From NCBI RefSeq assembly GCF_002355735.1, contig NZ_AP014879.1, forward strand, positions 1,178,001 through 1,242,000: a stretch of 64,000 nucleotides of DNA, given 5' to 3'. Both the position numbers and the translations under genes were made by a program. How positions within the stretch are numbered: the first letter of the stretch is position 1; each line of letters starts with the position of its first letter. Shown here one piece after another: positions 1 to 64,000 of this stretch. Under the pieces are notes generated by a model. The model ran no database searches. It saw nothing but the letters and a program-made list of their open reading frames with translations, and had not been told where the DNA came from. This stretch comes from Sulfuricaulis limicola (GTDB lineage: Bacteria; Pseudomonadota; Gammaproteobacteria; Acidiferrobacterales; Sulfurifustaceae).

Positions 1-702
1 GATGTTCGCCACCACCATCAGCGCGTCGTCGCCCGCGGCGTGTCCGTAGGTATCGTTGATCTTCTTGAAGTGGTCGATGTCGAGCAGGAGCACCGACAGG
101 TCCGACACGTAACGCCGCGCCAGCGCCACGGCCTTGGTGCCGTTTTCGAAAAAAGCGCGCCGGTTCTTGAGCTTGGTCAGGGAATCCGTGGTGGCCTGTT
201 CCGCCAGCGCCTTCTTGCTCGCCTCCAGCTCGCGAATGGTGCGTGCCAGCCGGTAATGCACGTTCAGGCGCGCCACCAGTTCCATCTCGTCGATGGGTTT
301 GGTGATGAAATCGTTGGCGCCGTTGAGGAAGGCCAGGTTGCGGTCGACGTTGTCCTCGGCCGTGGTCATGACGATGACCGGCATGTTCTTGTGGTGCGCG
401 CCGTCGCTTTTGCGGATCTTGACCAGCAGCTGGTGCCCGCTCATGTTCGGCATGTGGATGTCGGTGATGACGATGGCGATATCCGGGTTTTTCTCGAGCA
501 CGTCCCAGGCCTGCACGCCGTCCTTCGCGTGCAGCAGGCGATAGGTGTGCCCCAGGTATTTGGACAGCAACGCCGTGGTCGTCTGGGAGTCTTCGACCAG
601 CAGCAGGAGCGGGAGCGGTTCGGTTTTCTTGGACGGTTCAGGCTTCACGGCTAGGGTGTCCGCATCGCTCGGAATGAGCCATGTCTGCTGAAAATATAGC
701 AT
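1..702 (-). CDS. Response regulator with REC and GGDEF domains (putative diguanylate cyclase), 3' end cut by window
   Basis: Reading the minus strand from an ATG at 702 gives a hydrophilic leader, then a receiver domain: LLLLVEDSQ with acidic-pocket residues, the phospho-acceptor stretch VITDIHMPNMSG, a conserved TT after the fourth strand and the invariant lysine in FITKP. A helical linker follows (about residues 145-165). The start of a GGDEF domain comes next (LTKLKNRRAFFENG, then LLLDIDHFKKINDTYGHAAGDDAL); the window ends before the GG(D/E)EF active-site motif, so catalytic competence cannot be judged. Family role: phosphorylation-controlled synthesis of cyclic di-GMP in the cytoplasm. 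It lies 24 bp behind rmuC on the same strand and may be the last gene of that operon. There is no clear Shine-Dalgarno at 702; a GTG at 648 is an alternative start. The product is recognisable although no complete frame exists in the window. Confidence 0.85.
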   Translation of the reverse strand, partial: MLYFQQTWLIPSDADTLAVKPEPSKKTEPLPLLLLVEDSQTTTALLSKYLGHTYRLLHAKDGVQAWDVLEKNPDIAIVITDIHMPNMSGHQLLVKIRKSDGAHHKNMPVIVMTTAEDNVDRNLAFLNGANDFITKPIDEMELVARLNVHYRLARTIRELEASKKALAEQATTDSLTKLKNRRAFFENGTKAVALARRYVSDLSVLLLDIDHFKKINDTYGHAAGDDALMVVANI

Positions 703-726
703 GCCGGGGCCCGGCCATCGGGCCGG

Positions 727-1950
727 TCAGCCCGGCTGAACGTCGCGGACTGCCTTATCAATTTGCTCGGGTTCTGCCAGCGCCTTGTCCCCGCCGCCCA
801 CGCCCATCTCCGAGAACTTGCGCGCCCCCGGCAGCAGCTTGGTCTCGAAGGAGCCCACCGTCCTGTTGTAATCGGCCACGGTGCTGTTCAGGCTGCGGCC
901 GAGCTTCACGAGGTGTTCGCTGAAGGTCATGAGCCGGCCGTAGAGCTCCTCGCCGACGTCGCGGATGTGCTCGGCGTTGGCCGTCAGGCTTTCCTGGCGC
1001 CAGCCGTAAGCCACGGCGCGCAGCAGGGCCACGAAGCTGGTCGGGGTGGTGAGGATGACCTTCTGCTTCAGCGCGTCTTCCAGCAGGCTGCGATCCATGT
1101 CGAGCGCGGCGCCCAGAAACTGGTCGCCGGGGATGAACAGGATCACGAAGTCGGGCGCGCTCTTGAATTGCGTCCAGTAGGCCTTGCTGGACAGTTCGCG
1201 CACGCGCTCGCGCACTTTGCGCGCGTGATGCTCCAGGTGCTTGCGGCGCGTCTCGTCGTCGGTTGCCTCGACCGCGCTGAGATAGGCATCGAGCGGGGTT
1301 TTCACGTCCACCACGATCTCGCGCCCGTCGGGCATGCGCACGATCATGTCGGGACGCATGCGGCCGGCTTCGGTGTCGGTATTTTCCTGTTCGTAGAAGT
1401 CGCAGTGCTCGACCATGCCGGCCAGTTCGGCGAGGCGCTTCAGCGTCATCTCGCCCCACTGGCCGCGCACCTCGGGCCGGCGCAGCGCCTGCACCAGGTT
1501 GCGCGTCTCGCCCTGCAACAGTTGCTGGGTCTGGACCATGGTTTCGAGATGCTTGGTGAGCGAGCCGTAGGCTTCCTTGCGCTCGTTCTCCATCAGGCGT
1601 ATCTGCTGCTCGGCCTTTTCCAGCGCCTCGCGCACCGGCTTGATCAGGTTCTCGACCGCCTTTTCCTTCAGCTCCAGGTCGCCCTTGGCCTGCACGTGGA
1701 ATTGCTTGAGTGATTCCTGCGCCAGTTGCAGGAACGCGGCGTTGTTTTCCTTGAGCGCGCGCTGGGACAGGGCGATGAAGTTCTGTTCCAGGCCGGCGAG
1801 CTTTTCCTGCGCCGCCTTGCGTTCCAGTTCCAGCGTGGTGGCGAGTTCCGCGAGGCGCTTCTGGGTGCGCAGTTGCGCGACGAACCAACCGAGCCCTCCC
1901 GCCAGCAGGATGACGATGGCGACAATAATAAGTGTGACGGCGTTACTCAT
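727..1950 (-). CDS. rmuC: DNA recombination protein RmuC homologue
   Basis: The 407-residue protein begins with one hydrophobic segment (about residues 5-25, VTLIIVAIVILLAGGLGWFVAQL). A long charged coiled coil follows to about residue 130, then the conserved RmuC domain (ALRRPEVRGQWGEMTLKRLAELAGM, MRPDMIVRMPDGREIVVDVKTPLDAYL, FVILFIPGDQFLGAAL). RmuC is a membrane-anchored, nuclease-fold protein that in E. coli limits recombination at inverted repeats. Length is normal for the family (400-500). The start overlaps the 3' end of the upstream phosphatase gene by 8 bp, so the two are probably translationally coupled. The GGDEF response-regulator gene follows 24 bp downstream. Confidence 0.93.
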   Translation of the reverse strand: MSNAVTLIIVAIVILLAGGLGWFVAQLRTQKRLAELATTLELERKAAQEKLAGLEQNFIALSQRALKENNAAFLQLAQESLKQFHVQAKGDLELKEKAVENLIKPVREALEKAEQQIRLMENERKEAYGSLTKHLETMVQTQQLLQGETRNLVQALRRPEVRGQWGEMTLKRLAELAGMVEHCDFYEQENTDTEAGRMRPDMIVRMPDGREIVVDVKTPLDAYLSAVEATDDETRRKHLEHHARKVRERVRELSSKAYWTQFKSAPDFVILFIPGDQFLGAALDMDRSLLEDALKQKVILTTPTSFVALLRAVAYGWRQESLTANAEHIRDVGEELYGRLMTFSEHLVKLGRSLNSTVADYNRTVGSFETKLLPGARKFSEMGVGGGDKALAEPEQIDKAVRDVQPG

Positions 1951-2608
1951 CCTGTTTCAGCCAGTCGAGAATCTCGCCCGGCGCGCGGATCATGCCGTCC
2001 GCGCCCCAGCGTTCGGGGGTTTCATGGCCGTTAATGTACCCGAACAGCGCCACCAGCGTTTTCATGCCGGCGTGCCGGCCGGCCAGGATGTCGCGCTCGG
2101 CGTCGCCGACGTACAGGCATTGCTCCGGGCGGCTGCCGGCCGCGGTGCAGGCGTGCAGCATCGGTTCCGGATGCGGCTTGCGGTTGGCCACGGTGTCGCC
2201 GCTGACCACGCAGGCCGGCGCGGGATCGGGCCGCAGTTGCGCCATCAGCGGATCGGTGAGGAAGGCCGGCTTGTTCGTGACCACGCCCCAGTTCATGCCC
2301 TGTTTCTTCAGCGTCTGCAGCAGCGCCGGGATGCCGTCGAACAGGCGCGTGTGGCGGCAGAGATTTTCGGTGTACAGCACAAGGAAGCGCTGGCGCAGGC
2401 GGTCGAAATCCGCATCTCCCGGTTTCTTGCCGAAGCCGAGCGTGACCAGCGCCGAGGCGCCGTGCGACACCTCGGGACGGATGGTTTCGTAGAGCAGGGC
2501 GGTTTTGCCTTCCTCGACCAGCAGCAGGTTCAGCGCATGCGCCAAGTCCGGCGCGGTGTCGGCCAGCGTGCCGTCGAGATCAAATAAAACCGTGCGGATC
2601 TTAGTCAC
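1943..2608 (-). CDS. HAD-family phosphatase, Gph / MupP type
   Basis: This 221-residue haloacid-dehalogenase hydrolase has the nucleophile motif [19 protein letters not shown] near the N-terminus, motif II in WGVVTNKP, the lysine in RKPHPEP and the metal-binding acidic motif [19 protein letters not shown]. Family members hydrolyse 2-phosphoglycolate (Gph) or N-acetylmuramate-6-phosphate (MupP, cell-wall recycling in pseudomonads). Synteny favours MupP: in Pseudomonas mupP sits directly beside ubiG, as here. The motifs do not separate the two activities, so no symbol is assigned. The gene overlaps ubiG by 8 bp and rmuC by 8 bp, indicating one transcript. Confidence 0.88.
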
Positions 2609-3311
2609 CGCGCGTGGTGTAGGCGATGTAGTTGACGTCCACCCCGCGCCCGAGGCGGTACTGGCGCGTCAGCGGGTTGTAATGCATGCCGATCAGCTCA
2701 TGCAGCGTCAGGCCCGCGTGCCGTGTCCAGCGTTCCAGCTCGGACGGCTTGATGAATTTCATGTATTCGTGGGTGCCCTTCGGCAGCAGGTTCAGCACGT
2801 ATTCGGCGCCGACAATGGCGAACAGCCATGACTTCGGGTTGCGGTTGATAGTGGAGAAGAACACCCTGCCGCCGGGTTTGACCAGCTTGGCGCAGGCCGC
2901 GACCGTGGACGCCGGGTCGGGCACATGTTCCAGCATTTCCATGCAAGTCACGACGTCGAAGGATTCGGGCCGTTCGCGCGCCATGTCCTCGGCGCTGATC
3001 TTGCGGTATTCGACCTTCTGGCCGGATTCCTTGAGATGCAGTTTGGCCACCGCGAGTGGGGCGTCGCCCAGGTCAATGCCGGTGACCGTGGCGCCGTGCG
3101 CCGCCATGCTCTCGGCGAGAATGCCGCCGCCGCAGCCGATGTCGAGCACGGTCTTGCCCTGGAGCCCGACGCGATCATTTATATAGTTGAGGCGCAGCGG
3201 GTTGATGTCGTGCAGCGGCTTGAACTCGCTGTGCGGGTCCCACCAGCGCGCGGCCAGGGATTCGAACTTGGCGATTTCTTCGGGATCGACGTTTTGGGCG
3301 GTATGGGACAT
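2601..3311 (-). CDS. ubiG: Ubiquinone biosynthesis O-methyltransferase UbiG
   Basis: A 236-residue class I SAM methyltransferase with motif [17 protein letters not shown], the acidic post-I residue in VTGIDLGD and the UbiG signature regions [29 protein letters not shown] and [10 protein letters not shown]. UbiG performs both O-methylations of the ubiquinone head group. The N-terminus ([14 protein letters not shown]) aligns with the family start, supporting the ATG at 3311. It is followed with an 8-bp overlap by the HAD phosphatase gene. Ubiquinone synthesis implies a respiratory proteobacterium. Confidence 0.96.
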
Positions 3312-3354
3312 AGAAACTCAGAAAGTGTTTAACAAGCGACCCTGATCAACGTAG

Positions 3355-3424
3355 TCGTCATTCCCGCGAAAGCGGGAATCCAGATATTAAGATGCTGGAT
3401 GCCGGCTTCCGCCGGCATGACGGC
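3355..3424. repeat. REP-like intergenic palindromic element, copy 1
   Basis: Between mtaD and ubiG lies a compact palindromic element: an outer CGTCAT / ATGACG pair, a first hairpin TTCCCGC-GAAA-GCGGGAA (3361-3378), a spacer CAGATATTAAGATGCTGG, and a second hairpin ATGCCGGC-TTCC-GCCGGCAT (3399-3418). An expanded copy lies at 12675-12830. Such elements are dispersed, non-coding and often function as mRNA stabilisers or terminators; here it sits inside a co-directional gene pair. Confidence 0.85.
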
Positions 3425-3431
3425 AAATTCC

Positions 3432-4748
3432 TTAACTGGCCTTTATCTTACCATGCCACTCGATGGCCTTCTCCCGCAGCGCCGCCTCGTCCATCCCGGT
3501 CAGCTGGTGTTTCGCGAGCAGATGTTTGCCGTTGACCCACACGTCCGAGACCTGGTCGCGCGTGGCGGTATAGACGATCTGCGACACCGGGTCGTACACC
3601 GGCTGGCTGCTGATGGCGGAAAGATCGATGGCCGTAATATCCGCTGCTTTGCCGGCGGTAAGCGAACCGGTGCGCGCCTCGATCCCAAGCGCCTTGGCAC
3701 CGTTAAGGGTCGCCATGCGCAGTGCAGTATGCGCCGGGACCGCCGTGGCGTCACCGCTCGCGCCCTTGGCAAGCAGGGCGGCGATGCGGATTTCCTCCAG
3801 CATGTCGAGATTGTTGTTGCTGGCCGCGCCGTCGGTACCGAGCGCCACGTTCACACCGGCTTTCGTTAGCGCGTGCACCGGGCAGAAACCGCTCGCCAGC
3901 TTGAGGTTCGATTCCGGGCAGTGCACCACACTGACATTGTCCTGCGCCAGTAATTTGATCTCCTCCGGCAGCAACTGGGTCATGTGCACCGCGATCAGGC
4001 GCGGGCCGAGCAGGCCGAGTTTGGCGAGCCGCGCCAGCGGGCGCATGCCGTGCTGCTTCACGCTGGCCTCCACCTCCTGCGCGGTTTCATGCACGTGCAT
4101 GTGGATCGGAATATCCAGCTCGTCGGCGTACATGCGGATTTTTTCGAACGGCGCGTCGGAGACGGTGTAGGGCGCGTGCGGGGCGAAGGCGGTGCTGATG
4201 AGTTCGCTGTTGCGCAGCTCGTCGTGCAGCTTCAGGCCCTTGTGCAGGTATTCGTCGGCGTTCTGCGCCCAGGCGCTGGGGAAGTCGATCATGATCAGCC
4301 CGATGCAGGCGCGCATGCCGGCATCGTGGCAGACGCGCGCGGTAACGTCGGGGAAGAAATACATGTCACTGAAGCAGGTGGTGCCGCTCTTCAGCATCTC
4401 GGCGATGGCGAGCTCGGTGCCGTCGCGCACGAAATCGGGGCTGACCCACTTCGCCTCTGCCGGCCAGATGTGATTGTTCAGCCAGTCCATGAGCGGCAGA
4501 TCGTCCGCCAGCCCGCGGAACAGGCTCATGGCGGCGTGGGTGTGTGCGTTCACCAGGCCGGGGATGACGGCATGGGTTTTGAGATCGACGGTTTCCGTGG
4601 CGTGGTATTTCTTCGCGGCGTCATTCGTGGGCAGGACTTCGACGATTTTCCCGCCGTGGACGGCGATGCTGTGGTGGTTCAGCGTCAGCCCGTCGGGCTC
4701 GACGGGTATCACCCAGCGGGCGTTTATTAAGGTGTCGATGGTTTGCAT
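3432..4748 (-). CDS. mtaD: TRZ/ATZ-family amidohydrolase; 5'-methylthioadenosine / S-adenosylhomocysteine deaminase
   Basis: This amidohydrolase shows the metal-binding VNAHTHAAMSLFRGLADDLPL motif, HVHETAQE, the conserved VVHCPESNLKLASG and the catalytic LGTDGAASNNNLDM. MtaD enzymes deaminate 5'-methylthioadenosine and S-adenosylhomocysteine to inosine derivatives. mtnA lies nearby and also handles a methylthioadenosine salvage product, so the neighbourhood supports this substrate; guanine- or cytosine-deaminase activity is less likely. The frame extends 16 codons further to an ATG at 4796, but family alignment begins near MQTIDTLINARWVIP, and a possible -10 box (TATACT) lies between the two ATGs, so 4748 is preferred (438 aa). 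No good Shine-Dalgarno precedes either start. Confidence 0.9.
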   Translation of the reverse strand: MQTIDTLINARWVIPVEPDGLTLNHHSIAVHGGKIVEVLPTNDAAKKYHATETVDLKTHAVIPGLVNAHTHAAMSLFRGLADDLPLMDWLNNHIWPAEAKWVSPDFVRDGTELAIAEMLKSGTTCFSDMYFFPDVTARVCHDAGMRACIGLIMIDFPSAWAQNADEYLHKGLKLHDELRNSELISTAFAPHAPYTVSDAPFEKIRMYADELDIPIHMHVHETAQEVEASVKQHGMRPLARLAKLGLLGPRLIAVHMTQLLPEEIKLLAQDNVSVVHCPESNLKLASGFCPVHALTKAGVNVALGTDGAASNNNLDMLEEIRIAALLAKGASGDATAVPAHTALRMATLNGAKALGIEARTGSLTAGKAADITAIDLSAISSQPVYDPVSQIVYTATRDQVSDVWVNGKHLLAKHQLTGMDEAALREKAIEWHGKIKAS

Positions 4749-4775
4749 GGGGGAGGGGGTTATTTTAGTTGGGGG

Positions 4776-4781
4776 AGTATA
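4776..4781 (-). promoter_or_regulatory. Possible -10 box for mtaD
   Basis: On the minus strand the hexamer TATACT stands 27 bp before the preferred mtaD ATG. No convincing -35 hexamer is found at 16-18 bp, so this is a weak call based on the -10 alone and on its position between two candidate start codons. Confidence 0.25.
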
Positions 4782-4824
4782 ACCGACCTCCCTCATCCTC
4801 GTGAAAGCTGAGATGATAGGGGTT

Positions 4825-4844
4825 GTCCCTGCAGAGGCGGGGAC
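4825..4844. repeat. Degenerate half-copy of the REP-like hairpin
   Basis: GTCCCTGC-AGAG-GCGGGGAC followed by CCAG resembles the first hairpin of the element at 3355-3424 (stem, purine loop, then CCAG) but the second hairpin is missing. It lies in the divergent intergenic space between mtaD and nfeD. Similarity is by eye only. Confidence 0.35.
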
Positions 4845-4877
4845 CCAGCGTTAGAAAAATTGGGAAAAATTGGGGTC

Positions 4878-4913
4878 AGATCACAGTGTTCGCTAATACA
4901 AAAGTTGTGATCT
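4878..4913. repeat. Inverted repeat AGATCACA...TGTGATCT upstream of nfeD
   Basis: An 8-bp perfect inverted repeat (4878-4885 and 4906-4913) has a 20-nt loop and is followed by ATTTTTAATT. It could be a weak terminator or a palindromic operator (TGTGATCT recalls a CRP half-site). The preceding TTGGGGTCAGA is reminiscent of the short GTCAGA-bearing footprints left near REP-associated transposases. A smaller hairpin ACGCC-GCTA-GGCGT (4961-4974) stands just before the nfeD Shine-Dalgarno. Confidence 0.4.
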
Positions 4914-4989
4914 ATTTTTAATTGCTATCGAACGAGAAAACAGCCGATTCAGCACACCAGACGCCGCTAGGCGTTAAAGGAGAAGACGT

Positions 4990-5421
4990 GTGGGTGAAAT
5001 GAGCGCATGGCAGTACTGGCTTATCGTGGCAGGGGCTCTAATCGCTGCGGAACTTTTTATAGGCAGTCCGATGTTCGTGCTGCTTATTCTCGGTGTCGCT
5101 GCTCTCATAGCTTCGATTGTCGCCTGGTTCAGTGCTCCAATGTGGGCTCAACTGCTGGTAGCGACATTGGCATGCATCGCGGGCTATGTCGTGGCGGTTC
5201 GTCTGAAGAAACGGGAGCCCGTGGGCGCCACCATCCCGCTCGATAGCGGTGGACGCGTAGAGCTGGTCAAGGTGCTCTCCAATCTCCGGGCGGAGGTGAA
5301 CTACCGTGGTGCGGTGTGGACGGCAGATTCCGATCGTCCCGGGCTCGACTGGAACGGTCCGCTTTACGTGAAGGAAGTGCGTGGCACAAGTCTTGTTGTC
5401 ACGTCTGAAAAACCAAACTGA
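4990..5421 (+). CDS. NfeD-family membrane protein
   Basis: A 143-residue protein with two to three hydrophobic segments (about residues 5-75: WQYWLIVAGALIAAELFIG, MFVLLILGVAALIASIVAWF, LLVATLACIAGYVVAVRL), then a soluble C-terminal beta-rich OB-fold domain (GGRVELVKVLSNLRAEVNYRGAVWTADSDRP). Short NfeD proteins are partners of SPFH/slipin proteins in membrane-microdomain maintenance, and the slipin gene follows 26 bp downstream. The GTG start at 4990 is chosen because AAAGGAG ends 7 nt before it; the internal ATG at 4999 would be too far from that ribosome-binding site. Confidence 0.9.
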   Translation: MGEMSAWQYWLIVAGALIAAELFIGSPMFVLLILGVAALIASIVAWFSAPMWAQLLVATLACIAGYVVAVRLKKREPVGATIPLDSGGRVELVKVLSNLRAEVNYRGAVWTADSDRPGLDWNGPLYVKEVRGTSLVVTSEKPN

Positions 5422-5447
5422 GCATTCCGAAAAAAAGGAGAAAATCG

Positions 5448-6386
5448 ATGCTGCCCTTTGGAATAATCCTGATCGTTGCGATCATCTTTATTTTCCTTGG
5501 CGTGAAGATCGTCCCGCAGCAGAGCGCCTACGTCGTTGAGCGTCTTGGGCGTTATCATGCCGTGCTGAACCCTGGCCTGAACCTCATTATTCCCTTCGTC
5601 GATCGCCTTGCCTACCGACACTCGCTCAAAGAGGTTGCGATGGATATCGCGCCGCAGATTTGCATTACGAGGGACAACACGCAAATCAACGTTGATGGAG
5701 TTCTCTACTACCAGGTGACCGATGCCAAGATGGCAAGCTACGGCGCGGAGAATTACGTGGCGGCCATCAGTCAGCTCGCGCAGACGACGTTGCGCTCGGA
5801 GATTGGCAAGCTCGAACTCGATAAGACCTTCGAGGAACGCGAGCATCTGAACCGCGCTGTCATTGGTGTCCTCGATACAGCGGCCGTGACTTGGGGTGTC
5901 AAGGTCTTGCGCTATGAGATCAAGGACATTACCCCGCCTGCGGCGATCCTGCATGCCATGCAGGCGCAGATCACCGCTGAACGCGAGAAACGCGCGTTGA
6001 TCGCCAAGTCCGAAGGCGAGCGCCAGGAGCAAATCAACATTGCCGATGGCGAACGGCAGGCGGCTATCAAGCGCTCGGAAGGAGAAAGGCAGGCCATGAT
6101 CAACCGCGCCGAGGGCGAGGCCAAGGCGATTCTCGCCGTCGCCGAGGCGAACGCCAAGGGTATCAAGGCCGTCGGTGAATCGCTCATCGGCAGCGGAGGC
6201 GATGCCGCGGCAAATCTCAAGGTCGCGGAACGTTACATTGAAGCGTTCGAGGAGTTGGCCAAGGCCGGCAATACCCTGATCGTGCCGTCGACGCTATCGG
6301 ATATCTCGGGAACCATCGCTTCAGTAATGAGCGTCATTCGCAGCGCGGAATCGAAGCCGGTTGCCCCGCGTCCCGCGAAAGCATAA
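5448..6386 (+). CDS. qmcA: Slipin / SPFH (band 7) domain protein, QmcA-like
   Basis: A 312-residue protein with an N-terminal membrane hairpin (LPFGIILIVAIIFIFLGVKIV), then a band-7 domain (QQSAYVVERLGRYHAVLNPGLNLIIPFVDR ... TFEEREHLNRAVIGVLDTAAVTWGVKVLRYEIKDITPP). The C-terminal half contains five consecutive 11-residue repeats (about residues 188-242: SEGERQEQINI, ADGERQAAIKR, SEGERQAMINR, AEGEAKAILAV, AEANAKGIKAV), a hendecad pattern expected to form a long helical coiled coil for oligomerisation. SPFH proteins assemble cages that organise membrane proteases and other membrane proteins. A strong Shine-Dalgarno (AAGGAG) precedes the ATG. It forms a two-gene operon with nfeD, ended by the hairpin at 6414-6439. 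Confidence 0.93.
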   Translation: MLPFGIILIVAIIFIFLGVKIVPQQSAYVVERLGRYHAVLNPGLNLIIPFVDRLAYRHSLKEVAMDIAPQICITRDNTQINVDGVLYYQVTDAKMASYGAENYVAAISQLAQTTLRSEIGKLELDKTFEEREHLNRAVIGVLDTAAVTWGVKVLRYEIKDITPPAAILHAMQAQITAEREKRALIAKSEGERQEQINIADGERQAAIKRSEGERQAMINRAEGEAKAILAVAEANAKGIKAVGESLIGSGGDAAANLKVAERYIEAFEELAKAGNTLIVPSTLSDISGTIASVMSVIRSAESKPVAPRPAKA

Positions 6387-6413
6387 TCAGTTTGATTGAA
6401 ACAACAAAAGATG

Positions 6414-6439
6414 TCGTGGGGTGATACACCACCCCACGA
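6414..6439 (+). terminator. Hairpin terminator after the nfeD-slipin operon
   Basis: TCGTGGGGTG (6414-6423) and CACCCCACGA (6430-6439) form a perfect 10-bp stem with a 6-nt loop, 28 bp past the slipin stop and followed by TTAGATTTT. It lies between convergent genes, so it could also serve the OmpA-like gene. Confidence 0.8.
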
Positions 6440-6492
6440 TTAGATTTTCAGCCAGCGCAGACTGCGAATAACTAGTTATTGACGATTCCTGC

Positions 6493-7134
6493 TTACTTCG
6501 ACTCGGCAGCAACCTCGACACGACGGTTCATCGCGCGGCCTTCGGCGGTGTCATTGCTGGCTATCGGATTCGACTCGCCCATGCCCGAAAGCACAATGCG
6601 ATTCTCGGCCACGCCGTTACTGACCAGATAGTCCTTGGCGGCCTGGGCGCGGCGCATCGACAACTCCTGATTGTATTTCTCGCTGCCGACGCTGTCGGTG
6701 TAGCCCGTGACCCGGATGGTCGCGTCTTCCGGAAGCGTCTTCAGCTGGGCAACCGCGGCATCGAGCCGTTGCTTGTCTTCCGCCCGCAGCACCGCCTGAT
6801 CAAAATCGAACCCGGCTTTCTCGGAGATGTTGATGGGTTCCCTCTGAGGTTCGATGGCAGCGATTTCGGCAGGTGCCGGAGTCGCTACAGGTTCCGGGGC
6901 CGGTGCGGCGGCGACGGGCGGCGGCATCAGATGGGCGTCGCATTCCCTGGTTGCCGACTGCGCAGTCCAGTTTGAAGTGCGCACGCAATTACCGCTGTTG
7001 TCACGCACGACAACTCCCGAGGCGTCATGGGCATAGCCGCTGCTCATGAGGTCCGAGGCGGCGAAACTTTGCGAGGCAGAAAAGATGCATCCGCCCGATA
7101 CCAGGGTTGCCAGTATTAATTTTTTCAGTTCCAT
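6493..7134 (-). CDS. OmpA-family outer-membrane protein with peptidoglycan-binding domain
   Basis: The 213-residue protein starts with a signal peptide (MELKKLILATLVSGGCIFSASQSFA, likely SPase I cleavage after AFA-type SQSFA; the internal cysteine at residue 16 lacks a good lipobox). A short N-terminal region with two cysteines (NCVRT...TRECD) and a Pro/Ala-rich linker (residues 72-95) follow. The OmpA C-terminal domain comes next: FDQAVL, TIRVTGYTDSVGSEKYNQELSMRRAQAAKDYLV and RIVLSGMGESNPIASNDTAEGRAMNRRVEV. This domain binds diaminopimelate in peptidoglycan and tethers the outer membrane. There is no beta-barrel, so it is a small anchored periplasmic or surface protein. AAAGGAG stands 7 nt before the ATG. 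Confidence 0.9.
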   Translation of the reverse strand: MELKKLILATLVSGGCIFSASQSFAASDLMSSGYAHDASGVVVRDNSGNCVRTSNWTAQSATRECDAHLMPPPVAAAPAPEPVATPAPAEIAAIEPQREPINISEKAGFDFDQAVLRAEDKQRLDAAVAQLKTLPEDATIRVTGYTDSVGSEKYNQELSMRRAQAAKDYLVSNGVAENRIVLSGMGESNPIASNDTAEGRAMNRRVEVAAESK

Positions 7135-7649
7135 GTCAGTTCTCCTTTATGCAATGAGGAAAGCTCCACGCGAATGATTCATTAAAACATCGCGAACGTG
7201 GAGAAGCGTTATTGTGTTGCTTGTTACTGACGGCAGCAGGGAAATTTCTGCCTTCAACATTAGACGCCTGTTTCGCGCAAAGTTTCAATAAAATTCGGCT
7301 TTGCACCTTTTGTTCCTGACGGTCATTGTCCCCATGTGCCCCATGCGATGCTGTGCGCTGTCGCACATACAGAGATATAAATAAGTTTAATAATTTGAAA
7401 ACCTCGCTCAGGCTGGTGTTTTCGCTGATAGAAAAAGTATTCTGATAACCGGCAATAAAACGCAAACCAACGCGTAAAAAGTTTTTTGTCGTTTCATGAC
7501 GTGATCCCCCTGATTAGTATTGGCAGCCGGAGGCCGATACAACGGAAATCTTTACTGCTTATGCAGTTGATCCAGGCGCCCCAGCGGCGGGGGCGTCAAT
7601 GCCGGGTACTAGGGCGCGAATCGGGGACATAAGATATACTTTGCCCGCC
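7135..7649. other. Long intergenic region between divergent ompA-like gene and mtnA
   Basis: About 515 bp without a convincing full gene. On the minus strand, close to the OmpA-like start, the leader contains an imperfect hairpin (CCACG...CGTGG around 7168-7203). A short signal-peptide-like frame is described at 7408-7497. Near mtnA, TATACT (7635-7640) stands 10 bp before the preferred ATG and could be a -10 box giving a nearly leaderless message; no matching -35 is visible. Confidence 0.5.
7408..7497 (-). CDS. Short signal-peptide-like frame, possibly the stub of a frameshifted secreted-protein gene
   Basis: An ATG at 7497 preceded by a purine-rich AGGGGGA (good Shine-Dalgarno spacing) encodes a 29-residue peptide: basic start KRQK, a hydrophobic core FYALVCVLLPVIRILFL, then stop. 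Another minus-strand frame then stays open from 7465 to 7136 and could be its continuation after a frameshift. I recognise no family. It may be a decayed small exported protein, a leader peptide or chance. Confidence 0.25.
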   Translation of the reverse strand: MKRQKTFYALVCVLLPVIRILFLSAKTPA

Positions 7650-8717
7650 ATGGCGAACGCCCCATCCAATGCCATCCTTTACGACAAAATCCGCGCGGTG
7701 GAATGGGAAAACGGCCGGCTGAAGCTGATTGACCAGCGCCTCCTCCCCGGCAAATTCGAACATCTATACCTCGATCATCTTCCGGAAAGTGCCAAGGCCA
7801 TTACCGACATGGTGGTGCGCGGGGCGCCGGCGATCGGCGTCACGGCGGCCTATGCCGTGGTGCTGGCGGCGCGCGACCGATACAAGGAAAACCCCAACGG
7901 CTGGCACAAGGCGATTCAGGCGGATCTGGATCTGCTGGCCGAGGCGCGCCCGACGGCGGTGAATTTGCGTTGGGCGGTGGAGCATATGCGCGGCCTCATC
8001 AATGCCGGTATCCCGGGCAATCCGCTGATGCGGCTGCTTTCCGAAGCACAGCGTATCCACGCCGACGACATCGCCGCCAACCGGCGCATGGGCGAGCTGG
8101 GCGCGGCGCTGATCGAGACAGGCAGCGGCGTTTTGACGCACTGCAACACCGGGGCGCTGGCCACGGGCGGTTATGGCACGGCGCTGGGGGTGGTGCGCGC
8201 CGGCTACGCCGCCGGCAGAATCAAAAGTGTTTATGCCGACGAAACCCGCCCCTGGCTCCAGGGCGCGCGCCTGACGGCGTGGGAGCTGGTGCAGGAAGGG
8301 ATCCCGGCGACCCTGATCGCCGACAGCGCCGCAACGTATTTAATGAAGCAGGGCAAGGTGGCGTGGGTGATCGTGGGCGCGGACCGCATCGCCGCCAATG
8401 GCGACACTGCCAACAAGATCGGCACCTACATGACGGCGGTGGCGGCACGCCACCATGGGGTTAAATTCATGGTGGTGGCGCCTACCAGCACCGTGGACAT
8501 GAAAACCCCCGACGGCGCGGCCATCCCCATCGAGACCCGGGCCGAGGCCGAGGTGCTCGGTTTCGGCGGCACCCGCACTGCTCCGGAGGGCATACAGGCC
8601 TGGAATCCGGCCTTCGATATCACCCCGGCCGAGCTGATCGATGCCATCGTGACCGAAAAAGGCGTGGTCACAAAGCCCACCCGCGACAAGCTGGTCGCGA
8701 TGATGAAATCTGCTTAG
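7650..8717 (+). CDS. mtnA: S-methyl-5-thioribose-1-phosphate isomerase
   Basis: This protein of the eIF2B-alpha-like sugar isomerase family has the conserved [18 protein letters not shown], the catalytic cysteine in [22 protein letters not shown], the [18 protein letters not shown] block and the catalytic aspartate in [19 protein letters not shown]. It isomerises methylthioribose-1-phosphate to the ribulose form in methionine salvage. The start at 7650 ([19 protein letters not shown], 355 aa) fits family length; the frame extends to an ATG at 7599 that adds an atypical arginine-rich leader. mtaD, which acts on the same metabolite pool, lies 3 kb away on the other strand. Confidence 0.94.
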
Positions 8718-8903
8718 AAAACACCTTGTTTTAAGCCTGTTTTTACCGCCTCTCGCGCCGTCTCTGCCCCCGGTTTTTAAGTGCAGTTAGGGGGGTAAGC
8801 ATGCTAGAATTCCGTGCTTCTCCAGTCTCAAAACAGGCTGAAAAAATAACTACTTATCAGTTACTTATCAATAAGTTATCCACGATAGGGTAACTGATTT
8901 CTT
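8718..8903 (+). promoter_or_regulatory. gyrA upstream region with phased repeats and a DnaA-box-like site
   Basis: A possible -10 hexamer TAGAAT lies at about 8806-8811 with no good -35. Nearer gyrA, TACTTATCA occurs twice (8851-8859 and 8862-8870), 11 bp apart and so on one helix face. TTATCCACG (8876-8884), an 8-of-9 match to the DnaA box TTATCCACA, follows 20 bp before the ATG. Confidence 0.4.
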
Positions 8904-11459
<2,556 letters not shown>

Positions 11460-11461
11460 TA

Positions 11462-11537
11462 GACAGGATTAACAGGACTAACAGGATTAAAAAGATAACA
11501 GTTCAGATTTAATCCTGTAAATCCTGTTAATCCTGTC
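11462..11537. repeat. AGGATTAACAGGAT-type inverted repeat, copy 1 (likely gyrA terminator)
   Basis: Left arm 11462-11489 and right arm 11510-11537 are 28-bp inverted repeats with two mismatches, each made of three tandem units close to AACAGGATT, around a 20-nt loop. A T-rich stretch (TTTTTTGTTTTTTTA) follows 8 bp later, so the RNA would look like an intrinsic terminator between gyrA and serC. A second copy lies at 18640-18733. Confidence 0.85.
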
Positions 11538-11575
11538 CATTCAAGTTTTTTGTTTTTTTATAAGGTGCGACTGTA

Positions 11576-12661
11576 ATGACCAGAATATTCAATTTCAGTG
11601 CGGGCCCGGCGGTGTTGCCGGAAGAAGTCCTGAAGCAGGCGCAGGCGGAACTGCTCGACTGGCACGGCAGTGGCATGTCGGTGATGGAGATGAGCCATCG
11701 CGGCAAGGAATTCATCGCCATCGCCGAGAAGGCCGAGGCCGACCTGCGCGAGCTGATGAACATCCCGGCGAACTACAAGGTGCTGTTCCTGCAAGGCGGC
11801 GCCTCGGCGCAGTTCGCCATGGTGCCGATGAACCTGCTGCGCGGCAAGAAATCCGCCGACTACATCAACACCGGCGAGTGGTCGAAGAAGGCCATCAAGG
11901 AAGCCAAGAAATTCGGCGGCGTGAACGTCGCGGCCACCGCGGAAGCGACCAACTTCAGCACCGTGCCGCCGCAGAAGGACTGGAAGCTCGACCCGGACGC
12001 GGCCTACCTGCATTACACGCCGAATGAAACCATCGGCGGCGTCGAGTTCAGCTTCGTGCCGCAGACCGGCAACGTGCCGCTGGTGGCCGACATGTCCTCG
12101 ACCATCCTGTCGCGTCCGGTGGACGTGACGCAATACGGGCTGATCTACGCCGGCGCACAGAAGAACATCGGCCCCGCCGGGCTGACCATCGTGATCGTGC
12201 GCGAGGATCTGATCGGCGGCGCGCCGGCCGGCACGCCTTCGATGTTCGATTACAAGATCCACGCCGAAAACGCCTCGATGTACAACACCCCGCCGACCTA
12301 TGCCTGGTACATCGCCGGGCTGGTGTTCGACCTGCTCAAGAAGAAGGGCGGCCTCAAGGCCATGGCCGAAATCAACAAGCGCAAGGCCGACAAGCTGTAT
12401 GCCTTCATCGATGCCAGCGGCGGTTTCTACAAGAACCCGGTGGAAAAACCCAGCCGTTCATGGATGAATGTGCCATTTACCCTCAAGAGCGAGGCGCTCA
12501 ACGAGCCCTTCCTCAAGGGCGCGAAGAGCGCGGGTCTGGTACAGCTCAAGGGCCACCGCTCGGTCGGCGGCATGCGCGCCTCCATCTACAACGCCATGCC
12601 CGAGGCGGGCATTGATGCGTTGATCGCCTACATGCGGGACTTTATGAGCAAAAATGGTTGA
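11576..12661 (+). CDS. serC: Phosphoserine aminotransferase
   Basis: A 361-residue class V aminotransferase beginning [20 protein letters not shown], with [51 protein letters not shown] (the PLP lysine is in AQKN) and the C-terminal [18 protein letters not shown]. SerC makes 3-phosphoserine from 3-phosphohydroxypyruvate, the product of SerA encoded next, and also acts in pyridoxal phosphate synthesis. Length matches the family. Confidence 0.97.
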
Positions 12662-12674
12662 TCTGTCTAAAAGT

Positions 12675-12830
12675 GCCGTCATTCCGGCGAAAGCCGGACA
12701 AAATCGCCGGGAGCGATTTTGGACAGCCGAAGGCTGGCCCGAAGGGCGGAATACAGGGATGTATTCCGCCATCCAGATATTAATGCAGTATTGGTATGCA
12801 ACTGGATGCCGGCTTTCGCTGGCATGACGT
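12675..12830. repeat. Expanded REP-like element, copy 2, with extra internal hairpins
   Basis: The ends match copy 1 (GTCATTCCGGCGAAAGCCGGA at the left; CTGGATGCCGGC-TTTC-GCTGGCATGACG at the right). The middle is longer and carries AAAATCGC/GCGATTTT (12700-12720) and a perfect GGCGGAATAC-AGGGAT-GTATTCCGCC hairpin (12745-12770). It fills most of the 248-bp gap between serC and serA. Confidence 0.8.
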
Positions 12831-12909
12831 CAGTGGGCGACAAGGGATTTCTGCGGAAGTCTTTTTTTAGCGGTAAGAATTATTTATCAATGCAGTTAAG
12901 ATTGGAAAA

Positions 12910-14073
12910 ATGCACAAGATACTGACGCTCAACAACATCTCTCCGCTCGGGCTGGCGCGCCTGCCGAGGGAGGAGTTCCAGGTTTCCGCCGACATGAAAG
13001 AGCCAGACGGCATCCTGCTGCGCTCGTTCAAGATGCACGACATGGAAATCCCGAAGTCGCTCAAGGCCGTCGGCCGCGCCGGCGCGGGTGTGAACAACAT
13101 CCCGGTCGAGAAGCTGACCAAGCTGGGCATCCCGGTGTTCAACGCGCCCGGTGCCAACGCCAACGCGGTGAAGGAACTGGTGCTGGCCGGCATGCTGCTG
13201 GCGTGCCGTCACATCCCGGCATCGTGGGAGTTCGCGCGTGGCTTGTCCGGCTCCGACCCCGAGATCAGCAAGGCGGTGGAGGCGGGCAAGAAGAACTTCG
13301 CCGGCTTCGAGCTGCCGGGCCGCACGCTCGCGGTCATCGGTCTCGGCGCCATCGGGCGCAACGTCGCCAACATGGGTATCGCGCTCGGGATGAAGGTGGT
13401 CGGTTTCGATCCGGGCCTGACGGTGGAAGGCGCGTGGCAGCTGTCGGCCGACGTGAAGAAGGCCAACAGTGTGGACGAGGCGCTGCGCGTGGCGGATTTC
13501 GTGACCTTCCACGTGCCGCTCGTTGACGCGACCAAAAACCTCATTAACGCCGAGCGCCTCAAGGCCATGAAAGATGGCGTCATCATCCTCAACTTCGCGC
13601 GCGAGGGCATCGTGGACGACGCCGCGGTCAGCGCCGCCATCAAGGCCGGCAAGGTCTACGGCTATGTCTGCGACTTTCCGAGCAATCTCCTGAAAAATCA
13701 CGAGCACGTGATCACGCTGCCGCACCTGGGCGCCTCGACCGCCGAGGCCGAGGACAACTGCGCCATCATGGTGGCGGAACAGGTGAAGGATTTTCTCCAG
13801 AACGGCAACATCCGTAACTCGGTGAATTACCCGGACGTGGTGATGGCGCGCGAGACGGCGTATCGTCTGGTGGCGGCCAATGCCAACATGCCCAACATGC
13901 TCGGCCTGATTTCCGAGACGCTGGGCAACGCCAAGCTGAACATTCATGACATGGTCAACCGCTCGCGCGGCGACTACGCCTACACCGTGGTCGATCTCGA
14001 CAGCCCGGTGCCGGAAGACGTGCGCCAGAAGATCGCGGGCATCAACGGCGTGCTGATGGCGCGTATTATTTGA
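12910..14073 (+). CDS. serA: D-3-phosphoglycerate dehydrogenase (short, ACT-containing form)
   Basis: A 387-residue D-isomer 2-hydroxyacid dehydrogenase. It has the substrate-loop GRAGAGVNNIPVEKL, the NAD-binding GRTLAVIGLGAIGRNVANMGIALGMKV, the catalytic arginine in NFAREGIVDDAAV and the catalytic histidine in LPHLGASTAEAEDN. A C-terminal ACT-like domain (about 320-387, ANMPNMLGLISETLGNAKLNIHDMVNRSRGDYAYTVVDLD) probably senses serine. It starts serine synthesis from 3-phosphoglycerate; serC lies immediately upstream, which gives two steps of the pathway side by side. In the Pseudomonas arrangement that I know serA is not located here. Confidence 0.94.
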   Translation: MHKILTLNNISPLGLARLPREEFQVSADMKEPDGILLRSFKMHDMEIPKSLKAVGRAGAGVNNIPVEKLTKLGIPVFNAPGANANAVKELVLAGMLLACRHIPASWEFARGLSGSDPEISKAVEAGKKNFAGFELPGRTLAVIGLGAIGRNVANMGIALGMKVVGFDPGLTVEGAWQLSADVKKANSVDEALRVADFVTFHVPLVDATKNLINAERLKAMKDGVIILNFAREGIVDDAAVSAAIKAGKVYGYVCDFPSNLLKNHEHVITLPHLGASTAEAEDNCAIMVAEQVKDFLQNGNIRNSVNYPDVVMARETAYRLVAANANMPNMLGLISETLGNAKLNIHDMVNRSRGDYAYTVVDLDSPVPEDVRQKIAGINGVLMARII

Positions 14074-14092
14074 CGGCTCAAAAAATAAGATT

Positions 14093-14171
14093 AACCGCCA
14101 AGACGCCAAGAACGCCAAGTTTTTTATCTTTAAAAACAGCTTTTCTTGGCGATCTTGGCGTCTTGGCGGTT
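14093..14171. repeat. CGCCAAGA-type inverted repeat, copy 1
   Basis: Left arm 14093-14119 and right arm 14145-14171 are 27-bp inverted repeats with one mismatch, built of tandem CGCCAAGA-like units around a 25-nt T-rich then A-rich loop. It lies between serA and pheA and would form a long hairpin in RNA. A second copy lies at 22163-22237. Confidence 0.85.
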
Positions 14172-14215
14172 CAAAATCATATCCATTTTATTAGAGATTC
14201 TTTAGGATATTTGAG

Positions 14216-15322
14216 GTGACTGTTAAGAAGAGCAAAAACGGCGGGGCCGAGGCGCAGATAAAGAAACTGCGCGAGCAGATTGACGCGCTGGACGTAAAAA
14301 TCCAGGCGCTGATCAGCGAACGCGCACGGCTGGCGCTGGCAGTCGCCGAAACCAAGCAGCAGGAAGGCAGCAACAACTTTTACCGCCCCGAGCGCGAAGC
14401 CGAGGTGTTGCGCAACGTGCTGGCGCGCAACCAGGGGCCGCTTTCGGAAGAAGCCATGGCGCGGCTGTTCCGCGAGATCATGTCCGCCTGCCTGGCGCTG
14501 GAATCGCGCCTGCGCATCGCGTTTCTCGGGCCGGAGGGCACCTTTACCCAGGAAGCGGCGCTCAAGCAATTCGGCCACGCCGTGGAAACCGCGCCGCTGG
14601 CGGCCATCGACGAGGTGTTCCGCGAGGTCGAGTCGGGCAACGCCCATTTCGGCGTGGTGCCGGTGGAGAACTCCACCGAAGGCGTGATCAATCACACGCT
14701 CGACATGTTCATGGCCTCGCCGCTCAAGATCTGCGGCGAGGTGGCCTTGCGCATCCATCATCATCTGCTCGGCAAGGGCAACGATCCGCAGGGTGCGCAC
14801 AGCGTGGTGTCGCACCAGCAGTCGCTGGCGCAGTGCCGCGAATGGCTCGACGCCAACCTGCCGGGCGTGAAGCGCGTGCCGGTGGCGAGCAACGCCGAGG
14901 CGGCGCGGCTGGCAGCGGCGGACGTCGGCACGCTCGCCATCGCTGGTGACACGGCGGCGCAGCTTTACGGCCTGCACATGTTCGCCAGCAACATAGAGGA
15001 TCGCCCGGACAACACCACACGCTTCCTCGTGATCGGCACGCTCGAAACCGTGCCGAGCGGCAACGACAAGACCAGCCTGCTGCTGTCGAGCCGCAACCGC
15101 CCCGGCGCCCTGCAGCGCCTGCTCGCGCCGCTGGCGAAGAACAAGATCAACATGACGCGCATCGAGTCGCGTCCCTCGCGCCAGAGCATGTGGGAGTATG
15201 TCTTCTTCGTCGACATCGACGGCCACATGAAGGATCGCAAGGTCGCCAAGGCGCTCGCCGATCTGGAAAAGGAGGCGGCATTCCTGAAACGGCTCGGTTC
15301 CTATCCCAAGGCCGTGCTGTGA
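14216..15322 (+). CDS. pheA: Bifunctional chorismate mutase / prephenate dehydratase
   Basis: The 368-residue protein carries an AroQ-type chorismate mutase domain (about residues 15-95: IKKLREQIDALDVKIQALISERARLALAVAETK). The prephenate dehydratase domain follows (AFLGPEGTFTQEAALKQFG, VPVENSTEGVINHTLD, then NTTRFLVIG). A C-terminal ACT domain (about 288-365, SLLLSSRNRPGALQRLLAPLAKNKINMTRIESRPSR) gives phenylalanine feedback. It makes phenylpyruvate from chorismate. GTG start at 14216 with TTGAGG as a modest ribosome-binding site. The stop overlaps the hisC GTG (GTGA), indicating coupling. Confidence 0.96.
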   Translation: MTVKKSKNGGAEAQIKKLREQIDALDVKIQALISERARLALAVAETKQQEGSNNFYRPEREAEVLRNVLARNQGPLSEEAMARLFREIMSACLALESRLRIAFLGPEGTFTQEAALKQFGHAVETAPLAAIDEVFREVESGNAHFGVVPVENSTEGVINHTLDMFMASPLKICGEVALRIHHHLLGKGNDPQGAHSVVSHQQSLAQCREWLDANLPGVKRVPVASNAEAARLAAADVGTLAIAGDTAAQLYGLHMFASNIEDRPDNTTRFLVIGTLETVPSGNDKTSLLLSSRNRPGALQRLLAPLAKNKINMTRIESRPSRQSMWEYVFFVDIDGHMKDRKVAKALADLEKEAAFLKRLGSYPKAVL

Positions 15323-16434
15323 CAGCCACGGTGGCGGATATCCTGCGCCTGGCTACTCCCGGTGTGCAGGGGCTCTCGCCCTATCAACCGGGCAAGCCGA
15401 TCGAGGAACTGGAACGCGAATACGGCGTCACCGGCGCGATCAAGCTCGCCAGCAACGAAAACCCCCTCGGCCCGAGCCCGCGCGCGCTGGCCGCGGCGCG
15501 CGCGGCGCTGGCGGACATTCACCGTTATCCCGACGGCAACGGCTTCGTGCTGAAAAGCGCGCTGGCGCGCAAACACGGCATCGCGCCGGAATGCATCACC
15601 CTCGGCAACGGCTCCAACGATATTCTGGAATTTCTGGCGCGCGCCTTCGTGCTGCCGGAAAACGAAGTCATATTCTCGGAGCATGCCTTCGCGGTCTATC
15701 CCATCGTTACGCGCGCGGTCGACGCCAAAGCCGTCGTCATCCCGGCGAAAAACTGGGGTCACGATCTGGCGGCCATGCGCGCGGCGGTGAATGCGCGCAC
15801 CCGCCTGGTTTTCATCGCCAACCCCAACAATCCCACCGGCACCTGGCTCAAGGCCGATGAACTTGAAGCGTTCATCGGCGCCATGCCGGCGCATGTGCTG
15901 GTGGCGGTGGACGAGGCCTATTTCGAATACGTTGAGGAACGGGAATACCCGAACACTATTGGCTGGACCGCGAAATACCCGAACCTCGTCACGGCGCGCA
16001 CCTTTTCCAAGGCCTACGGGCTGGCCGGATTGCGCGTCGGCTATGGCGTTTCCAGCCCGGCGGTGGCCGATGTCCTGAACCGGGTGCGCCAGCCGTTCAA
16101 CGTGAACAGCGTGGCGCTGGCGGCCGCCACGGCGGCGCTGGAGGATACGGCGCACGTCGCGCGTGCCGTGCAAACCAACCGCGACGGCATGGGCCAGTTG
16201 ATCGAGGCCTTCACGGAGTTGGGGCTGGAATACATTCCCTCGGCGGGAAATTTCATCTGCGTGGATTTCAAACGGCCGGCGGCGGCGATGTACGAGGCCT
16301 TGTTGCGCCAGGGCGTGATCGTCCGGCCGATCGCCAATTACGGCATGCCAAATCATTTGCGCATTACCGTGGGACTGCCGGAAGAAAACCGGCGTTTCAT
16401 TGAAGCACTGAGGAAAATCGTGCGTGATCGATAA
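15319..16434 (+). CDS. hisC: Histidinol-phosphate aminotransferase (aromatic-locus paralogue)
   Basis: A 371-residue class I/II aminotransferase: SNENPLGPSPRALAAARAAL, GNGSNDILEFLARAFV, IANPNNPTGTWL, VDEAYFEYV, the PLP lysine in TFSKAYGLAGLRVGYG and the C-terminal RPIANYGMPNHLRITVGLPEENRRF. A GTG at 15319 overlaps the pheA stop as GTGA, a normal coupled start. The position between pheA and tyrA, as for hisC2 in Pseudomonas, suggests it may transaminate aromatic precursors (phenylpyruvate or 4-hydroxyphenylpyruvate) as well as or instead of histidinol phosphate. Confidence 0.94.
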   Translation: MTATVADILRLATPGVQGLSPYQPGKPIEELEREYGVTGAIKLASNENPLGPSPRALAAARAALADIHRYPDGNGFVLKSALARKHGIAPECITLGNGSNDILEFLARAFVLPENEVIFSEHAFAVYPIVTRAVDAKAVVIPAKNWGHDLAAMRAAVNARTRLVFIANPNNPTGTWLKADELEAFIGAMPAHVLVAVDEAYFEYVEEREYPNTIGWTAKYPNLVTARTFSKAYGLAGLRVGYGVSSPAVADVLNRVRQPFNVNSVALAAATAALEDTAHVARAVQTNRDGMGQLIEAFTELGLEYIPSAGNFICVDFKRPAAAMYEALLRQGVIVRPIANYGMPNHLRITVGLPEENRRFIEALRKIVRDR

Positions 16435-17287
16435 GCTCTGCATCATCGGCATCGGCCTGATCGGCGGCTCGCTGGCGCGCGCGTTGCGCGATGCCGGCAC
16501 CGTGCGCGAAATCATCGGCTACGGGCGCAGCGTCGGCAATCTGCAGCAGGCGGTGGAACTCGGCGTCATCGACCGCGCGGAAGTGTCGCTGCCGGACGCC
16601 GTGCGCGGCGCCGGCATGATCGTGCTGGCCGTGCCGGTTGGCAACATGGCTGATATTTTGAATACGCTTGCTCCGGTATTGCCGGACAACGCCGTCGTGA
16701 CCGACGTTGGCAGCGTCAAAGGCAGTGTGATTGCCGCCGCGCGCGCGGCGCTGGGCGCGCGCTTCACGCATTTCGTCGCAGGCCACCCCATTGCCGGCAC
16801 CGAACAATCGGGCGTGGCGGCATCGCTGCCGGATTTGTTCCAGCGCCGGCGCGTGATCCTGACTCCCGAAGCCGAAACCGACAGCGATGCGCTGGCGCGC
16901 GTGCGCGCCATGTGGGAGGCCGCGGGCGCGCAGGTGGCGATGCTCACGGCCGTGGATCATGACCGCATCCTGGCAGTGAGCAGCCATCTGCCGCACATGC
17001 TGGCCTACTGCCTGATGGACATGGTGGTGCGGCACGACGATTACCGCGCCATCCTGGAAAATTCCGGCGGCGGCTTCAGTGACACCACGCGCATCGCGGC
17101 CAGCGATCCGGTGATGTGGCGCGACATCTGTCTCGCCAACCGCGACGCCTTGCTCGACGCCCTGCGCCAGTACCATGCCGATCTCGGCGCGTTCGTCGAG
17201 GCAGTCGAGAAGGGCGATGCGAAGTGGCTGTGCGAGACCTTCACGCGCGCCAAGCACGCGCGCGATAGCGTGAACAGGAAATTATAA
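16424..17287 (+). CDS. tyrA: Prephenate dehydrogenase
   Basis: A 287-residue NAD(P)-dependent dehydrogenase with the Rossmann GIGLIGGSLARALRDAG, VTDVGSVKG, the catalytic HPIAGTEQSGV and VSSHLPHMLAYCL. It converts prephenate to 4-hydroxyphenylpyruvate. The GTG at 16424 lies 11 bp inside hisC, with GAGGAAA as ribosome-binding site. The stop is a single TAA at 17285-17287; the following 14 codons stay open in the same frame and lead straight to the aroA ATG (see findings), which is notable because Pseudomonas has a TyrA-AroA fusion. Confidence 0.95.
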   Translation: MIDKLCIIGIGLIGGSLARALRDAGTVREIIGYGRSVGNLQQAVELGVIDRAEVSLPDAVRGAGMIVLAVPVGNMADILNTLAPVLPDNAVVTDVGSVKGSVIAAARAALGARFTHFVAGHPIAGTEQSGVAASLPDLFQRRRVILTPEAETDSDALARVRAMWEAAGAQVAMLTAVDHDRILAVSSHLPHMLAYCLMDMVVRHDDYRAILENSGGGFSDTTRIAASDPVMWRDICLANRDALLDALRQYHADLGAFVEAVEKGDAKWLCETFTRAKHARDSVNRKL

Positions 17288-17295
17288 GATTTGGG

Positions 17296-17318
17296 AACCG
17301 CGGATGAACGCCGCGGTT
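17296..17318 (+). promoter_or_regulatory. GC-rich hairpin between tyrA and aroA
   Basis: AACCGCGG (17296-17303) and CCGCGGTT (17311-17318) form an 8-bp perfect stem with a 7-nt loop, 12 bp before the aroA ATG. No T-run follows beyond TTTCAATATT, so it is a translational or attenuation element rather than a clear terminator. Confidence 0.55.
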
Positions 17319-17329
17319 TCAATATTAAT

Positions 17330-18640
17330 ATGACCAAGTCCATCGATTATCTGATTCAGCCCGGCGGGAAGCTCACGGGACGTATCCGCGTGCCGGGTGA
17401 CAAATCCATTTCGCATCGTTCCGTCATGCTGGGTTCGCTCGCGGAGGGCGAGACGCGCGTGACCGGCCTGCTGGAGGGCGAGGACGTGTTGTCCACGCTG
17501 GGCGCGTTTCGCGCCATGGGCGTGCGCGCCGAAGGCCCGGTCCAGGGCAAGCTGGTGATCCAGGGCGCCGGCCTGCATGGCCTGAAAGCGCCGGCGAAGC
17601 CGCTCGACATGGGCAATTCCGGCACCGCCATGCGTCTCATGGCCGGTATCCTCGCGGGACAGTCATTCGATTCGGAATTGATCGGTGACGAATCGCTGAG
17701 CAAGCGGCCGATGAAGCGCGTGTCCGAGCCGCTCGGTCGCATGGGCGCCGTCATCGAAACCGCGGAAGGCGGGCGGCCACCGTTGCGGATCAGGGGCGGT
17801 CACAAACTGCGCGGCATTGAATATCCGATGCCGGTCGCCAGCGCGCAGGTGAAGTCTTCATTGCTGTTGGCAGGACTGTATGCCGAGGGCGAGACTTCGG
17901 TCACCGAACCGGCGCCGACGCGCGATCACACCGAGCGCATGCTGCGCGGTTTCGACTATGGCGTGAAAACCGGAGGCGCGCGTATCAGCCTGCGCGGCGG
18001 CGGCAGGCTCAAGGCGTGCAGCATCGATGTCCCGGCAGATATTTCTTCGGCCACGTTCTTTCTCGTCGGCGCCAGCATCGCCGCCGGTTCCGATCTGCTG
18101 CTGGAGCATGTCGGCATCAACCCGACGCGCATCGGCGTGCTCAATATCCTGAGACTCATGGGCGCGAATCTCGAATTATTGAATACGCGTGAAGTCGGTG
18201 GCGAACCGGTGGCGGATATCCGCGTGCGCGCGGCGCAGCTGCGCGGCATCCGCATTCCGGAGGACCAGGTGCCGCTCGCCATCGACGAATTCCCGGCGCT
18301 ATTCATCGCCGCCGCCTGCGCCTCCGGTGAAACCGTGCTGACCGGCGCGCATGAATTGCGGGTCAAGGAATCGGATCGCATCGCGGTCATGGCACAGGGC
18401 CTTAAATGGCTCGGTATCGATGCCCGCGAAACCCCGGATGGAATCATTATTAAAGGCGGCCGCCTGCAGGGTGGCGAGATCGACAGTCACGGCGATCACC
18501 GCATTGCCATGTCATTTGCCATGGCCGGGCTGGTGGCCGCCGGCTCTATTAAGGTGCGCGACTGCAAGAACGTGGATACCTCGTTTCCGGGCTTCGTCGA
18601 GCTTGCCCGACATGCCGGGCTGACACTAGAAGCTAAATAG
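17330..18640 (+). CDS. aroA: 3-phosphoshikimate 1-carboxyvinyltransferase (EPSP synthase)
   Basis: The 436-residue protein has the hallmark motifs RVPGDKSISHRSVMLGSLAEG, LDMGNSGTAMRLMAGIL, SAQVKSSLLLAGLYAEG, the catalytic region IDEFPALFIAAACASG, HELRVKESDRIAVM and DSHGDHRIAMSFAMAGL. It joins shikimate-3-phosphate and PEP in the shikimate pathway. The glycine-rich GNSGTAMRL form is typical of glyphosate-sensitive class I or class II-like enzymes; I do not assign a class. The ATG at 17330 is preferred to the in-frame TTG at 17291. The stop codon TAG shares its last base with a repeat. Confidence 0.96.
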   Translation: MTKSIDYLIQPGGKLTGRIRVPGDKSISHRSVMLGSLAEGETRVTGLLEGEDVLSTLGAFRAMGVRAEGPVQGKLVIQGAGLHGLKAPAKPLDMGNSGTAMRLMAGILAGQSFDSELIGDESLSKRPMKRVSEPLGRMGAVIETAEGGRPPLRIRGGHKLRGIEYPMPVASAQVKSSLLLAGLYAEGETSVTEPAPTRDHTERMLRGFDYGVKTGGARISLRGGGRLKACSIDVPADISSATFFLVGASIAAGSDLLLEHVGINPTRIGVLNILRLMGANLELLNTREVGGEPVADIRVRAAQLRGIRIPEDQVPLAIDEFPALFIAAACASGETVLTGAHELRVKESDRIAVMAQGLKWLGIDARETPDGIIIKGGRLQGGEIDSHGDHRIAMSFAMAGLVAAGSIKVRDCKNVDTSFPGFVELARHAGLTLEAK

Positions 18641-18733
18641 ACAGGATTAACAGGATTTACAGGATTAAAGATAAATGCATGAAGATTCTTCAATCGCTTT
18701 TTTAAAAATCCTGTTAATCCTGTAAATCCTGTC
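18640..18733. repeat. AGGATTAACAGGAT-type inverted repeat, copy 2 (aroA-cmk gap)
   Basis: Left arm 18640-18667 and right arm 18706-18733 are 28-bp imperfect inverted repeats made of three AACAGGATT-like units with a 38-nt loop, followed by a T-rich stretch (CTATTTTTCTATATG) that runs into the cmk start codon. The repeat fills nearly all of the gap, so cmk has no visible Shine-Dalgarno. Confidence 0.85.
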
Positions 18734-18749
18734 CATTCTATTTTTCTAT

Positions 18750-19442
18750 ATGAGCGATATCACGATTCCGGTACTGACCATCGACGGCCCCAGCGGGTCG
18801 GGGAAGGGCACGGTCGGGCAGGTCCTGGCGCAGCGGCTCGGCTGGCATTTCCTCGACAGCGGCGCCCTCTACCGGGCGCTGGGGGTGGCGGCGGAACAGG
18901 CCGGGGTCAGCTTCGAGGACCGGCCGGCGCTGGTGCGCCTGGCCACGTCCATGGATATCCGTTTTGTCCCCCGGGCCGACGGGGCTCCGGCGGTCGTGCT
19001 GCTGCATGGTGCGGAGATTGGCGACCAGCTGCGGACGGAAACGAGCGGCCGGCTGGCATCCCTCGTCGCAGCCATCCCCGAGGTGCGCCAGGCCCTGTTG
19101 CAGAAACAGCACTCGTTTCGCCAGCCGCCCGGCCTGGTGGCGGACGGCCGGGACATGGGGTCCACGGTGTTCCCCGACGCGATACTTAAGGTATTTCTTA
19201 CCGCCAGCCCCGAGGTGCGCGCCGCGAGGCGACATAAACAGTTGATGGAAAAGGGATTCGATGTTAATCTCCCGCGGCTTTTGGACGAGATCCGTGAGCG
19301 CGATGCGCGCGACGCCGGGCGGGCGGTTTCACCGCTCAAGCCGGCGGAAGATGCGTGCATTCTGGATACCTCTCAGCTCGACATTTCCGGGGTGGTTGAG
19401 CGTGTGCATGGCCTGCTGCGTGAGCGGCATCGGCCGGGGTAA
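18750..19442 (+). CDS. cmk: Cytidylate kinase
   Basis: A 230-residue P-loop kinase: LTIDGPSGSGKGTVGQVLAQRLGWHFLDSGALYRALG at the N-terminus, VADGRDMGSTVFPDA and the lid region SPEVRAARRHKQLMEKGFDVN. It phosphorylates CMP and dCMP. The cmk-rpsA order is classical in proteobacteria. The start is set by homology; the repeat upstream leaves no recognisable ribosome-binding site. Confidence 0.96.
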   Translation: MSDITIPVLTIDGPSGSGKGTVGQVLAQRLGWHFLDSGALYRALGVAAEQAGVSFEDRPALVRLATSMDIRFVPRADGAPAVVLLHGAEIGDQLRTETSGRLASLVAAIPEVRQALLQKQHSFRQPPGLVADGRDMGSTVFPDAILKVFLTASPEVRAARRHKQLMEKGFDVNLPRLLDEIRERDARDAGRAVSPLKPAEDACILDTSQLDISGVVERVHGLLRERHRPG

Positions 19443-19513
19443 TTCTACCTTTCCAGGGAACGGACAGGGTGCTGGATCTCCCTTTTAAACCAACCCGAGT
19501 AACGAAGTCGCCG

Positions 19514-19530
19514 GGTCACGCCACGTGACC
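19514..19530 (+). promoter_or_regulatory. Leader hairpin of rpsA
   Basis: GGTCACG-CCA-CGTGACC is a perfect 7-bp stem 27 bp before the rpsA ATG, and GGGAACC follows. The rpsA leader in enterobacteria folds into hairpins that replace a Shine-Dalgarno and let S1 repress its own synthesis. Here too no strong Shine-Dalgarno is seen before ATG 19557. The functional parallel is inference. Confidence 0.5.
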
Positions 19531-19556
19531 GGTGACGGGAACCAACCTTGACCTTT

Positions 19557-21242
19557 ATGACTGAAAGTTTCGCGCAACTATTTGAAGAAAGCCTGAATAA
19601 AGTCCACCTGCGGTCCGGCGAGCTGATCACCGGCGAAGTCGTGCACGTGGATGAAAACATCGTCGTCGTCTACGCCGGACTCAAGTCCGAAGCCGTGATT
19701 CCCGTGGCCGAGTTCCAGGACGCCCGCGGTGAAGTGACCGTCAAGGTCGGCGACACCGTGGAAGTCGTGATCGAAATGCTCGAAGACGGCTCCGGCGAGA
19801 CCCGCCTGTCGCGCGAGAAGGCCTGCCGCGCCAAGGCGTGGGAAGATCTCGAGAAGGCGTTCGAAGTCCAATCCATCGTCACCGGCGTCATGACCGGCAA
19901 GGTCAAGGGCGGTTACACCGTCGCCATGAACACCATCCGCGCCTTCCTCCCCAGCTCGCTGGTCGACGTCCGCCCGGTGCGCGATCCGAGCTACCTCGAA
20001 GGCAAGGAACTCGAATTCAAGGTCATCAAGATCGACCGCAAGCGCAACAACGTGGTGGTGTCGCGTCGCGCCGTGGTGGAGAAGGAAATCTCCGCCGAGC
20101 GCGAGGCGCTGCTCTCGGGCCTGGAAGAAGGCCAGACCGTCAAGGGCGTGGTCAAGAACCTCACCGATTACGGTGCGTTCATCGACCTCGGCGGCATCGA
20201 CGGCCTGCTGCACATCACCGACCTGGCGTGGAAGCGCGTCAAGCATCCGAGCGAAGTGCTCAAGATCGGCGACGAGATCGAGGCCAAGGTGCTGCGCTAC
20301 GACCGCGAACGCAACCGCGTTTCGCTCGGCCTGAAGCAGTTGGGCGACGATCCGTGGGTCGACATCCAGCGCCGTTATCCGGAAGGCACGCGCCTGTTCG
20401 GCAAGGTCACCAACATCACCGACTACGGCGCATTCGTGGAAATCGAGCCGGGCGTGGAAGGCCTGGTGCACGTTTCCGAAATGGACTGGACCAACAAGAA
20501 CATCCACCCGACCAAGGTGGTGCAGCTGGGCGACGAGGTCGAGGTGATGATCCTCGACATCGACACCGAGCGCCGCCGCATTTCGCTGGGCATGAAGCAG
20601 TGCCAGCCGAATCCGTGGGAAGAGTTCGCCTCCAACCACAACAAGAACGACAAGGTCAGCGGCAAGATCAAGTCCATTACCGACTTCGGCATCTTTGTCG
20701 GCCTGGACGGCGGTATCGACGGGCTCATTCACCTGTCCGACCTGTCCTGGGCCATGCCGGGCGAAGAGGCGGTGCGCAATTACAAGAAGGGCGACGAGAT
20801 CGAGGCCGTCATTCTGGCCGTGGACCCCGAGCGCGAGCGTATTTCCCTCGGCGTGAAACAGCTGGACGGCGATCCGTTCGCGAGCTATGTCGCCGTGCAC
20901 GGCAAGGGCTCGGTCGTGAAGGGCACCGTCACCAGCGTGGAAGCCAAGGGCGCGGTGATCAAGCTGGCGGACGAGGTCGAGGGCTATCTGCGCGCCTCCG
21001 ACATCGCGCGCGAGCGCATCGAGGATGCCCGTTCCGCGCTGAAGGACGGCGACGAGGTCGAGGCCAAGATCACCACCATCGACCGCAAGAACCGCAAGAT
21101 CTCGCTTTCCGTCCGGGCCAAGGACATGGAGGAGGAGAACGAGGCGGTGCAGGAATACGCGCGCAAGGGCGGTTCGGCCACCTCATCCCTGGGCGACAAG
21201 CTCAAGGAGAAGCTCGGCGGGCATGACAGCTCGGACACCTAG
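19557..21242 (+). CDS. rpsA: 30S ribosomal protein S1
   Basis: The 561-residue protein has six S1 (OB-fold) repeats: two degenerate ribosome-binding repeats at the N-terminus ([65 protein letters not shown]), then four RNA-binding repeats (for example [40 protein letters not shown]). It has full family length and an acidic, glycine-containing tail. It binds mRNA leaders during initiation. The ATG at 19557 ([13 protein letters not shown]) is the family start; a TTG three codons earlier is less likely. Confidence 0.98.
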
Positions 21243-21345
21243 CCCGGGTTTTGTGGCAATTCGCCTGAATCAGCCGGAATTCGCGTGCTGGCACGGGTTA
21301 ATTGGATGATTCGGGGGATGATTCGGCGGTTTTTGGCCAGGACCC

Positions 21346-21375
21346 TGGCGGGGATATTCTGTCCCATCCCCGCCA
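21346..21375 (+). terminator. Hairpin downstream of rpsA
   Basis: TGGCGGGGAT (21346-21355) pairs perfectly with ATCCCCGCCA (21366-21375). An outer TTTTGG/CCAAAA pair brackets it. No clean U-tract follows, but it separates rpsA from an apparent ihfB promoter, so termination or processing is plausible. Confidence 0.5.
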
Positions 21376-21382
21376 AAAGTCC

Positions 21383-21411
21383 TTGAAATCTTTCTACTTA
21401 TTTTCTATAGG
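21383..21411 (+). promoter_or_regulatory. Sigma-70-like promoter of ihfB
   Basis: TTGAAA (21383-21388), a 17-bp spacer and TATAGG (21406-21411). The predicted start, about 7 bp on, would leave only a few nucleotides before the ihfB ATG at 21423, implying a very short leader. Confidence 0.55.
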
Positions 21412-21422
21412 TAGAGTGAGAT

Positions 21423-21710
21423 ATGACAAAATCAGAACTAATCAGTTTGCTCGCGGCCAAGCAGCCACAACTCGACTACCGGGACGTGGAGCTGGCGGTC
21501 AAGGAACTCCTGGAGCAGATGTCCGCCGCGCTGTCCTCGGGCGATCGCATCGAGGTCCGGGGTTTTGGCAGCTTTTCCCTGCATTACCGTCCGCCGCGGA
21601 CCGGCCGCAATCCCAAGACCGGGGCGGCGGTGCAGGTGCCGGACAAGTTTGTTCCCCACTTCAAACCTGGCAAGGAATTGCGGGAGCGCGTCAATAACGG
21701 CACGGAGTGA
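21423..21710 (+). CDS. ihfB: Integration host factor subunit beta
   Basis: A 95-residue HU/IHF-fold protein: [86 protein letters not shown]. The beta-arm [12 protein letters not shown] inserts into the minor groove to bend DNA. It pairs with IHF-alpha (not in the window). The cmk-rpsA-ihfB-lapAB-pyrF run is a standard gammaproteobacterial order. It could affect transcription of the adjacent polysaccharide locus, as IHF often does. Confidence 0.97.
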
Positions 21711-21837
21711 CGCGACTTTTCCGGCGGCGGAGCACAAAACGGCATGCGGGTCACCCATGTCGTTTTTTTATGACCCAAAATAAGCCAAACTGACCGCCGC
21801 CACGGCGGCGCCCGGCATTGTTACCCAAGGAGGCATC

Positions 21838-22134
21838 ATGAAGCGGATCATCTACACGTTTCTGGCGATTCTCGTCCTGCTCATCGGCATTGCCTTTGCC
21901 ATCCAGAACAAGCAGGTGATCGAGCTCAACTATTATTTCGGTCTGAAATGGAGCGGGCCGCTGTCGCTGGCGCTGCTGACCAGCCTTGCCATCGGCGTGA
22001 TGGCCGGCTATCTCGCCAGCCTGCGCATGGTGATGCGCATGCAGCGTCAGCTGGTGCAGGCGCGCAAGGAGATCCGCCAGATCGAGCAGGAAGTCATCAA
22101 CCTGCGCGCACTGCCGATAAAAGACGTCATTTAG
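21838..22134 (+). CDS. lapA: Lipopolysaccharide assembly protein A (DUF1049)
   Basis: The 98-residue protein has two transmembrane helices (about 3-22 RIIYTFLAILVLLIGIAFAI and 40-62 LSLALLTSLAIGVMAGYLASL) and a cytoplasmic helical tail rich in charged residues (MRMQRQLVQARKEIRQIEQEVINL). LapA acts with LapB in the control of LPS synthesis through LpxC turnover. AAGGAGG before the ATG is a strong ribosome-binding site. A small GCCGCC-AC-GGCGGC hairpin stands upstream. Confidence 0.92.
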   Translation: MKRIIYTFLAILVLLIGIAFAIQNKQVIELNYYFGLKWSGPLSLALLTSLAIGVMAGYLASLRMVMRMQRQLVQARKEIRQIEQEVINLRALPIKDVI

Positions 22135-22162
22135 AGCCTTTAACAAAATGAATATGATTTTG

Positions 22163-22237
22163 AACCGCCAAGACGCCAAGGTCGCCAAGAAAGACAGAAC
22201 AAATAAAAAACTTGGCGCTCTTGGCGTCTTGGCGGTT
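22163..22237. repeat. CGCCAAGA-type inverted repeat, copy 2
   Basis: Left arm 22163-22189 and right arm 22211-22237 are 27-bp inverted repeats with two mismatches, with a short A-rich loop and TTTCTTTTTG downstream. It separates lapA from lapB, which are normally directly adjacent. It is the same family as 14093-14171. Confidence 0.85.
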
Positions 22238-22265
22238 AATTTCTTTTTGCCAAGGGTTCTTAGAG

Positions 22266-23432
22266 ATGTTCTTTAGTGCCAACGATCTGTTGTGGCTGTT
22301 GTTGCCGCTGGCGGCCGCTTCCGGCTGGCTGGTGGCGCGGCTGGAACAGAAACGCCGCACCCGGCAGTCCTTCGATCTGCCCTCGGCCTACTTCAAGGGC
22401 CTCAATTTCCTGCTGAACGAGCAGCCCGACAAGGCCATCGAGGTTTTCATCCGCGTGCTGGAAGTCAATTCGGATACCGTCGAGACCCACCTGGCGCTGG
22501 GGAACCTGTTTCGCCGCCGTGGCGAGGTCGAGCGTGCCATCCGCATTCACCAGAACCTGATCGCCCGGCCCACGCTCGACCGGGAGCAGCGCAGCCTGGC
22601 GCTGCTGGAGCTGGGACAGGATTATCTCAAGGCGGGATTGCTCGACCGCGCTGAAAACCTGTTCCAGGAACTCGCCGAAATCCGCGCCCACAGCGAGCAG
22701 GCGCTGAAATTGCTGTTGCACATCTATCAGCAGGAAAAGGAGTGGGAAAAGGCAATCACCGTGGCACGCAAGCTGGCGCGCGTGTCTGGCAGGGACATGA
22801 ACAGCATGATCGCACATTTTTATTGCGAGCTGGCGGAACTGGACTACACCCATCACAATCATGCCTCCGCGCGCGAACGCCTGAAACTGGCGCTGGTGGC
22901 GGACGACAAGTGCGTGCGCGCCAGCATGCTGCTCGGCGATATCGACGCCCGGGAGGGCAACTATCGCGAGGCGATCGGACACTGGCAGCGGATCGAGCAG
23001 CAGGACATTCATTACATCGGCGAAGTGGCCGAGCGCATTGCCGAGGGTTTCCGCCGGATGGATAACGACCAGGGGCTGTATGATTATTTCCGGGTTTCCC
23101 TGCGGCGTCACGGCGGCGTGTCGCTGGCGCTGACGTTCGCCGACATCATCAACAGCCGCGAGGGCGCCGAGGCGGCGGAAAAATTCATCGTCGAATGGCT
23201 GCGTCGCGCGCCGAATGTTCACGGACTGCACAAATTGCTGGAGATCAACCTGGTGAAGGCCAAGGATTCCGCCCGCAACGACCTGCTGATGCTGAAGGGC
23301 ATCATCGAGGAGCTGCGCACGCAGCATCTCGGTTATGCCTGCGGCGAGTGCGGCTTCAAGGGCAAATCGCTGCACTGGCTGTGCCCCGGCTGCAATCACT
23401 GGAATACCATCAAGCCGGTACGGGAGGAGTAA
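22266..23432 (+). CDS. lapB: Lipopolysaccharide assembly protein B
   Basis: The 388-residue protein has one N-terminal membrane anchor ([26 protein letters not shown]), a series of TPR helices (for example [52 protein letters not shown]) and a C-terminal rubredoxin-like metal knuckle, [18 protein letters not shown]. LapB (YciM) promotes degradation of LpxC by FtsH and so sets LPS level. The ATG at 22266 is chosen because the anchor begins there; a longer frame upstream is repeat sequence. Its TAA overlaps the pyrF ATG by one base. Confidence 0.95.
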
Positions 23433-24130
23433 TGGCCGAACCGCGCATCATTGTCGCCCTCGATTTTGCCGATGCCGGCATGGCGCAGGCCTTCGTGCAA
23501 CGCGTCACGCCGGCGCAATGCCGGCTCAAGGTCGGCATGGAGCTTTTCACCGCGGCCGGTCCGGATCTGGTGCGGCAGCTGGTGGCGCGCGGTTTTGACG
23601 TGTTCCTGGACCTCAAATATCACGATATTCCCAGTACCGTGGCTCGCGCCTGCGCGCAGGCGGCCGGGCTGGGCGTGTGGATGCTGAATGTGCATGCCCT
23701 CGGTGGAAAAAGAATGCTGATGGCGGCGCGTGAGGCCATCGAGAGCTCGAAACATCGGCCGCTGCTGATCGGGGTGACGCTGTTGACCAGCCATGGCGAG
23801 GACGAACTGGCGGAGCTCGGGCTGGAGCGCGGCGCGGAACGCCAGGTCGCGCGCCTGGCTGGCTTGGTGCATGACGCCGGCCTGAACGGCGTGGTCTGCT
23901 CGCCCGCGGAGGCGGCGCTGTTGCGCCGCCGTTTCGGCGGGGAATTCGTTCTCGTGACTCCCGGCATCAGAAAGACCGGCGACGCCGCGGACGATCAGCG
24001 CCGCACGCGCACGCCCGTCGAAGCCGTGGCCGAGGGCGCGGATTATCTGGTGATCGGGCGGCCGGTGACGCGCGCACCGGACCCCGCGGCCGTGCTGGAC
24101 GGCATCAACCGTGAAATCCGGACGCATTGA
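23432..24130 (+). CDS. pyrF: Orotidine 5'-phosphate decarboxylase
   Basis: A 232-residue TIM barrel with [31 protein letters not shown], the catalytic [15 protein letters not shown] (Lys-Asp-Lys/His tetrad region), VTLLTSH, VCSPAEA, VTPGIR and [12 protein letters not shown]. It is the last step of UMP synthesis. GGGAGGAG precedes the ATG, which overlaps the lapB stop (TAATG). The lapA-lapB-pyrF order is standard in gammaproteobacteria. Confidence 0.97.
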
Positions 24131-24202
24131 GATTGCGCGGATGCCGCCAATCGACAGTCATGGGAAATGCCCGGATAATACCGTGCCCAGCGAGGTTCGA
24201 AT

Positions 24203-24222
24203 GCACCGGGTGGTACCGGTGC
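24203..24222 (+). promoter_or_regulatory. Hairpin between pyrF and rfaE1
   Basis: GCACCGG-GTGGTA-CCGGTGC is a 7-bp perfect stem in the 111-bp gap, 20 bp before the rfaE1 ATG. There is no U-tract; function unknown. Confidence 0.45.
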
Positions 24223-24241
24223 CGCCAGGATAATCAATAAT

Positions 24242-25198
24242 ATGTTGCCGCCACTTCTTGAAAAAATTGCCCGCGCCAAGGTACTGGTGGTGGGAGATGT
24301 CATGCTGGATCGTTACTTGTATGGCGATGTCGAGCGCATCTCGCCCGAGGCGCCGGTGCCCGTGGTGGCGGTGAAGGAAGTGAAAGAGCTTCCGGGTGGT
24401 GCCGCCAACGTGGCGCGCAGCGTGCGCACGCTGGGCGCCGGATGCACCTTGTTTTCTATCAGCGGTGATGACGGTGATGCCGATAGCCTCGAGCGGCTGC
24501 TCGGCGAGGCGGACATTCGTTGCCAGCTGCATCGCGACAAGCTGCTCAATACCACCGTCAAGCAGCGTGTGATTTCGCGCCATCAGCAATTGTTGCGCAT
24601 CGATTTCGACTGCCCGGCCAGCAAGGACGCATGTGTGAAGCTGCTCGATAATTACCTCAAGCATGTGGCGGAATATGATGCCGTGATCATTTCGGATTAC
24701 GGCAAGGGCGGTCTGGGTTACATCCAGGAGATGATCCAGGCGGCGCACGCCGCCGGCCGCCCGGTGGTGGTCGATCCCAAGGGCGACGACTACAGCGGTT
24801 ATCGTGGCGCCAACCTGATTACACCGAACCGCAAGGAGTTCGAACATGTCGCCGGCCGTTTCCGCGACAACGTCGACCTCGAGCGCAAGGCTTTGGCCAT
24901 GGCCAAGGAACTCGACCTTGGCGGCGTGCTGGTGACGCGCGGCGAGGACGGCATGAGCCTTGTAGAACAGGACGGGCGCGTGCTTCACATCCCGGCACGT
25001 AAGCGCGAGGTGTTCGACGTGACCGGTGCCGGCGATACGGTGATTGCGTCAATCGGCTGCGCTTGGGCGGTGGGCAGCGAACTTGGCGACGCATTGCTTC
25101 TGGCCAACGTCGCCGCCGGTATCGTCGTCGGCAAGCTGGGCGCGGCGACCGCGAGCCCCGCGGAAATCCTGCAGGAATTGTCTGCACAGGAGGGATGA
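24242..25198 (+). CDS. rfaE1: D-glycero-beta-D-manno-heptose-7-phosphate kinase (monofunctional)
   Basis: A 318-residue PfkB/ribokinase-family kinase: [77 protein letters not shown] and the catalytic [14 protein letters not shown]. It corresponds to the N-terminal half of E. coli HldE only; the cytidylyltransferase-fold half (about 160 residues) is absent, so the adenylyltransferase must be encoded elsewhere. It makes the 1,7-bisphosphate on the way to ADP-heptose for the LPS core. Its stop overlaps the hldD start. Confidence 0.94.
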
Positions 25199-26208
25199 TG
25201 TACGTCGTCACGGGTGGAGCCGGTTTTATCGGGGCCAATCTGGTCAAGGCCCTCAATGATCGCGGCGAAAAGGACATTCTCGTCGTGGACGATCTGGAGC
25301 ACGGCGACAAATTCAAAAATCTGGTCGATTGCGAGATCGCGGATTACCTGGACAAGCGCGATTTTCTGGAGCGCATCAACAACGGCGATTTCAAAAAGAA
25401 GTTCAAGGCCATTCTGCACGAGGGCGCCTGTTCCGACACCATGGAGCACAATGGCGTCTACATGATGGGGAACAATTACGAGTACTCCAGGGTGCTGTTG
25501 CATTACTGCCAGTCCAGGCGCATTCCTTATCTATATGCTTCCTCAGCAGCGGTTTACGGCGCCGGCAAGATTTTCCGCGAGTCGCGCGAGCACGAGTCGC
25601 CGCTCAACGTGTACGGCTATTCCAAGTGGCAATTCGACCAGTATGTGCGCCGCCTGCTGCCGAAAAAGACGGCGCAGATCGTCGGCTTCCGCTACTTCAA
25701 CGTCTACGGCGACCGCGAGCAGCACAAGGGACGCATGGCCTCGGTTGCGTTCCACCATTTCAACCAGTACCGCGACGCCGGCAAGGTCAAACTGTTCGAG
25801 GGCAATGACGGGTTCGGTGACGGCGAGCAGCGGCGGGATTTCATTTCCGTCGAGGATGTCGCGGCGGTGAACCTGTTTTTCCTGGGGCACCCGCAAAAGA
25901 GCGGCATTTTCAACGTCGGCACCGGACGGGCCCAGCCATTCAACGACGTCGCGGCCGCGGTGATCAACAGTTTCCGGAAGCTCGACGGCAAGCCGGCCGC
26001 CAGCATCAAGACGCTTCAGGAAGAACGCCTGGTCGAGTACATCCCGTTCCCGGAAGCGCTCAAGGGCAAGTACCAGAGTTTCACCCAGGCGGACATGACG
26101 GCGCTGCGCCGCGCCGGCTACAAAAAGGCTTTCCTGACGGTGGAAGAGGGAGTCGGCCGGTATATTTCCCGGCTGGCGGAAAAGGAAGGCATCAGCCGCA
26201 AGGCATGA
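25198..26208 (+). CDS. hldD: ADP-L-glycero-D-manno-heptose 6-epimerase
   Basis: A 336-residue extended [75 protein letters not shown] and [28 protein letters not shown], which is highly diagnostic. It epimerises C6 of ADP-heptose. Two ATGs in tandem (25195, 25198) are possible; the second is better spaced from AGGAGG and overlaps the rfaE1 TGA (ATGATG). Together with rfaE1 it supplies the LPS inner core next to the glycan locus. Confidence 0.97.
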
Positions 26209-26244
26209 TAAATATCCATTTTTTTGCATCAGAGTTATCAAGGC

Positions 26245-27546
26245 ATGAAAAAAACAGAGCTGGAAAACAAAACGGTGGCCGTCGTGGGCCTGGGTTACGT
26301 GGGTTTGCCGCTGGCGGTGGAATTCGGCAAGCGCATGGCGACGATTGGCTACGACCTGAACGAGGCCAAGCTCGCCAGTTATCGCCGTTGCCAGGATCCG
26401 ACCGGTGGCGTGGGAGAAGATGACCTGCGCGCGGCCGGCAAGCTCACGTATTCGAGCAAGGCGGCGGACATGGCGCCGGCGGATTTCATCATCGTGGCCG
26501 TTCCCACGCCGGTGGATGACGCGCATCAACCCGATTTCAGCCCGCTGCATTCCGCCTGCGAACTGATCGCGCCGCACATGAAAAAGGGCGCCATCGTCAT
26601 TTTCGAATCCACGGTTTATCCGGGCGCCACCGAGGAAGAGTGCATCCCGGTGCTCGAGAAGGGTTCCGGCATGCGCTGGATGAAGGATTTTCACGTTGGC
26701 TACTCGCCCGAGCGCATCAATCCGGGCGACAAGGAACACACGCTGACGACAATCAAGAAAGTCGTTTCCGGCGATGATGCCGCCACGCTGGAAACGGTCG
26801 CGCAGCTGTATGAGCTTATCGTCAAGGCCGGTGTCTGCCGCACCTCCAGTATCAAGGCAGCGGAAGCGGCCAAGGTGATCGAGAACACCCAACGCGATCT
26901 CAACATCGCCCTGATGAACGAACTCGCCATCATTTTTCACAAGCTGGGCATCGACACGCTCGAAGTTCTGGAGGCCGCCGGCACCAAATGGAATTTTCTG
27001 CCATTCCGGCCGGGACTGGTAGGCGGCCATTGCATCGGTGTTGATCCTTATTACCTGACGCAGAAGGCCGAGCGCATGGGCTACCACCCGGAAGTCATCC
27101 TGGCCGGGCGCCGCATCAATGACAGCATGGGGAAATATATTGCGGAGCAGACCATCAAACAGATCATCCAGGCGGGGCATTCCGTCAACGGCAGTCATGT
27201 GATCGTCCTGGGCATTACCTTCAAGGAAGATTGCCCCGATTCCCGCAACACGCGGGTGATCGATGTGGTCAACGAGCTGAAGTCCTACGGCGCGAAGGTT
27301 TCGGTGCACGACCCGGTCGCCGACGCCGATGAGGCCAAGCATGAATACGGCATCGATCTCGTCTCGTGGGAGTCGCTGCCCATGGCCAAGGCCATCGTGG
27401 CCGCGGTGGCGCACAAGCCATTCCTCGCCATGAAAATCGACCAGTATCTGGACAAAATGGAACGCGGCGCCTGTTTCATCGACGTGAAGTCGCGTTTCGA
27501 TGCCAGGGCATTCGCCAAGGCCGGCATGCACGTCTGGAGACTTTGA
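26245..27546 (+). CDS. tviB: Nucleotide-sugar 6-dehydrogenase, TviB/WbpO type (UDP-HexNAc dehydrogenase)
   Basis: The 433-residue protein has the Rossmann VAVVGLGYVGLPLAVEFGKRM, VAVPTPVDDAHQPDFSPL, ESTVYPGATEEECIPVLE, GYSPERINPGDKEHTL, AAEAAKVIENTQRDLNIALMNELA and the catalytic cysteine in GLVGGHCIGVDPYYLT. The pattern matches Vi-antigen TviB and Pseudomonas WbpO, which oxidise UDP-GlcNAc or UDP-GalNAc to the uronic acid in two NAD-dependent steps. The ATG at 26245 is preferred over an in-frame TTG at 26224. Its stop overlaps the start of the RfaH-like gene. Confidence 0.93.
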   Translation: MKKTELENKTVAVVGLGYVGLPLAVEFGKRMATIGYDLNEAKLASYRRCQDPTGGVGEDDLRAAGKLTYSSKAADMAPADFIIVAVPTPVDDAHQPDFSPLHSACELIAPHMKKGAIVIFESTVYPGATEEECIPVLEKGSGMRWMKDFHVGYSPERINPGDKEHTLTTIKKVVSGDDAATLETVAQLYELIVKAGVCRTSSIKAAEAAKVIENTQRDLNIALMNELAIIFHKLGIDTLEVLEAAGTKWNFLPFRPGLVGGHCIGVDPYYLTQKAERMGYHPEVILAGRRINDSMGKYIAEQTIKQIIQAGHSVNGSHVIVLGITFKEDCPDSRNTRVIDVVNELKSYGAKVSVHDPVADADEAKHEYGIDLVSWESLPMAKAIVAAVAHKPFLAMKIDQYLDKMERGACFIDVKSRFDARAFAKAGMHVWRL

Positions 27547-28079
27547 TAACAACATTGAACACGGTGACGAATGATCCCGCCGCCAGGGCCTGGTATCTGG
27601 TCTATTGCAAGCCGCGCCAGGAATCCGTCGCCCGTGAAAATCTCGCGCGGCAGGGATACGAAACCTATCTTCCGTGCATGCGCGACGTGCGCCGGCGGCA
27701 GGGCAAGCGCGTCAGCCTGATTGCGCCGATGTTCCCGCGCTATCTGTTCATCCATCTCAACCGCGAGACGGACAACTGGGCGCCGATTCGTTCCACGCTG
27801 GGGGTGGTTTCCATCGTCCGGTTCGGACGTGCGGCGGCGCGCGTGCCGGACGATCTGCTGGCCATGCTCCGGTCCCGCGAAGATGCGCAGGGAATCCAGA
27901 TCCTCCCCGTCGAGGAGTACCGGCCGGGAAGCCGTGTCCGCATCACCCAGGGCGGGTTTGCCGGATATGAGGGCATATTCCAGGTCGCCACCGGCCGTGA
28001 CCGGGTGACGGTGTTGCTGGATGTGCTGGGCCGTCAGGCCCGCGCCACGGTTGATTCCGCCTCGATTGAGCCTGCTTAG
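27543..28079 (+). CDS. RfaH / NusG-type transcription antiterminator
   Basis: A protein of up to 178 residues with the NusG N-terminal domain beginning AWYLVYCKPRQESVARENLARQGYETYLP, continuing FPRYLFIHLNRETDNWAPIRSTLGVVSIVRFGRAAARVPD, and a C-terminal KOW module (YRPGSRVRITQGGFAGYEGIFQVATGRDRVTVLLDVLGRQARATVD). Specialised NusG paralogues such as RfaH bind paused polymerase at ops sites and enable long surface-glycan operons to be transcribed; an ops site lies at 28821 just downstream. The start is uncertain: TTG at 27543 overlaps the previous stop (TTGA) with GGAG 3 nt before it; TTG 27555 and GTG 27564 are alternatives. Confidence 0.92.
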   Translation: MITTLNTVTNDPAARAWYLVYCKPRQESVARENLARQGYETYLPCMRDVRRRQGKRVSLIAPMFPRYLFIHLNRETDNWAPIRSTLGVVSIVRFGRAAARVPDDLLAMLRSREDAQGIQILPVEEYRPGSRVRITQGGFAGYEGIFQVATGRDRVTVLLDVLGRQARATVDSASIEPA

Positions 28080-28090
28080 TCCACAAGTCC

Positions 28091-28117
28091 TTGACCGGCC
28101 CGGCCGTCGGCTATAGT
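28091..28117 (+). promoter_or_regulatory. Possible promoter of the MarR-like regulator
   Basis: TTGACC (28091-28096) and TATAGT (28112-28117) are good hexamer matches but are only 15 bp apart. The -10 runs into the palindrome at 28116-28134, so binding there would block the promoter. Confidence 0.45.
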
Positions 28118-28134
28118 GTTCATATTATGAACAC
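28116..28134. promoter_or_regulatory. Perfect 19-bp palindrome, probable autoregulatory operator
   Basis: GTGTTCATATTATGAACAC is perfectly symmetric around 28125. It spans the end of the -10 box and the ATG (28127-28129) of the winged-helix regulator gene. Size and symmetry fit a MarR-type dimer site. Seen directly; the identity of the binder is inference. Confidence 0.75.
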
Positions 28135-28729
28135 CAAGGCCGACAGGGAAGAAGAGCGGGTGCTGGAGCTGCTGGACGCGGTCGGCAGGCAAAGTAACGT
28201 CAGCCAGCGCCATCTGGCCAGCAACATGGGGATTGCCCTGGGCTTGGCGAATTCCTATCTCAAGCGCTGCATCCGCAAGGGCTTCATCAAGATCAGCGAG
28301 GCCCCGGCCAACCGCTACCTCTACTACCTGACGCCGAAAGGATTCGCGGAAAAAAGCCGGCTCACCGCGAAATACCTGTCATCCTCGTTTGCTTTTTACC
28401 GCCGCGCCGGCGAATCCTGCGTGGAGGTTTTCCGTCGCTGCGAGGCGCAGGGCTGGCGCCGGATTCTGCTGTACGGGATGTCAGATCTGGCCGAGATCGC
28501 CATGCTGCGCGCGGAGGAAAGCGATGTCGACATCGTCGGCATCCTGGATCCGCATACCGAACGGCGCCGGTTCGCCGGTGTGGCCGTCTGGCATTCGCTG
28601 CAACAGGCCGGGTCGTATGATGGCTGTGTGCTGACGGAATTGAATTCGCCGTTGCTCAGTTACGAGCAATTGCTGAAGGAAGTGGACAAGGAACGCATAC
28701 TGATTCCGGACATTTTGCGGCTGGAATAG
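28127..28729 (+). CDS. MarR-family EPS-associated transcriptional regulator with C-terminal Rossmann-like domain
   Basis: The 200-residue protein starts MNTKADREEERVLELLDAVGRQSNVSQRHLASNMGIALGLANSYLKRCIRKGFIKI, a winged helix with a clear recognition helix, and then a beta-wing (PANRYLYYLTPKGFAEKSRL). A linker follows. The C-terminal half (RRILLYGMSDLAEIAMLRAEESDVDIVGILDPHTERRRFAGVAVWHSLQQ) resembles a small Rossmann-like sensing domain as seen in sugar O-acyltransferase N-termini. The combination is found beside exopolysaccharide loci. It is probably a repressor or glycan-precursor sensor. There is no Shine-Dalgarno because the palindrome occupies that space. A strong hairpin follows 5 bp after the stop. 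Confidence 0.85.
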   Translation: MNTKADREEERVLELLDAVGRQSNVSQRHLASNMGIALGLANSYLKRCIRKGFIKISEAPANRYLYYLTPKGFAEKSRLTAKYLSSSFAFYRRAGESCVEVFRRCEAQGWRRILLYGMSDLAEIAMLRAEESDVDIVGILDPHTERRRFAGVAVWHSLQQAGSYDGCVLTELNSPLLSYEQLLKEVDKERILIPDILRLE

Positions 28730-28734
28730 CGGTG

Positions 28735-28781
28735 GCGCCACCCGGGTGATATCCGCCAGAACGATATCACCCGGGTGGCGC
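28735..28781 (+). terminator. 19-bp perfect hairpin after the regulator gene
   Basis: GCGCCACCCGGGTGATATC (28735-28753) and its exact reverse complement (28763-28781) flank a 9-nt loop CGCCAGAAC. No U-tract follows. It most likely ends or attenuates the upstream transcript, or pauses polymerase shortly before the ops element 40 bp further on. Confidence 0.7.
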
Positions 28782-28820
28782 ATGAACTTGTCGGGCTGTG
28801 CGGAACCGGGTGTTCTGCAT

Positions 28821-28833
28821 GGCGGTAGCGTGC
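28821..28833 (+). promoter_or_regulatory. ops element (RfaH recruitment site)
   Basis: GGCGGTAGCGTGC matches the core of the JUMPstart/ops sequence known from E. coli rfb and other RfaH-controlled operons. It is flanked by TTCTG (28813-28817) and CAGAA (28834-28838), which can pair and present the motif in a loop. It stands 38 bp before the first gene of the glycan operon and 740 bp after the RfaH-like gene. Confidence 0.85.
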
Positions 28834-28870
28834 CAGAATCCGGATAATGTAAAACACAAAAAACGCAAAC

Positions 28871-29881
28871 ATGAAAATCCTCATTACAGGAGTCGCCGGG
28901 TTTATCGGTTCCGCGCTTGCGCTCAGGCTGCTGGAGCGCGGCGATTCCGTGTATGGAATCGATAACATGAACAATTATTATGACGTGCATCTCAAGGAGG
29001 CCCGTCTCAAGCGCACCATCGATCATCACAAGTTCCGGTTTGAGAAGCTGGATATCGTCAACCGGAAGGGGATGGCCGAATTGTTCCGCAGGGAGAAATT
29101 CGATGCCGTCATGCATCTGGCGGCGCAGGCCGGGGTGCGCTATTCGATTACCAATCCGGACGCGTACGTTGACGCCAATCTGGTCGGCTTCGGCAATATC
29201 CTGGAAGGCTGCCGGCACAATGGCGTGAAGCACCTGGTATTCGCCTCTTCGAGCTCGGTCTATGGCGCCAATACCAGGTTGCCGTTTTCCGAGCACGACA
29301 ACGTGGATCACCCCGTTTCCCTGTACGCGGCCACGAAGAAGGCGAACGAGTTGATGGCGCATTCTTATGCGCACCTGTACCAGATGCCATGCACAGGATT
29401 GAGGTTCTTCACGGTTTATGGCCCCTGGGGCCGGCCGGACATGGCGCTGTTCAAATTCACCAAGGGCATACTCGAAGGAACGCCCATCCCCGTGTTCAAT
29501 CACGGCAAGATGATCCGGGATTTCACTTATATCGATGACATCGTGGAGGGAGTAATCCGCGTGATAGACCATGCGGCCCGTCCTGATCCCGCATGGACTG
29601 GTGGCGCACCCGATCCAGCCACGAGTTATGCGCCTTACCGTATCTATAATATTGGCAATAATCAGCCGGTCGAGCTGATGCGTTACATCGAGGTGCTGGA
29701 AAAATCCCTGGGCAAGAAGGCCAAACTGGAAATGCTGCCGATGCAGGATGGGGACGTGCCGGCGACCTCGGCCAATGTCGACAGCCTCGGCAAGGACGTC
29801 GGTTTCCGTCCACGCACCTCCGTCGAGCATGGAATCGGCCGCTTTGTGGAGTGGTACAAGTCCTATCACGGCGTTGCCTGA
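28871..29881 (+). CDS. UDP-glucuronate 4-epimerase-type NAD-dependent epimerase
   Basis: A 336-residue extended [82 protein letters not shown], the catalytic [14 protein letters not shown] and [36 protein letters not shown]. The NYYD-LK and VRYS blocks are typical of CapI/GAE epimerases, which convert UDP-GlcA to UDP-GalA. It is the first gene after the ops element. No UDP-glucose dehydrogenase is seen nearby, so UDP-GlcA must come from elsewhere. Confidence 0.88.
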
Positions 29882-29923
29882 GCCGCGCCGGAATCCTGTC
29901 CCGTTGATGAGAAATACGCGTCC

Positions 29924-31327
29924 ATGAAAATCAATCCCGTCATTCTGTCCGGTGGTTCCGGGACGCGGCTGTGGCCGCTTTCGCGCGAACACTATCCGAA
30001 ACAATTGTTGTGCCTGCTGGGCGAACAGACGCTGTTGCAGCAGACGGTTTCGCGCCTCGACGGGGCGGGAAACGTGGCGGCACCACTGCTGGTCTGTAAC
30101 GAAGAACACCGTTTCCTGATCGCGGAACAGTTGCGGCAGATGGGGAAGCCGCCGGCGGACATCATCCTGGAGCCGATCGGGCGCAACACCGCCCCGGCCC
30201 TGACGCTCGCGGCGCTGGCGCTGCTGAAGCACTCGCCCGATGACGCCTTGATGCTGGTGATGCCGGCGGATCATGTCATCCAGCACACGGCGAAATTCCA
30301 TGACGCAGTGAAAGAGGGCGCCGCCCTGGCGGAAAAGGGACGGCTGGTGACTTTTGGCATAGTTCCCGGCGGGCCCGAAACCGGGTATGGATACATCAAG
30401 CGCGGAAAGGGCAACGACGTGGAAGCGTTCGTGGAAAAGCCGGATGCCGGGACCGCCGCGCAGTATGTAGCCTCGGGAGAGTATTTGTGGAACAGCGGCA
30501 TGTTTCTGATGCTTGCTTCCGCATGGCTCGAGGAGCTCAACCGTTTCCATCCGGCGATGCTGGAGACATGCAAGGCCGCCTACGACGGCGGGAAACGCGA
30601 CGCCGATTTCTACCGGGTCGACCGGCAGGCCTTCGGCAGTTGCCAGTCGAATTCCATCGATTACGCCGTCATGGAAGAAACAGAAAGGGCGGCCGTCGTG
30701 GCGCTGGACGCGGGCTGGTCGGATATCGGCGCCTGGTCGTCCCTGTGGGACGCCTCGGCTCACGATGCAGAGGGAAATGTCGTGCAAGGAGATGTGTATA
30801 TGCACGCGACCCGGAATGCCCTGTTGATTTCACAGCACCGTTTTGTCGCCGCCGTCGGGCTTGATGACATCATCGTGGTGGAAACCCCCGACGCCGTGCT
30901 GGTGGCGCACAAAAACCATGCTCAGGACGTGAAGGAAGTCGTGAATCGGCTGAAAAGCGACAAACGCAGCGAATACCAGACCCACCGGCGGGTGTATCGC
31001 CCGTGGGGAACTTATGAGGGAGTCGACGCCGGTGCGCGCTTTCAGGTGAAACGCCTGGTGGTGAATCCCGGCGCATCCTTGTCGCTGCAGATGCATCACC
31101 ACCGCGCCGAGCACTGGATCGTGGTCAAGGGCACAGCCCGGGTGACGCGGGGCGACGAGGTATTCATGCTTACGGAGAATCAGTCCACCTACATTCCATT
31201 GGGCACGACGCACCGGCTGGAAAATCCCGGGAATATCCCGCTCGAGATCATCGAGGTGCAATCCGGGAGCTATCTCGGCGAAGACGACATCGTGCGATTT
31301 GAAGACAAATACAACCGGACGAAATGA
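29924..31327 (+). CDS. manC: Mannose-1-phosphate guanylyltransferase / mannose-6-phosphate isomerase
   Basis: The 467-residue type II bifunctional enzyme has an N-terminal nucleotidyltransferase ([64 protein letters not shown]) and a C-terminal cupin isomerase domain ([71 protein letters not shown]). It makes GDP-mannose, the substrate of Gmd encoded next. The stop overlaps the gmd start (ATGA). Confidence 0.96.
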
Positions 31328-32448
31328 AAATGGCGAAGAAAGCACTGATCACCGGTATTACCGGCCAGGATGGCGCCTATCTGGCAGAATTCCTGCTCAA
31401 GAAGGGTTACGAGGTCCATGGCATCAAGCGCCGCACCTCGCTGTTCAACACCGACCGCATCGATCACCTGTATCAGGACCCGCACGTCAAGGCGCGCCAG
31501 TTTATCCTGCACTACGGCGACATGACCGATTCCAGCAGCCTGATCCGTATCGTGCAGCAGGTTCAGCCCGACGAGATTTACAATCTCGCGGCCCAGAGTC
31601 ATGTGGCCGTGTCATTCGAAGAACCGGAATATACGGCCGATTCGGACGCCCTGGGTGCGTTGCGCCTGCTGGAGGCCATCCGCATCCTGGGCCTGGAAAA
31701 GAAAGCGCGTTTTTATCAGGCCTCGACCTCCGAGCTGTACGGCAAGGTGCAGGAAATTCCCCAGCGCGAGACCACGCCGTTTTATCCCCGTTCGCCTTAT
31801 GCCGTGGCCAAACTCTATGCCTACTGGATCACGGTGAACTACCGTGAGGCCTACGGCATGTACGCCTGCAACGGAATCCTGTTCAACCATGAATCGCCCG
31901 TGCGTGGCGAGACCTTCGTGACCCGGAAGATCACGCGCGCCATGGCACGCATCAAGCTCGGACTGCAGGACTGCCTGTACCTTGGCAACATGAACGCCAA
32001 GCGCGACTGGGGCCATGCGCGCGATTACGTCGAGGCGCAGTGGCTGGTGCTGCAGCAGAAAAACCCGGAAGATTTTGTCATCGCCACCGGGGAGCAATAC
32101 AGCGTGCGGGATTTCGTCAATGCCGTCGCCAGGGAACTCGGCATCGTTCTCGAATGGCGCGGCAAGGGCGTGAAGGAGACCGGCATCGTCAGCCAGGTGG
32201 ACGGCAGCGGGAAGAACGGACCCAAAAAAGGTCATGCCATCGTCCGCGTCGATCCGCGCTACTTCCGTCCCACGGAGGTTGAAACGCTGCTCGGCGACGC
32301 ATCAAAGGCGCGCAAGAAGCTTGGCTGGAAACCGAAAATCAAATTCAGGGAACTGGTGGCGGAAATGGTGCGCGAAGACCTGAAGGCGGCGGAACGTGAC
32401 GAGCTGGTCAAACGGCACGGCTATTCCGCTTACAATTATCACGAATAA
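31324..32448 (+). CDS. gmd: GDP-mannose 4,6-dehydratase
   Basis: A 374-residue [99 protein letters not shown], the catalytic [35 protein letters not shown] and [19 protein letters not shown]. It produces GDP-4-keto-6-deoxymannose, the branch point to GDP-fucose (Fcl, next gene) and GDP-perosamine (candidate aminotransferase at 56615). Confidence 0.97.
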
Positions 32449-32450
32449 TC

Positions 32451-33398
32451 ATGAAACCGGACAGCAAGATTTATGTCGCCGGCCACCGCGGCCTGGTCGG
32501 TTCGGCGCTCATGCGCCGGCTTATCGCCGGCGGTTATAGCAACATCGTCACGCGAACACACGCCGAGCTGGACCTGACCAACCAGCCGTCGGTGAAGCAG
32601 TTCTTTGAAGCGGAGCGTCCGGAGTACGTATTTCTCGCCGCCGCGAAAGTTGGCGGCATCCACGCCAACAACACCTATCGCGCCGATTTTATCTATCAGA
32701 ACCTGATGATCGAATCGAACATCATTCATGCCTCCTGCCGGCAAGGCGTGAAAAAGCTCATGTTTCTCGGATCGAGCTGTATTTATCCAAAATTTTCGCC
32801 CCAGCCCATGAAAGAGGAGCATCTGTTGACGGGTCTCCTCGAGCCGACCAACGAACCCTATGCCATCGCCAAAATCGCCGGTATCAAGATGTGCGATGCC
32901 TATAACCGCCAATACGGCACCAATTTCATGAGCGCCATGCCGACCAATCTTTATGGCCCGGGGGATAACTATGACCCGCAGAATTCGCATGTATTGCCGG
33001 CGCTTATTTACCGGATGCATAAAGCCAGAATGGAAGGTGCGAAAGAGGTAGTGGTGTGGGGGAGCGGTTTACCGAAACGCGAGTTCCTTTTCAGTGACGA
33101 TGCGGCGGATGCCTGTGTCTATCTGATGGAAAAATATAACGCTTCCGAAATTGGCGAATTCGTCAATATCGGAGTAGGCAAGGAGATCGCCATCCATGAG
33201 CTGGCGGAGCTGATAGCTGACGTGGTTGGTTTTCAGGGAGAATTGGTGTTTGACAAGTCAAAACCTGATGGCACGCCGCGAAAGCTCCTCGATGTTTCGC
33301 GGATGCGGGCGCTCGGCTGGCAAGCCGCGACAGACTTCAGGGAAGGCATCACCAGGGCTTACACGGATTACCGGAAAAATGTCTTTAAAGCCGTTTGA
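32451..33398 (+). CDS. fcl: GDP-L-fucose synthase
   Basis: A 315-residue bifunctional epimerase/reductase: [76 protein letters not shown], the catalytic [44 protein letters not shown] and [24 protein letters not shown]. It turns the Gmd product into GDP-L-fucose. It begins 2 bp after the gmd stop. Confidence 0.97.
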
Positions 33399-33465
33399 CC
33401 GGATCAAGAGGAATTCCATCCATCGCTGGCCATGAGATGTTGCGTGGAATCTTTTCAGCGGCACC

Positions 33466-35301
33466 TTGTTGAATTTTCATCACGATGACACGTTTCCAGT
33501 ACCTATCGCAGCCGATAAGGCGGATCGAGTGATTCGGCAATCCACCGCGCGCAAAATCTGGGAGCTGCTGTTGCCGGCAGAACGCCAAAGAGCGGTTATA
33601 TTGGCAAGCCTTATGATGATTGCCATGGTGCTGGAGATGGTCGGGGTGGGCATGGTGATTCCGGCTCTGGCGCTCCTGACGCAAAGCGATATTGCCGGAA
33701 AATATCCGGCGCTGCGGCCCACGATCGAGCTGCTCGGCAATCCAGACCAGCAAACCCTGGTGATTGGCGGGATGCTTGTGCTTGTAGGAGTTTATTTTGT
33801 GAAAAACCTGTTCATCGGTTTTCTCACATGGCAACAAAGCCGGTTTGCCTTTGGGTTGCAGGCCCGGCTTTCGCAACGATTGTTCACGGATTATCTTCGT
33901 CAACCCTATACCTTCCATTTGCAGCGAAATTCTGCACAGTTGATTCGCAATGCAACAGGGGAGGTTAACGTGTTCACGGTCAATGCCGTCGCGCCGATGA
34001 TGCTGCTTCTCTCGGAGGTCCTCGTCCTCCTCGGCCTGGGCGGCATGTTGCTTGCCGTCGAGCCCATCGGTACTTTAATAATGACGTGCGTGATGGGAGT
34101 GGCCACATGGGGTTTTCTTCGTATCACGCGCGGGCATATCATGCGTTGGGGGGCGGCACGCCAGTATCACGAGGGGCTGCGTATCCAGCACCTGCAGCAA
34201 GGGCTGGGCGGCGCCAAGGACGTCAAGCTGCTTGGACGCGAGACCGAGTTCCTGGAGCAATATCGCGTACACAACGCCCAAAGCGCGCGAGTCGGGCAGT
34301 TGCAGCAGACTTTGCTGCAACTGCCGCGTCTGTGGCTGGAACTGCTGGCGGTCAGCGGGCTCGCCATTCTGGTGTTGACCATGCTGGCGCAAGGCCGTGC
34401 GCTGGAAGCCGTTCTCCCCATGCTGGGCCTCTTCGTGGCCGCGGCATTTCGACTCCTGCCATCGGTAAATCGCGTGCTGGGGGCCATGCAAATGCTCAAA
34501 TACGGATTGCCGGTCATAGATACGCTGCATGCCGAACTCAATCTGCTTCCGTCGACGGTTCACGAAGCCGGGTCCACGAAAGCGTCCTTCCAGAATACCC
34601 TGGAGCTGAGAGATGTCGTTTACGCTTATCCGGGCTCGTCAGAACCGGTGATCACGAATCTCTCGTTTACCATCCATCGCGGTGAGTCCATTGGATTCAT
34701 CGGATCGAGCGGCGCCGGGAAGAGCACATTGGTAGACATCTTGCTTGGCTTGCTCGCTCCTGACAGCGGAGCAGTTCTGGTGGATGGCGAGGATATCCAG
34801 CAGCGCCTGCGAAGCTGGCAGAACCATATTGGTTATGTGCCACAAACCATCTTTCTTACAGACGATACACTCCGGCGCAACGTCGCCTTCGGATTGGCGG
34901 ACGAGCATATTGACGAAGCGGCTGTGCAGCGCGCCATAGGTGCCGCACAGCTGGAAGATTTTGTTAAGAGCCTGCCGGAAGGACTGGATACCCTGGTAGG
35001 AGAGCGCGGCGTCCGTTTGTCCGGTGGCCAACGCCAGCGCGTTGGCATTGCGCGTGCCCTGTATCACGATCCCAGTGTTCTGGTGCTGGATGAGGCGACC
35101 AGTTCGCTTGATACAGCCACGGAGCGTGGTGTGATGGAGGCGGTGCGCGCTCTCCAGGGGGAAAAGACTGTTCTCATTGTTGCGCACCGATTGAGCACCG
35201 TGGAACACTGCGACCGGTTGTATCGACTCGAGCGGGGGCGCGTGGCGCAGCAGGGCGCGCCGGATGCGATATTCCCCAATCGCGCAATCAACAAGACATA
35301 G
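33466..35301 (+). CDS. ABC transporter, fused permease and ATPase (PglK/MsbA-like flippase)
   Basis: A 611-residue half-transporter: about six transmembrane helices in the first 330 residues (for example VILASLMMIAMVLEMVGVGMVIPALALL), then an ATPase with Walker A GSSGAGKST, Q-loop YVPQTIFLTDDTL, signature LSGGQRQRVGIARAL, Walker B VLVLDEATSS and H-loop VAHRLST. Such proteins in glycan loci flip lipid-linked oligosaccharides, as PglK does. No Wzx-type flippase is seen in the window. The start is uncertain: TTG 33466 is the longest form, but GTG 33529, preceded by AAGGCGGA, gives the more family-like N-terminus VIRQSTARKIWELLLPAERQR. Confidence 0.9.
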   Translation: MLNFHHDDTFPVPIAADKADRVIRQSTARKIWELLLPAERQRAVILASLMMIAMVLEMVGVGMVIPALALLTQSDIAGKYPALRPTIELLGNPDQQTLVIGGMLVLVGVYFVKNLFIGFLTWQQSRFAFGLQARLSQRLFTDYLRQPYTFHLQRNSAQLIRNATGEVNVFTVNAVAPMMLLLSEVLVLLGLGGMLLAVEPIGTLIMTCVMGVATWGFLRITRGHIMRWGAARQYHEGLRIQHLQQGLGGAKDVKLLGRETEFLEQYRVHNAQSARVGQLQQTLLQLPRLWLELLAVSGLAILVLTMLAQGRALEAVLPMLGLFVAAAFRLLPSVNRVLGAMQMLKYGLPVIDTLHAELNLLPSTVHEAGSTKASFQNTLELRDVVYAYPGSSEPVITNLSFTIHRGESIGFIGSSGAGKSTLVDILLGLLAPDSGAVLVDGEDIQQRLRSWQNHIGYVPQTIFLTDDTLRRNVAFGLADEHIDEAAVQRAIGAAQLEDFVKSLPEGLDTLVGERGVRLSGGQRQRVGIARALYHDPSVLVLDEATSSLDTATERGVMEAVRALQGEKTVLIVAHRLSTVEHCDRLYRLERGRVAQQGAPDAIFPNRAINKT

Positions 35302-35318
35302 GGCGAGTCAACGACGAC

Positions 35319-36329
35319 ATGGTTTCTGGATTTCGAAAAGTTCTTGTTACCGGCGCCGACGGCTTCATCGGTTCTCACCTCACGGAAGCGCTGATCAGCA
35401 AGGGTTACAATGTCCGTGCGTTTGTACTGTATAACTCATTTAACTCATGGGGCTGGCTGGACAATATCCCGAAGACGGTTCGCGACTCTCTCGATGTTTT
35501 CGCCGGCGATATCCGTGATCCACATGGCGTAAAGACCGCCATGCAGGGTTGCGACGCCATCCTGCATCTGGCCGCGCTGATCGCCATTCCTTATTCTTAT
35601 CATTCTCCGGATACCTATGTGGACACCAATATCAAGGGGACGCTGAACGTGCTGCAGGCAGCGCGGGAATTGGGGGTGCGTCGCGTGATTCACACCTCCA
35701 CCAGCGAGGTCTATGGTACAGCTCGCTTCGTGCCGATTACCGAGGAACATCCGCTGCAGGGGCAGTCTCCCTATTCGGCCTCGAAAATTGCTGCGGATCA
35801 GCTTGCCTACTCCTTCTATGCCTCCTTTGGTCTGCCGGTGATGATTGCCCGCCCCTTTAACACCTACGGCCCGCGACAATCGGCGAGGGCGGTGATCCCC
35901 ACAATCATCACACAGATAGCCAGTGGCCAACGCCGACTCCGCCTCGGCGCGGTTACCCCGACCCGTGACTTCAACTATGTGCAGGATACCGTTGCCGGCT
36001 TTATGGCGGCCCTGGAATCCGGGAACGGGATCGGCGAAGTGGTGAACTTCGGCAGCAATTTTGAAATTTCCATCGCTGAAACGGCAAGGTTAATCGCCGA
36101 AATCATGGGCACGGAAATAGAAATCGTGTCCGATGAGGCGCGCTTGCGACCGCAAAACTCGGAAGTGGAACGGCTCCTGGCCGACAACACCAAAGCCAAA
36201 AGGTTGTTTGACTGGTCCCCGGCTTATGGTGGCCGCCAGGGGTTCAGGCGCGGCTTGACCGAAACCGCCGCATGGTTCCAGGATCCTGCCAATCTCTCCG
36301 GCTACAAGGCTGATCGCTATAACGTCTGA
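35319..36329 (+). CDS. legB: Nucleotide-activated HexNAc 4,6-dehydratase, LegB type
   Basis: A 336-residue SDR with KVLVTGADGFIGSHLTEALISKGYNVRAFVLYNSFNSWGWLDN, HLAALIAIPYSYHSPDTYVDTNIKGTLNVLQAARELG, the catalytic TSTSEVYGTARFVPITEEHPLQGQSPYSASKIAADQLAYSFY and RPFNTYGPRQSARAVIPTIITQI. The SFNSWGWLD and IPYSYHSP blocks mark the LegB group, first dedicated enzyme of legionaminic acid synthesis. The ptmE-like gene in the locus suggests the GDP-linked substrate described in Campylobacter rather than UDP-GlcNAc. legC follows immediately. Confidence 0.92.
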   Translation: MVSGFRKVLVTGADGFIGSHLTEALISKGYNVRAFVLYNSFNSWGWLDNIPKTVRDSLDVFAGDIRDPHGVKTAMQGCDAILHLAALIAIPYSYHSPDTYVDTNIKGTLNVLQAARELGVRRVIHTSTSEVYGTARFVPITEEHPLQGQSPYSASKIAADQLAYSFYASFGLPVMIARPFNTYGPRQSARAVIPTIITQIASGQRRLRLGAVTPTRDFNYVQDTVAGFMAALESGNGIGEVVNFGSNFEISIAETARLIAEIMGTEIEIVSDEARLRPQNSEVERLLADNTKAKRLFDWSPAYGGRQGFRRGLTETAAWFQDPANLSGYKADRYNV

Positions 36330-37517
36330 ATGGACCCTGGTGTGAGTTCACTGGATCAGGTTTTGTTGCATGGATTGCAGAAGGTGTTGGGCGCGCCCGA
36401 CCGGCTGATCGCCCTGCATGAGCCGGAATTCGGCGGAAATGAAAGCGCGCTGCTCCAGGAATGCCTGAATTCCACTTTTGTGTCCTCGGTCGGCAAATAT
36501 GTCGACCAATTCGAGGCCATGTTGTCCGAGTTCACCGGCGCGAGGCACGCGGTGGCGGTGGTCAACGGCACGGCGGCGCTGCACATCGCGCTCAAGCTTG
36601 CCGGGGTGCAGGTCAACGACGAAGTGCTCGTGCCCGCGGTTTGTTTCGTGGCGACCGCGAATGCCGTTGTCCACTGTGGCGCCGTACCGCATTTCGTGGA
36701 CAGTCACTTCGATAATTTGGGCGTTGATTCATCCGCCCTGGCAGAATATTTACAGGCCATCGCAGAACCGGCGCCTCAGGGCCTGCGCAATCGCCGCACC
36801 GGCCGCCGCATTGCGGCGCTCGTGCCCATGCATACCTTTGGTCACCCGGTGGACATGGCGTCATTGCTCGAAGTGAGCGAGCGCTACGGCCTGCCCGTGG
36901 TGGAAGACGCTGCCGAGTCGCTCGGCAGCACTTATCAGGGGCAGCACACAGGCACCTTCGGAAAACTGGGAGTGCTCAGTTTTAACGGCAATAAAATCAT
37001 CACCACGGGCGGGGGCGGCGCCATTTTGACGAACGACGCGGAGCTGGCGCGACACGCCAAGCACCTTACCACCACCGCCAAGCGCCCCCATCGCTGGGAG
37101 TTTTTCCATGACGAAGTAGCCTGGAACTATCGTCTGCCGAACCTGAATGCCGCCCTCGGTTGTGCCCAGATGGAACGCTTGCAGGATCTTCTCGCGCGCA
37201 AGCGCGAGCTGGCGTCACGGTATCTGGCGGTGTTCGAGAATGGCGATGGTATCCGGTTCATCGCCGAACCCGCCGGTTGCCGCAGCAATTATTGGCTCAA
37301 TTCGGCGCGGCTGGAAAAGCCCGATATGAAAGCCCGAGACCGGTTACTGACCGTTGCCAACGATGCCGGCTATCAGTGTCGACCGATCTGGACGCTTCTG
37401 CACAAGTTGCCGATGTACATCGATTGTCCTCGTGCCGCGCTGCCGGTGGCGGAGCGGCTGGAGGCGAGCTTGATCAATCTGCCGAGCAGCGCAAAGCTGG
37501 CGAGCCTCCGGCAGTGA
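36330..37517 (+). CDS. legC: LegC-family aminotransferase (PLP-dependent, DegT/DnrJ/EryC1)
   Basis: A 395-residue sugar aminotransferase: HEPEFGGNESALLQECLNSTFVSSVGKYVDQFEAML, AVVNGTAALHIALKLAGV, VPAVCFVATANAVVHCGAVPHFVD, VVEDAAESLGSTYQG, and the PLP lysine in FNGNKIITTGGGGAILTND. It aminates the 4-keto group made by LegB. The ATG directly abuts the legB TGA. Its own TGA overlaps the legG start (GTGA). Confidence 0.93.
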   Translation: MDPGVSSLDQVLLHGLQKVLGAPDRLIALHEPEFGGNESALLQECLNSTFVSSVGKYVDQFEAMLSEFTGARHAVAVVNGTAALHIALKLAGVQVNDEVLVPAVCFVATANAVVHCGAVPHFVDSHFDNLGVDSSALAEYLQAIAEPAPQGLRNRRTGRRIAALVPMHTFGHPVDMASLLEVSERYGLPVVEDAAESLGSTYQGQHTGTFGKLGVLSFNGNKIITTGGGGAILTNDAELARHAKHLTTTAKRPHRWEFFHDEVAWNYRLPNLNAALGCAQMERLQDLLARKRELASRYLAVFENGDGIRFIAEPAGCRSNYWLNSARLEKPDMKARDRLLTVANDAGYQCRPIWTLLHKLPMYIDCPRAALPVAERLEASLINLPSSAKLASLRQ

Positions 37518-38683
37518 CCCACAAGCGAAAAATCTGCATCGTTACCGGCACCCGGGCGGAATACGGGCTGCTTTACTGGCTGATGAAGGAAGTGAGCGCG
37601 GATGCCGATATGCATCTGCAGGTCGTCGCCACCGGTACGCATCTCTCGCCCGAGTTTGGCCTGACCTATCAGCAAATCGAAGCCGACGGTTTCACCATCG
37701 ACGCCAAGGTCGAGATGCTGCTGTCGTCCGATTCTCCCATTGGCATAACCAAGTCCATCGGGCTGGGCGTCATCGGCTTTGCCGATACGCTGCAACGGCT
37801 CCGTCCCGATATCCTGGTGTTACTGGGAGACCGTTTCGAGATTCTGGCGGCAGCCCAGGCGGCGATGGTGGCGAGAGTACCGATCGCCCACATATCCGGT
37901 GGCGAGACAACGGAAGGTGCGTTTGACGAAGCCATCCGTCACGCGGTCACCAAGCTGGCACAATGGCATTTTGTTGCCGCCGAGCCTTATCGGAAACGCG
38001 TGGTGCAAATGGGGGAAGCGCCGGAGCGCGTGTTCAATTCGGGCGCACCCGGACTTGACCATCTTGCCAATCTGTCCTGGCTCGATCGCTCCAGGCTGGA
38101 AAAGGACATGGGAATCACCCTGGGGAAGCCGCTATTTCTGGTTACGTATCACCCTGTTACCCTGAGCGAGGCAAGTCCGGTAGTGGCCATGAATGAATTG
38201 CTGACCGCCCTTGATCAGTTTCCCGAGGCGACCGTGATCTTCACATACCCTAACGCGGACACGGGCGGCCGCATGCTGATCGATCGCATTAATGCCTGGG
38301 CCAGCCTGCATCCAGACAGAGCAAGGGCCTTTGTCTCGCTGGGGCACCAGCACTATCTGAGCCTGATGCGCGAAGCCGATGTAATAATCGGAAATTCCTC
38401 CAGTGGAATCAGTGAAGCGCCGGCGCTCAGGAAAGCAACGGTCAATCTGGGCAATCGGCAGAAGGGCAGACTGAAGGCCACTTCGGTGATCGATGCGATG
38501 GAGACCGCTGCCGATATTACTGATGCCATTAAAAAAGCCCTTTCCGGCGAATTTCGCCGCAACCTTGCCAATACGGTGTCGCTTTACGGCGTTGGAAATG
38601 CCAGTGCCAAAATCAAGGAGATTTTGAAAACGGTTCCACTGCGCGTTCTGAAAAGTTTCTTTGATATCAAACATGAATACTGA
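37514..38683 (+). CDS. legG: Hydrolysing NDP-HexNAc 2-epimerase (NeuC / LegG)
   Basis: A 389-residue NeuC-family enzyme beginning KRKICIVTGTRAEYGLLYWLMKEVSADADMHLQVVATGTHLSPEFGLTYQQIE, with VLGDRFEILAAAQAAMVARVPIAHISGGETTEGAFDEAIRHAVTKLA, GAPGLD, VTYHPVTL, FTYPNADTGGR and the C-terminal GNSSSGISEAPAL. It removes the nucleotide and inverts C2, giving the free 6-deoxy-mannosamine derivative that LegI condenses. GTG start at 37514 overlapping the legC stop. Confidence 0.95.
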   Translation: MTHKRKICIVTGTRAEYGLLYWLMKEVSADADMHLQVVATGTHLSPEFGLTYQQIEADGFTIDAKVEMLLSSDSPIGITKSIGLGVIGFADTLQRLRPDILVLLGDRFEILAAAQAAMVARVPIAHISGGETTEGAFDEAIRHAVTKLAQWHFVAAEPYRKRVVQMGEAPERVFNSGAPGLDHLANLSWLDRSRLEKDMGITLGKPLFLVTYHPVTLSEASPVVAMNELLTALDQFPEATVIFTYPNADTGGRMLIDRINAWASLHPDRARAFVSLGHQHYLSLMREADVIIGNSSSGISEAPALRKATVNLGNRQKGRLKATSVIDAMETAADITDAIKKALSGEFRRNLANTVSLYGVGNASAKIKEILKTVPLRVLKSFFDIKHEY

Positions 38684-39791
38684 TTCGACAACCTTCATCA
38701 TCGCCGAAGCCGGGGTGAATCATAATGGTTCCCTCGACCTGGGAAGGCGCTTGATAGATGTCGCTGTCGCCGCCGGTGCGGATGCCGTGAAGTTTCAAAC
38801 CTTCCGCGCCGAGCAAGTCGCCAGTCGTCACGCCCCCAAGGCCGAGTACCAGGCGCATGCCACCGGCAAGACTGAAACCCAGCTCGAAATGATCCGCAAG
38901 CTCGAGCTCAGCGAGGCAGACCATGCCGCCCTGATCGCCCATGCCGGTTCACGGGGAATTACCTTTCTCTCCACGCCCTTTGACTTGCCCAGCCTGCGAT
39001 TGCTCACGGAACGCTTCGGGATGAAGACCATCAAGATCCCTTCCGGGGAAATCACCAATGCACCTTTCCTGCTCGAGATTGCGCAGGTGGCAACGCGCGT
39101 GATTCTGTCCACCGGTATGAGCACCCTGGCGGAAGTGGAAGCGGCCCTGGAGATGCTGGCCTTCGGTTTCACCCGGCAATCCGGAATGGTTCCCGACCGC
39201 GATGCCATCGCCCGCAGTTTTGCCACCGCCGCCGGTCAGCAGGCATTGCGCGACCGGGTGACCTTGCTGCATTGCACCACGGAATATCCCGCCCCGTACG
39301 CCGAGGTGAACCTGCGAGCCATGGACACACTGGCGGCGGCTTTCGGCCTGCCGGTGGGTTATTCCGATCATACCCCGGGAATACACATCTCCGTGGCAGC
39401 CGTCGCCCGGGGGGCGCGAGTGATAGAAAAACACTTCACGCTGGACAGCAATCTTCCCGGACCTGACCACAAGGCATCACTGGAGCCGGATGAGCTGCGT
39501 CGGCTGGTCAGCGCTATCCGTGATGTGGAGCAGGCCCGGGGCGATGGTATCAAGCGCCCCACGGAATCTGAATGGAAGAATCGCCATGTCGCCCGTAAAA
39601 GCCTGGTGGCAAGCAGAGCGATCAAGAAAGGTGAAGTGTTTACCGCCGGGAATCTTGTCTGCAAGCGCCCGGGGAGCGGGATTTCGCCCATGCAATGGTA
39701 CGCCGTGCTGGGGCGAGTCGCTCCACGCGCGTTCGACGAGGACGAGTTGATTGAACTCGACGGCGGCAACAATGAGTCCAGGCCGGACTGA
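38673..39791 (+). CDS. legI: N-acetylneuraminate / legionaminate synthase family protein
   Basis: A 372-residue NeuB-family aldol-type synthase: FIIAEAGVNHNGSLDLGRRLIDVAVAAGADAVKFQTFRAEQVAS, STPFDLPSLRLLTERFGMKTIKIPSGEITNAPFLLEIA, STGMSTLAEVE, HCTTEYPAPYAEVNLRAM, GYSDHTPGI and EKHFTLD. The C-terminal SAF antifreeze-like domain reads RKSLVASRAIKKGEVFTAGNLVCKRPGSGISP. It condenses PEP with the LegG product to a nine-carbon nonulosonic acid. The ATG at 38673 overlaps the legG tail by 11 bp; an upstream TTG-type start at 38661 is less likely. Confidence 0.94.
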   Translation: MNTDSTTFIIAEAGVNHNGSLDLGRRLIDVAVAAGADAVKFQTFRAEQVASRHAPKAEYQAHATGKTETQLEMIRKLELSEADHAALIAHAGSRGITFLSTPFDLPSLRLLTERFGMKTIKIPSGEITNAPFLLEIAQVATRVILSTGMSTLAEVEAALEMLAFGFTRQSGMVPDRDAIARSFATAAGQQALRDRVTLLHCTTEYPAPYAEVNLRAMDTLAAAFGLPVGYSDHTPGIHISVAAVARGARVIEKHFTLDSNLPGPDHKASLEPDELRRLVSAIRDVEQARGDGIKRPTESEWKNRHVARKSLVASRAIKKGEVFTAGNLVCKRPGSGISPMQWYAVLGRVAPRAFDEDELIELDGGNNESRPD

Positions 39792-39797
39792 CGGGGC

Positions 39798-40550
39798 ATG
39801 ATTAAAATACCTGACACGGAAGATTCATCCGGCATGACCGGGCCGCCGCTTGTATTTGAGGCTCGGGCCCTCGATTTATCCCGGTTGCCTCGCATTGATT
39901 CACATTTGCATACCTCGTGGACGGACGGCAAGGCAACCGTGGCCGAAACCTATCAGCGCGCCGTTGAACTTGGTCTGGAGGTGATTCTCTACAGTGAGCA
40001 CAGCCGGAAGACGAGCACGGACTGGTTTTCCCGGTTTGCCGAAGAGGTGCGGTCTTTGCCGGCTGCGCCATGCCGGGCGTATGTAGGTACCGAGGTGAAG
40101 ATTGAGTCGCTTGATGGCGAGATCGATACCATCCCGGCAATCAGCGATCTGTGCGATTTCATCATGGCCAGCGTGCATCGCTTCCCCGATGGTCGCGGCG
40201 GTGCCATCCCTTTTGGCGAGGTCAATCCCGACGAGGCGGTTGACAGGGAATTCGCCCTGTCGTGGGCGGCGCTGGAAAATCCCAAAATCGATATTCTTGG
40301 TCATATGTTCGGGATGAGTTACCGGCGATACAAGGTCACGCCTCCCGATGAGAAAATCCGCGCCCTGATTGCGCGCGCGGCTGAATACGGGGTCGCGGTC
40401 GAGGTGAATTCCCATTATCACCCAAACCCATTCCAGTACATCGAATGGTGCAGAGAGTATGACGCCCGTATCACATTCGGTTCCAATGCCCACAGCCTGG
40501 AGAAGATCGGAGAAATCATGCGGCAATTGGGCGCGGAGCGCGCAAGATGA
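39798..40550 (+). CDS. PHP-domain metal-dependent hydrolase of unknown substrate
   Basis: A 250-residue PHP-fold protein. Metal-site residues are visible in order: H36 and H38 (RIDSHLHTSWTDG), H68 (YSEHSRKT), E99 (YVGTEVKIE), H127 (ASVHRFPDG), H169 (LGHMFG) and H232 (FGSNAHS). The usual Asp before the last His (SDAH) is Asn here. PHP proteins hydrolyse phosphate esters or related bonds; no substrate can be read from the sequence. It sits between legI and an ATP-grasp gene and overlaps the latter as ATGA, so it probably acts on a pathway intermediate or dephosphorylates the nonulosonate. Confidence 0.85.
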   Translation: MIKIPDTEDSSGMTGPPLVFEARALDLSRLPRIDSHLHTSWTDGKATVAETYQRAVELGLEVILYSEHSRKTSTDWFSRFAEEVRSLPAAPCRAYVGTEVKIESLDGEIDTIPAISDLCDFIMASVHRFPDGRGGAIPFGEVNPDEAVDREFALSWAALENPKIDILGHMFGMSYRRYKVTPPDEKIRALIARAAEYGVAVEVNSHYHPNPFQYIEWCREYDARITFGSNAHSLEKIGEIMRQLGAERAR

Positions 40551-41590
40551 GGCGGCACTGCCGTGTTCTGGTGACGGGCGCAGGAAGCGGTGTCGGCCAG
40601 GGCATCATAAAGGCTTTGCGTATTTCCAGGCTGCCTTTGACGATCATCAGTGGCGACATCGCGCCGATGAACGCGGCCTTGTACCGGGCTGATGAGGCGA
40701 TTCTCCTGCCCAAGGTTGAATCGCCGGGCGCGCTGGAAACCATCGTTGGCATCCTGTCGCTGCATCGCATCGATGTCGTCATGGTCGGGTCAGAGTTCGA
40801 TTTGAATTTCTTTTCAGAAAACAGGGATCTGCTCCTGACTCGTGCCGGCACGCTGGTGATTGCCGCATCCTTCGAGACCGTACGCATAGCGGAAGACAAA
40901 TGGCTTACCGCGGAATTTCTTCGTCAACATGGATTACCATATGCCGAGTCATGCCTCCCTGGCGGGCTTGACGAAGCCGTCAGGCTTGCCGAGAGCTGGG
41001 GTTATCCGGTGGTGCTCAAGACCCGGCGTGGCACGTCTTCCCGCCACGTGCATATTCTTCAGAATTCCCTGATGCTGGAAAAATACTGGGACGGGACCCC
41101 AGAACCCATGCTCCAGCGAGTCGTGGACGTTCCTGTTTCGGAGCTGGGCAACGAATATACCTGCAGTGTGTTCAAAACAGCCAATGGCTCCTTGCTTGGC
41201 CCGTTCACGGCACGGCGGACACTGCGTGGCGGGACATCGTGGCACGTGGAAGTTGATCGTTTTGAATTTCTCGACGATCTGCTGCTTGCCATCGGAAGGC
41301 TTCTTGATTTCTCCGGTTCCCTGAATATCCAGCTGATGGTTGGGCCGGCCGGCCCGGTTCCTTTCGAGCTGAATGCGCGCTTTTCAGGCACAACCGCGAT
41401 CCGGGCCCAATTCGGATTCAATGAACCGGCGATGTCGTTGAAGGCGTTTTTTTACGGCGAAGAGCTGGATCCGCCGCAAATACGCCGCGGCATGGCCATG
41501 AGGTATAACGAGGAAGTTTTCATCGATGACGTAAGCGCGGGAGATCTCACGCCGGGCACTCATAAGGGGTATGTCAACTCGTGGTTTTGA
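40547..41590 (+). CDS. ATP-grasp domain protein (putative carboxylate-amine/thiol ligase)
   Basis: The 347-residue protein starts with a Rossmann-like pre-ATP-grasp domain (CRVLVTGAGSGVGQGIIKALRISRLPLTIISGDI). It continues with the ATP-binding core (EDKWLTAEFLRQHGLPYAES, YPVVLKTRRGTSSRHVHIL, MLQRVVDVPVSELGNEYTCSVFKT) and the metal-binding PFELNARFSGTTAIRAQFGFNEP. Such ligases activate a carboxylate as acyl phosphate and couple it to an amine. In this locus the obvious carboxylates are nonulosonic or uronic acids, suggesting an amide or amino-acid decoration; that is inference. It overlaps the PHP gene by 4 bp and the next epimerase by 10 bp. Confidence 0.85.
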   Translation: MRRHCRVLVTGAGSGVGQGIIKALRISRLPLTIISGDIAPMNAALYRADEAILLPKVESPGALETIVGILSLHRIDVVMVGSEFDLNFFSENRDLLLTRAGTLVIAASFETVRIAEDKWLTAEFLRQHGLPYAESCLPGGLDEAVRLAESWGYPVVLKTRRGTSSRHVHILQNSLMLEKYWDGTPEPMLQRVVDVPVSELGNEYTCSVFKTANGSLLGPFTARRTLRGGTSWHVEVDRFEFLDDLLLAIGRLLDFSGSLNIQLMVGPAGPVPFELNARFSGTTAIRAQFGFNEPAMSLKAFFYGEELDPPQIRRGMAMRYNEEVFIDDVSAGDLTPGTHKGYVNSWF

Positions 41591-42504
41591 GCGCCGTTGC
41601 CCTGACCGGTGCGACTGGAATGCTGGGCCGCCATGTCGTATCCGCGCTTGAATCGCAGGGCATCCGGGTGTTGTCGTGCGCGCGCGTCGCGCGACAGGGG
41701 AAAGATTCTGCCGACCGCAGGATCTGGGATCTTGGCCAGTGGCGGTCCATGGATGAAATGGACGCCCTGTTTGAAGGGGCGCAGGCCATTGTTCATGCGG
41801 GAGCAATGGTCCCCGGCAATTCCAAGCTGCCGGGCGAAGCAGAGCTATTCGACGTCAACGTCAGGGCATGCCTGAATCTGGGAGAATGGGCGCTGGCTCG
41901 TTCCGTGCCGGTTGTTCATGTATCGGGCGCCATTGTCTACGCCGAACAAGACCGCGAAAATATCGATGAGTCGGCGCCGACAGGCTATACGGGCTTCGGC
42001 GGATTTTACGGCCTGACAAAAGTCCTTGCCGAGGATATTTTTCAGCGCTTGCAGCAACGAGGACTGCAAGCGGCCGTTCTGCGACCATCCTCGATTTATG
42101 GAGCCGGGCTTTCTCCGACGAAGATGTTGAGAAAATTTCTCGCGACGGCTGCAGCCGGCGGCACTATTGAACTGGTACCGCCCATTGAGGATAGAATCGA
42201 CCTGATTCATGCCGCTGATGTGGCCGCCGCCGTTGCAGCCGTGCTGAAGACAGGCGCGTGGACTACCTTCAATCTTGCTTCCGGACATCCCTCGACAGTC
42301 CGGGAGATCGCCGATGCCTGCCTGGCAGTAACCGGGAAAGGAGACATACAAGTCCGGGGCGACGTGAAGAATGCGAGAACACCCGGTGTTCGTTTTTCGC
42401 TGAATTGTGAACGTGCGAATCGGGCGCTGGGCTGGTCACCCGGGGTCAGCCTTCACCAGGGCATGGCAGCGTTGTTTGAAAACAGAGTGCTGACGCCGGG
42501 ATAG
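41581..42504 (+). CDS. NAD-dependent epimerase/dehydratase family protein
   Basis: The 307-residue extended SDR begins LSAVALTGATGMLGRHVVSALESQGIRVLSCARVAR, with VHAGAMVPGNSKLPGEAELFDVNVRACLNLGEWAL, catalytic HVSGAIVYAEQDRENIDESAPTGYTGFGGFYGLTKVLAEDIF, and RPSSIYGAGL. The Ser-Tyr-Lys triad is present (S in VSG, Y in FYGLTK). No substrate-specific signature is recognised. GTG start at 41581, inside the ATP-grasp gene. The PHP, ATP-grasp and this gene form a tightly overlapped trio. Confidence 0.85.
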   Translation: MVLSAVALTGATGMLGRHVVSALESQGIRVLSCARVARQGKDSADRRIWDLGQWRSMDEMDALFEGAQAIVHAGAMVPGNSKLPGEAELFDVNVRACLNLGEWALARSVPVVHVSGAIVYAEQDRENIDESAPTGYTGFGGFYGLTKVLAEDIFQRLQQRGLQAAVLRPSSIYGAGLSPTKMLRKFLATAAAGGTIELVPPIEDRIDLIHAADVAAAVAAVLKTGAWTTFNLASGHPSTVREIADACLAVTGKGDIQVRGDVKNARTPGVRFSLNCERANRALGWSPGVSLHQGMAALFENRVLTPG

Positions 42505-42628
42505 CCCTTGCCCGAATCTTGTTGTTTGCATGGGACCGTCATTTTCCACTCCGGTGGATTGAATTACGACTTCTTCGCGGTTCACGGCTGTGTTTAAGGA
42601 ATTCTGACTTGAGATAAGGACTTTAATC

Positions 42629-43684
42629 TTGATTCCCCACTGGAAAGATATTGTTGTTTCTCCGGACGCACCCCTGGAAGAGGCTATTTCGCGGATCGAT
42701 GCCTCCGGCATTCAAGTCGCGCTGGTGCTTTCTGCCGATGGACGCCTGGAAGGAATGCTTACCGATGGCGACATCCGGCGCGCCATACTGCGCGGTCAGA
42801 ACCTCCGGACACCGACAAAAGAGGTAATGAATCCCAAACCCACGGCGGTGCTGGCCCTGACACCCCGGGAAGAAATGCTGGCCTTGATGCGCCGTCAGGT
42901 TTTTCACCACCTTCCCTTGATCGACGAGAGCGGCAGGGTTGTGGGTTTGGCGACCCTGGATGAATTCATCGGGGCCGTGGAGCGCCCCAACTGGGTGGTG
43001 CTGATGGCCGGTGGCCTGGGGACACGACTGCATCCGCTGACTGAAGATTGTCCCAAACCATTACTGTCTGTCGGGGGCAAGCCGATTCTTGAAACCATTC
43101 TCCAGAGTTTTGCCGAGCAGGGTTTCAAACATATCTTCCTTTCCGTGAATTACAAGGCAGAGATGATCCGGAATTATTTTGGCACAGGGGAAAAGTGGGG
43201 GGTGCAAGTCCATTATCTTCACGAAGGCAGCCGTCTGGGCACGGCAGGCGCGCTGTCACTTTTGCCTCAGGCGCCCACGACGCCGCTGATCGTGATGAAC
43301 GGTGATTTGCTGACGCGCGCGAACTTCGACGGGCTGTTGAAATTCCACGCCGAGCATGGCGCGGCCGCGACCATGGCGGTGCGTGAATACGATTTTCAGG
43401 TGCCGTATGGCGTGGTCAATCTCGATAAACACCGGATCACGAGTATCGAGGAGAAGCCGGTGCACCGTTTCTTCGTCAATGCCGGCATCTACGTGCTGTC
43501 ACCCGATGTGCTCGGCCGCCTTCCGGCAAAAAGTTTCTTTGATATGCCCACACTGTTTGAGCAGTTGATCGGCGCCAGGGAAACGACCGTCGCGTATCCG
43601 CTGCGGGAATACTGGCTGGACGTCGGCAGACTGGAGGAATACGAGCGGGCCCAGAGAGAGTGGAGCGGGGGAGACAATGATTGA
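42629..43684 (+). CDS. ptmE: CBS-domain nucleotidyltransferase, PtmE-like
   Basis: The 351-residue protein has two N-terminal CBS motifs (about 1-115: PLEEAISRIDASGIQVALVLSADGRLEGMLTDGDIRRAIL; FHHLPLIDESGRVVGLATLDEF). A sugar-phosphate nucleotidyltransferase follows (VVLMAGGLGTRLHPLTEDCPKPLLSVGGKPILETIL, NGDLLTRANF, IEEKPVHRFFVNAGIYVL, YPLREYWLDVGRLEEYERA). This architecture is that of Campylobacter PtmE, the glucosamine-1-phosphate guanylyltransferase of the GDP-linked legionaminic route. The TTG start at 42629 is supported by AAGGA ending 8 nt before it. The 124-bp gap upstream is the largest in this part of the operon. Confidence 0.87.
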   Translation: MIPHWKDIVVSPDAPLEEAISRIDASGIQVALVLSADGRLEGMLTDGDIRRAILRGQNLRTPTKEVMNPKPTAVLALTPREEMLALMRRQVFHHLPLIDESGRVVGLATLDEFIGAVERPNWVVLMAGGLGTRLHPLTEDCPKPLLSVGGKPILETILQSFAEQGFKHIFLSVNYKAEMIRNYFGTGEKWGVQVHYLHEGSRLGTAGALSLLPQAPTTPLIVMNGDLLTRANFDGLLKFHAEHGAAATMAVREYDFQVPYGVVNLDKHRITSIEEKPVHRFFVNAGIYVLSPDVLGRLPAKSFFDMPTLFEQLIGARETTVAYPLREYWLDVGRLEEYERAQREWSGGDND

Positions 43685-44393
43685 CGGCAGGCGCGTGCTC
43701 GGATTGATCCCGGCGCGAGGCGGAAGCAAGGGGCTGCCTGGAAAAAATATCCGTCCGTTATGCGGGAAACCTCTCATCGCGTGGACGATCGAGAAGGCGT
43801 TGAAATCCAGATACCTGGACAAGGTCCTGGTCAGCACGGACAGCCCTGAAATAGCCGCCATCGCGACAGGCAGCGGGGCATCCGCGCCTTTTCTGAGGCC
43901 CGCTGAATTGGCGACGGACACCGCGCCGACGCTCGACGTGGTCAAGCATGCACTTTCATACTGTCGCGAGCAGGAAAATCGTGAGTATGACTACGTGGTA
44001 TTGCTTGAACCCACCTCGCCGTTGCGCGAAGACGACGACATAGACAACATGCTTTCCCGGCTTCATGCAAAGGCTGATGAGTTCGATGCGATCGTGAGCG
44101 TCGGTGAGGTCAATGAGCATCCGTCGATCATGAAGCGGCTGGTCGACGGCCGGATTCAGCCTTTTTATCCTGAAATCAGCCGGACCACGCGCCGCCAGGA
44201 CAATGCCCCGGCCTACTTTCCCTATGGCGTGGCTTACATAGTCAAAACGAACATACTTTTGGCGGAAGGAACTTTCTATCCCGAACGTTGTACCTACTAT
44301 TGCCTTCGTCGCTACCAGAATTACGAAATTGACGGGATTTACGATTTCCTTTGCGTGGAGAATATAATGAGATACGAATGGAGTCTGCGATGA
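43677..44393 (+). CDS. legF: CMP-nonulosonate cytidylyltransferase (LegF / NeuA family)
   Basis: A 238-residue acylneuraminate cytidylyltransferase: RVLGLIPARGGSKGLPGKNIRPLCGKPLIAWTIEKAL, STDSPEIAAIATGSGASAPFLRPAELATDTAPTLDVVKHAL, VVLLEPTSPLREDDDIDNML. It activates the LegI product with CTP. It overlaps ptmE by 8 bp and ends inside the start of the next gene (ATGA). With legB, C, G and I this completes the recognisable nonulosonate core. Confidence 0.94.
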   Translation: MIDGRRVLGLIPARGGSKGLPGKNIRPLCGKPLIAWTIEKALKSRYLDKVLVSTDSPEIAAIATGSGASAPFLRPAELATDTAPTLDVVKHALSYCREQENREYDYVVLLEPTSPLREDDDIDNMLSRLHAKADEFDAIVSVGEVNEHPSIMKRLVDGRIQPFYPEISRTTRRQDNAPAYFPYGVAYIVKTNILLAEGTFYPERCTYYCLRRYQNYEIDGIYDFLCVENIMRYEWSLR

Positions 44394-45391
44394 AGTTTCT
44401 GATCGTCGGTCTGGGATCCATGGGAAAGCGCCGGGTGCGCAACCTTCGGGCTTTGGGCCGGACGGAGATCGCCGGCTTCGACCAGCGCGCCGATCGCCGG
44501 AATGAGGTGATTGCCAAGTATGGCATCCCGGTTTACGACAGTTTCGAGGAAGCTGTCGCCGGTCATAAACCGGACGCGCTGATTATCTCTACCGGGCCAA
44601 AACACCACATGGATTATGCGTGGGATGCGTGTGATCGCGGCCTTCCCTGCTTTATCGAAGCCTCGGTGGTTGAAGCAGATCGCATCCTGGGCCTGCATAA
44701 CCGCATCCAGAACACCGGTATCATCATGGCGCCGTCTTGCACGATGCGCTATTCCGATGGGCCGCGTCATATCAAGAAACTTATCGCCGCCGGAGTCATT
44801 GGCAGACCGCTCAATCTCAATTATCTGACAGGTCAGTATCTGCCGGATTGGCACCCGTGGGAAAACATCGGAGATTTCTACGTGTCTGACCGCGAAACCG
44901 GCGGCTGCCGGGAGATCGTCCCATTTGAGCTCACTTGGATAAACGACGTATTCGGCGACCCCGAGCCTTTGGCCTGCGTGAAAAGCAAGCTCACTGACAT
45001 GAACGCCGATATCGACGACGTTTATCACTGCCTGTTGCGCTATCCGGGCGGCCTGCTGGCCAATTTGACTGTCGAGGTGATATCGCGCCCCAAGGCCACG
45101 CGCGAATTGCGCGTGCTCGGCAGCATGGGGGAACTGGTGTTCAGCGCGGACGAGAATTGCGTGCGGTATATTCGCGTCGGGGATGATCAATGGACACGTT
45201 TTGATCTTTCCGGCGGCACCGTGGAGACGGGCTATATCAATCCGGAAGAGCCTTATATTGCCGAGATGGCAGATTTCGTGTCGGCCCTTGAAAAGCGCGA
45301 TCCGTCAATTTTCCCCAACACCCTGAAAGATGATTGGCGGGTATTACAGAACCTGTATCGTCTGGAACAGTTGAGCGAGCACATTGCATGA
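44390..45391 (+). CDS. Gfo/Idh/MocA-family oxidoreductase
   Basis: The 333-residue protein starts MKFLIVGLGSMGKRRVRNLRALGRTEIAGFDQRADRR, an NAD(P)-binding Rossmann fold, and includes DALIISTGPKHHMDYAWDACDRGLPCFIEASVVE. In this family the usual EKP lysine motif reads EAS here (FIEASV), so the catalytic lysine of the classical motif appears replaced. A typical C-terminal alpha/beta domain follows (GVIGRPLNLNYLTGQYLPDWHPWE, GGCREIVPFELTWINDVFG). It stands between legF and an aminotransferase, next to genes resembling those for amino-sugar precursor formation in Campylobacter ptm loci. The exact reaction is not assigned. Confidence 0.87.
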   Translation: MKFLIVGLGSMGKRRVRNLRALGRTEIAGFDQRADRRNEVIAKYGIPVYDSFEEAVAGHKPDALIISTGPKHHMDYAWDACDRGLPCFIEASVVEADRILGLHNRIQNTGIIMAPSCTMRYSDGPRHIKKLIAAGVIGRPLNLNYLTGQYLPDWHPWENIGDFYVSDRETGGCREIVPFELTWINDVFGDPEPLACVKSKLTDMNADIDDVYHCLLRYPGGLLANLTVEVISRPKATRELRVLGSMGELVFSADENCVRYIRVGDDQWTRFDLSGGTVETGYINPEEPYIAEMADFVSALEKRDPSIFPNTLKDDWRVLQNLYRLEQLSEHIA

Positions 45392-46743
45392 ATAACCAGG
45401 AACGTCTGTTACGAGTCATACCCGGTGGCGCACACACATACTCTCGCGGGTTCGACCAGTTTCCCTCCAACGCGCCCCAAATCCTCGAGCGGGGTGAGGG
45501 CGCCTATGTCTGGGATCCGGAAGGAAACAAGTATCTTGACTATGGCATGGCTTTGCGGGCGGTTACCCTCGGTTATGCCTATCCTTCGGTGGTCGAAGCC
45601 GCCTACAGGGAGATCCTCAAGGGGAATAACCTGACCCGGGCATCCACGACCGAGCTGCGGGCCGCGGAACTCATCGTCGATCTGATTCCTTCGGCCGACA
45701 TGGTCAAGTTTGCCAAAAACGGTTCGAATGTCACCACGGGCGCCGCCAAGGTGGCGCGCGCCTACACCGGCCGGCGTTATATCTGCATCCCGCGACAGCA
45801 TCCGTTTTTTTCCTTTGACGACTGGTTCATCGGCACAACGGCCCTCACGCGAGGAATACCTTCAGACCACGCCGCATCAACCCTGGTTTTTGATTACGGA
45901 AACATCGCTTCTCTGGAAAAGCTTTTTAACGAGCATCCGGGTCAGATCGCCGGTGTCATGCTCGAACCCGCGACTACGCTGCTACCGTGCCCGGCGGCGT
46001 GTCAGCACAAGCTGTCGTATGAAAACCCCTGCCATCAATGTCGGCATAACGGATCGAACTTTTTGCATGCCGTTCAGGGTTTGTGCCGCGCCAATGGCGC
46101 CTTGTTCATACTGGACGAGATGATTACCGGCTTCCGCTGGCACCTCCAGGGCGCTCAAGTCTATTTTGGCGTTGAGCCGGATCTCAGCACATTCGGCAAG
46201 GGCATGGCGAACGGCTTTTCCGTGGCGGCACTGGTCGGTCGCCGCGAAATCATGGAAGTCGGATCCATCAGCCAGCCGGGCGCGGAGCGCACCTTTTTGC
46301 TGTCCACCACCCACGGCGGCGAGATGTCCGGACTTGGAGCCTTTATTGAAACAGTGAAGGTGTACCGTGAACGGGATGTGTGCCGGCACCTTTGGCATTA
46401 CGGTGAAAAACTGCGCGAAGGCCTGTTAAGCGCGGCGAAAGACTGCGGTTTGCAGAATCATTTCAGTCTGGACGGCGCGCCCGTTCTGATGAATTACGTG
46501 ACACGCGATGCCAATGGCGCGGTTTCCATGGAGTTTCGCACATTGTTCAGCCAGGAAATGGTGCGTCGCGGGGTGCTGATGCCGTGGATCACTCTCAGCC
46601 TGGCTCATGGCGACCATGAATTGGATCTCACTCTCCAGGCGGCGCGAGGTGCGTTCTCGGTCTATGCCAAGGCATTGACTGACGGTATCGGGAAATATCT
46701 TGAGGGTCCCGCCGTGAAGCCGGTATTCCGTAGATTCAATTGA
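45388..46743 (+). CDS. Class III PLP aminotransferase (glutamate-1-semialdehyde aminomutase-like) with cysteine cluster
   Basis: The 451-residue protein has the family pattern RVIPGGAHTYSRG, VWDPEGNKYLDYGMALRAVTLGYAYPSV, KNGSNVTTGAAKVARAYTGR, ILDEMITGFRW, the PLP lysine K271 in LSTFGKGMANGFSVAALVG and TTHGGEMSGLGAF. Unusually, the segment at 201-218 carries four cysteines (C201, C205, C215, C218, in PCPAACQ and PCHQCRH), which looks like an added metal-binding or redox loop. In this locus it probably transaminates a sugar rather than making aminolevulinate. Start overlaps the previous stop as ATGA. Confidence 0.88.
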   Translation: MNNQERLLRVIPGGAHTYSRGFDQFPSNAPQILERGEGAYVWDPEGNKYLDYGMALRAVTLGYAYPSVVEAAYREILKGNNLTRASTTELRAAELIVDLIPSADMVKFAKNGSNVTTGAAKVARAYTGRRYICIPRQHPFFSFDDWFIGTTALTRGIPSDHAASTLVFDYGNIASLEKLFNEHPGQIAGVMLEPATTLLPCPAACQHKLSYENPCHQCRHNGSNFLHAVQGLCRANGALFILDEMITGFRWHLQGAQVYFGVEPDLSTFGKGMANGFSVAALVGRREIMEVGSISQPGAERTFLLSTTHGGEMSGLGAFIETVKVYRERDVCRHLWHYGEKLREGLLSAAKDCGLQNHFSLDGAPVLMNYVTRDANGAVSMEFRTLFSQEMVRRGVLMPWITLSLAHGDHELDLTLQAARGAFSVYAKALTDGIGKYLEGPAVKPVFRRFN

Positions 46744-46955
46744 TGCGCATAGCCCTGATCTCCCTGGAGCAACAATGGCTGGACAAGGCCGGGAATTTCA
46801 GCCGTTGTCGAGAAATGGCCCACGGAGCCGCGCTGGAATTGGACATCTGCGACATTGATGCCGCAGAAACCGCACGCTATCGGGGGAGCTTTCCCACCGT
46901 CCGCGACAAACGCTATGCCCTGTATCGACAGCTTTTTGGTACTCACGCATGTTGA
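46743..46955 (+). pseudogene. Internally deleted nitrilase / omega-amidase relic (70 aa)
   Basis: The reading frame encodes MRIALISLEQQWLDKAGNFSRCREMA, which looks like the first strand and helix of a carbon-nitrogen hydrolase (usual continuation FPEM with the catalytic Glu). It then passes directly into LELDICDIDAAETARYRGSFPTVRDKRYALYRQL, which looks like the extreme C-terminus of the same family. The whole catalytic centre (Glu, Lys, Cys) is missing, about 190 residues, yet the frame is intact. The ATG overlaps the aminotransferase stop and the end overlaps ptmA, so the operon layout has been preserved. It is probably a deletion pseudogene; a retained mini-protein cannot be excluded. Confidence 0.6.
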
Positions 46956-47716
46956 ACGGAAAGGTGGTGGTGATTACTGGAGGGGCGGGCCTGTTGGGAC
47001 GTGTATTTTCTGCGGCGGTTGCCGACGCGGGTGGAGTTGCCGTCGTTGCCGATGTCAATTTGACCGCGGCCGAGCGTGTGGCGCAGGAGATCAACAACGC
47101 GCGCCCCGGCGGCGCAGCACCCGCGCAGCTGGATATCAGCGATCCCGAATCGGTAAATTCACTGATCGAGCTGCTCCACGGACGTCATGGCCGGATAGAT
47201 GCGGTGGTGAATAACGCCTATCCCCGCAATAAAAACTGGGGTCGCAAGCTGGAAGATGTGGCTTACGGGGATTTTTGCGAAAACATGGACATGCACCTGG
47301 GTGGATACTTTCTCGTGATGCAGCGTTTCTCGCTGTATTTCAAATCACAAGGTTTCGGGAACATTGTGAATCTGGCATCCATCTACGGCACCATGGTTCC
47401 GCGGTTTGAAATATACGCCGGAACCAGGATGACGGTGGCCGTGGAATACGCCGCAATCAAGTCCGCGATCATCCAGTTGACGCGGTATTTCGCGCAGTAT
47501 TTCAAGCATGACGGCGTGCGTTTCAACTGCATATCCCCGGGCGGGATACTGGACAATCAGCCGGAAAGTTTCCTGAAGCACTATAACGGTCATTGCGGCA
47601 CGAAAGGCATGCTGGATTCAAAGGACATCTCCGGGACCTTGATATATCTGTTATCCGATGCCTCCCGTTACGTGACGGGTCAAAACATTATTATCGATGA
47701 TGGCTTTGCGCTCTAG
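46949..47716 (+). CDS. ptmA: Short-chain dehydrogenase, PtmA-like
   Basis: A 255-residue classical SDR: NGKVVVITGGAGLLGRVFSAAVADAGGVAVVADVN, VVNNAYPRNKNWGRKLEDV, IVNLASIYGTMVPRFEIYAGTRMTVAVEYAAIKSAIIQLTRYFAQYF (Ser/Tyr/Lys triad), FNCISPGGILDNQPESFLKHYNGHCGTKGML and VTGQNIIIDDGFAL. The NNAYPRN and IYG blocks resemble PtmA of flagellin-glycosylation loci, which participates in supply of the amino-sugar precursor. It overlaps the nitrilase relic by 7 bp. Confidence 0.87.
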   Translation: MLNGKVVVITGGAGLLGRVFSAAVADAGGVAVVADVNLTAAERVAQEINNARPGGAAPAQLDISDPESVNSLIELLHGRHGRIDAVVNNAYPRNKNWGRKLEDVAYGDFCENMDMHLGGYFLVMQRFSLYFKSQGFGNIVNLASIYGTMVPRFEIYAGTRMTVAVEYAAIKSAIIQLTRYFAQYFKHDGVRFNCISPGGILDNQPESFLKHYNGHCGTKGMLDSKDISGTLIYLLSDASRYVTGQNIIIDDGFAL

Positions 47717-47779
47717 CGCGGGAATTCCCGGGAGGGATTGGCCATTGGCGAAACAGTCTGATTTCAATAGGGACGAATT

Positions 47780-48901
47780 GTGAAAGACAAATCTAAACTG
47801 GTTTATTGCGCCAGGTGTTTGATGCCCAATACGCGTCCGCGTATTCAATATGACGCAAACGGTGTCTGCAACGCGTGTTTGTGGGCCGAAGAAAAAAAGA
47901 AGATTGACTGGAAGCACCGCTGGGAAGAGCTCGAGGCGGTCTGCGAGAAACACCGTGCGCGCAATAAAAATAATTTCGATGTGATCGTTCCATACAGCGG
48001 CGGCAAGAATGGCGCGTATATCGCCTACACGCTGAAGGAAAAACTGGGCATGCACCCATTGTGCGTCACGATACGTCCGCCCATGGAGGATCCAATTGGA
48101 ATACAGAACATCAAGAATTTTCTCGAACGGGGCTATGATCATCTGATGATCACGCCTAATCGTCTCGTCGAAAGGGCCATTGACAGGGAAAACTTCGTAA
48201 ATAAGGGGATTCCGATGCATGCCTTCATGATTGCCGTGCAGACGGCGATCATGCGAACCGCCGTGAACTACGATATTCCCTTTGTCATGTTTGCGGAAGA
48301 AGGAGAGACGGAATACGGGGGATCGACGAAATTGAAGAATCGGCATACGTATGATGTCGAAGACGGTATAAATCTGTATTTGAGCGGGGTCGATCCGGCT
48401 AAATACCTGGATAGCTTTTCAGAAAAGGAATTATACTGGTTTCAGTATCCCTCGCCGGAACGAATCAGCGCGCTGAAGCCGGAGATTTCCCATTGGTCCT
48501 ATTTTGAGGATTTTGTAAATTACAAACATTATCTGGTGGCAAAGGAAAAACTCGGACTCCAGGAGCGCTTGGAGAGGAATATCGGCGCCATAGAGAATTT
48601 CTCGGCGACAGACACGGACATCATCCATTTGTATTTTTACCTGATGTATATCAAGTTCGGGTTTGGCAGAACCACAAGCGAGATCGGCAACGAGATACGG
48701 CGTGGCGCCATGACCCGGAAGCAGGGCTTGAATATAGTGAAGAAATTCGATGGTGAGTATCCGGAAAAACACATTCCTTCCTATTTGAAATATTATGACA
48801 TGAGCCGCGAAGAATTCGATTCCGTGATAGACAAATGGGCGAACAAGGAACTTTTCGAGAAGGTGGATGGACGCTGGGTTCCCGTCTTTGAGCCCTGCTA
48901 G
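47780..48901 (+). CDS. ptmG: N-acetyl sugar amidotransferase (WbpG / PseA / PtmG family)
   Basis: The 373-residue enzyme has an N-terminal zinc motif CARCLMPNTRPRIQYDANGVCNACLW and a PP-loop ATPase site (VIVPYSGGKNGAYIAYTLKEKLGM). These enzymes activate an N-acetyl oxygen with ATP and replace it with ammonia to give an acetamidino group; ammonia comes from the HisH2/HisF2 pair, encoded just downstream. The PP-loop reads SGGKNG, not the usual SGGKDS; this may be a subfamily variant. GTG start at 47780 with GGGACGA upstream. Confidence 0.9.
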   Translation: MKDKSKLVYCARCLMPNTRPRIQYDANGVCNACLWAEEKKKIDWKHRWEELEAVCEKHRARNKNNFDVIVPYSGGKNGAYIAYTLKEKLGMHPLCVTIRPPMEDPIGIQNIKNFLERGYDHLMITPNRLVERAIDRENFVNKGIPMHAFMIAVQTAIMRTAVNYDIPFVMFAEEGETEYGGSTKLKNRHTYDVEDGINLYLSGVDPAKYLDSFSEKELYWFQYPSPERISALKPEISHWSYFEDFVNYKHYLVAKEKLGLQERLERNIGAIENFSATDTDIIHLYFYLMYIKFGFGRTTSEIGNEIRRGAMTRKQGLNIVKKFDGEYPEKHIPSYLKYYDMSREEFDSVIDKWANKELFEKVDGRWVPVFEPC

Positions 48902-48916
48902 GGAGAAGCCGTTTAA

Positions 48917-50419
48917 TTGCTGATGCAGAACTGCCGCTTCATCGTTGTAAATCATCCCAGGCTGGGGTTTCAGAACGCAGAGAATGCTGTGCGTGACTTC
49001 GTCGCCCGCCGTCTCAGCAGTGCCGGCGCGCCCGAAGTTATCTTTGTGCCAGATCGGGAGTCTGCGGACAAAACAGCGAACTCGATGCTCAGGGACCCGG
49101 CTAAAAACGGTTACCTGGTCATTAGCGACATCATGAATCCGGTCACGGATCTCGGGCTCGTGCGGGCAATGATGGACAGCTTGCAGCGCAACGAGGCCGC
49201 CGTATGCCTTTGTGATGGAGCCATTCCGGGCACCCAGGTGGATATGGTGATCGCCGCCGATCGCCTGGATCATCTGCCTGATGACGCTGAATCTGCCAAT
49301 CCGGTGTTGATTCGCAAGCGCTGGTTCACACAGGACAAGCACAACAATCAATTTAACCTGTACAAGTACAAACGGCTCAAGATGTTTCTCTGTCTCGTCG
49401 AACGGCTTGACGGCATGCACGAGATGGATATTGAGACGTTCATTTCGGCGCTGGCCCGGGACGACATTTTTCCTTTGCTTGCCGCGTTTGGCGAGGACGT
49501 CCGTCTGGTCTGGCACGAGTCATGCCCACACTGCAATGGCGCACTGACGCCCTTGCCGCTGAGGATGTCACAGCCTTTTTGCGGCTATCTGCCCGTGGCC
49601 AGGCCACTTTACCATGAATGTGAACGTTGTGGCCTCGTGACGGCATCCCCGGTCGTGCATGAGGACGATGTCGCCACGATATACGATGTCTTCGATAAGC
49701 AGGACTTCGTTGTCTCGCTGAATAATCCGTATCATCATGGCGCCACGCGCTGCGATTTCAGCCTTTTCGAACGTCATCTGCCACGCATGGCAAGGACGCT
49801 AGATATTGGCGGCGGCATGGGACGGTTCAGCCAGTTCCTTAAAGAGGCCTACCCTGACTGGATCGTGACGCATTCCGATCATGAAATAAAGCAAAACCTG
49901 CAGCTTCAGGATCAAGGCATTCAGACCAGGGCCCTGAACGTCCTCGCAGAACCGATTGGTCAAGAGCGCTACGATCTGATTACCGCCTGGGAAGTGATCG
50001 AGCACATCCCTTACCATCGGATAGCGTCCGTACTGGATAACATCCATCGCGCCCTGGCACCGGGGGGGTTCTTCGTGTTCAGCACGCCGGATTTCGATTC
50101 CCCGTTATGCCGCAGCTTTGATTTCTTCGGTGTTTGCCCGCCCTTTCACTACCTGGTTTTTGGCGAGCGGTGGCTGCGTCGTTACTTCGAAGGATCGTCC
50201 CAATGGGAGTACCTGGAACCCCGGTCCTGTTCCGATTTCCTCGATGATTCCCTGATGTGGTACGACTACGGTTCGAAAACCTGTCCATCCTTCCAGATGC
50301 GGGCCACATCAGGCGTTCTCCGCGCGGTCTTCGAGACCGATGATGGCGGGGACCTGCGCAGAACCTTGATGCGAAGAGGCATTGGCACGGAAATCATTAT
50401 TACGCTGAGAAAGCAGTGA
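48917..50419 (+). CDS. Two-domain protein: nucleotidyltransferase-like N-terminus, zinc ribbon and SAM methyltransferase
   Basis: A protein of about 500 residues. Residues 1-190 look like an alpha/beta nucleotidyltransferase-type domain (FIVVNHPRLGFQNAENAVRDFVARRL, YLVISDIMNPVTDLGLVRAMMDSL), but without a clear catalytic signature. A zinc-ribbon-like CPHCNG...CERCG pair follows (about 204-238). A class I methyltransferase is next (RTLDIGGGMGRFSQFLKEAYPDW, VIEHIPYHRIASVLDNIHRALAPGGFFVFSTPDFDS). Placed between the amidotransferase gene and hisH/hisF, it is a good candidate to N-methylate the acetamidino group, as proposed for the ptm locus of Campylobacter. TTG 48917 or ATG 48923 may be the start. 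Confidence 0.82.
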   Translation: MLMQNCRFIVVNHPRLGFQNAENAVRDFVARRLSSAGAPEVIFVPDRESADKTANSMLRDPAKNGYLVISDIMNPVTDLGLVRAMMDSLQRNEAAVCLCDGAIPGTQVDMVIAADRLDHLPDDAESANPVLIRKRWFTQDKHNNQFNLYKYKRLKMFLCLVERLDGMHEMDIETFISALARDDIFPLLAAFGEDVRLVWHESCPHCNGALTPLPLRMSQPFCGYLPVARPLYHECERCGLVTASPVVHEDDVATIYDVFDKQDFVVSLNNPYHHGATRCDFSLFERHLPRMARTLDIGGGMGRFSQFLKEAYPDWIVTHSDHEIKQNLQLQDQGIQTRALNVLAEPIGQERYDLITAWEVIEHIPYHRIASVLDNIHRALAPGGFFVFSTPDFDSPLCRSFDFFGVCPPFHYLVFGERWLRRYFEGSSQWEYLEPRSCSDFLDDSLMWYDYGSKTCPSFQMRATSGVLRAVFETDDGGDLRRTLMRRGIGTEIIITLRKQ

Positions 50420-50447
50420 GCATGCGCCCCCGGCCCTTGTGCCAGCC

Positions 50448-51062
50448 ATGATTACAATCATCAACTACGGTATGGGCAATCTGCGCTCCCTGCAGAACGC
50501 ATTTACCTATCTGGGGATTGAATCCCGCATAGTCAGCGATCCCGAAGTCATCGCTGCCAGTGATCGGCTCGTTTTGCCCGGTGTCGGATCTTATGCTCAG
50601 GCAATGATGAACATCGAGAAAAACGGCATGCGACAGGCCATGGAAATGGCGGTGCTCCAGCGGGGAGTTCCGTTCCTGGGCGTGTGCCTGGGCATGCAGC
50701 TCTTGTCCGGGCAAGGCGAAGAGGGAGGTATTACCAAAGGACTCGGCTGGATTCCAGGCCGGGTTGTTCGCATGACTCCGGGTGAAGGCCTGAAGATTCC
50801 GCATATCGGTTTCAACACGGCACGTTTCCGCTTGAATCACGGCGGACTCTTCGACGGCCTTGGCGACGGATGCGACTTCTACTTCGTGCATTCGTTTCAC
50901 TTCATATCCAGAGACCCCGAGAACGTAATTGGTGTATGTGACTATGGCGGTGAAGTTGTCTGCGCCATACGCCGTGACAACGTTGTCGGCGTGCAGTTCC
51001 ACCCGGAAAAGAGCCAAAGTAACGGTTTACAACTGCTGCGGAATTTCATGAATCACTTCTAG
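50448..51062 (+). CDS. hisH: HisH-type glutamine amidotransferase subunit (HisH2)
   Basis: A 204-residue class I glutaminase: ITIINYGMGNLRSLQNAFTYLGI, LPGVGSYAQAM, the catalytic cysteine in PFLGVCLGMQLLSGQGEEGG and the His-Glu pair in GVQFHPEKSQSNG. It releases ammonia from glutamine. No other histidine biosynthetic genes are present here, and the partner gene plus the sugar amidotransferase gene are neighbours, so it feeds acetamidino-sugar formation as HisH2 does with WbpG in P. aeruginosa. The ATG at 50448 matches the family start. Confidence 0.92.
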   Translation: MITIINYGMGNLRSLQNAFTYLGIESRIVSDPEVIAASDRLVLPGVGSYAQAMMNIEKNGMRQAMEMAVLQRGVPFLGVCLGMQLLSGQGEEGGITKGLGWIPGRVVRMTPGEGLKIPHIGFNTARFRLNHGGLFDGLGDGCDFYFVHSFHFISRDPENVIGVCDYGGEVVCAIRRDNVVGVQFHPEKSQSNGLQLLRNFMNHF

Positions 51063-51082
51063 TTTTCCGCGCTGAATCGCGT

Positions 51083-51871
51083 ATGCATAAAAACCGGATC
51101 ATATTTACCCTGCTTTTTGGAGACGGATTCTACAATCTCAGCAGAAACTTCCGTCTGCAACGTGTCGGTGATCTGTCATGGGTAAGAGAAAACTACGAAT
51201 TTGATTCCATCGCGCGCTCCATCGATGAACTCGTGATACTGGACGTCTCCCGCGCGACACGGGATCACACCGCATTTTCCGGGCAGGTGGAACAGCTGGG
51301 AAAAAACTGTTTTATGCCTATTGCCGCCGGGGGCGGCATCCGCACCACCGAACATGCATTCCAGCTTTTCCAGGCAGGCGCCGACAAGCTGGTGCTGAAC
51401 ACGCCGTTCTTCACGCAGCCAAATCTGGTAAAGGAGCTCGTCAGCATCTTCGGGTCACAGTCAATAATTGCTTCCATTGATTACAGACACATGGAAAACG
51501 GATCACGCCGCGTATTTGTCAGCAATGGGACGGAAGATACCGGAGTTGAACTGGCAGATGCCCTGCGAAAAGCGCAATTTCTCGGCGCCGGGGAAATTTA
51601 CCTGACCTCAATAAACAACGACGGCACGGGCATTGGCTTTGATCTCGAGGCCCTGCGTCTGGCATCTGAAATATGCAGCGTGCCGATCATCGCCTCGGGC
51701 GGGGCAGATAACCCTGTTCATCTGATCGAGGGAATACGGACGGCGGGGACTTCGGCTGTGTCAACGGCGCATCTCTTCAACTTCATGTCAGATGGCCTGT
51801 GCGAAGCCAGAAAGCAGATCGTGGAGAATGGTATTCCATTGTCCCAATGGCCCGACAGCCTCTTTGCGTAA
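51083..51871 (+). CDS. hisF: HisF-type cyclase-like subunit (HisF2), catalytic Asp missing
   Basis: A 262-residue TIM barrel of the HisF family: AAGGGIRTTEHAFQLFQAGADKLVLNT, FGSQSIIASIDYR, LGAGEIYLTSINNDGTGIGFDLEALRLASEICSVPIIASGGA. The canonical IPCLDV motif at strand 1, which holds the first catalytic aspartate, reads IFTLLF here, so the cyclase reaction is unlikely; the second Asp (SIDYR) remains. It most likely serves as the ammonia channel linking HisH2 to the sugar amidotransferase. Confidence 0.9.
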   Translation: MHKNRIIFTLLFGDGFYNLSRNFRLQRVGDLSWVRENYEFDSIARSIDELVILDVSRATRDHTAFSGQVEQLGKNCFMPIAAGGGIRTTEHAFQLFQAGADKLVLNTPFFTQPNLVKELVSIFGSQSIIASIDYRHMENGSRRVFVSNGTEDTGVELADALRKAQFLGAGEIYLTSINNDGTGIGFDLEALRLASEICSVPIIASGGADNPVHLIEGIRTAGTSAVSTAHLFNFMSDGLCEARKQIVENGIPLSQWPDSLFA

Positions 51872-51940
51872 AGGCATGGAGCGCCACCCCCTCAACTTCC
51901 GGAAAGTCCATGTTAAATGCCATGAGCGGGGGAATAAGCA

Positions 51941-52501
51941 TTGTTAAGAATTGACGGAAAGAAAGTCTACCTCGTCCCGTTTGAAGAGAAACATCTTGTC
52001 GATCCGGCTTATTACGCATGGCTCACGGACTTCGAGGTGGTTCGATACATTGGTCGTGACGAGTACCTGAAGCCGATTCAATTTGAAAAAGTCCGGGAAT
52101 ACGTTGAGGAGCTGTGGCGAAACCGGTATTGCTCCTTCTTTGCAATGCATCATTCCGGAGACGATGCCTTCATCGGAACAGCAAAAATCAATTATCTCAA
52201 TGAGGCAGGTTTCAGCACTCGCACAGCAGATATCGGCATCATGATCGGTGATCGCGGGTATTGGGGGAAAGGCATGGCGACAGACGCGTTATTCGCCATC
52301 TGTAACTATGCGTTTAACGATTTAAGCGCCAGGAAATTGACCGCCGGCGCCGTGTCCGCCAACAAGGCGGTCATAAGGGCGTTCCAGAAAATCGGGTTCC
52401 TGGAAGAGGGGCGCCTTCGGAAGAAACTCCTGATCTCGGGCGAGTACATGGATCATGTACTGCTCGGGTGTTTCAGGGAAGAACTGCATCCCGTCATCTA
52501 G
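51941..52501 (+). CDS. GNAT-family N-acetyltransferase (possible LegH/RimL-like sugar acetyltransferase)
   Basis: A 186-residue GNAT: KKVYLVPFEEKHLVDPAYYAWLTDFEVVRYIG, the acetyl-CoA site ADIGIMIGDRGYWGKGMATDALFAICNYAF, LTAGAVSANKAVIRAFQKIGFLEEGRLR. In nonulosonate loci a GNAT acetylates the 4-amino sugar formed by LegC (PseH and LegH role), and no other candidate acetyltransferase is seen in the window; assignment is inference. TTG start at 51941 with GGGGGAA 8-9 nt upstream. From here on the base composition is visibly more AT-rich than in the core genome. Confidence 0.85.
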   Translation: MLRIDGKKVYLVPFEEKHLVDPAYYAWLTDFEVVRYIGRDEYLKPIQFEKVREYVEELWRNRYCSFFAMHHSGDDAFIGTAKINYLNEAGFSTRTADIGIMIGDRGYWGKGMATDALFAICNYAFNDLSARKLTAGAVSANKAVIRAFQKIGFLEEGRLRKKLLISGEYMDHVLLGCFREELHPVI

Positions 52502-52514
52502 TCCGGCGTCGGGG

Positions 52515-54137
52515 ATGCGGGCAATCGTTCGTTACCTCTGGTCTCTCGCAAAAGAGGCGTTGTTTCTCGCGAAAGTCTGGTCGCCCAGGACAGCGCACGA
52601 TGTGGACGAGTCGATATCGGAATTCATCGCGGCAAACGAAACCCGCTGGCCGACGCGCGAGAGCCGCAGGAAAGGGATATTAATAGAAGGTCATCTGTCT
52701 CAATACGGCCCCAATTATCTGTTGCGAACGGCTGTGGCAGCGCGCGCCATTCATGAAAAGACGGGTCTGGACATAGATGTTGTATTCAATGGTTACAGCC
52801 ACCAGTGGATTCTGGCCAGAAAGGTCTACAGATCCTTCGGTATCAATAACTGGGTGCACCTCGGCAGTTATTTTTTTGTACCCAACTTCATGTTTTTCAT
52901 ATTTTCACGCCTGCGCGCCATCGGATATGCGTTAAAGCTGAAATCGCCCGAGGATATTCTGAAAATAAGGTTCGATGGAATCAAGGTCGGTGATCTGATT
53001 TACGATGATGTTATAAGGGATACAAAGCGCAAGACCATTTTCAGGATCGACCGGGATGTCATAAAAGCCGTCGCAAAGAGTTTGTTTTTTTACTTTCAAT
53101 ACAGGGCATTTTTCAGGAAACGGACCTACGACTATTTCATATCGACACACACCGCTTATTCGGAATATGGCCTGTTGTGTCGCGTGGCGTTGATGCATGG
53201 CGTCAAGGTGATAGAAACATCAGATATTCAAATGTCATTCTATGACAGGATATCGAATGATTTTCTGCCCACCTATCATGACGGCATTAAAAACTCGATT
53301 CAGGCGAGCATTAACAGCCGACAGGCGGGATTGGACAAATTATGCGCCGAGGCCAAAGAATCCTTGCGCCAGAGGCTGGATTCCGAGATCGGCCAAATCG
53401 ACGCCAAAAAAGCCTATTGCGGAAGGGTTTATGCACGAGCAGAGCTGGGCCAAACGCTCGGTCTGGGGCATGGGGACAAAATTGTTTTCATCCTGGCCCA
53501 TGTTTTTTCTGACGCCCCGCATCTCAGCAGCGCAATGCTGCATGCCGATTATTACCAGTGGCTGGCGTCTACATTGAATGTTTGTGCGAAATCCACGAAC
53601 GTCCACTGGGTCGTCAAGCCTCACCCGTCGAGCGTGATCTATGGCGAGAATGGCCTCGTTGAAAAAATGACGGCGGATGTCAAATCGGACAATGTGCACA
53701 TTTGTCCGGCAGACCTGAATACCAAATCATTAAGCCTGTGCGCCGATGCGCTGGTGACCGTACACGGGACTGCCGGCCTGGAATATTCGTGCCTCGGTAT
53801 TCCTGTTGTGCTGGCCGGCCGGCCGTTTTATTCGGGTTTTGGATTCACTATTGAGCCCGGATCGATCGCGGATTACGAGCGATGTCTGCTGGACATCCAC
53901 AATGTCGGTCGATTATCCGATGCCCAGGTCAAGACAGCGCTGGAGGTATATGCGATCTGGAATCAACAGTTCGACTGGCATAATCCGATAATCACTTCCG
54001 ATGTGCTCGCGAATGTCTGGGGCAGCGGTGTCCCGCGGGATTTGACGAAAGCTTATCGCCTGATAACGGAAAACATCCGGGTCACTGACCCAAGGAAACT
54101 GAAACTCTGGGAATTTGTCCAGGGCGTTGTCGAGTAA
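52515..54137 (+). CDS. Capsule-type polysaccharide biosynthesis / Kdo-transferase-like protein
   Basis: A 540-residue cytoplasmic protein with GILIEGHLSQYGPNYLLRTAVAARAI near the N-terminus. The C-terminal half recalls the capsule synthesis (KpsS/KpsC-like) fold: VHWVVKPHPSSVIYGENG, ICPADLNTKSLSLCADALVTVHGTAGLEYSCLGIPVVLAGRPFYSGFGFTIEP. The KPHP and HGTAGLE...GIPVV motifs are those of GT-B enzymes that transfer acidic nine- or eight-carbon sugars. It is a candidate for the nonulosonate transferase itself. The ATG at 52515 starts 13 bp after the GNAT stop; a longer frame upstream overlaps the GNAT gene and is not favoured. Confidence 0.7.
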   Translation: MRAIVRYLWSLAKEALFLAKVWSPRTAHDVDESISEFIAANETRWPTRESRRKGILIEGHLSQYGPNYLLRTAVAARAIHEKTGLDIDVVFNGYSHQWILARKVYRSFGINNWVHLGSYFFVPNFMFFIFSRLRAIGYALKLKSPEDILKIRFDGIKVGDLIYDDVIRDTKRKTIFRIDRDVIKAVAKSLFFYFQYRAFFRKRTYDYFISTHTAYSEYGLLCRVALMHGVKVIETSDIQMSFYDRISNDFLPTYHDGIKNSIQASINSRQAGLDKLCAEAKESLRQRLDSEIGQIDAKKAYCGRVYARAELGQTLGLGHGDKIVFILAHVFSDAPHLSSAMLHADYYQWLASTLNVCAKSTNVHWVVKPHPSSVIYGENGLVEKMTADVKSDNVHICPADLNTKSLSLCADALVTVHGTAGLEYSCLGIPVVLAGRPFYSGFGFTIEPGSIADYERCLLDIHNVGRLSDAQVKTALEVYAIWNQQFDWHNPIITSDVLANVWGSGVPRDLTKAYRLITENIRVTDPRKLKLWEFVQGVVE

Positions 54138-55086
54138 ATTGAGGACGCCAGGTCAAAAATACGACATTCCACTCCATTTTGACCTTCCCGGGCGCTTGTA
54201 TCATTTTGCGCGCAGGATGTTGTTACGTGGAGCGCATGGATTGTATGTCCGGTTCCTGGTTATTCCCTGTTTGCGCAATCAGGAAGGCTTGAGTGACTAC
54301 TTTTTTACAAAACTGGCGTTTAATTCCGCCATTATTGCCGATCACCAGATGATTTATAAGGTTTCGTTAAGCAAAAGAAGCACGATTGAGCATGAATTCA
54401 GGAATTACGAAAAAATACGCAGCGATTTCCCCGACTTGATGGAGTTCATGCCCAACTACCGCATGCAGAGAAGCTCCTGCGTCTCCTATCTGTCCATGAA
54501 TTCATATAAACCGGTCAGCGCAGAAGCCAGCCTTGAGATTGCGCAAGGGATATACAAGAAGCTGCGCAGCGGCGGCCGGGCGACGACAAAACTTGAAATA
54601 CCGGACACAGACGAGATTCAGGCTGGATTAAAACTCATCGCAAGTATTTATGGAGATTCAGCCGCCCACAGGGTTCAGAAGATCGTCGCCGCGTTTCTGG
54701 ACGGCGGGAAGTATCGCATTGGATTAGCGCATGGCGATTTCCATTCTCGAAATATACTGGTCGATATCCATGGGAATCCCAGGCTCATAGATCTGGATTG
54801 TGTACGGTTTCGGGGTATCCAGGATTTCGATGCCTTATACTTTGTGCTGGAATTGGAATGGTCAATATCGGGTACGCCGTGGTATGAAACAATCGTGAAC
54901 TATTTGAAGGGCGATATTCCGGAATCTGCACGATCCGTATTCGAGAGATTCGGCATCGAATATAGCCATGGACTGGCCGTTTCCTGCCTTATCGACCGAA
55001 TCGGCCAGGATTACAAGAAATACGAATTGCTTCTCTCCAGAAAATATCTGGACCCTATCGTGGACCAGGTCCTCGAACTGGAATGA
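54115..55086 (+). CDS. Kinase-fold phosphotransferase (APH / LPS kinase-like)
   Basis: A protein of about 320 residues with the Brenner motif GLAHGDFHSRNILVD and the metal-binding LIDLDCVRFRGIQDFDALYF, diagnostic of the aminoglycoside-phosphotransferase / choline-kinase fold. The N-lobe is divergent (MIYKVSLSKRSTIEHEFRNYEKI). In glycan loci such proteins phosphorylate sugars or lipid-linked glycans. It overlaps the preceding gene by about 20 bp if the TTG at 54115 is used; TTG 54130 is an alternative. Confidence 0.78.
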   Translation: MSRALSSKLRTPGQKYDIPLHFDLPGRLYHFARRMLLRGAHGLYVRFLVIPCLRNQEGLSDYFFTKLAFNSAIIADHQMIYKVSLSKRSTIEHEFRNYEKIRSDFPDLMEFMPNYRMQRSSCVSYLSMNSYKPVSAEASLEIAQGIYKKLRSGGRATTKLEIPDTDEIQAGLKLIASIYGDSAAHRVQKIVAAFLDGGKYRIGLAHGDFHSRNILVDIHGNPRLIDLDCVRFRGIQDFDALYFVLELEWSISGTPWYETIVNYLKGDIPESARSVFERFGIEYSHGLAVSCLIDRIGQDYKKYELLLSRKYLDPIVDQVLELE

Positions 55087-55110
55087 GTCGGGAAGAAAAC
55101 TGAAAGTCAG

Positions 55111-56148
55111 ATGAAGGAAAAAATCATAAAAGCAGGCAGGCTTCTGGTCAATGAAGTCAGCAAGAGCGGCTTTCTCCGCTCGGTCTTCCCTTTCATGCAG
55201 GACTGGTATCAATCGAATGTGGCCGGCAATCCGGCAAAACTCCAGTTTCTCGGCGGGCACCCTTATCGGATAGTCAGAAACAAAATGTTCTGGTTGCACG
55301 CGCCACGCAAGTATGCCGGTGGAATCATATTAAATGTTTTTGGCGCGCAGTGTCTTCGGTACATTACCCATAATATTCTCAGACCTGTCCCTGTGGAAAA
55401 GAACGACTACCTGAGGGAACTGCGCGTTAACGGTGTGCAGAAAATAGATGGTATATTGGATTCTGGCGGCCTGAACCAGTTGACGCAGTTTTATGAGAAG
55501 TACAAGCACCTGTCCCTCAGCTATTTTGAAGATTTTTCGGAGCTGATCATTTTCCCAAATACCAGAGAAAATAAGAACTTTGAAGCAGAGGATTTCCGGA
55601 ACGTCCATGACCTGATATTCAAGACGTTGAATGTTGAAACGCTGTATCGGGATATTGCCGGCTCCCGGCTTGAAGTCATTCCTTTTGTTTCCATCCTTCA
55701 TTACAAGTCCTTCGTGGGTGAGCGGTACATGTTGCAGTTCGACAAGCAAGACGTGCCGCACTGTGATGTTTTTTATCCAAGCCACAAATTATTCGTTTAT
55801 TTGAATGATGTCGACGAAAATAATGGCGCGTTTATGTATTTCCCCGGAACTCATCGCTACACTCCCCGCAACGTGATTCGGGAGTATCTGGCCAGCTTGC
55901 GGTATTATTTTATCGAGAGAGCAGGAATCGCTCCCACCAATGCCTTCAGGTTCCGCAAAGCCTGCGCAGCCATCAGCCTGGTTGGACGCGCCGGCACGGG
56001 TGTTCTGTTCAATGTTGCGGGAATTCATCGAAGAGGAAATTTTCTTAAAGACAAATATCGGGAAAGAATGGTATTGCTCGTCGACTTCAGGCAACAAGAA
56101 GCCATGTTCCCGCCCAAGAACCAGTTGCTATCGTCCCATCCCGTCTAG
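55111..56148 (+). CDS. Phytanoyl-CoA dioxygenase (PhyH)-like Fe(II)/2-oxoglutarate oxygenase
   Basis: A 345-residue protein whose second half has the double-stranded beta-helix pattern: PHCDVFYPSHKLFVYLNDVDENNGAFMYFPGTHRYTP (HxD iron ligands in HCD, the NGAF...PGTHR block) and GTGVLFNVAGIHRRGNFLKDKYRERMVL (distal His and the 2-oxoglutarate Arg). The first 110 residues have no recognised family. It may hydroxylate a glycan or lipid precursor. It is AT-rich relative to the core and lies in a strip of genes (kinase, oxygenase, cupin) with no assigned pathway. Confidence 0.78.
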   Translation: MKEKIIKAGRLLVNEVSKSGFLRSVFPFMQDWYQSNVAGNPAKLQFLGGHPYRIVRNKMFWLHAPRKYAGGIILNVFGAQCLRYITHNILRPVPVEKNDYLRELRVNGVQKIDGILDSGGLNQLTQFYEKYKHLSLSYFEDFSELIIFPNTRENKNFEAEDFRNVHDLIFKTLNVETLYRDIAGSRLEVIPFVSILHYKSFVGERYMLQFDKQDVPHCDVFYPSHKLFVYLNDVDENNGAFMYFPGTHRYTPRNVIREYLASLRYYFIERAGIAPTNAFRFRKACAAISLVGRAGTGVLFNVAGIHRRGNFLKDKYRERMVLLVDFRQQEAMFPPKNQLLSSHPV

Positions 56149-56171
56149 AAATATTTTTTTTATCGGCAAAT

Positions 56172-56612
56172 ATGGAAGGCATGATCGAGACAATCAACCA
56201 TCAGGGAAAATCGCTGGCCTTTATTCTCCGGGCCAACTATCGTGCTGAGGGAATTGAATTCTTCACTCCCAATGATTTTTCCCAGCAGCTCGGTTACATG
56301 AATCGCCCCAAAGGCTATGTTATCCCGCCGCATGTGCACCACCCGGTGGCGCGCCAGGTGCATTTCACGAAAGAAGTGTTGTTCATAAGATCCGGCCAGG
56401 TACGCGTGGATTTTTATGATGACGACCAGCGTTATCTGGAAAGCCGGATACTGAAACAGGGCGATGTGGTATTACTGGCGTTCGGGGGGCACGGCTTCGA
56501 GATGCTGGAGGCCAGCGAGATTATTGAGGTCAAGCAGGGGCCCTATGCGGGTGAGGAGGACAAAGTGCGGTTTTCTCCTGTTTCTGCCGATCAGATCCGG
56601 CTCGTGAAATAA
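56172..56612 (+). CDS. Cupin-fold protein
   Basis: The 146-residue protein has a single cupin barrel with metal-ligand candidates in GYVIPPHVHHPVARQVHFTKEVLFIRSGQVRVDFYDDD and a second motif QGDVVLLAFGGHGFEMLEASEIIEVKQGPY. Similar small cupins accompany sugar aminotransferase genes in surface-glycan loci; they may be isomerases or sensors. It ends 2 bp before the DegT aminotransferase, so the two are probably co-translated. No precise function assigned. Confidence 0.75.
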   Translation: MEGMIETINHQGKSLAFILRANYRAEGIEFFTPNDFSQQLGYMNRPKGYVIPPHVHHPVARQVHFTKEVLFIRSGQVRVDFYDDDQRYLESRILKQGDVVLLAFGGHGFEMLEASEIIEVKQGPYAGEEDKVRFSPVSADQIRLVK

Positions 56613-56614
56613 TT

Positions 56615-57739
56615 ATGAACCGGAATACCTTTGTTCCCGTCAATGAGCCCTTGCTCAAAGGCAATGAGGAAAAGTACCTGCTCGAGTGCATCCGCACCGG
56701 CTGGATTTCGTCCGAAGGCCCGTTCATCAAGCAGTTCGAGGAGCAATTAGCCGCGCGCGTCGGGCGCAAATACGGCGTGGCTGTGTCCAATGGATCAGTG
56801 GCGCTGGACGCTTCTGTCGCGGCTTTGGGCATCGGTGCGGGTGATGAAGTAATTTTGCCTGCATTCACCATCATTTCCTGCGCTGCCGCCATAGTACGTT
56901 CCGGCGCGGTGCCTGTAGTAGTGGACTGCGACCCCGTCACATGGAACATGGATGTCGCACAGGTAGAGGCGCGTATTACGCCACGCACCAAGGCTATCAT
57001 GGTCGTGCATATTTTTGGCCTGCCGGTAGACATGAAGCCGATGTTGGCGCTGGCTCACCGATACGGTCTTAAGGTGATTGAAGATGCCGCCGAGATGCAT
57101 GGCCAGACTTACGCGGGAAAGCCCTGCGGAAGTTTCGGCGACATCAGTACTTTCAGCTTTTATCCCAATAAGCACATCACCACGGGAGAGGGCGGAATGA
57201 TAATGACAGATGATCCCGCGCTGGCCGAGAAATGCCGTTCCCTGCGAAATCTCTGTTTCAAGCCCGAGCAGCGATTTGTGCACGACGAACTGGGCTGGAA
57301 TTTCCGAATGACCAATATGCAGGCAGCCTTGGGCGTGGCGCAGCTGGAGCAACTGGACAAGTTTGTGCAGATCAAACGCCGGATGGGTGCCCGCTATACC
57401 AGCCTGCTGGCCGGCATACCGGGTATCCAGCTGCCATTGCCGCGAACGGATTTCGCCGACAACATCTATTGGGTGTACGGCCTGGTGTTGGCAGACAGCG
57501 TACCTTTCGACGCCAAGGAAGCCATGACCAGGTTGGCAAAACTCGGCATTGGCACGCGCCCGTATTTCTGGCCTATGCATGAACAACCCGTGTTCAGAAA
57601 GATGGGATTGTTTGCCGGAGAGAGTTACCCGGTGGCGGAACGCATAGCGCGACGCGGTTTTTATGTTCCCAGCGGTCTGGCGCTGACTGACGGGCAGATG
57701 GAACAGGTCGCCGAAGCGATGCGCAAGGTGTTCCAGTGA
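56615..57739 (+). CDS. DegT/DnrJ/EryC1 sugar aminotransferase, GDP-perosamine synthase-like
   Basis: A 374-residue PLP enzyme: VNEPLLKGNEEKYLLECIRTGWISSEGPFIKQFEEQLAARVGRKYGVAVSNGSVALDASVAAL, LPAFTIISCAAAIVRSGAVPVVVDCDP, VIEDAAEMHGQTYAG and the PLP lysine in FSFYPNKHITTGEGGMIMTDD. The overall pattern is close to GDP-perosamine synthases (RfbE/Per), which aminate the GDP-4-keto-6-deoxymannose that Gmd makes in this same operon. A different 4-keto substrate is possible. It overlaps the next methyltransferase gene as GTGA. Confidence 0.88.
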   Translation: MNRNTFVPVNEPLLKGNEEKYLLECIRTGWISSEGPFIKQFEEQLAARVGRKYGVAVSNGSVALDASVAALGIGAGDEVILPAFTIISCAAAIVRSGAVPVVVDCDPVTWNMDVAQVEARITPRTKAIMVVHIFGLPVDMKPMLALAHRYGLKVIEDAAEMHGQTYAGKPCGSFGDISTFSFYPNKHITTGEGGMIMTDDPALAEKCRSLRNLCFKPEQRFVHDELGWNFRMTNMQAALGVAQLEQLDKFVQIKRRMGARYTSLLAGIPGIQLPLPRTDFADNIYWVYGLVLADSVPFDAKEAMTRLAKLGIGTRPYFWPMHEQPVFRKMGLFAGESYPVAERIARRGFYVPSGLALTDGQMEQVAEAMRKVFQ

Positions 57740-58503
57740 GCGTGTTCGGCGGATATGCGCATTATTATGACTTGCTCTACCGTGACAAGGATTATCTGTC
57801 GGAATCCATTTTTCTCCGTAATCTCATAGAGAAACATCACCCAAACACCCGCACGATTCTGGAACTGGGCTGCGGTACTGGCGGGCATGCGTTTCACCTG
57901 GCTGAGAAGGATCTGGCAGTGCACGGCGTCGATATAAGCCATCAGATGCTGGCTGAGGCCAACAAAAAACGTGCAACGTTGACGCCAGGAATGGCAAAAA
58001 ATATTGTTTTTTCCCATGGTGACGCAAGAAATGTCAGAATCGACAATAAATTCGATTGCGCGATATCGTTGTTTCATGTTCTCAGCTATCAGACCCGGAA
58101 TGACGATGTCATGGCCGCATTCCAGACGGCAAAACACCACCTGAATCCCGGCGGCATATTTATTTTTGATTGCTGGTACGGGCCCGCTGTTTTAACCACG
58201 CTCCCCGAGGTGCGCATCAAACGGTTTGAGGACAGCATGTACAGCATTATCCGCATTGCCGAGCCGGTCATGCATCCCAACATGAATCTTGTTGATGTCA
58301 ATTACACTGTCCTGATAAAGGACAAGGCGAAAGAGACGATTGAAGAACAAAAAGAAACGCACAGCATGCGCTATTTTTTTTATCCGGAGATCGAGATGTT
58401 GTGCAGACAGAACGGTTTTGAGCTTGTTGACGCCCAAGAATGGATGTCCGGTAACCAACCCGGTTTTGACACCTGGAGCGTGAGTTTTGTGGTGCGTCGG
58501 TGA
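57736..58503 (+). CDS. Class I SAM-dependent methyltransferase
   Basis: A 255-residue methyltransferase: YAHYYDLLYRDKDYLSESIFLRNLIEKH, motif I TILELGCGTGGHAFHLAEKDLAVHGVDISHQMLAEA, and AISLFHVLSYQTRNDDVMAAFQTAKHHLNPGGIFIFDCWYGPAV. This subfamily often N-methylates amino sugars or TDP/GDP-sugar amines; placed directly after the perosamine-synthase-like gene, the amino group of that sugar is a reasonable target. GTG start overlapping the previous TGA; the stop overlaps the next gene in the same manner. Confidence 0.85.
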   Translation: MSVFGGYAHYYDLLYRDKDYLSESIFLRNLIEKHHPNTRTILELGCGTGGHAFHLAEKDLAVHGVDISHQMLAEANKKRATLTPGMAKNIVFSHGDARNVRIDNKFDCAISLFHVLSYQTRNDDVMAAFQTAKHHLNPGGIFIFDCWYGPAVLTTLPEVRIKRFEDSMYSIIRIAEPVMHPNMNLVDVNYTVLIKDKAKETIEEQKETHSMRYFFYPEIEMLCRQNGFELVDAQEWMSGNQPGFDTWSVSFVVRR

Positions 58504-59675
58504 AAAAAATCGGCTTATTTCTCGGTACGGCCTCCAGCAACGGGGGGATGTTTCAATACAGTCAGGCAATCCTTGATGCCGTCGCCTCGCTTCCACGTGA
58601 AAAATTCTCCGTGGTGGTCGCGTACGTCAGTTCACAATGGAAATCCTATCTCGAAAAATACAGTCTTGCGTCTTTCCATCTGGGCAAAGCAGGTGCGAAA
58701 TATTCCTTCAGTAATGTCTGGCGCGTGACAGGGTTGCCTGTAGGCATGTGGCGTGCCGCATCGCCATATTTCAATACCGTTGCCGGATCCCTCGTGCGAG
58801 CACGATGTAATCTGTGGATCTTCCCCGCCCAGGATTCATGGAGCTTCATGGCGCCGGTTCCCTCGCTTGTGTCAATTCATGATCTCATGCATCGTTATGA
58901 AAGAGGATTCCCGGAAGTATCCGCGCACGGGGCATATTTTCGTCGCGAACGTCTTTTTCGAAACATCAGCCGATGGGCAAAAGGCATTATCGTAGACTCA
59001 AGGGTTGGCAAGCTGCATGTTCACGAATCGTATCAAGTCCCGCTTGAGCGCATCTTTGAGCTCCCTTATATACCGCCGGGATATATTTACGAAACCGGCA
59101 TTGCAGGCGATTTTTCAGAAAAATATCAGCTCCCCGGGAAATTTATCTTTTACCCGGCCCAGTTCTGGGAGCATAAAAACCACGCTCGACTGGTAGAGGC
59201 CGTGGCAAAGGTCAAAACCAGACATCCCGATATTTTTCTGGTTCTGGCCGGCGCGAGAAATAACGCCTATGACGAAATCACGCGGAAGGTAAAAACACTC
59301 GAACTGTCCGAGAATGTAATATTCCTCGGGCATGTTCCTGATCATGACATGCCGGAATTGTACAGGCGTGCTTGTGCCATGGTAATGCCGACTTTTTTCG
59401 GCCCCACCAACATCCCGCCATTGGAAGCTTTCGCCCTCGGATGTCCTGTCGCGGTGTCGAATATATACGGTATGCCCGAACAGGCAGGCGATGCGGCGCT
59501 GCTTTTCAATCCAAATTCGGCAGATGAAATTGCCGGCTGTATTGAAAGGTTATGGTCCGATGACTCGCTACGCGCATCACTGATCGCGAAAGGCCGCGCG
59601 CACGCAACCGCCTGGGGGCAAAAGCAATTTAATCAGACTTTCCTCGCTATTGTTGAAGCGTCAACAGCTTGCTAG
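58500..59675 (+). CDS. GT4-type glycosyltransferase
   Basis: A 391-residue GT-B transferase: GTASSNGGMFQYSQAILDAV (donor loop), SLVSIHDLMHRYERGFPEVSAHGAYFRRERLFRNISRWAKGIIVDSRVGKLHV, FIFYPAQFWEHKNHARLVEAVAKVK, FLGHVPDHDMPELYRRACAMVMPTFFGPTNIPPLEAFALGCPVAVSNI. The GPTNIPPLEAF motif is the acidic EX7E-type active region of family GT4. The sugar specificity cannot be read. GTG start with GTGA overlap. Confidence 0.87.
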   Translation: MKKIGLFLGTASSNGGMFQYSQAILDAVASLPREKFSVVVAYVSSQWKSYLEKYSLASFHLGKAGAKYSFSNVWRVTGLPVGMWRAASPYFNTVAGSLVRARCNLWIFPAQDSWSFMAPVPSLVSIHDLMHRYERGFPEVSAHGAYFRRERLFRNISRWAKGIIVDSRVGKLHVHESYQVPLERIFELPYIPPGYIYETGIAGDFSEKYQLPGKFIFYPAQFWEHKNHARLVEAVAKVKTRHPDIFLVLAGARNNAYDEITRKVKTLELSENVIFLGHVPDHDMPELYRRACAMVMPTFFGPTNIPPLEAFALGCPVAVSNIYGMPEQAGDAALLFNPNSADEIAGCIERLWSDDSLRASLIAKGRAHATAWGQKQFNQTFLAIVEASTAC

Positions 59676-59712
59676 GTTTTGATCTGTTATCCCGTCCGAG
59701 ATTCCAGCCAGG

Positions 59713-60558
59713 ATGTTAATACCGGAAACCGGTCGACCACAGCCGAAAACAGACAGGCCGATGGTTTCAGTGATCGTCGCGGTGAAGAACGCCAGCGCGA
59801 CCTTGCAGCGTTGTATCGATAGTGTGGTTGGGCAGACATGGCCCGGCAAAGAGCTGATCGTGTGCGATGGTGCGTCGTCGGATGGCACGCGTGCCATTAT
59901 CGAGCGCAACCAGGCCAATTTGGCGTACTGGTGCTCGCAGCGCGACCACGGCATTTATGATGCCTGGAACAAGGGATTGAGCCATGCTCATGGCGATTGG
60001 GTCTGTTTCCTCGGCGCCGACGACTTTTTCTGGTCACCGACAGTCCTGGCGAGCGCCATGGCACAGGCTGGCAAGGTTTATCCGCACGAACGTGTTATTT
60101 ATGGTCGTGTCGCCCTGCTCACCCCCGATGGAACCTTTCTGCGCTATTTAGGCAAGCCCTGGGGCAAGGCAAAAGAACAATTAATGCAGATCAACTCTCT
60201 GCCACATCCGGGCCTTTTGTGCCACCGCAGCGTATTCCAGGAACATGGAATTTTCGACATCTCGTACCGGATATCGGGTGATTATGAGTTTCTGTTGCGT
60301 GAACTTAAATCAGGCGACGCCCATTTCATGGAGGATGTCATTACCGTGGGCATGCAAACCGGGGGAATCAGCAGCCGCACAAACTGGATACGGCTTGCCC
60401 TCAAGGAGATTCGCCGGGCACAAAAAAAACACGGATTCCGTTATCCGGGGCCCCTTTGGATCGCGGCTTATCTCCGGGCGCTTGTACGGTCTGCAATCGC
60501 CGGCATTATCGGAGAAGAAAAAACCGACAAGGTAATCGACGTTCTCCGCAGATTCTAG
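59713..60558 (+). CDS. GT2-type (GT-A) glycosyltransferase
   Basis: The 281-residue protein has MVSVIVAVKNASATLQRCIDSVVGQTWPGKELIVCDGASSDGTRAIIERN, SQRDHGIYDAWNKGLSHAHGDWVCFLGADDFFW (DxD-like ADD), and an acceptor-side LPHPGLLCHRSVFQEHGIFDISYRISGDYEFLLRE. This is the WcaA/colanic-acid style GT2 layout. ATG at 59713, 37 bp after the preceding stop. It probably adds one sugar of the repeat unit. Confidence 0.88.
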   Translation: MLIPETGRPQPKTDRPMVSVIVAVKNASATLQRCIDSVVGQTWPGKELIVCDGASSDGTRAIIERNQANLAYWCSQRDHGIYDAWNKGLSHAHGDWVCFLGADDFFWSPTVLASAMAQAGKVYPHERVIYGRVALLTPDGTFLRYLGKPWGKAKEQLMQINSLPHPGLLCHRSVFQEHGIFDISYRISGDYEFLLRELKSGDAHFMEDVITVGMQTGGISSRTNWIRLALKEIRRAQKKHGFRYPGPLWIAAYLRALVRSAIAGIIGEEKTDKVIDVLRRF

Positions 60559-60561
60559 AAA

Positions 60562-61521
60562 ATGAAAGTAACGGTTACCGGTGGAACGGGGTTTATCGGC
60601 CAACAGCTTGTTCTGAGGCTCGTGCAGCGCGGGGACTCCGTCAGAATTCTCTCCCGTCGGTCCCCGTCACAAGCGAAGATTCCGGGCGCGCAAATCTTTT
60701 ATGGCGACCTCTGCGATCCGGAAACCAGACTCGAAAACTTCGTCGACGGCGCGGATGTTCTATATCACTGCGCCGGTGTTATCAGTGATACAGAGCGCAT
60801 GCACGATGTACACGTCCAGGGCACGGATCGTTTGCTCGCGGCATCACAAGGAAGGATTGGCAAATGGGTGCAATTGAGCAGCGTGGGTGCGTATGGCCCG
60901 GTTTCGTCGGGGATGGTGACGGAGGAGTGGCCCGAATCTCCGGTCGGGGTATACGAGCGCACCAAGACGGAATCCGACAGGCTGGTGCGTGCAGTATCAG
61001 ACAAAGGGGCTTTTCCTGCTGTGTTATTGCGCCCCTCGATTGTTTATGGACCAGACATGCGCAATCGCTCGCTGTTCCAGCTGATCCGGATGATTGACCG
61101 GGGACTCTTTTTCTTTATCGGTGCCCCTGGCGCAACTGTCAATTATGTCCACGTCGCGAATGTTGTCGAGGCGTTGATATGCTGCGGGATTGATGGCCGC
61201 GCCAATGGCAATACCTATATTATTTCGGATCATCGCAGCCTCGAGGAATTCGTGGGAATTATTGCCATGGCTCTCGACCGACCGGTTCCGCACCGCCGTA
61301 TCCCCTTGCCGTTGGCACATTTTATTGCGTTCATTGGCGGCTGGATTCCGGGCTTCCCGTTGACCAAAAGCCGCGTGCAGGCCATCAGCAATCGCGCAGT
61401 CTACTCCAGTGGCCGCATTCAGAATGAGCTGGATTGCGTATTCCGAATCGGCATGGAGCAGGGTATTCGCCAGATGGTGGAGACCGTGAAACACCGGAGA
61501 GCCCATGACGCATTCCGATAA
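60562..61521 (+). CDS. NAD-dependent epimerase/dehydratase family protein
   Basis: A 319-residue extended SDR: MKVTVTGGTGFIGQQLVLRLVQRGDSVRILSRRSP, VLYHCAGVISDTERMHDVHVQGTDRLLAAS, the catalytic LSSVGAYGPVSSGMVTEEWPESPVGVYERTKTESDRLV (Ser, Tyr, Lys) and RPSIVYGPDMRNRSLFQLIRMIDRGLFFFIGAPGATVNYVHVANVVEAL. It is probably a 4-keto-sugar reductase or epimerase acting on a nucleotide- or lipid-linked sugar. It overlaps the next glycosyltransferase gene by 17 bp. Confidence 0.86.
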   Translation: MKVTVTGGTGFIGQQLVLRLVQRGDSVRILSRRSPSQAKIPGAQIFYGDLCDPETRLENFVDGADVLYHCAGVISDTERMHDVHVQGTDRLLAASQGRIGKWVQLSSVGAYGPVSSGMVTEEWPESPVGVYERTKTESDRLVRAVSDKGAFPAVLLRPSIVYGPDMRNRSLFQLIRMIDRGLFFFIGAPGATVNYVHVANVVEALICCGIDGRANGNTYIISDHRSLEEFVGIIAMALDRPVPHRRIPLPLAHFIAFIGGWIPGFPLTKSRVQAISNRAVYSSGRIQNELDCVFRIGMEQGIRQMVETVKHRRAHDAFR

Positions 61522-62734
61522 CACGGCGCGCAATACCGGAATACCGACACCAGCTCTGGAAGCGTTGCGTGGAGTACGGATAATGCGTCTGGCCTCGGTG
61601 CCGTTTTTTCTTGTCTCGCAACTGCAACTCCAGGCGGAACAGCTCGCCGCCTATGGCATGGAGGTGCAGCTCGTCTCCGGCGAGGGTCCGGAGCTCGGTC
61701 GTTTACACCTCGGTCCCCGTTTGCGATATACCACGATCGAGTTCGCGCGCCCCATCCATCCATGGAAGGATCTAAAAACCTTGTGGCAACTGGCCAGGCT
61801 TTTCATCCGCGAACGGCCCGAGATTGTACACTCCACAACACCAAAACCCGGTTTGCTGGCGGCAATTGCCGGATTTGTAACACGTGTTCCAGTGCGGCTG
61901 CACACATTTACGGGTCAACCATGGTTGCACCGGCGTGGTTTGGTGCGATGGCTGGCGCGCACCGCAGATCGATTTATCGGTTTTCTCAATACCTGCTGCT
62001 ATGCCGACAGCCACAGTCAACGGCAGTTTTTGATAGACGAAGGAATAATTTCCGAACAGAAAATCCATGTGCTTGGCCATGGATCGCTCGCTGGTGTAGA
62101 TACCGTGCGTTTTGACCGTAACCGCTGGTCAGAGCCGGAACGTCAGGATATTCGACGTCAATATTCCATAAGTCCCGAGACAAAAATCATTCTTTTTCTC
62201 GGACGCATCGCCCGCGATAAAGGTATCCGGGAATTGCTCATGGCTTTCGAGCAACTGATCGTGGACGGAAAAGATTGTCATTTGCTGCTCGTCGGTCCTT
62301 CCGATGAGGAGTGCGGGGGAGAATCGTTTCTGCCGTCCGGGACGCCGCATGCCGCAAAACGCATCCAGTCTGTCGGATATACAGACTGCCCGGAGCGGTT
62401 TCTAGCCATCGCTGACATCCTCTGTTTGCCAAGCTACCGCGAAGGATTCGGTACCGTGGTGATTGAAGCGGCCGCAATGGGAGTGCCTGTGGTTGGCACG
62501 CGTATCAACGGCCTGAAGGATGCGGTGGTGAATGGCGAGACCGGTATGCTTGTGGAATCGCACGATGCCAGGGCGTTATACGAGGCAATTGCCACGCTTC
62601 TCTCCTCCCCTGCGCAACTCGCGCGTCTGGGACATGCCGCGCGTGAACGTGCGAGGCGCTTGTTTGACGCGAAATATGTCAACCGTTTGCTGGCCGAGGA
62701 ATATCTGAAATTACTCATGTATTCACGTCGTTGA
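61505..62734 (+). CDS. GT4-type glycosyltransferase (PglA/WbnK-like)
   Basis: A 409-residue GT-B protein: GVRIMRLASVPFFLVSQLQLQAEQLAAYGMEVQLVSGEGPEL, IVHSTTPKPGLLAAIAGFVTRVPVRLHTFTGQPWLHRRGLVRWLARTADRFIG, DTVRFDRNRW, KIILFLGRIARDKGIRELLMAFEQL and LPSYREGFGTVVIEAAAMGVPVVGTRINGLKDAVVNGETGMLV (EX7E active region). The STTPKPG and HTFTGQ motifs mark enzymes acting early on undecaprenyl-linked glycans. It sits just before the reductase and the WecA-like genes that would form the lipid-linked starter. Confidence 0.88.
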   Translation: MTHSDNTARNTGIPTPALEALRGVRIMRLASVPFFLVSQLQLQAEQLAAYGMEVQLVSGEGPELGRLHLGPRLRYTTIEFARPIHPWKDLKTLWQLARLFIRERPEIVHSTTPKPGLLAAIAGFVTRVPVRLHTFTGQPWLHRRGLVRWLARTADRFIGFLNTCCYADSHSQRQFLIDEGIISEQKIHVLGHGSLAGVDTVRFDRNRWSEPERQDIRRQYSISPETKIILFLGRIARDKGIRELLMAFEQLIVDGKDCHLLLVGPSDEECGGESFLPSGTPHAAKRIQSVGYTDCPERFLAIADILCLPSYREGFGTVVIEAAAMGVPVVGTRINGLKDAVVNGETGMLVESHDARALYEAIATLLSSPAQLARLGHAARERARRLFDAKYVNRLLAEEYLKLLMYSRR

Positions 62735-62736
62735 AC

Positions 62737-63732
62737 ATGAGCGGCATGCAACAAATGCCGCACGCAACAAGCCAGGACGCGCGGGTATTGGTTACTGGCG
62801 CGACGGGATTCGTTGGCCGCGCGCTCTGCCAGGCACTGCATCGGTGCGGTTATCAGGTGCGCGCGGGCTTGCGAAGCGCCGCTACTGGCGCAGACGGTTA
62901 TTGCCGGGACAGGGTTGTGGTCGGTGATCTGGGACCGGAAACCGACTGGCGTCCGGCGATTGATGGTGTTGACGCGATTGTTCACCTGGCGGCCCGTGTC
63001 CACGTGCTTAAAGAAAGATCGCGTAATCCATTGGCCGAGTTCAGGCTGGTAAATGTCGCGGCTACCGAACGATTGGCGCGGATGGCAGCCGCGTCCGGAG
63101 TGCGCCGACTGGTCTACGTGAGTTCGGTCAAGGTGAATGGTGAGCAAACGCTTGAATCACCCTTTACTGAAACAGATGCCCCGAAACCGCATGACGCTTA
63201 TGGCATGTCGAAATATGAGGCGGAACAGGCGCTGCTGAAAATTGCCGAAGAGAAAAATCTGGAGGTGGTTATCGTGCGCCCGCCACTGGTCTATGGATCG
63301 GGAGTAGGTGGAAATTTTCTGCGCATGATGAACTGGATAAATCGCGGGTTTCCCTTGCCTCTGGGATCGGTGCCTAATTCGCGCAGCCTGATTTATCTCG
63401 GCAACCTGGTGGATGCGCTGCTAACCTGTGTTATGCATCCACGCGCGACAGGAAAGATATATTTGGTCAGTGACGGTGAAGACGTTTCTACACCTGAGCT
63501 GGTCAGACGCCTTGCCCAAGCCATGGGACGACACCCGCGCCTGATTCCCTTCCCGCCGGCCCTGTTGCGTATCGCTGGTTTGATAACCGGCAACTCAGCG
63601 GAGGTCGAACGCCTCGTGGGATCATTACGCGTCGATAGTTCGAGAATTCGTCGTGAACTTCAGTGGACACCCCCATTTTCCGTTACGCAAGGACTGCACG
63701 ATACGGCAGCATGGTATTCAGGACGCGTATGA
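62737..63732 (+). CDS. NAD-dependent epimerase/reductase, WbpV-like
   Basis: A protein of about 331 residues: RVLVTGATGFVGRALCQALHRCGYQVRAGLRSA, VHLAARVHVLKERSRNPLAEFRLVNVAATERLARMAAASGVRRLVYVSSVKVNGEQTLESPFTETDAPKPHDAYGMSKYEAEQALL and RPPLVYGSGVGGNFLRMMNWINRGFPLPLGS. This is the WbpV/Fnl2-like pattern, a 4-keto reductase that makes UDP-QuiNAc or UDP-FucNAc; in Pseudomonas and related loci it precedes the WbpL-type transferase, as here. The start could be TTG 62731 (overlapping the previous stop) or one of three ATGs from 62737. Confidence 0.88.
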   Translation: MSGMQQMPHATSQDARVLVTGATGFVGRALCQALHRCGYQVRAGLRSAATGADGYCRDRVVVGDLGPETDWRPAIDGVDAIVHLAARVHVLKERSRNPLAEFRLVNVAATERLARMAAASGVRRLVYVSSVKVNGEQTLESPFTETDAPKPHDAYGMSKYEAEQALLKIAEEKNLEVVIVRPPLVYGSGVGGNFLRMMNWINRGFPLPLGSVPNSRSLIYLGNLVDALLTCVMHPRATGKIYLVSDGEDVSTPELVRRLAQAMGRHPRLIPFPPALLRIAGLITGNSAEVERLVGSLRVDSSRIRRELQWTPPFSVTQGLHDTAAWYSGRV

Positions 63733-63781
63733 GCGGGACCGCGCGGTGTACATGCAGAACTCCATGTCCGGGTGAACGGTT

Positions 63782-64000
63782 GTGAATTATTTTATCAGCC
63801 TGATCCTCAGTTTTGGTCTGGCAGCATGGCTGACGCGGAGATTCTGTAATCCGGGCTCACGATTTCATGTTCTGGACCACCCCAATGAGCGTTCGTTGCA
63901 TCTGCGGCCTGTGCCACGGAGTGGCGGCCTTGCGATCCTTGCAGGTATTGTCGCGGGCATGTCTTTCGTCGCATGGCGCTTCAACTGCGAAGATGGTTTT
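63782..64000 (+). CDS. WecA/WbpL-type glycosyl-1-phosphate transferase, N-terminal part only
   Basis: From a GTG at 63782 the frame reads NYFISLILSFGLAAWLTRRF (first membrane helix) and then RFHVLDHPNERSLHLRPVPRSGGLAILAGIVAGMSFVAW. The DHPNERSLH...PVPRSGG block is diagnostic of the MraY/WecA/WbpL family of polytopic transferases that place the first sugar phosphate on undecaprenyl phosphate. The gene runs off the right edge after 73 codons. Its position after a WbpV-like reductase supports a UDP-QuiNAc/FucNAc starter sugar. Confidence 0.9.
   Translation, partial: MNYFISLILSFGLAAWLTRRFCNPGSRFHVLDHPNERSLHLRPVPRSGGLAILAGIVAGMSFVAWRFNCEDGF

Follow-up and report, generated by a model that had tools for sequence, protein, structure and literature searches.

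The window, a 64,000-nucleotide stretch of the Sulfuricaulis limicola genome (contig NZ_AP014879.1, positions 1,178,001 to 1,242,000), carries a legionaminic-type nonulosonate pathway in which three overlapping genes, encoding a PHP hydrolase, an ATP-grasp ligase and an extended SDR, lie between the NeuB/LegI synthase and PtmE (see table). The open reading frames span 39798-42504, agreeing to the base with the first-pass annotation, with overlaps of 4 nt between the PHP and ATP-grasp genes and 10 nt between the ATP-grasp and SDR genes. The same annotation had set the trio outside the textbook legionaminate and pseudaminate routes, and this was borne out: none of the three proteins passes the cut-offs of the LegBCHGIF models, and the LegB, C, G, I and F-like roles are filled by other genes of the window. 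In the annotated parts of the window, the sole acetyltransferase seen is a generic GNAT, which matched neither the LegH nor the PseH equivalog, and a search of the organism's own genome found no NeuD/PglD-type protein above cut-off. Acetamidino-type genes (WbuX/PseA-like, HisH and WbuZ/HisF) lie farther along the window, as do a class-III aminotransferase and a PtmA-like SDR of the same, GDP-linked pathway. All three trio proteins are 47-69% identical to counterparts in unrelated genomes that keep the gene order, and their active-site residues are conserved across phyla, so the trio is more than a chance grouping.

Table. Features of the window and of related loci; positions refer to the window unless a locus is named.
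Feature	Position	Strand	Length and matches
LegB 4,6-dehydratase	35319-36329	+	TIGR04180 528.7 bits, cut-off 475
LegC aminotransferase, source of the 4-amine	36330-37517	+	TIGR04181 534 bits, cut-off 420
NeuC/LegG 2-epimerase (hydrolysing)	37514-38683	+	TIGR03568 474 bits, cut-off 236
NeuB/LegI nonulosonate synthase	38673-39791	+	TIGR03569 496 bits, cut-off 400
PHP hydrolase	39798-40550	+	250 aa; PF02811 36.5 bits, threshold 26.4
PHP residues N230-H232	40485-40493		
ATP-grasp ligase	40547-41590	+	347 aa; NF009402/PRK12767 319 bits, curated cut-off 218; Pfam PylC-like_N
Extended SDR (NAD-dependent epimerase/dehydratase family)	41581-42504	+	307 aa, GTG start; PF01370 108.9 bits
PtmE-like CBS + nucleotidyltransferase	42629-43684	+	PF00483 141.6 bits; PF00571
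LegF/PseF-type CMP transferase	43677-44393	+	TIGR03584 156.6 bits, under cut-off 205.7
Class-III aminotransferase, glutamate-1-semialdehyde aminomutase-like	45385-46743		NF004856 629 bits
PtmA-like SDR	46949-47716		
WbuX/PseA-like	47780		
HisH	50439		
WbuZ/HisF	51083		
GNAT acetyltransferase, generic	51941-52501	+	PF13302 82.5 bits
PHP-ATP-grasp fusions	L094, L098, L099, L107, L120, L129, ORFs ending near 11,010		555-618 aa
NeuC-PHP, SDR-DegT and HisF-HisH fusions	L118: 7908-9761, 11010-13187, 3717-5429		
2-hydroxyacid dehydrogenase-like motif	L094: 15907-16893; L131: 1260-2231		
Formyltransferase-like gene	L188: 5859-6641; L189: 9574-10356		

The structure model of the PHP enzyme (pLDDT 93.3) matches the PolX PHP domain, the histidinol-phosphate phosphatases HisK/HisJ and YcdX (VIA Z ~19-21). 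In the alignment the HxH motif, H68, E99, H127, H169 and H232 are kept and the final DxH reads NxH; this replacement of the last metal-ligand Asp by Asn (SNAH) marks the window's clade, where the other ligands are kept. Rhizobial copies, together with several from Chloroflexi and others, carry Gln at the first His of HxH, and cyanobacterial, archaeal and Omnitrophota copies retain both His of HxH and the Asp of DxH. In two PHP clades a conserved metal-ligand residue, a different one in each, has thus given way to an amide-bearing residue (D to N and H to Q). We predict that the protein is a metal-dependent phosphoesterase of the small-molecule phosphatase branch, which would release or deprotect an acyl donor.

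The active site of the ATP-grasp protein is intact: K118, K158, E203, Q262, E274, N276 and R278 are invariant in 44 aligned sequences, and we take them to be the ATP-binding lysines, the CPS-like Mg2+ ligands (Q, E, N) and the catalytic Arg. Its structure model (pLDDT 93.5) matches 2pn1 best; biotin carboxylase and PurK come next, and PylC ranks 21st; acyl-chain specificity is not readable from the model. The enzyme is predicted to be a carboxylate-amine ligase of the PRK12767/PylC-like type, acting as an N-acyl ligase on a 4-amino sugar nucleotide. Amide-bond chemistry for the trio is well supported, and the first-pass proposal that the ATP-grasp makes an amide bond is most likely right. The SDR, in which both the GxxGxxG and YxxxK motifs (Y143, K147) are present, has counterparts in 37 of the 53 genus-level loci described below, but is missing from the operons L072, L074, L076, L077 and L079 and is thus not essential to the PHP/ATP-grasp couple.

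A scan of a genome collection with the ATP-grasp alignment yielded 80 loci from many bacterial phyla and archaea, which we collapsed to 53, about one per genus. A phosphoesterase adjoins the ATP-grasp or is fused to it in 43 of these, as a PHP enzyme at position −1, a calcineurin-type enzyme at −1 or +2, or a PHP fusion; the detection HMMs were built from adjacent copies, which biases the near-versus-far contrast upwards and leaves the pairing itself unbiased. The PHP enzyme most likely prepares the substrate, one of the roles suggested for it at first pass. In six loci from candidate-phyla bacteria and Kiritimatiellales, each of which has NeuB, PHP and ATP-grasp form a single polypeptide. On the ATP-grasp tree we count no fewer than six changes of the partner state (PHP, MPE, fusion or HAD) and no fewer than four of the nonulosonate context. 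A DegT-type C4 sugar aminotransferase is found within eight genes in 39/53 loci, and NeuB in 17/53, indicating that the substrate common to the loci is the 4-amino-2,4,6-trideoxy sugar shared by the bacillosamine and legionaminate routes, rather than a carboxylate. The first-pass annotation proposed a survey of co-occurrence with legI/legF and would be refuted by a trio seen mainly outside nonulosonate loci. On that count it fails for the broad family, which is mostly found without NeuB; the window's own clade of seven rows (support 99) occurs in nonulosonate loci only.

The smallest operons are especially compact. L072 reads PglC-PHP-ATPgrasp-DegT-dehydratase, and L124 and L135 read PglC-ATPgrasp-SDR-MPE-DegT-dehydratase; these three and L115 hold the full PglC/4-aminotransferase/4,6-dehydratase set with ATP-grasp and phosphoesterase and no spare gene for PglD. 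No hexapeptide or PglD_N domain appears among the 25 commonest Pfam matches of 91 unlabelled neighbours, a set in which the Pfam scan found four GNATs, and no acetyltransferase is among the 25 commonest matches of 69 unlabelled neighbours in Leg-type loci. Methyltransferases are frequent in Leg-type trio loci, and the acyl group or the sugar may be methylated too. Two Leg-type trio loci also contain a 2-hydroxyacid dehydrogenase-like motif, a possible hint at a hydroxy-acid donor.

A remote branch of the family lies in a Neisseria-type genus, reached via an index genome with 1,437 Neisseria DNA uptake sequences. A relative of the ATP-grasp is present in 25 of 46 genomes of this genus at 99-131 bits, where generic carbamoyl-phosphate synthases of the same genomes score 58-67 bits. 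In the seven loci inspected, the ATP-grasp directly follows a phosphoglycosyltransferase or forms a single 527-aa protein with it; a HAD_2 phosphatase lies directly downstream in five (no HAD-like gene adjoins the ATP-grasp in L187 and L190), and a DegT aminotransferase and a 4,6-dehydratase come next. In genomes of the genus that lack the ATP-grasp, the same slot holds a PglD_N + hexapeptide acetyltransferase, fused or separate (7/7 checked). This matches the published exchange between PglB, responsible for the diacetyl sugar, and PglB2, an ATP-grasp/phosphoglycosyltransferase responsible for the glyceramido-acetamido trideoxyhexose, in which the inserted fragment is pglB2-ORF8 (PMC11130364, PMC6959607); judged by position, the HAD gene is likely ORF8. 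Several Neisseria-type loci also have a formyltransferase-like gene, placed between those for the HAD phosphatase and the aminotransferase.

PglB2 and ORF8 resemble the window genes in that a related ATP-grasp (PylC-like_N and ATPgrasp_Ter, linked through HMM and Pfam matches) is coupled to a phosphatase, in most inspected genomes directly downstream, and occupies the amine-acyltransferase slot that comes after a 4-aminotransferase. They differ in their remote sequence, a HAD rather than a PHP partner, a bacillosamine-type sugar rather than a nonulosonate and the lack of an SDR. The Neisseria ligase is moreover fused or adjacent to a phosphoglycosyltransferase, an adjacency that recurs elsewhere in the wider family, whereas the window trio stands behind NeuB. 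Because the relationship is remote, with very long tree branches parting the two ligases, the acid used in Neisseria cannot be transferred to the window with certainty.

We consider it probable that the trio serves the legionaminic pathway as an alternative module for N-acylation, in which the PHP enzyme frees or deprotects a phospho-hydroxy acid, the ATP-grasp acylates the C4 amine and the SDR is optional. From the gene order, the fusions, the intact ligase site, the varied phosphatase pairing, the co-occurrence with 4-aminotransferases and the Neisseria-type acetyltransferase slot, all read directly from the sequences, we infer the reaction, the acid, the position on the sugar, which of phosphatase and ligase acts first and what the SDR does as follows. 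LegB and LegC would produce an NDP-2-acetamido-4-amino-2,4,6-trideoxyhexose, on which the ATP-grasp would stand in for, or work beside, a LegH/PglD acetyltransferase, converting a small hydroxy acid to an acyl phosphate and joining it to the C4 amine, which would become N7 of a legionaminic-type acid once NeuC and NeuB have acted. The PHP enzyme would generate the acid by dephosphorylating a metabolite, with 3-phosphoglycerate to glycerate the likeliest and simplest case, or might instead strip the phosphate after ligation of a phospho-acid; the SDR would be an optional tailoring oxidoreductase or epimerase acting on the sugar or the acyl group. That the target is an amine and not a carboxylate is well supported at the family level and likely for the window trio, and glycerate is a plausible acid. 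PglD and LegH act at the same proposed position, the C4 amine of the NDP-4-amino-trideoxyhexose, but are acetyl-CoA-dependent transferases, whereas the trio would provide an ATP-dependent ligase and a phosphatase. Several points speak against an N-acylation module: besides the remoteness of the Neisseria-type ligase and the two inspected loci with no HAD-like gene beside it, the GNAT of the window could carry out N4 acetylation, freeing the ATP-grasp for another target, and the window-clade PHP enzyme, whose phosphatase activity is a prediction, has Asn at the last Asp metal ligand.

The same amine could receive a different acid, with the ATP-grasp joining an amino acid, for example one freed by the PHP enzyme from a phospho-amino acid, to give an N-aminoacyl legionaminic acid. 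Amino acids are common ATP-grasp substrates, the ligase has a PylC-like N domain with PylC among its structural matches, and N-methylglutamyl legionaminic acid occurs on Clostridium botulinum flagellin. We nevertheless regard this as rather unlikely, as the three unrelated phosphatase folds found as partners fit a common phosphorylated hydroxy acid, and glyceramide is the product of PglB2, the sole relative with a chemical assignment. Amidation of the nonulosonic acid carboxylate, the version put forward in the first-pass annotation, would account for a trio directly behind NeuB and for a nearest clade confined to nonulosonate loci; yet 36/53 related loci have no NeuB, 39/53 carry the C4 sugar aminotransferase, and the gene exchanged for the ATP-grasp in the Neisseria-type slot is an amine acetyltransferase. 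Decoration of the carboxylate is accordingly unsupported; we rejected it as the main reading and consider it very improbable.

The PHP enzyme might also serve the sugar pathway itself, for example by dephosphorylating a nonulosonate phosphate or the NeuC product, and merely travel with the ATP-grasp. In Woesearchaeota L118, a nonulosonate locus rich in fusions, PHP is indeed fused to NeuC beside a separate ATP-grasp. Against this, PHP and ATP-grasp are paired in loci with neither NeuC nor NeuB (L072, L074-L079 and Sinorhizobium), and in the six fusions noted above the partner of PHP is the ligase, which leaves this reading very improbable. A nonulosonate-phosphate phosphatase is weakened by the PHP pairs in loci without NeuB, and a pure hitch-hiker by the calcineurin-type replacements and the fusions.

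The preferred N-acylation reading can be set beside two further systems. On Sinorhizobium pSymB (L050/L051) the same three families stand in the same order, with PHP and ATP-grasp 35-38% identical to those of the window and SMb21228 annotated as a sugar epimerase; there, unlike in the window, NeuB is lacking and the trio lies behind cysD-nodQ-cysQ, near sulfotransferases. The surrounding nodP2-SMb21248 cluster is an uncharacterised one for a polysaccharide that may be sulfated, and is partly Clr-controlled (PMC5498481). Tannerella forsythia makes a nonulosonic acid with N-glyceroyl at C7 and acetamidino at C5 (PMC6120980, PMC6388019), and the gene for the glyceroyl group was described as ‘elusive’ (PMC6120980). 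This product, Pse5Am7Gra, with its N7-glyceroyl and N5-acetimidoyl groups, is of the type predicted for the window, which also carries acetamidino-type genes; its stereochemistry is pseudaminic, whereas the window pathway is legionaminic.

The first-pass description of the locus as ‘undescribed chemistry’ is too strong, since glyceramido ligation by the ATP-grasp of PglB2 has been described (PMC11130364). In the literature searched, we found neither an ATP-grasp glyceramido-type ligation inside a nonulosonate route nor, among work on legionaminic or nonulosonic acids with ATP-grasp or PHP, a description of the trio. N-acylation of the PglB2 type is known; what is new here is its predicted use with a PHP phosphatase inside a nonulosonate pathway. 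More tentatively, and with somewhat less than even confidence, we suggest that phosphatase-coupled ATP-grasp N-acyl ligases are a widespread substitute for PglD/LegH, as yet without a name, in both bacteria and archaea, repeatedly assembled with PHP, calcineurin-type or HAD partners, sometimes as a bifunctional PHP-ligase, and that in nonulosonate loci they give legionaminic acids with N7-glyceroyl or O-methylated glyceroyl groups. The chemistry that nonulosonic acids expose at the surface includes their N-acyl groups, which vary between strains; the module offers candidate genes for the glyceroyl source, predicts which genomes bear such groups and ties the allelic exchange of the Neisseria pilin glycan to a gene set found across many bacterial phyla and archaea.

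The trio appears to have arrived from elsewhere. No counterpart of the ATP-grasp was found in any sampled genome of the same genus or family, where the best matches are generic ATP-grasps, so we rejected placement of the trio in the genus core genome. The nearest proteins, 66-69% identical, belong to Sulfuritalea, to a second member of the Rhodocyclaceae and to an Acidobacteria MAG, each accompanied by PHP and SDR in unchanged order. Absence from the sampled relatives, while Rhodocyclaceae proteins are 68-69% identical to those of the window, points to acquisition of the trio, and the locus was probably acquired; GC content declines along it, from ~61% in the first 26 kb to 48-56% at window positions 48000-62000.
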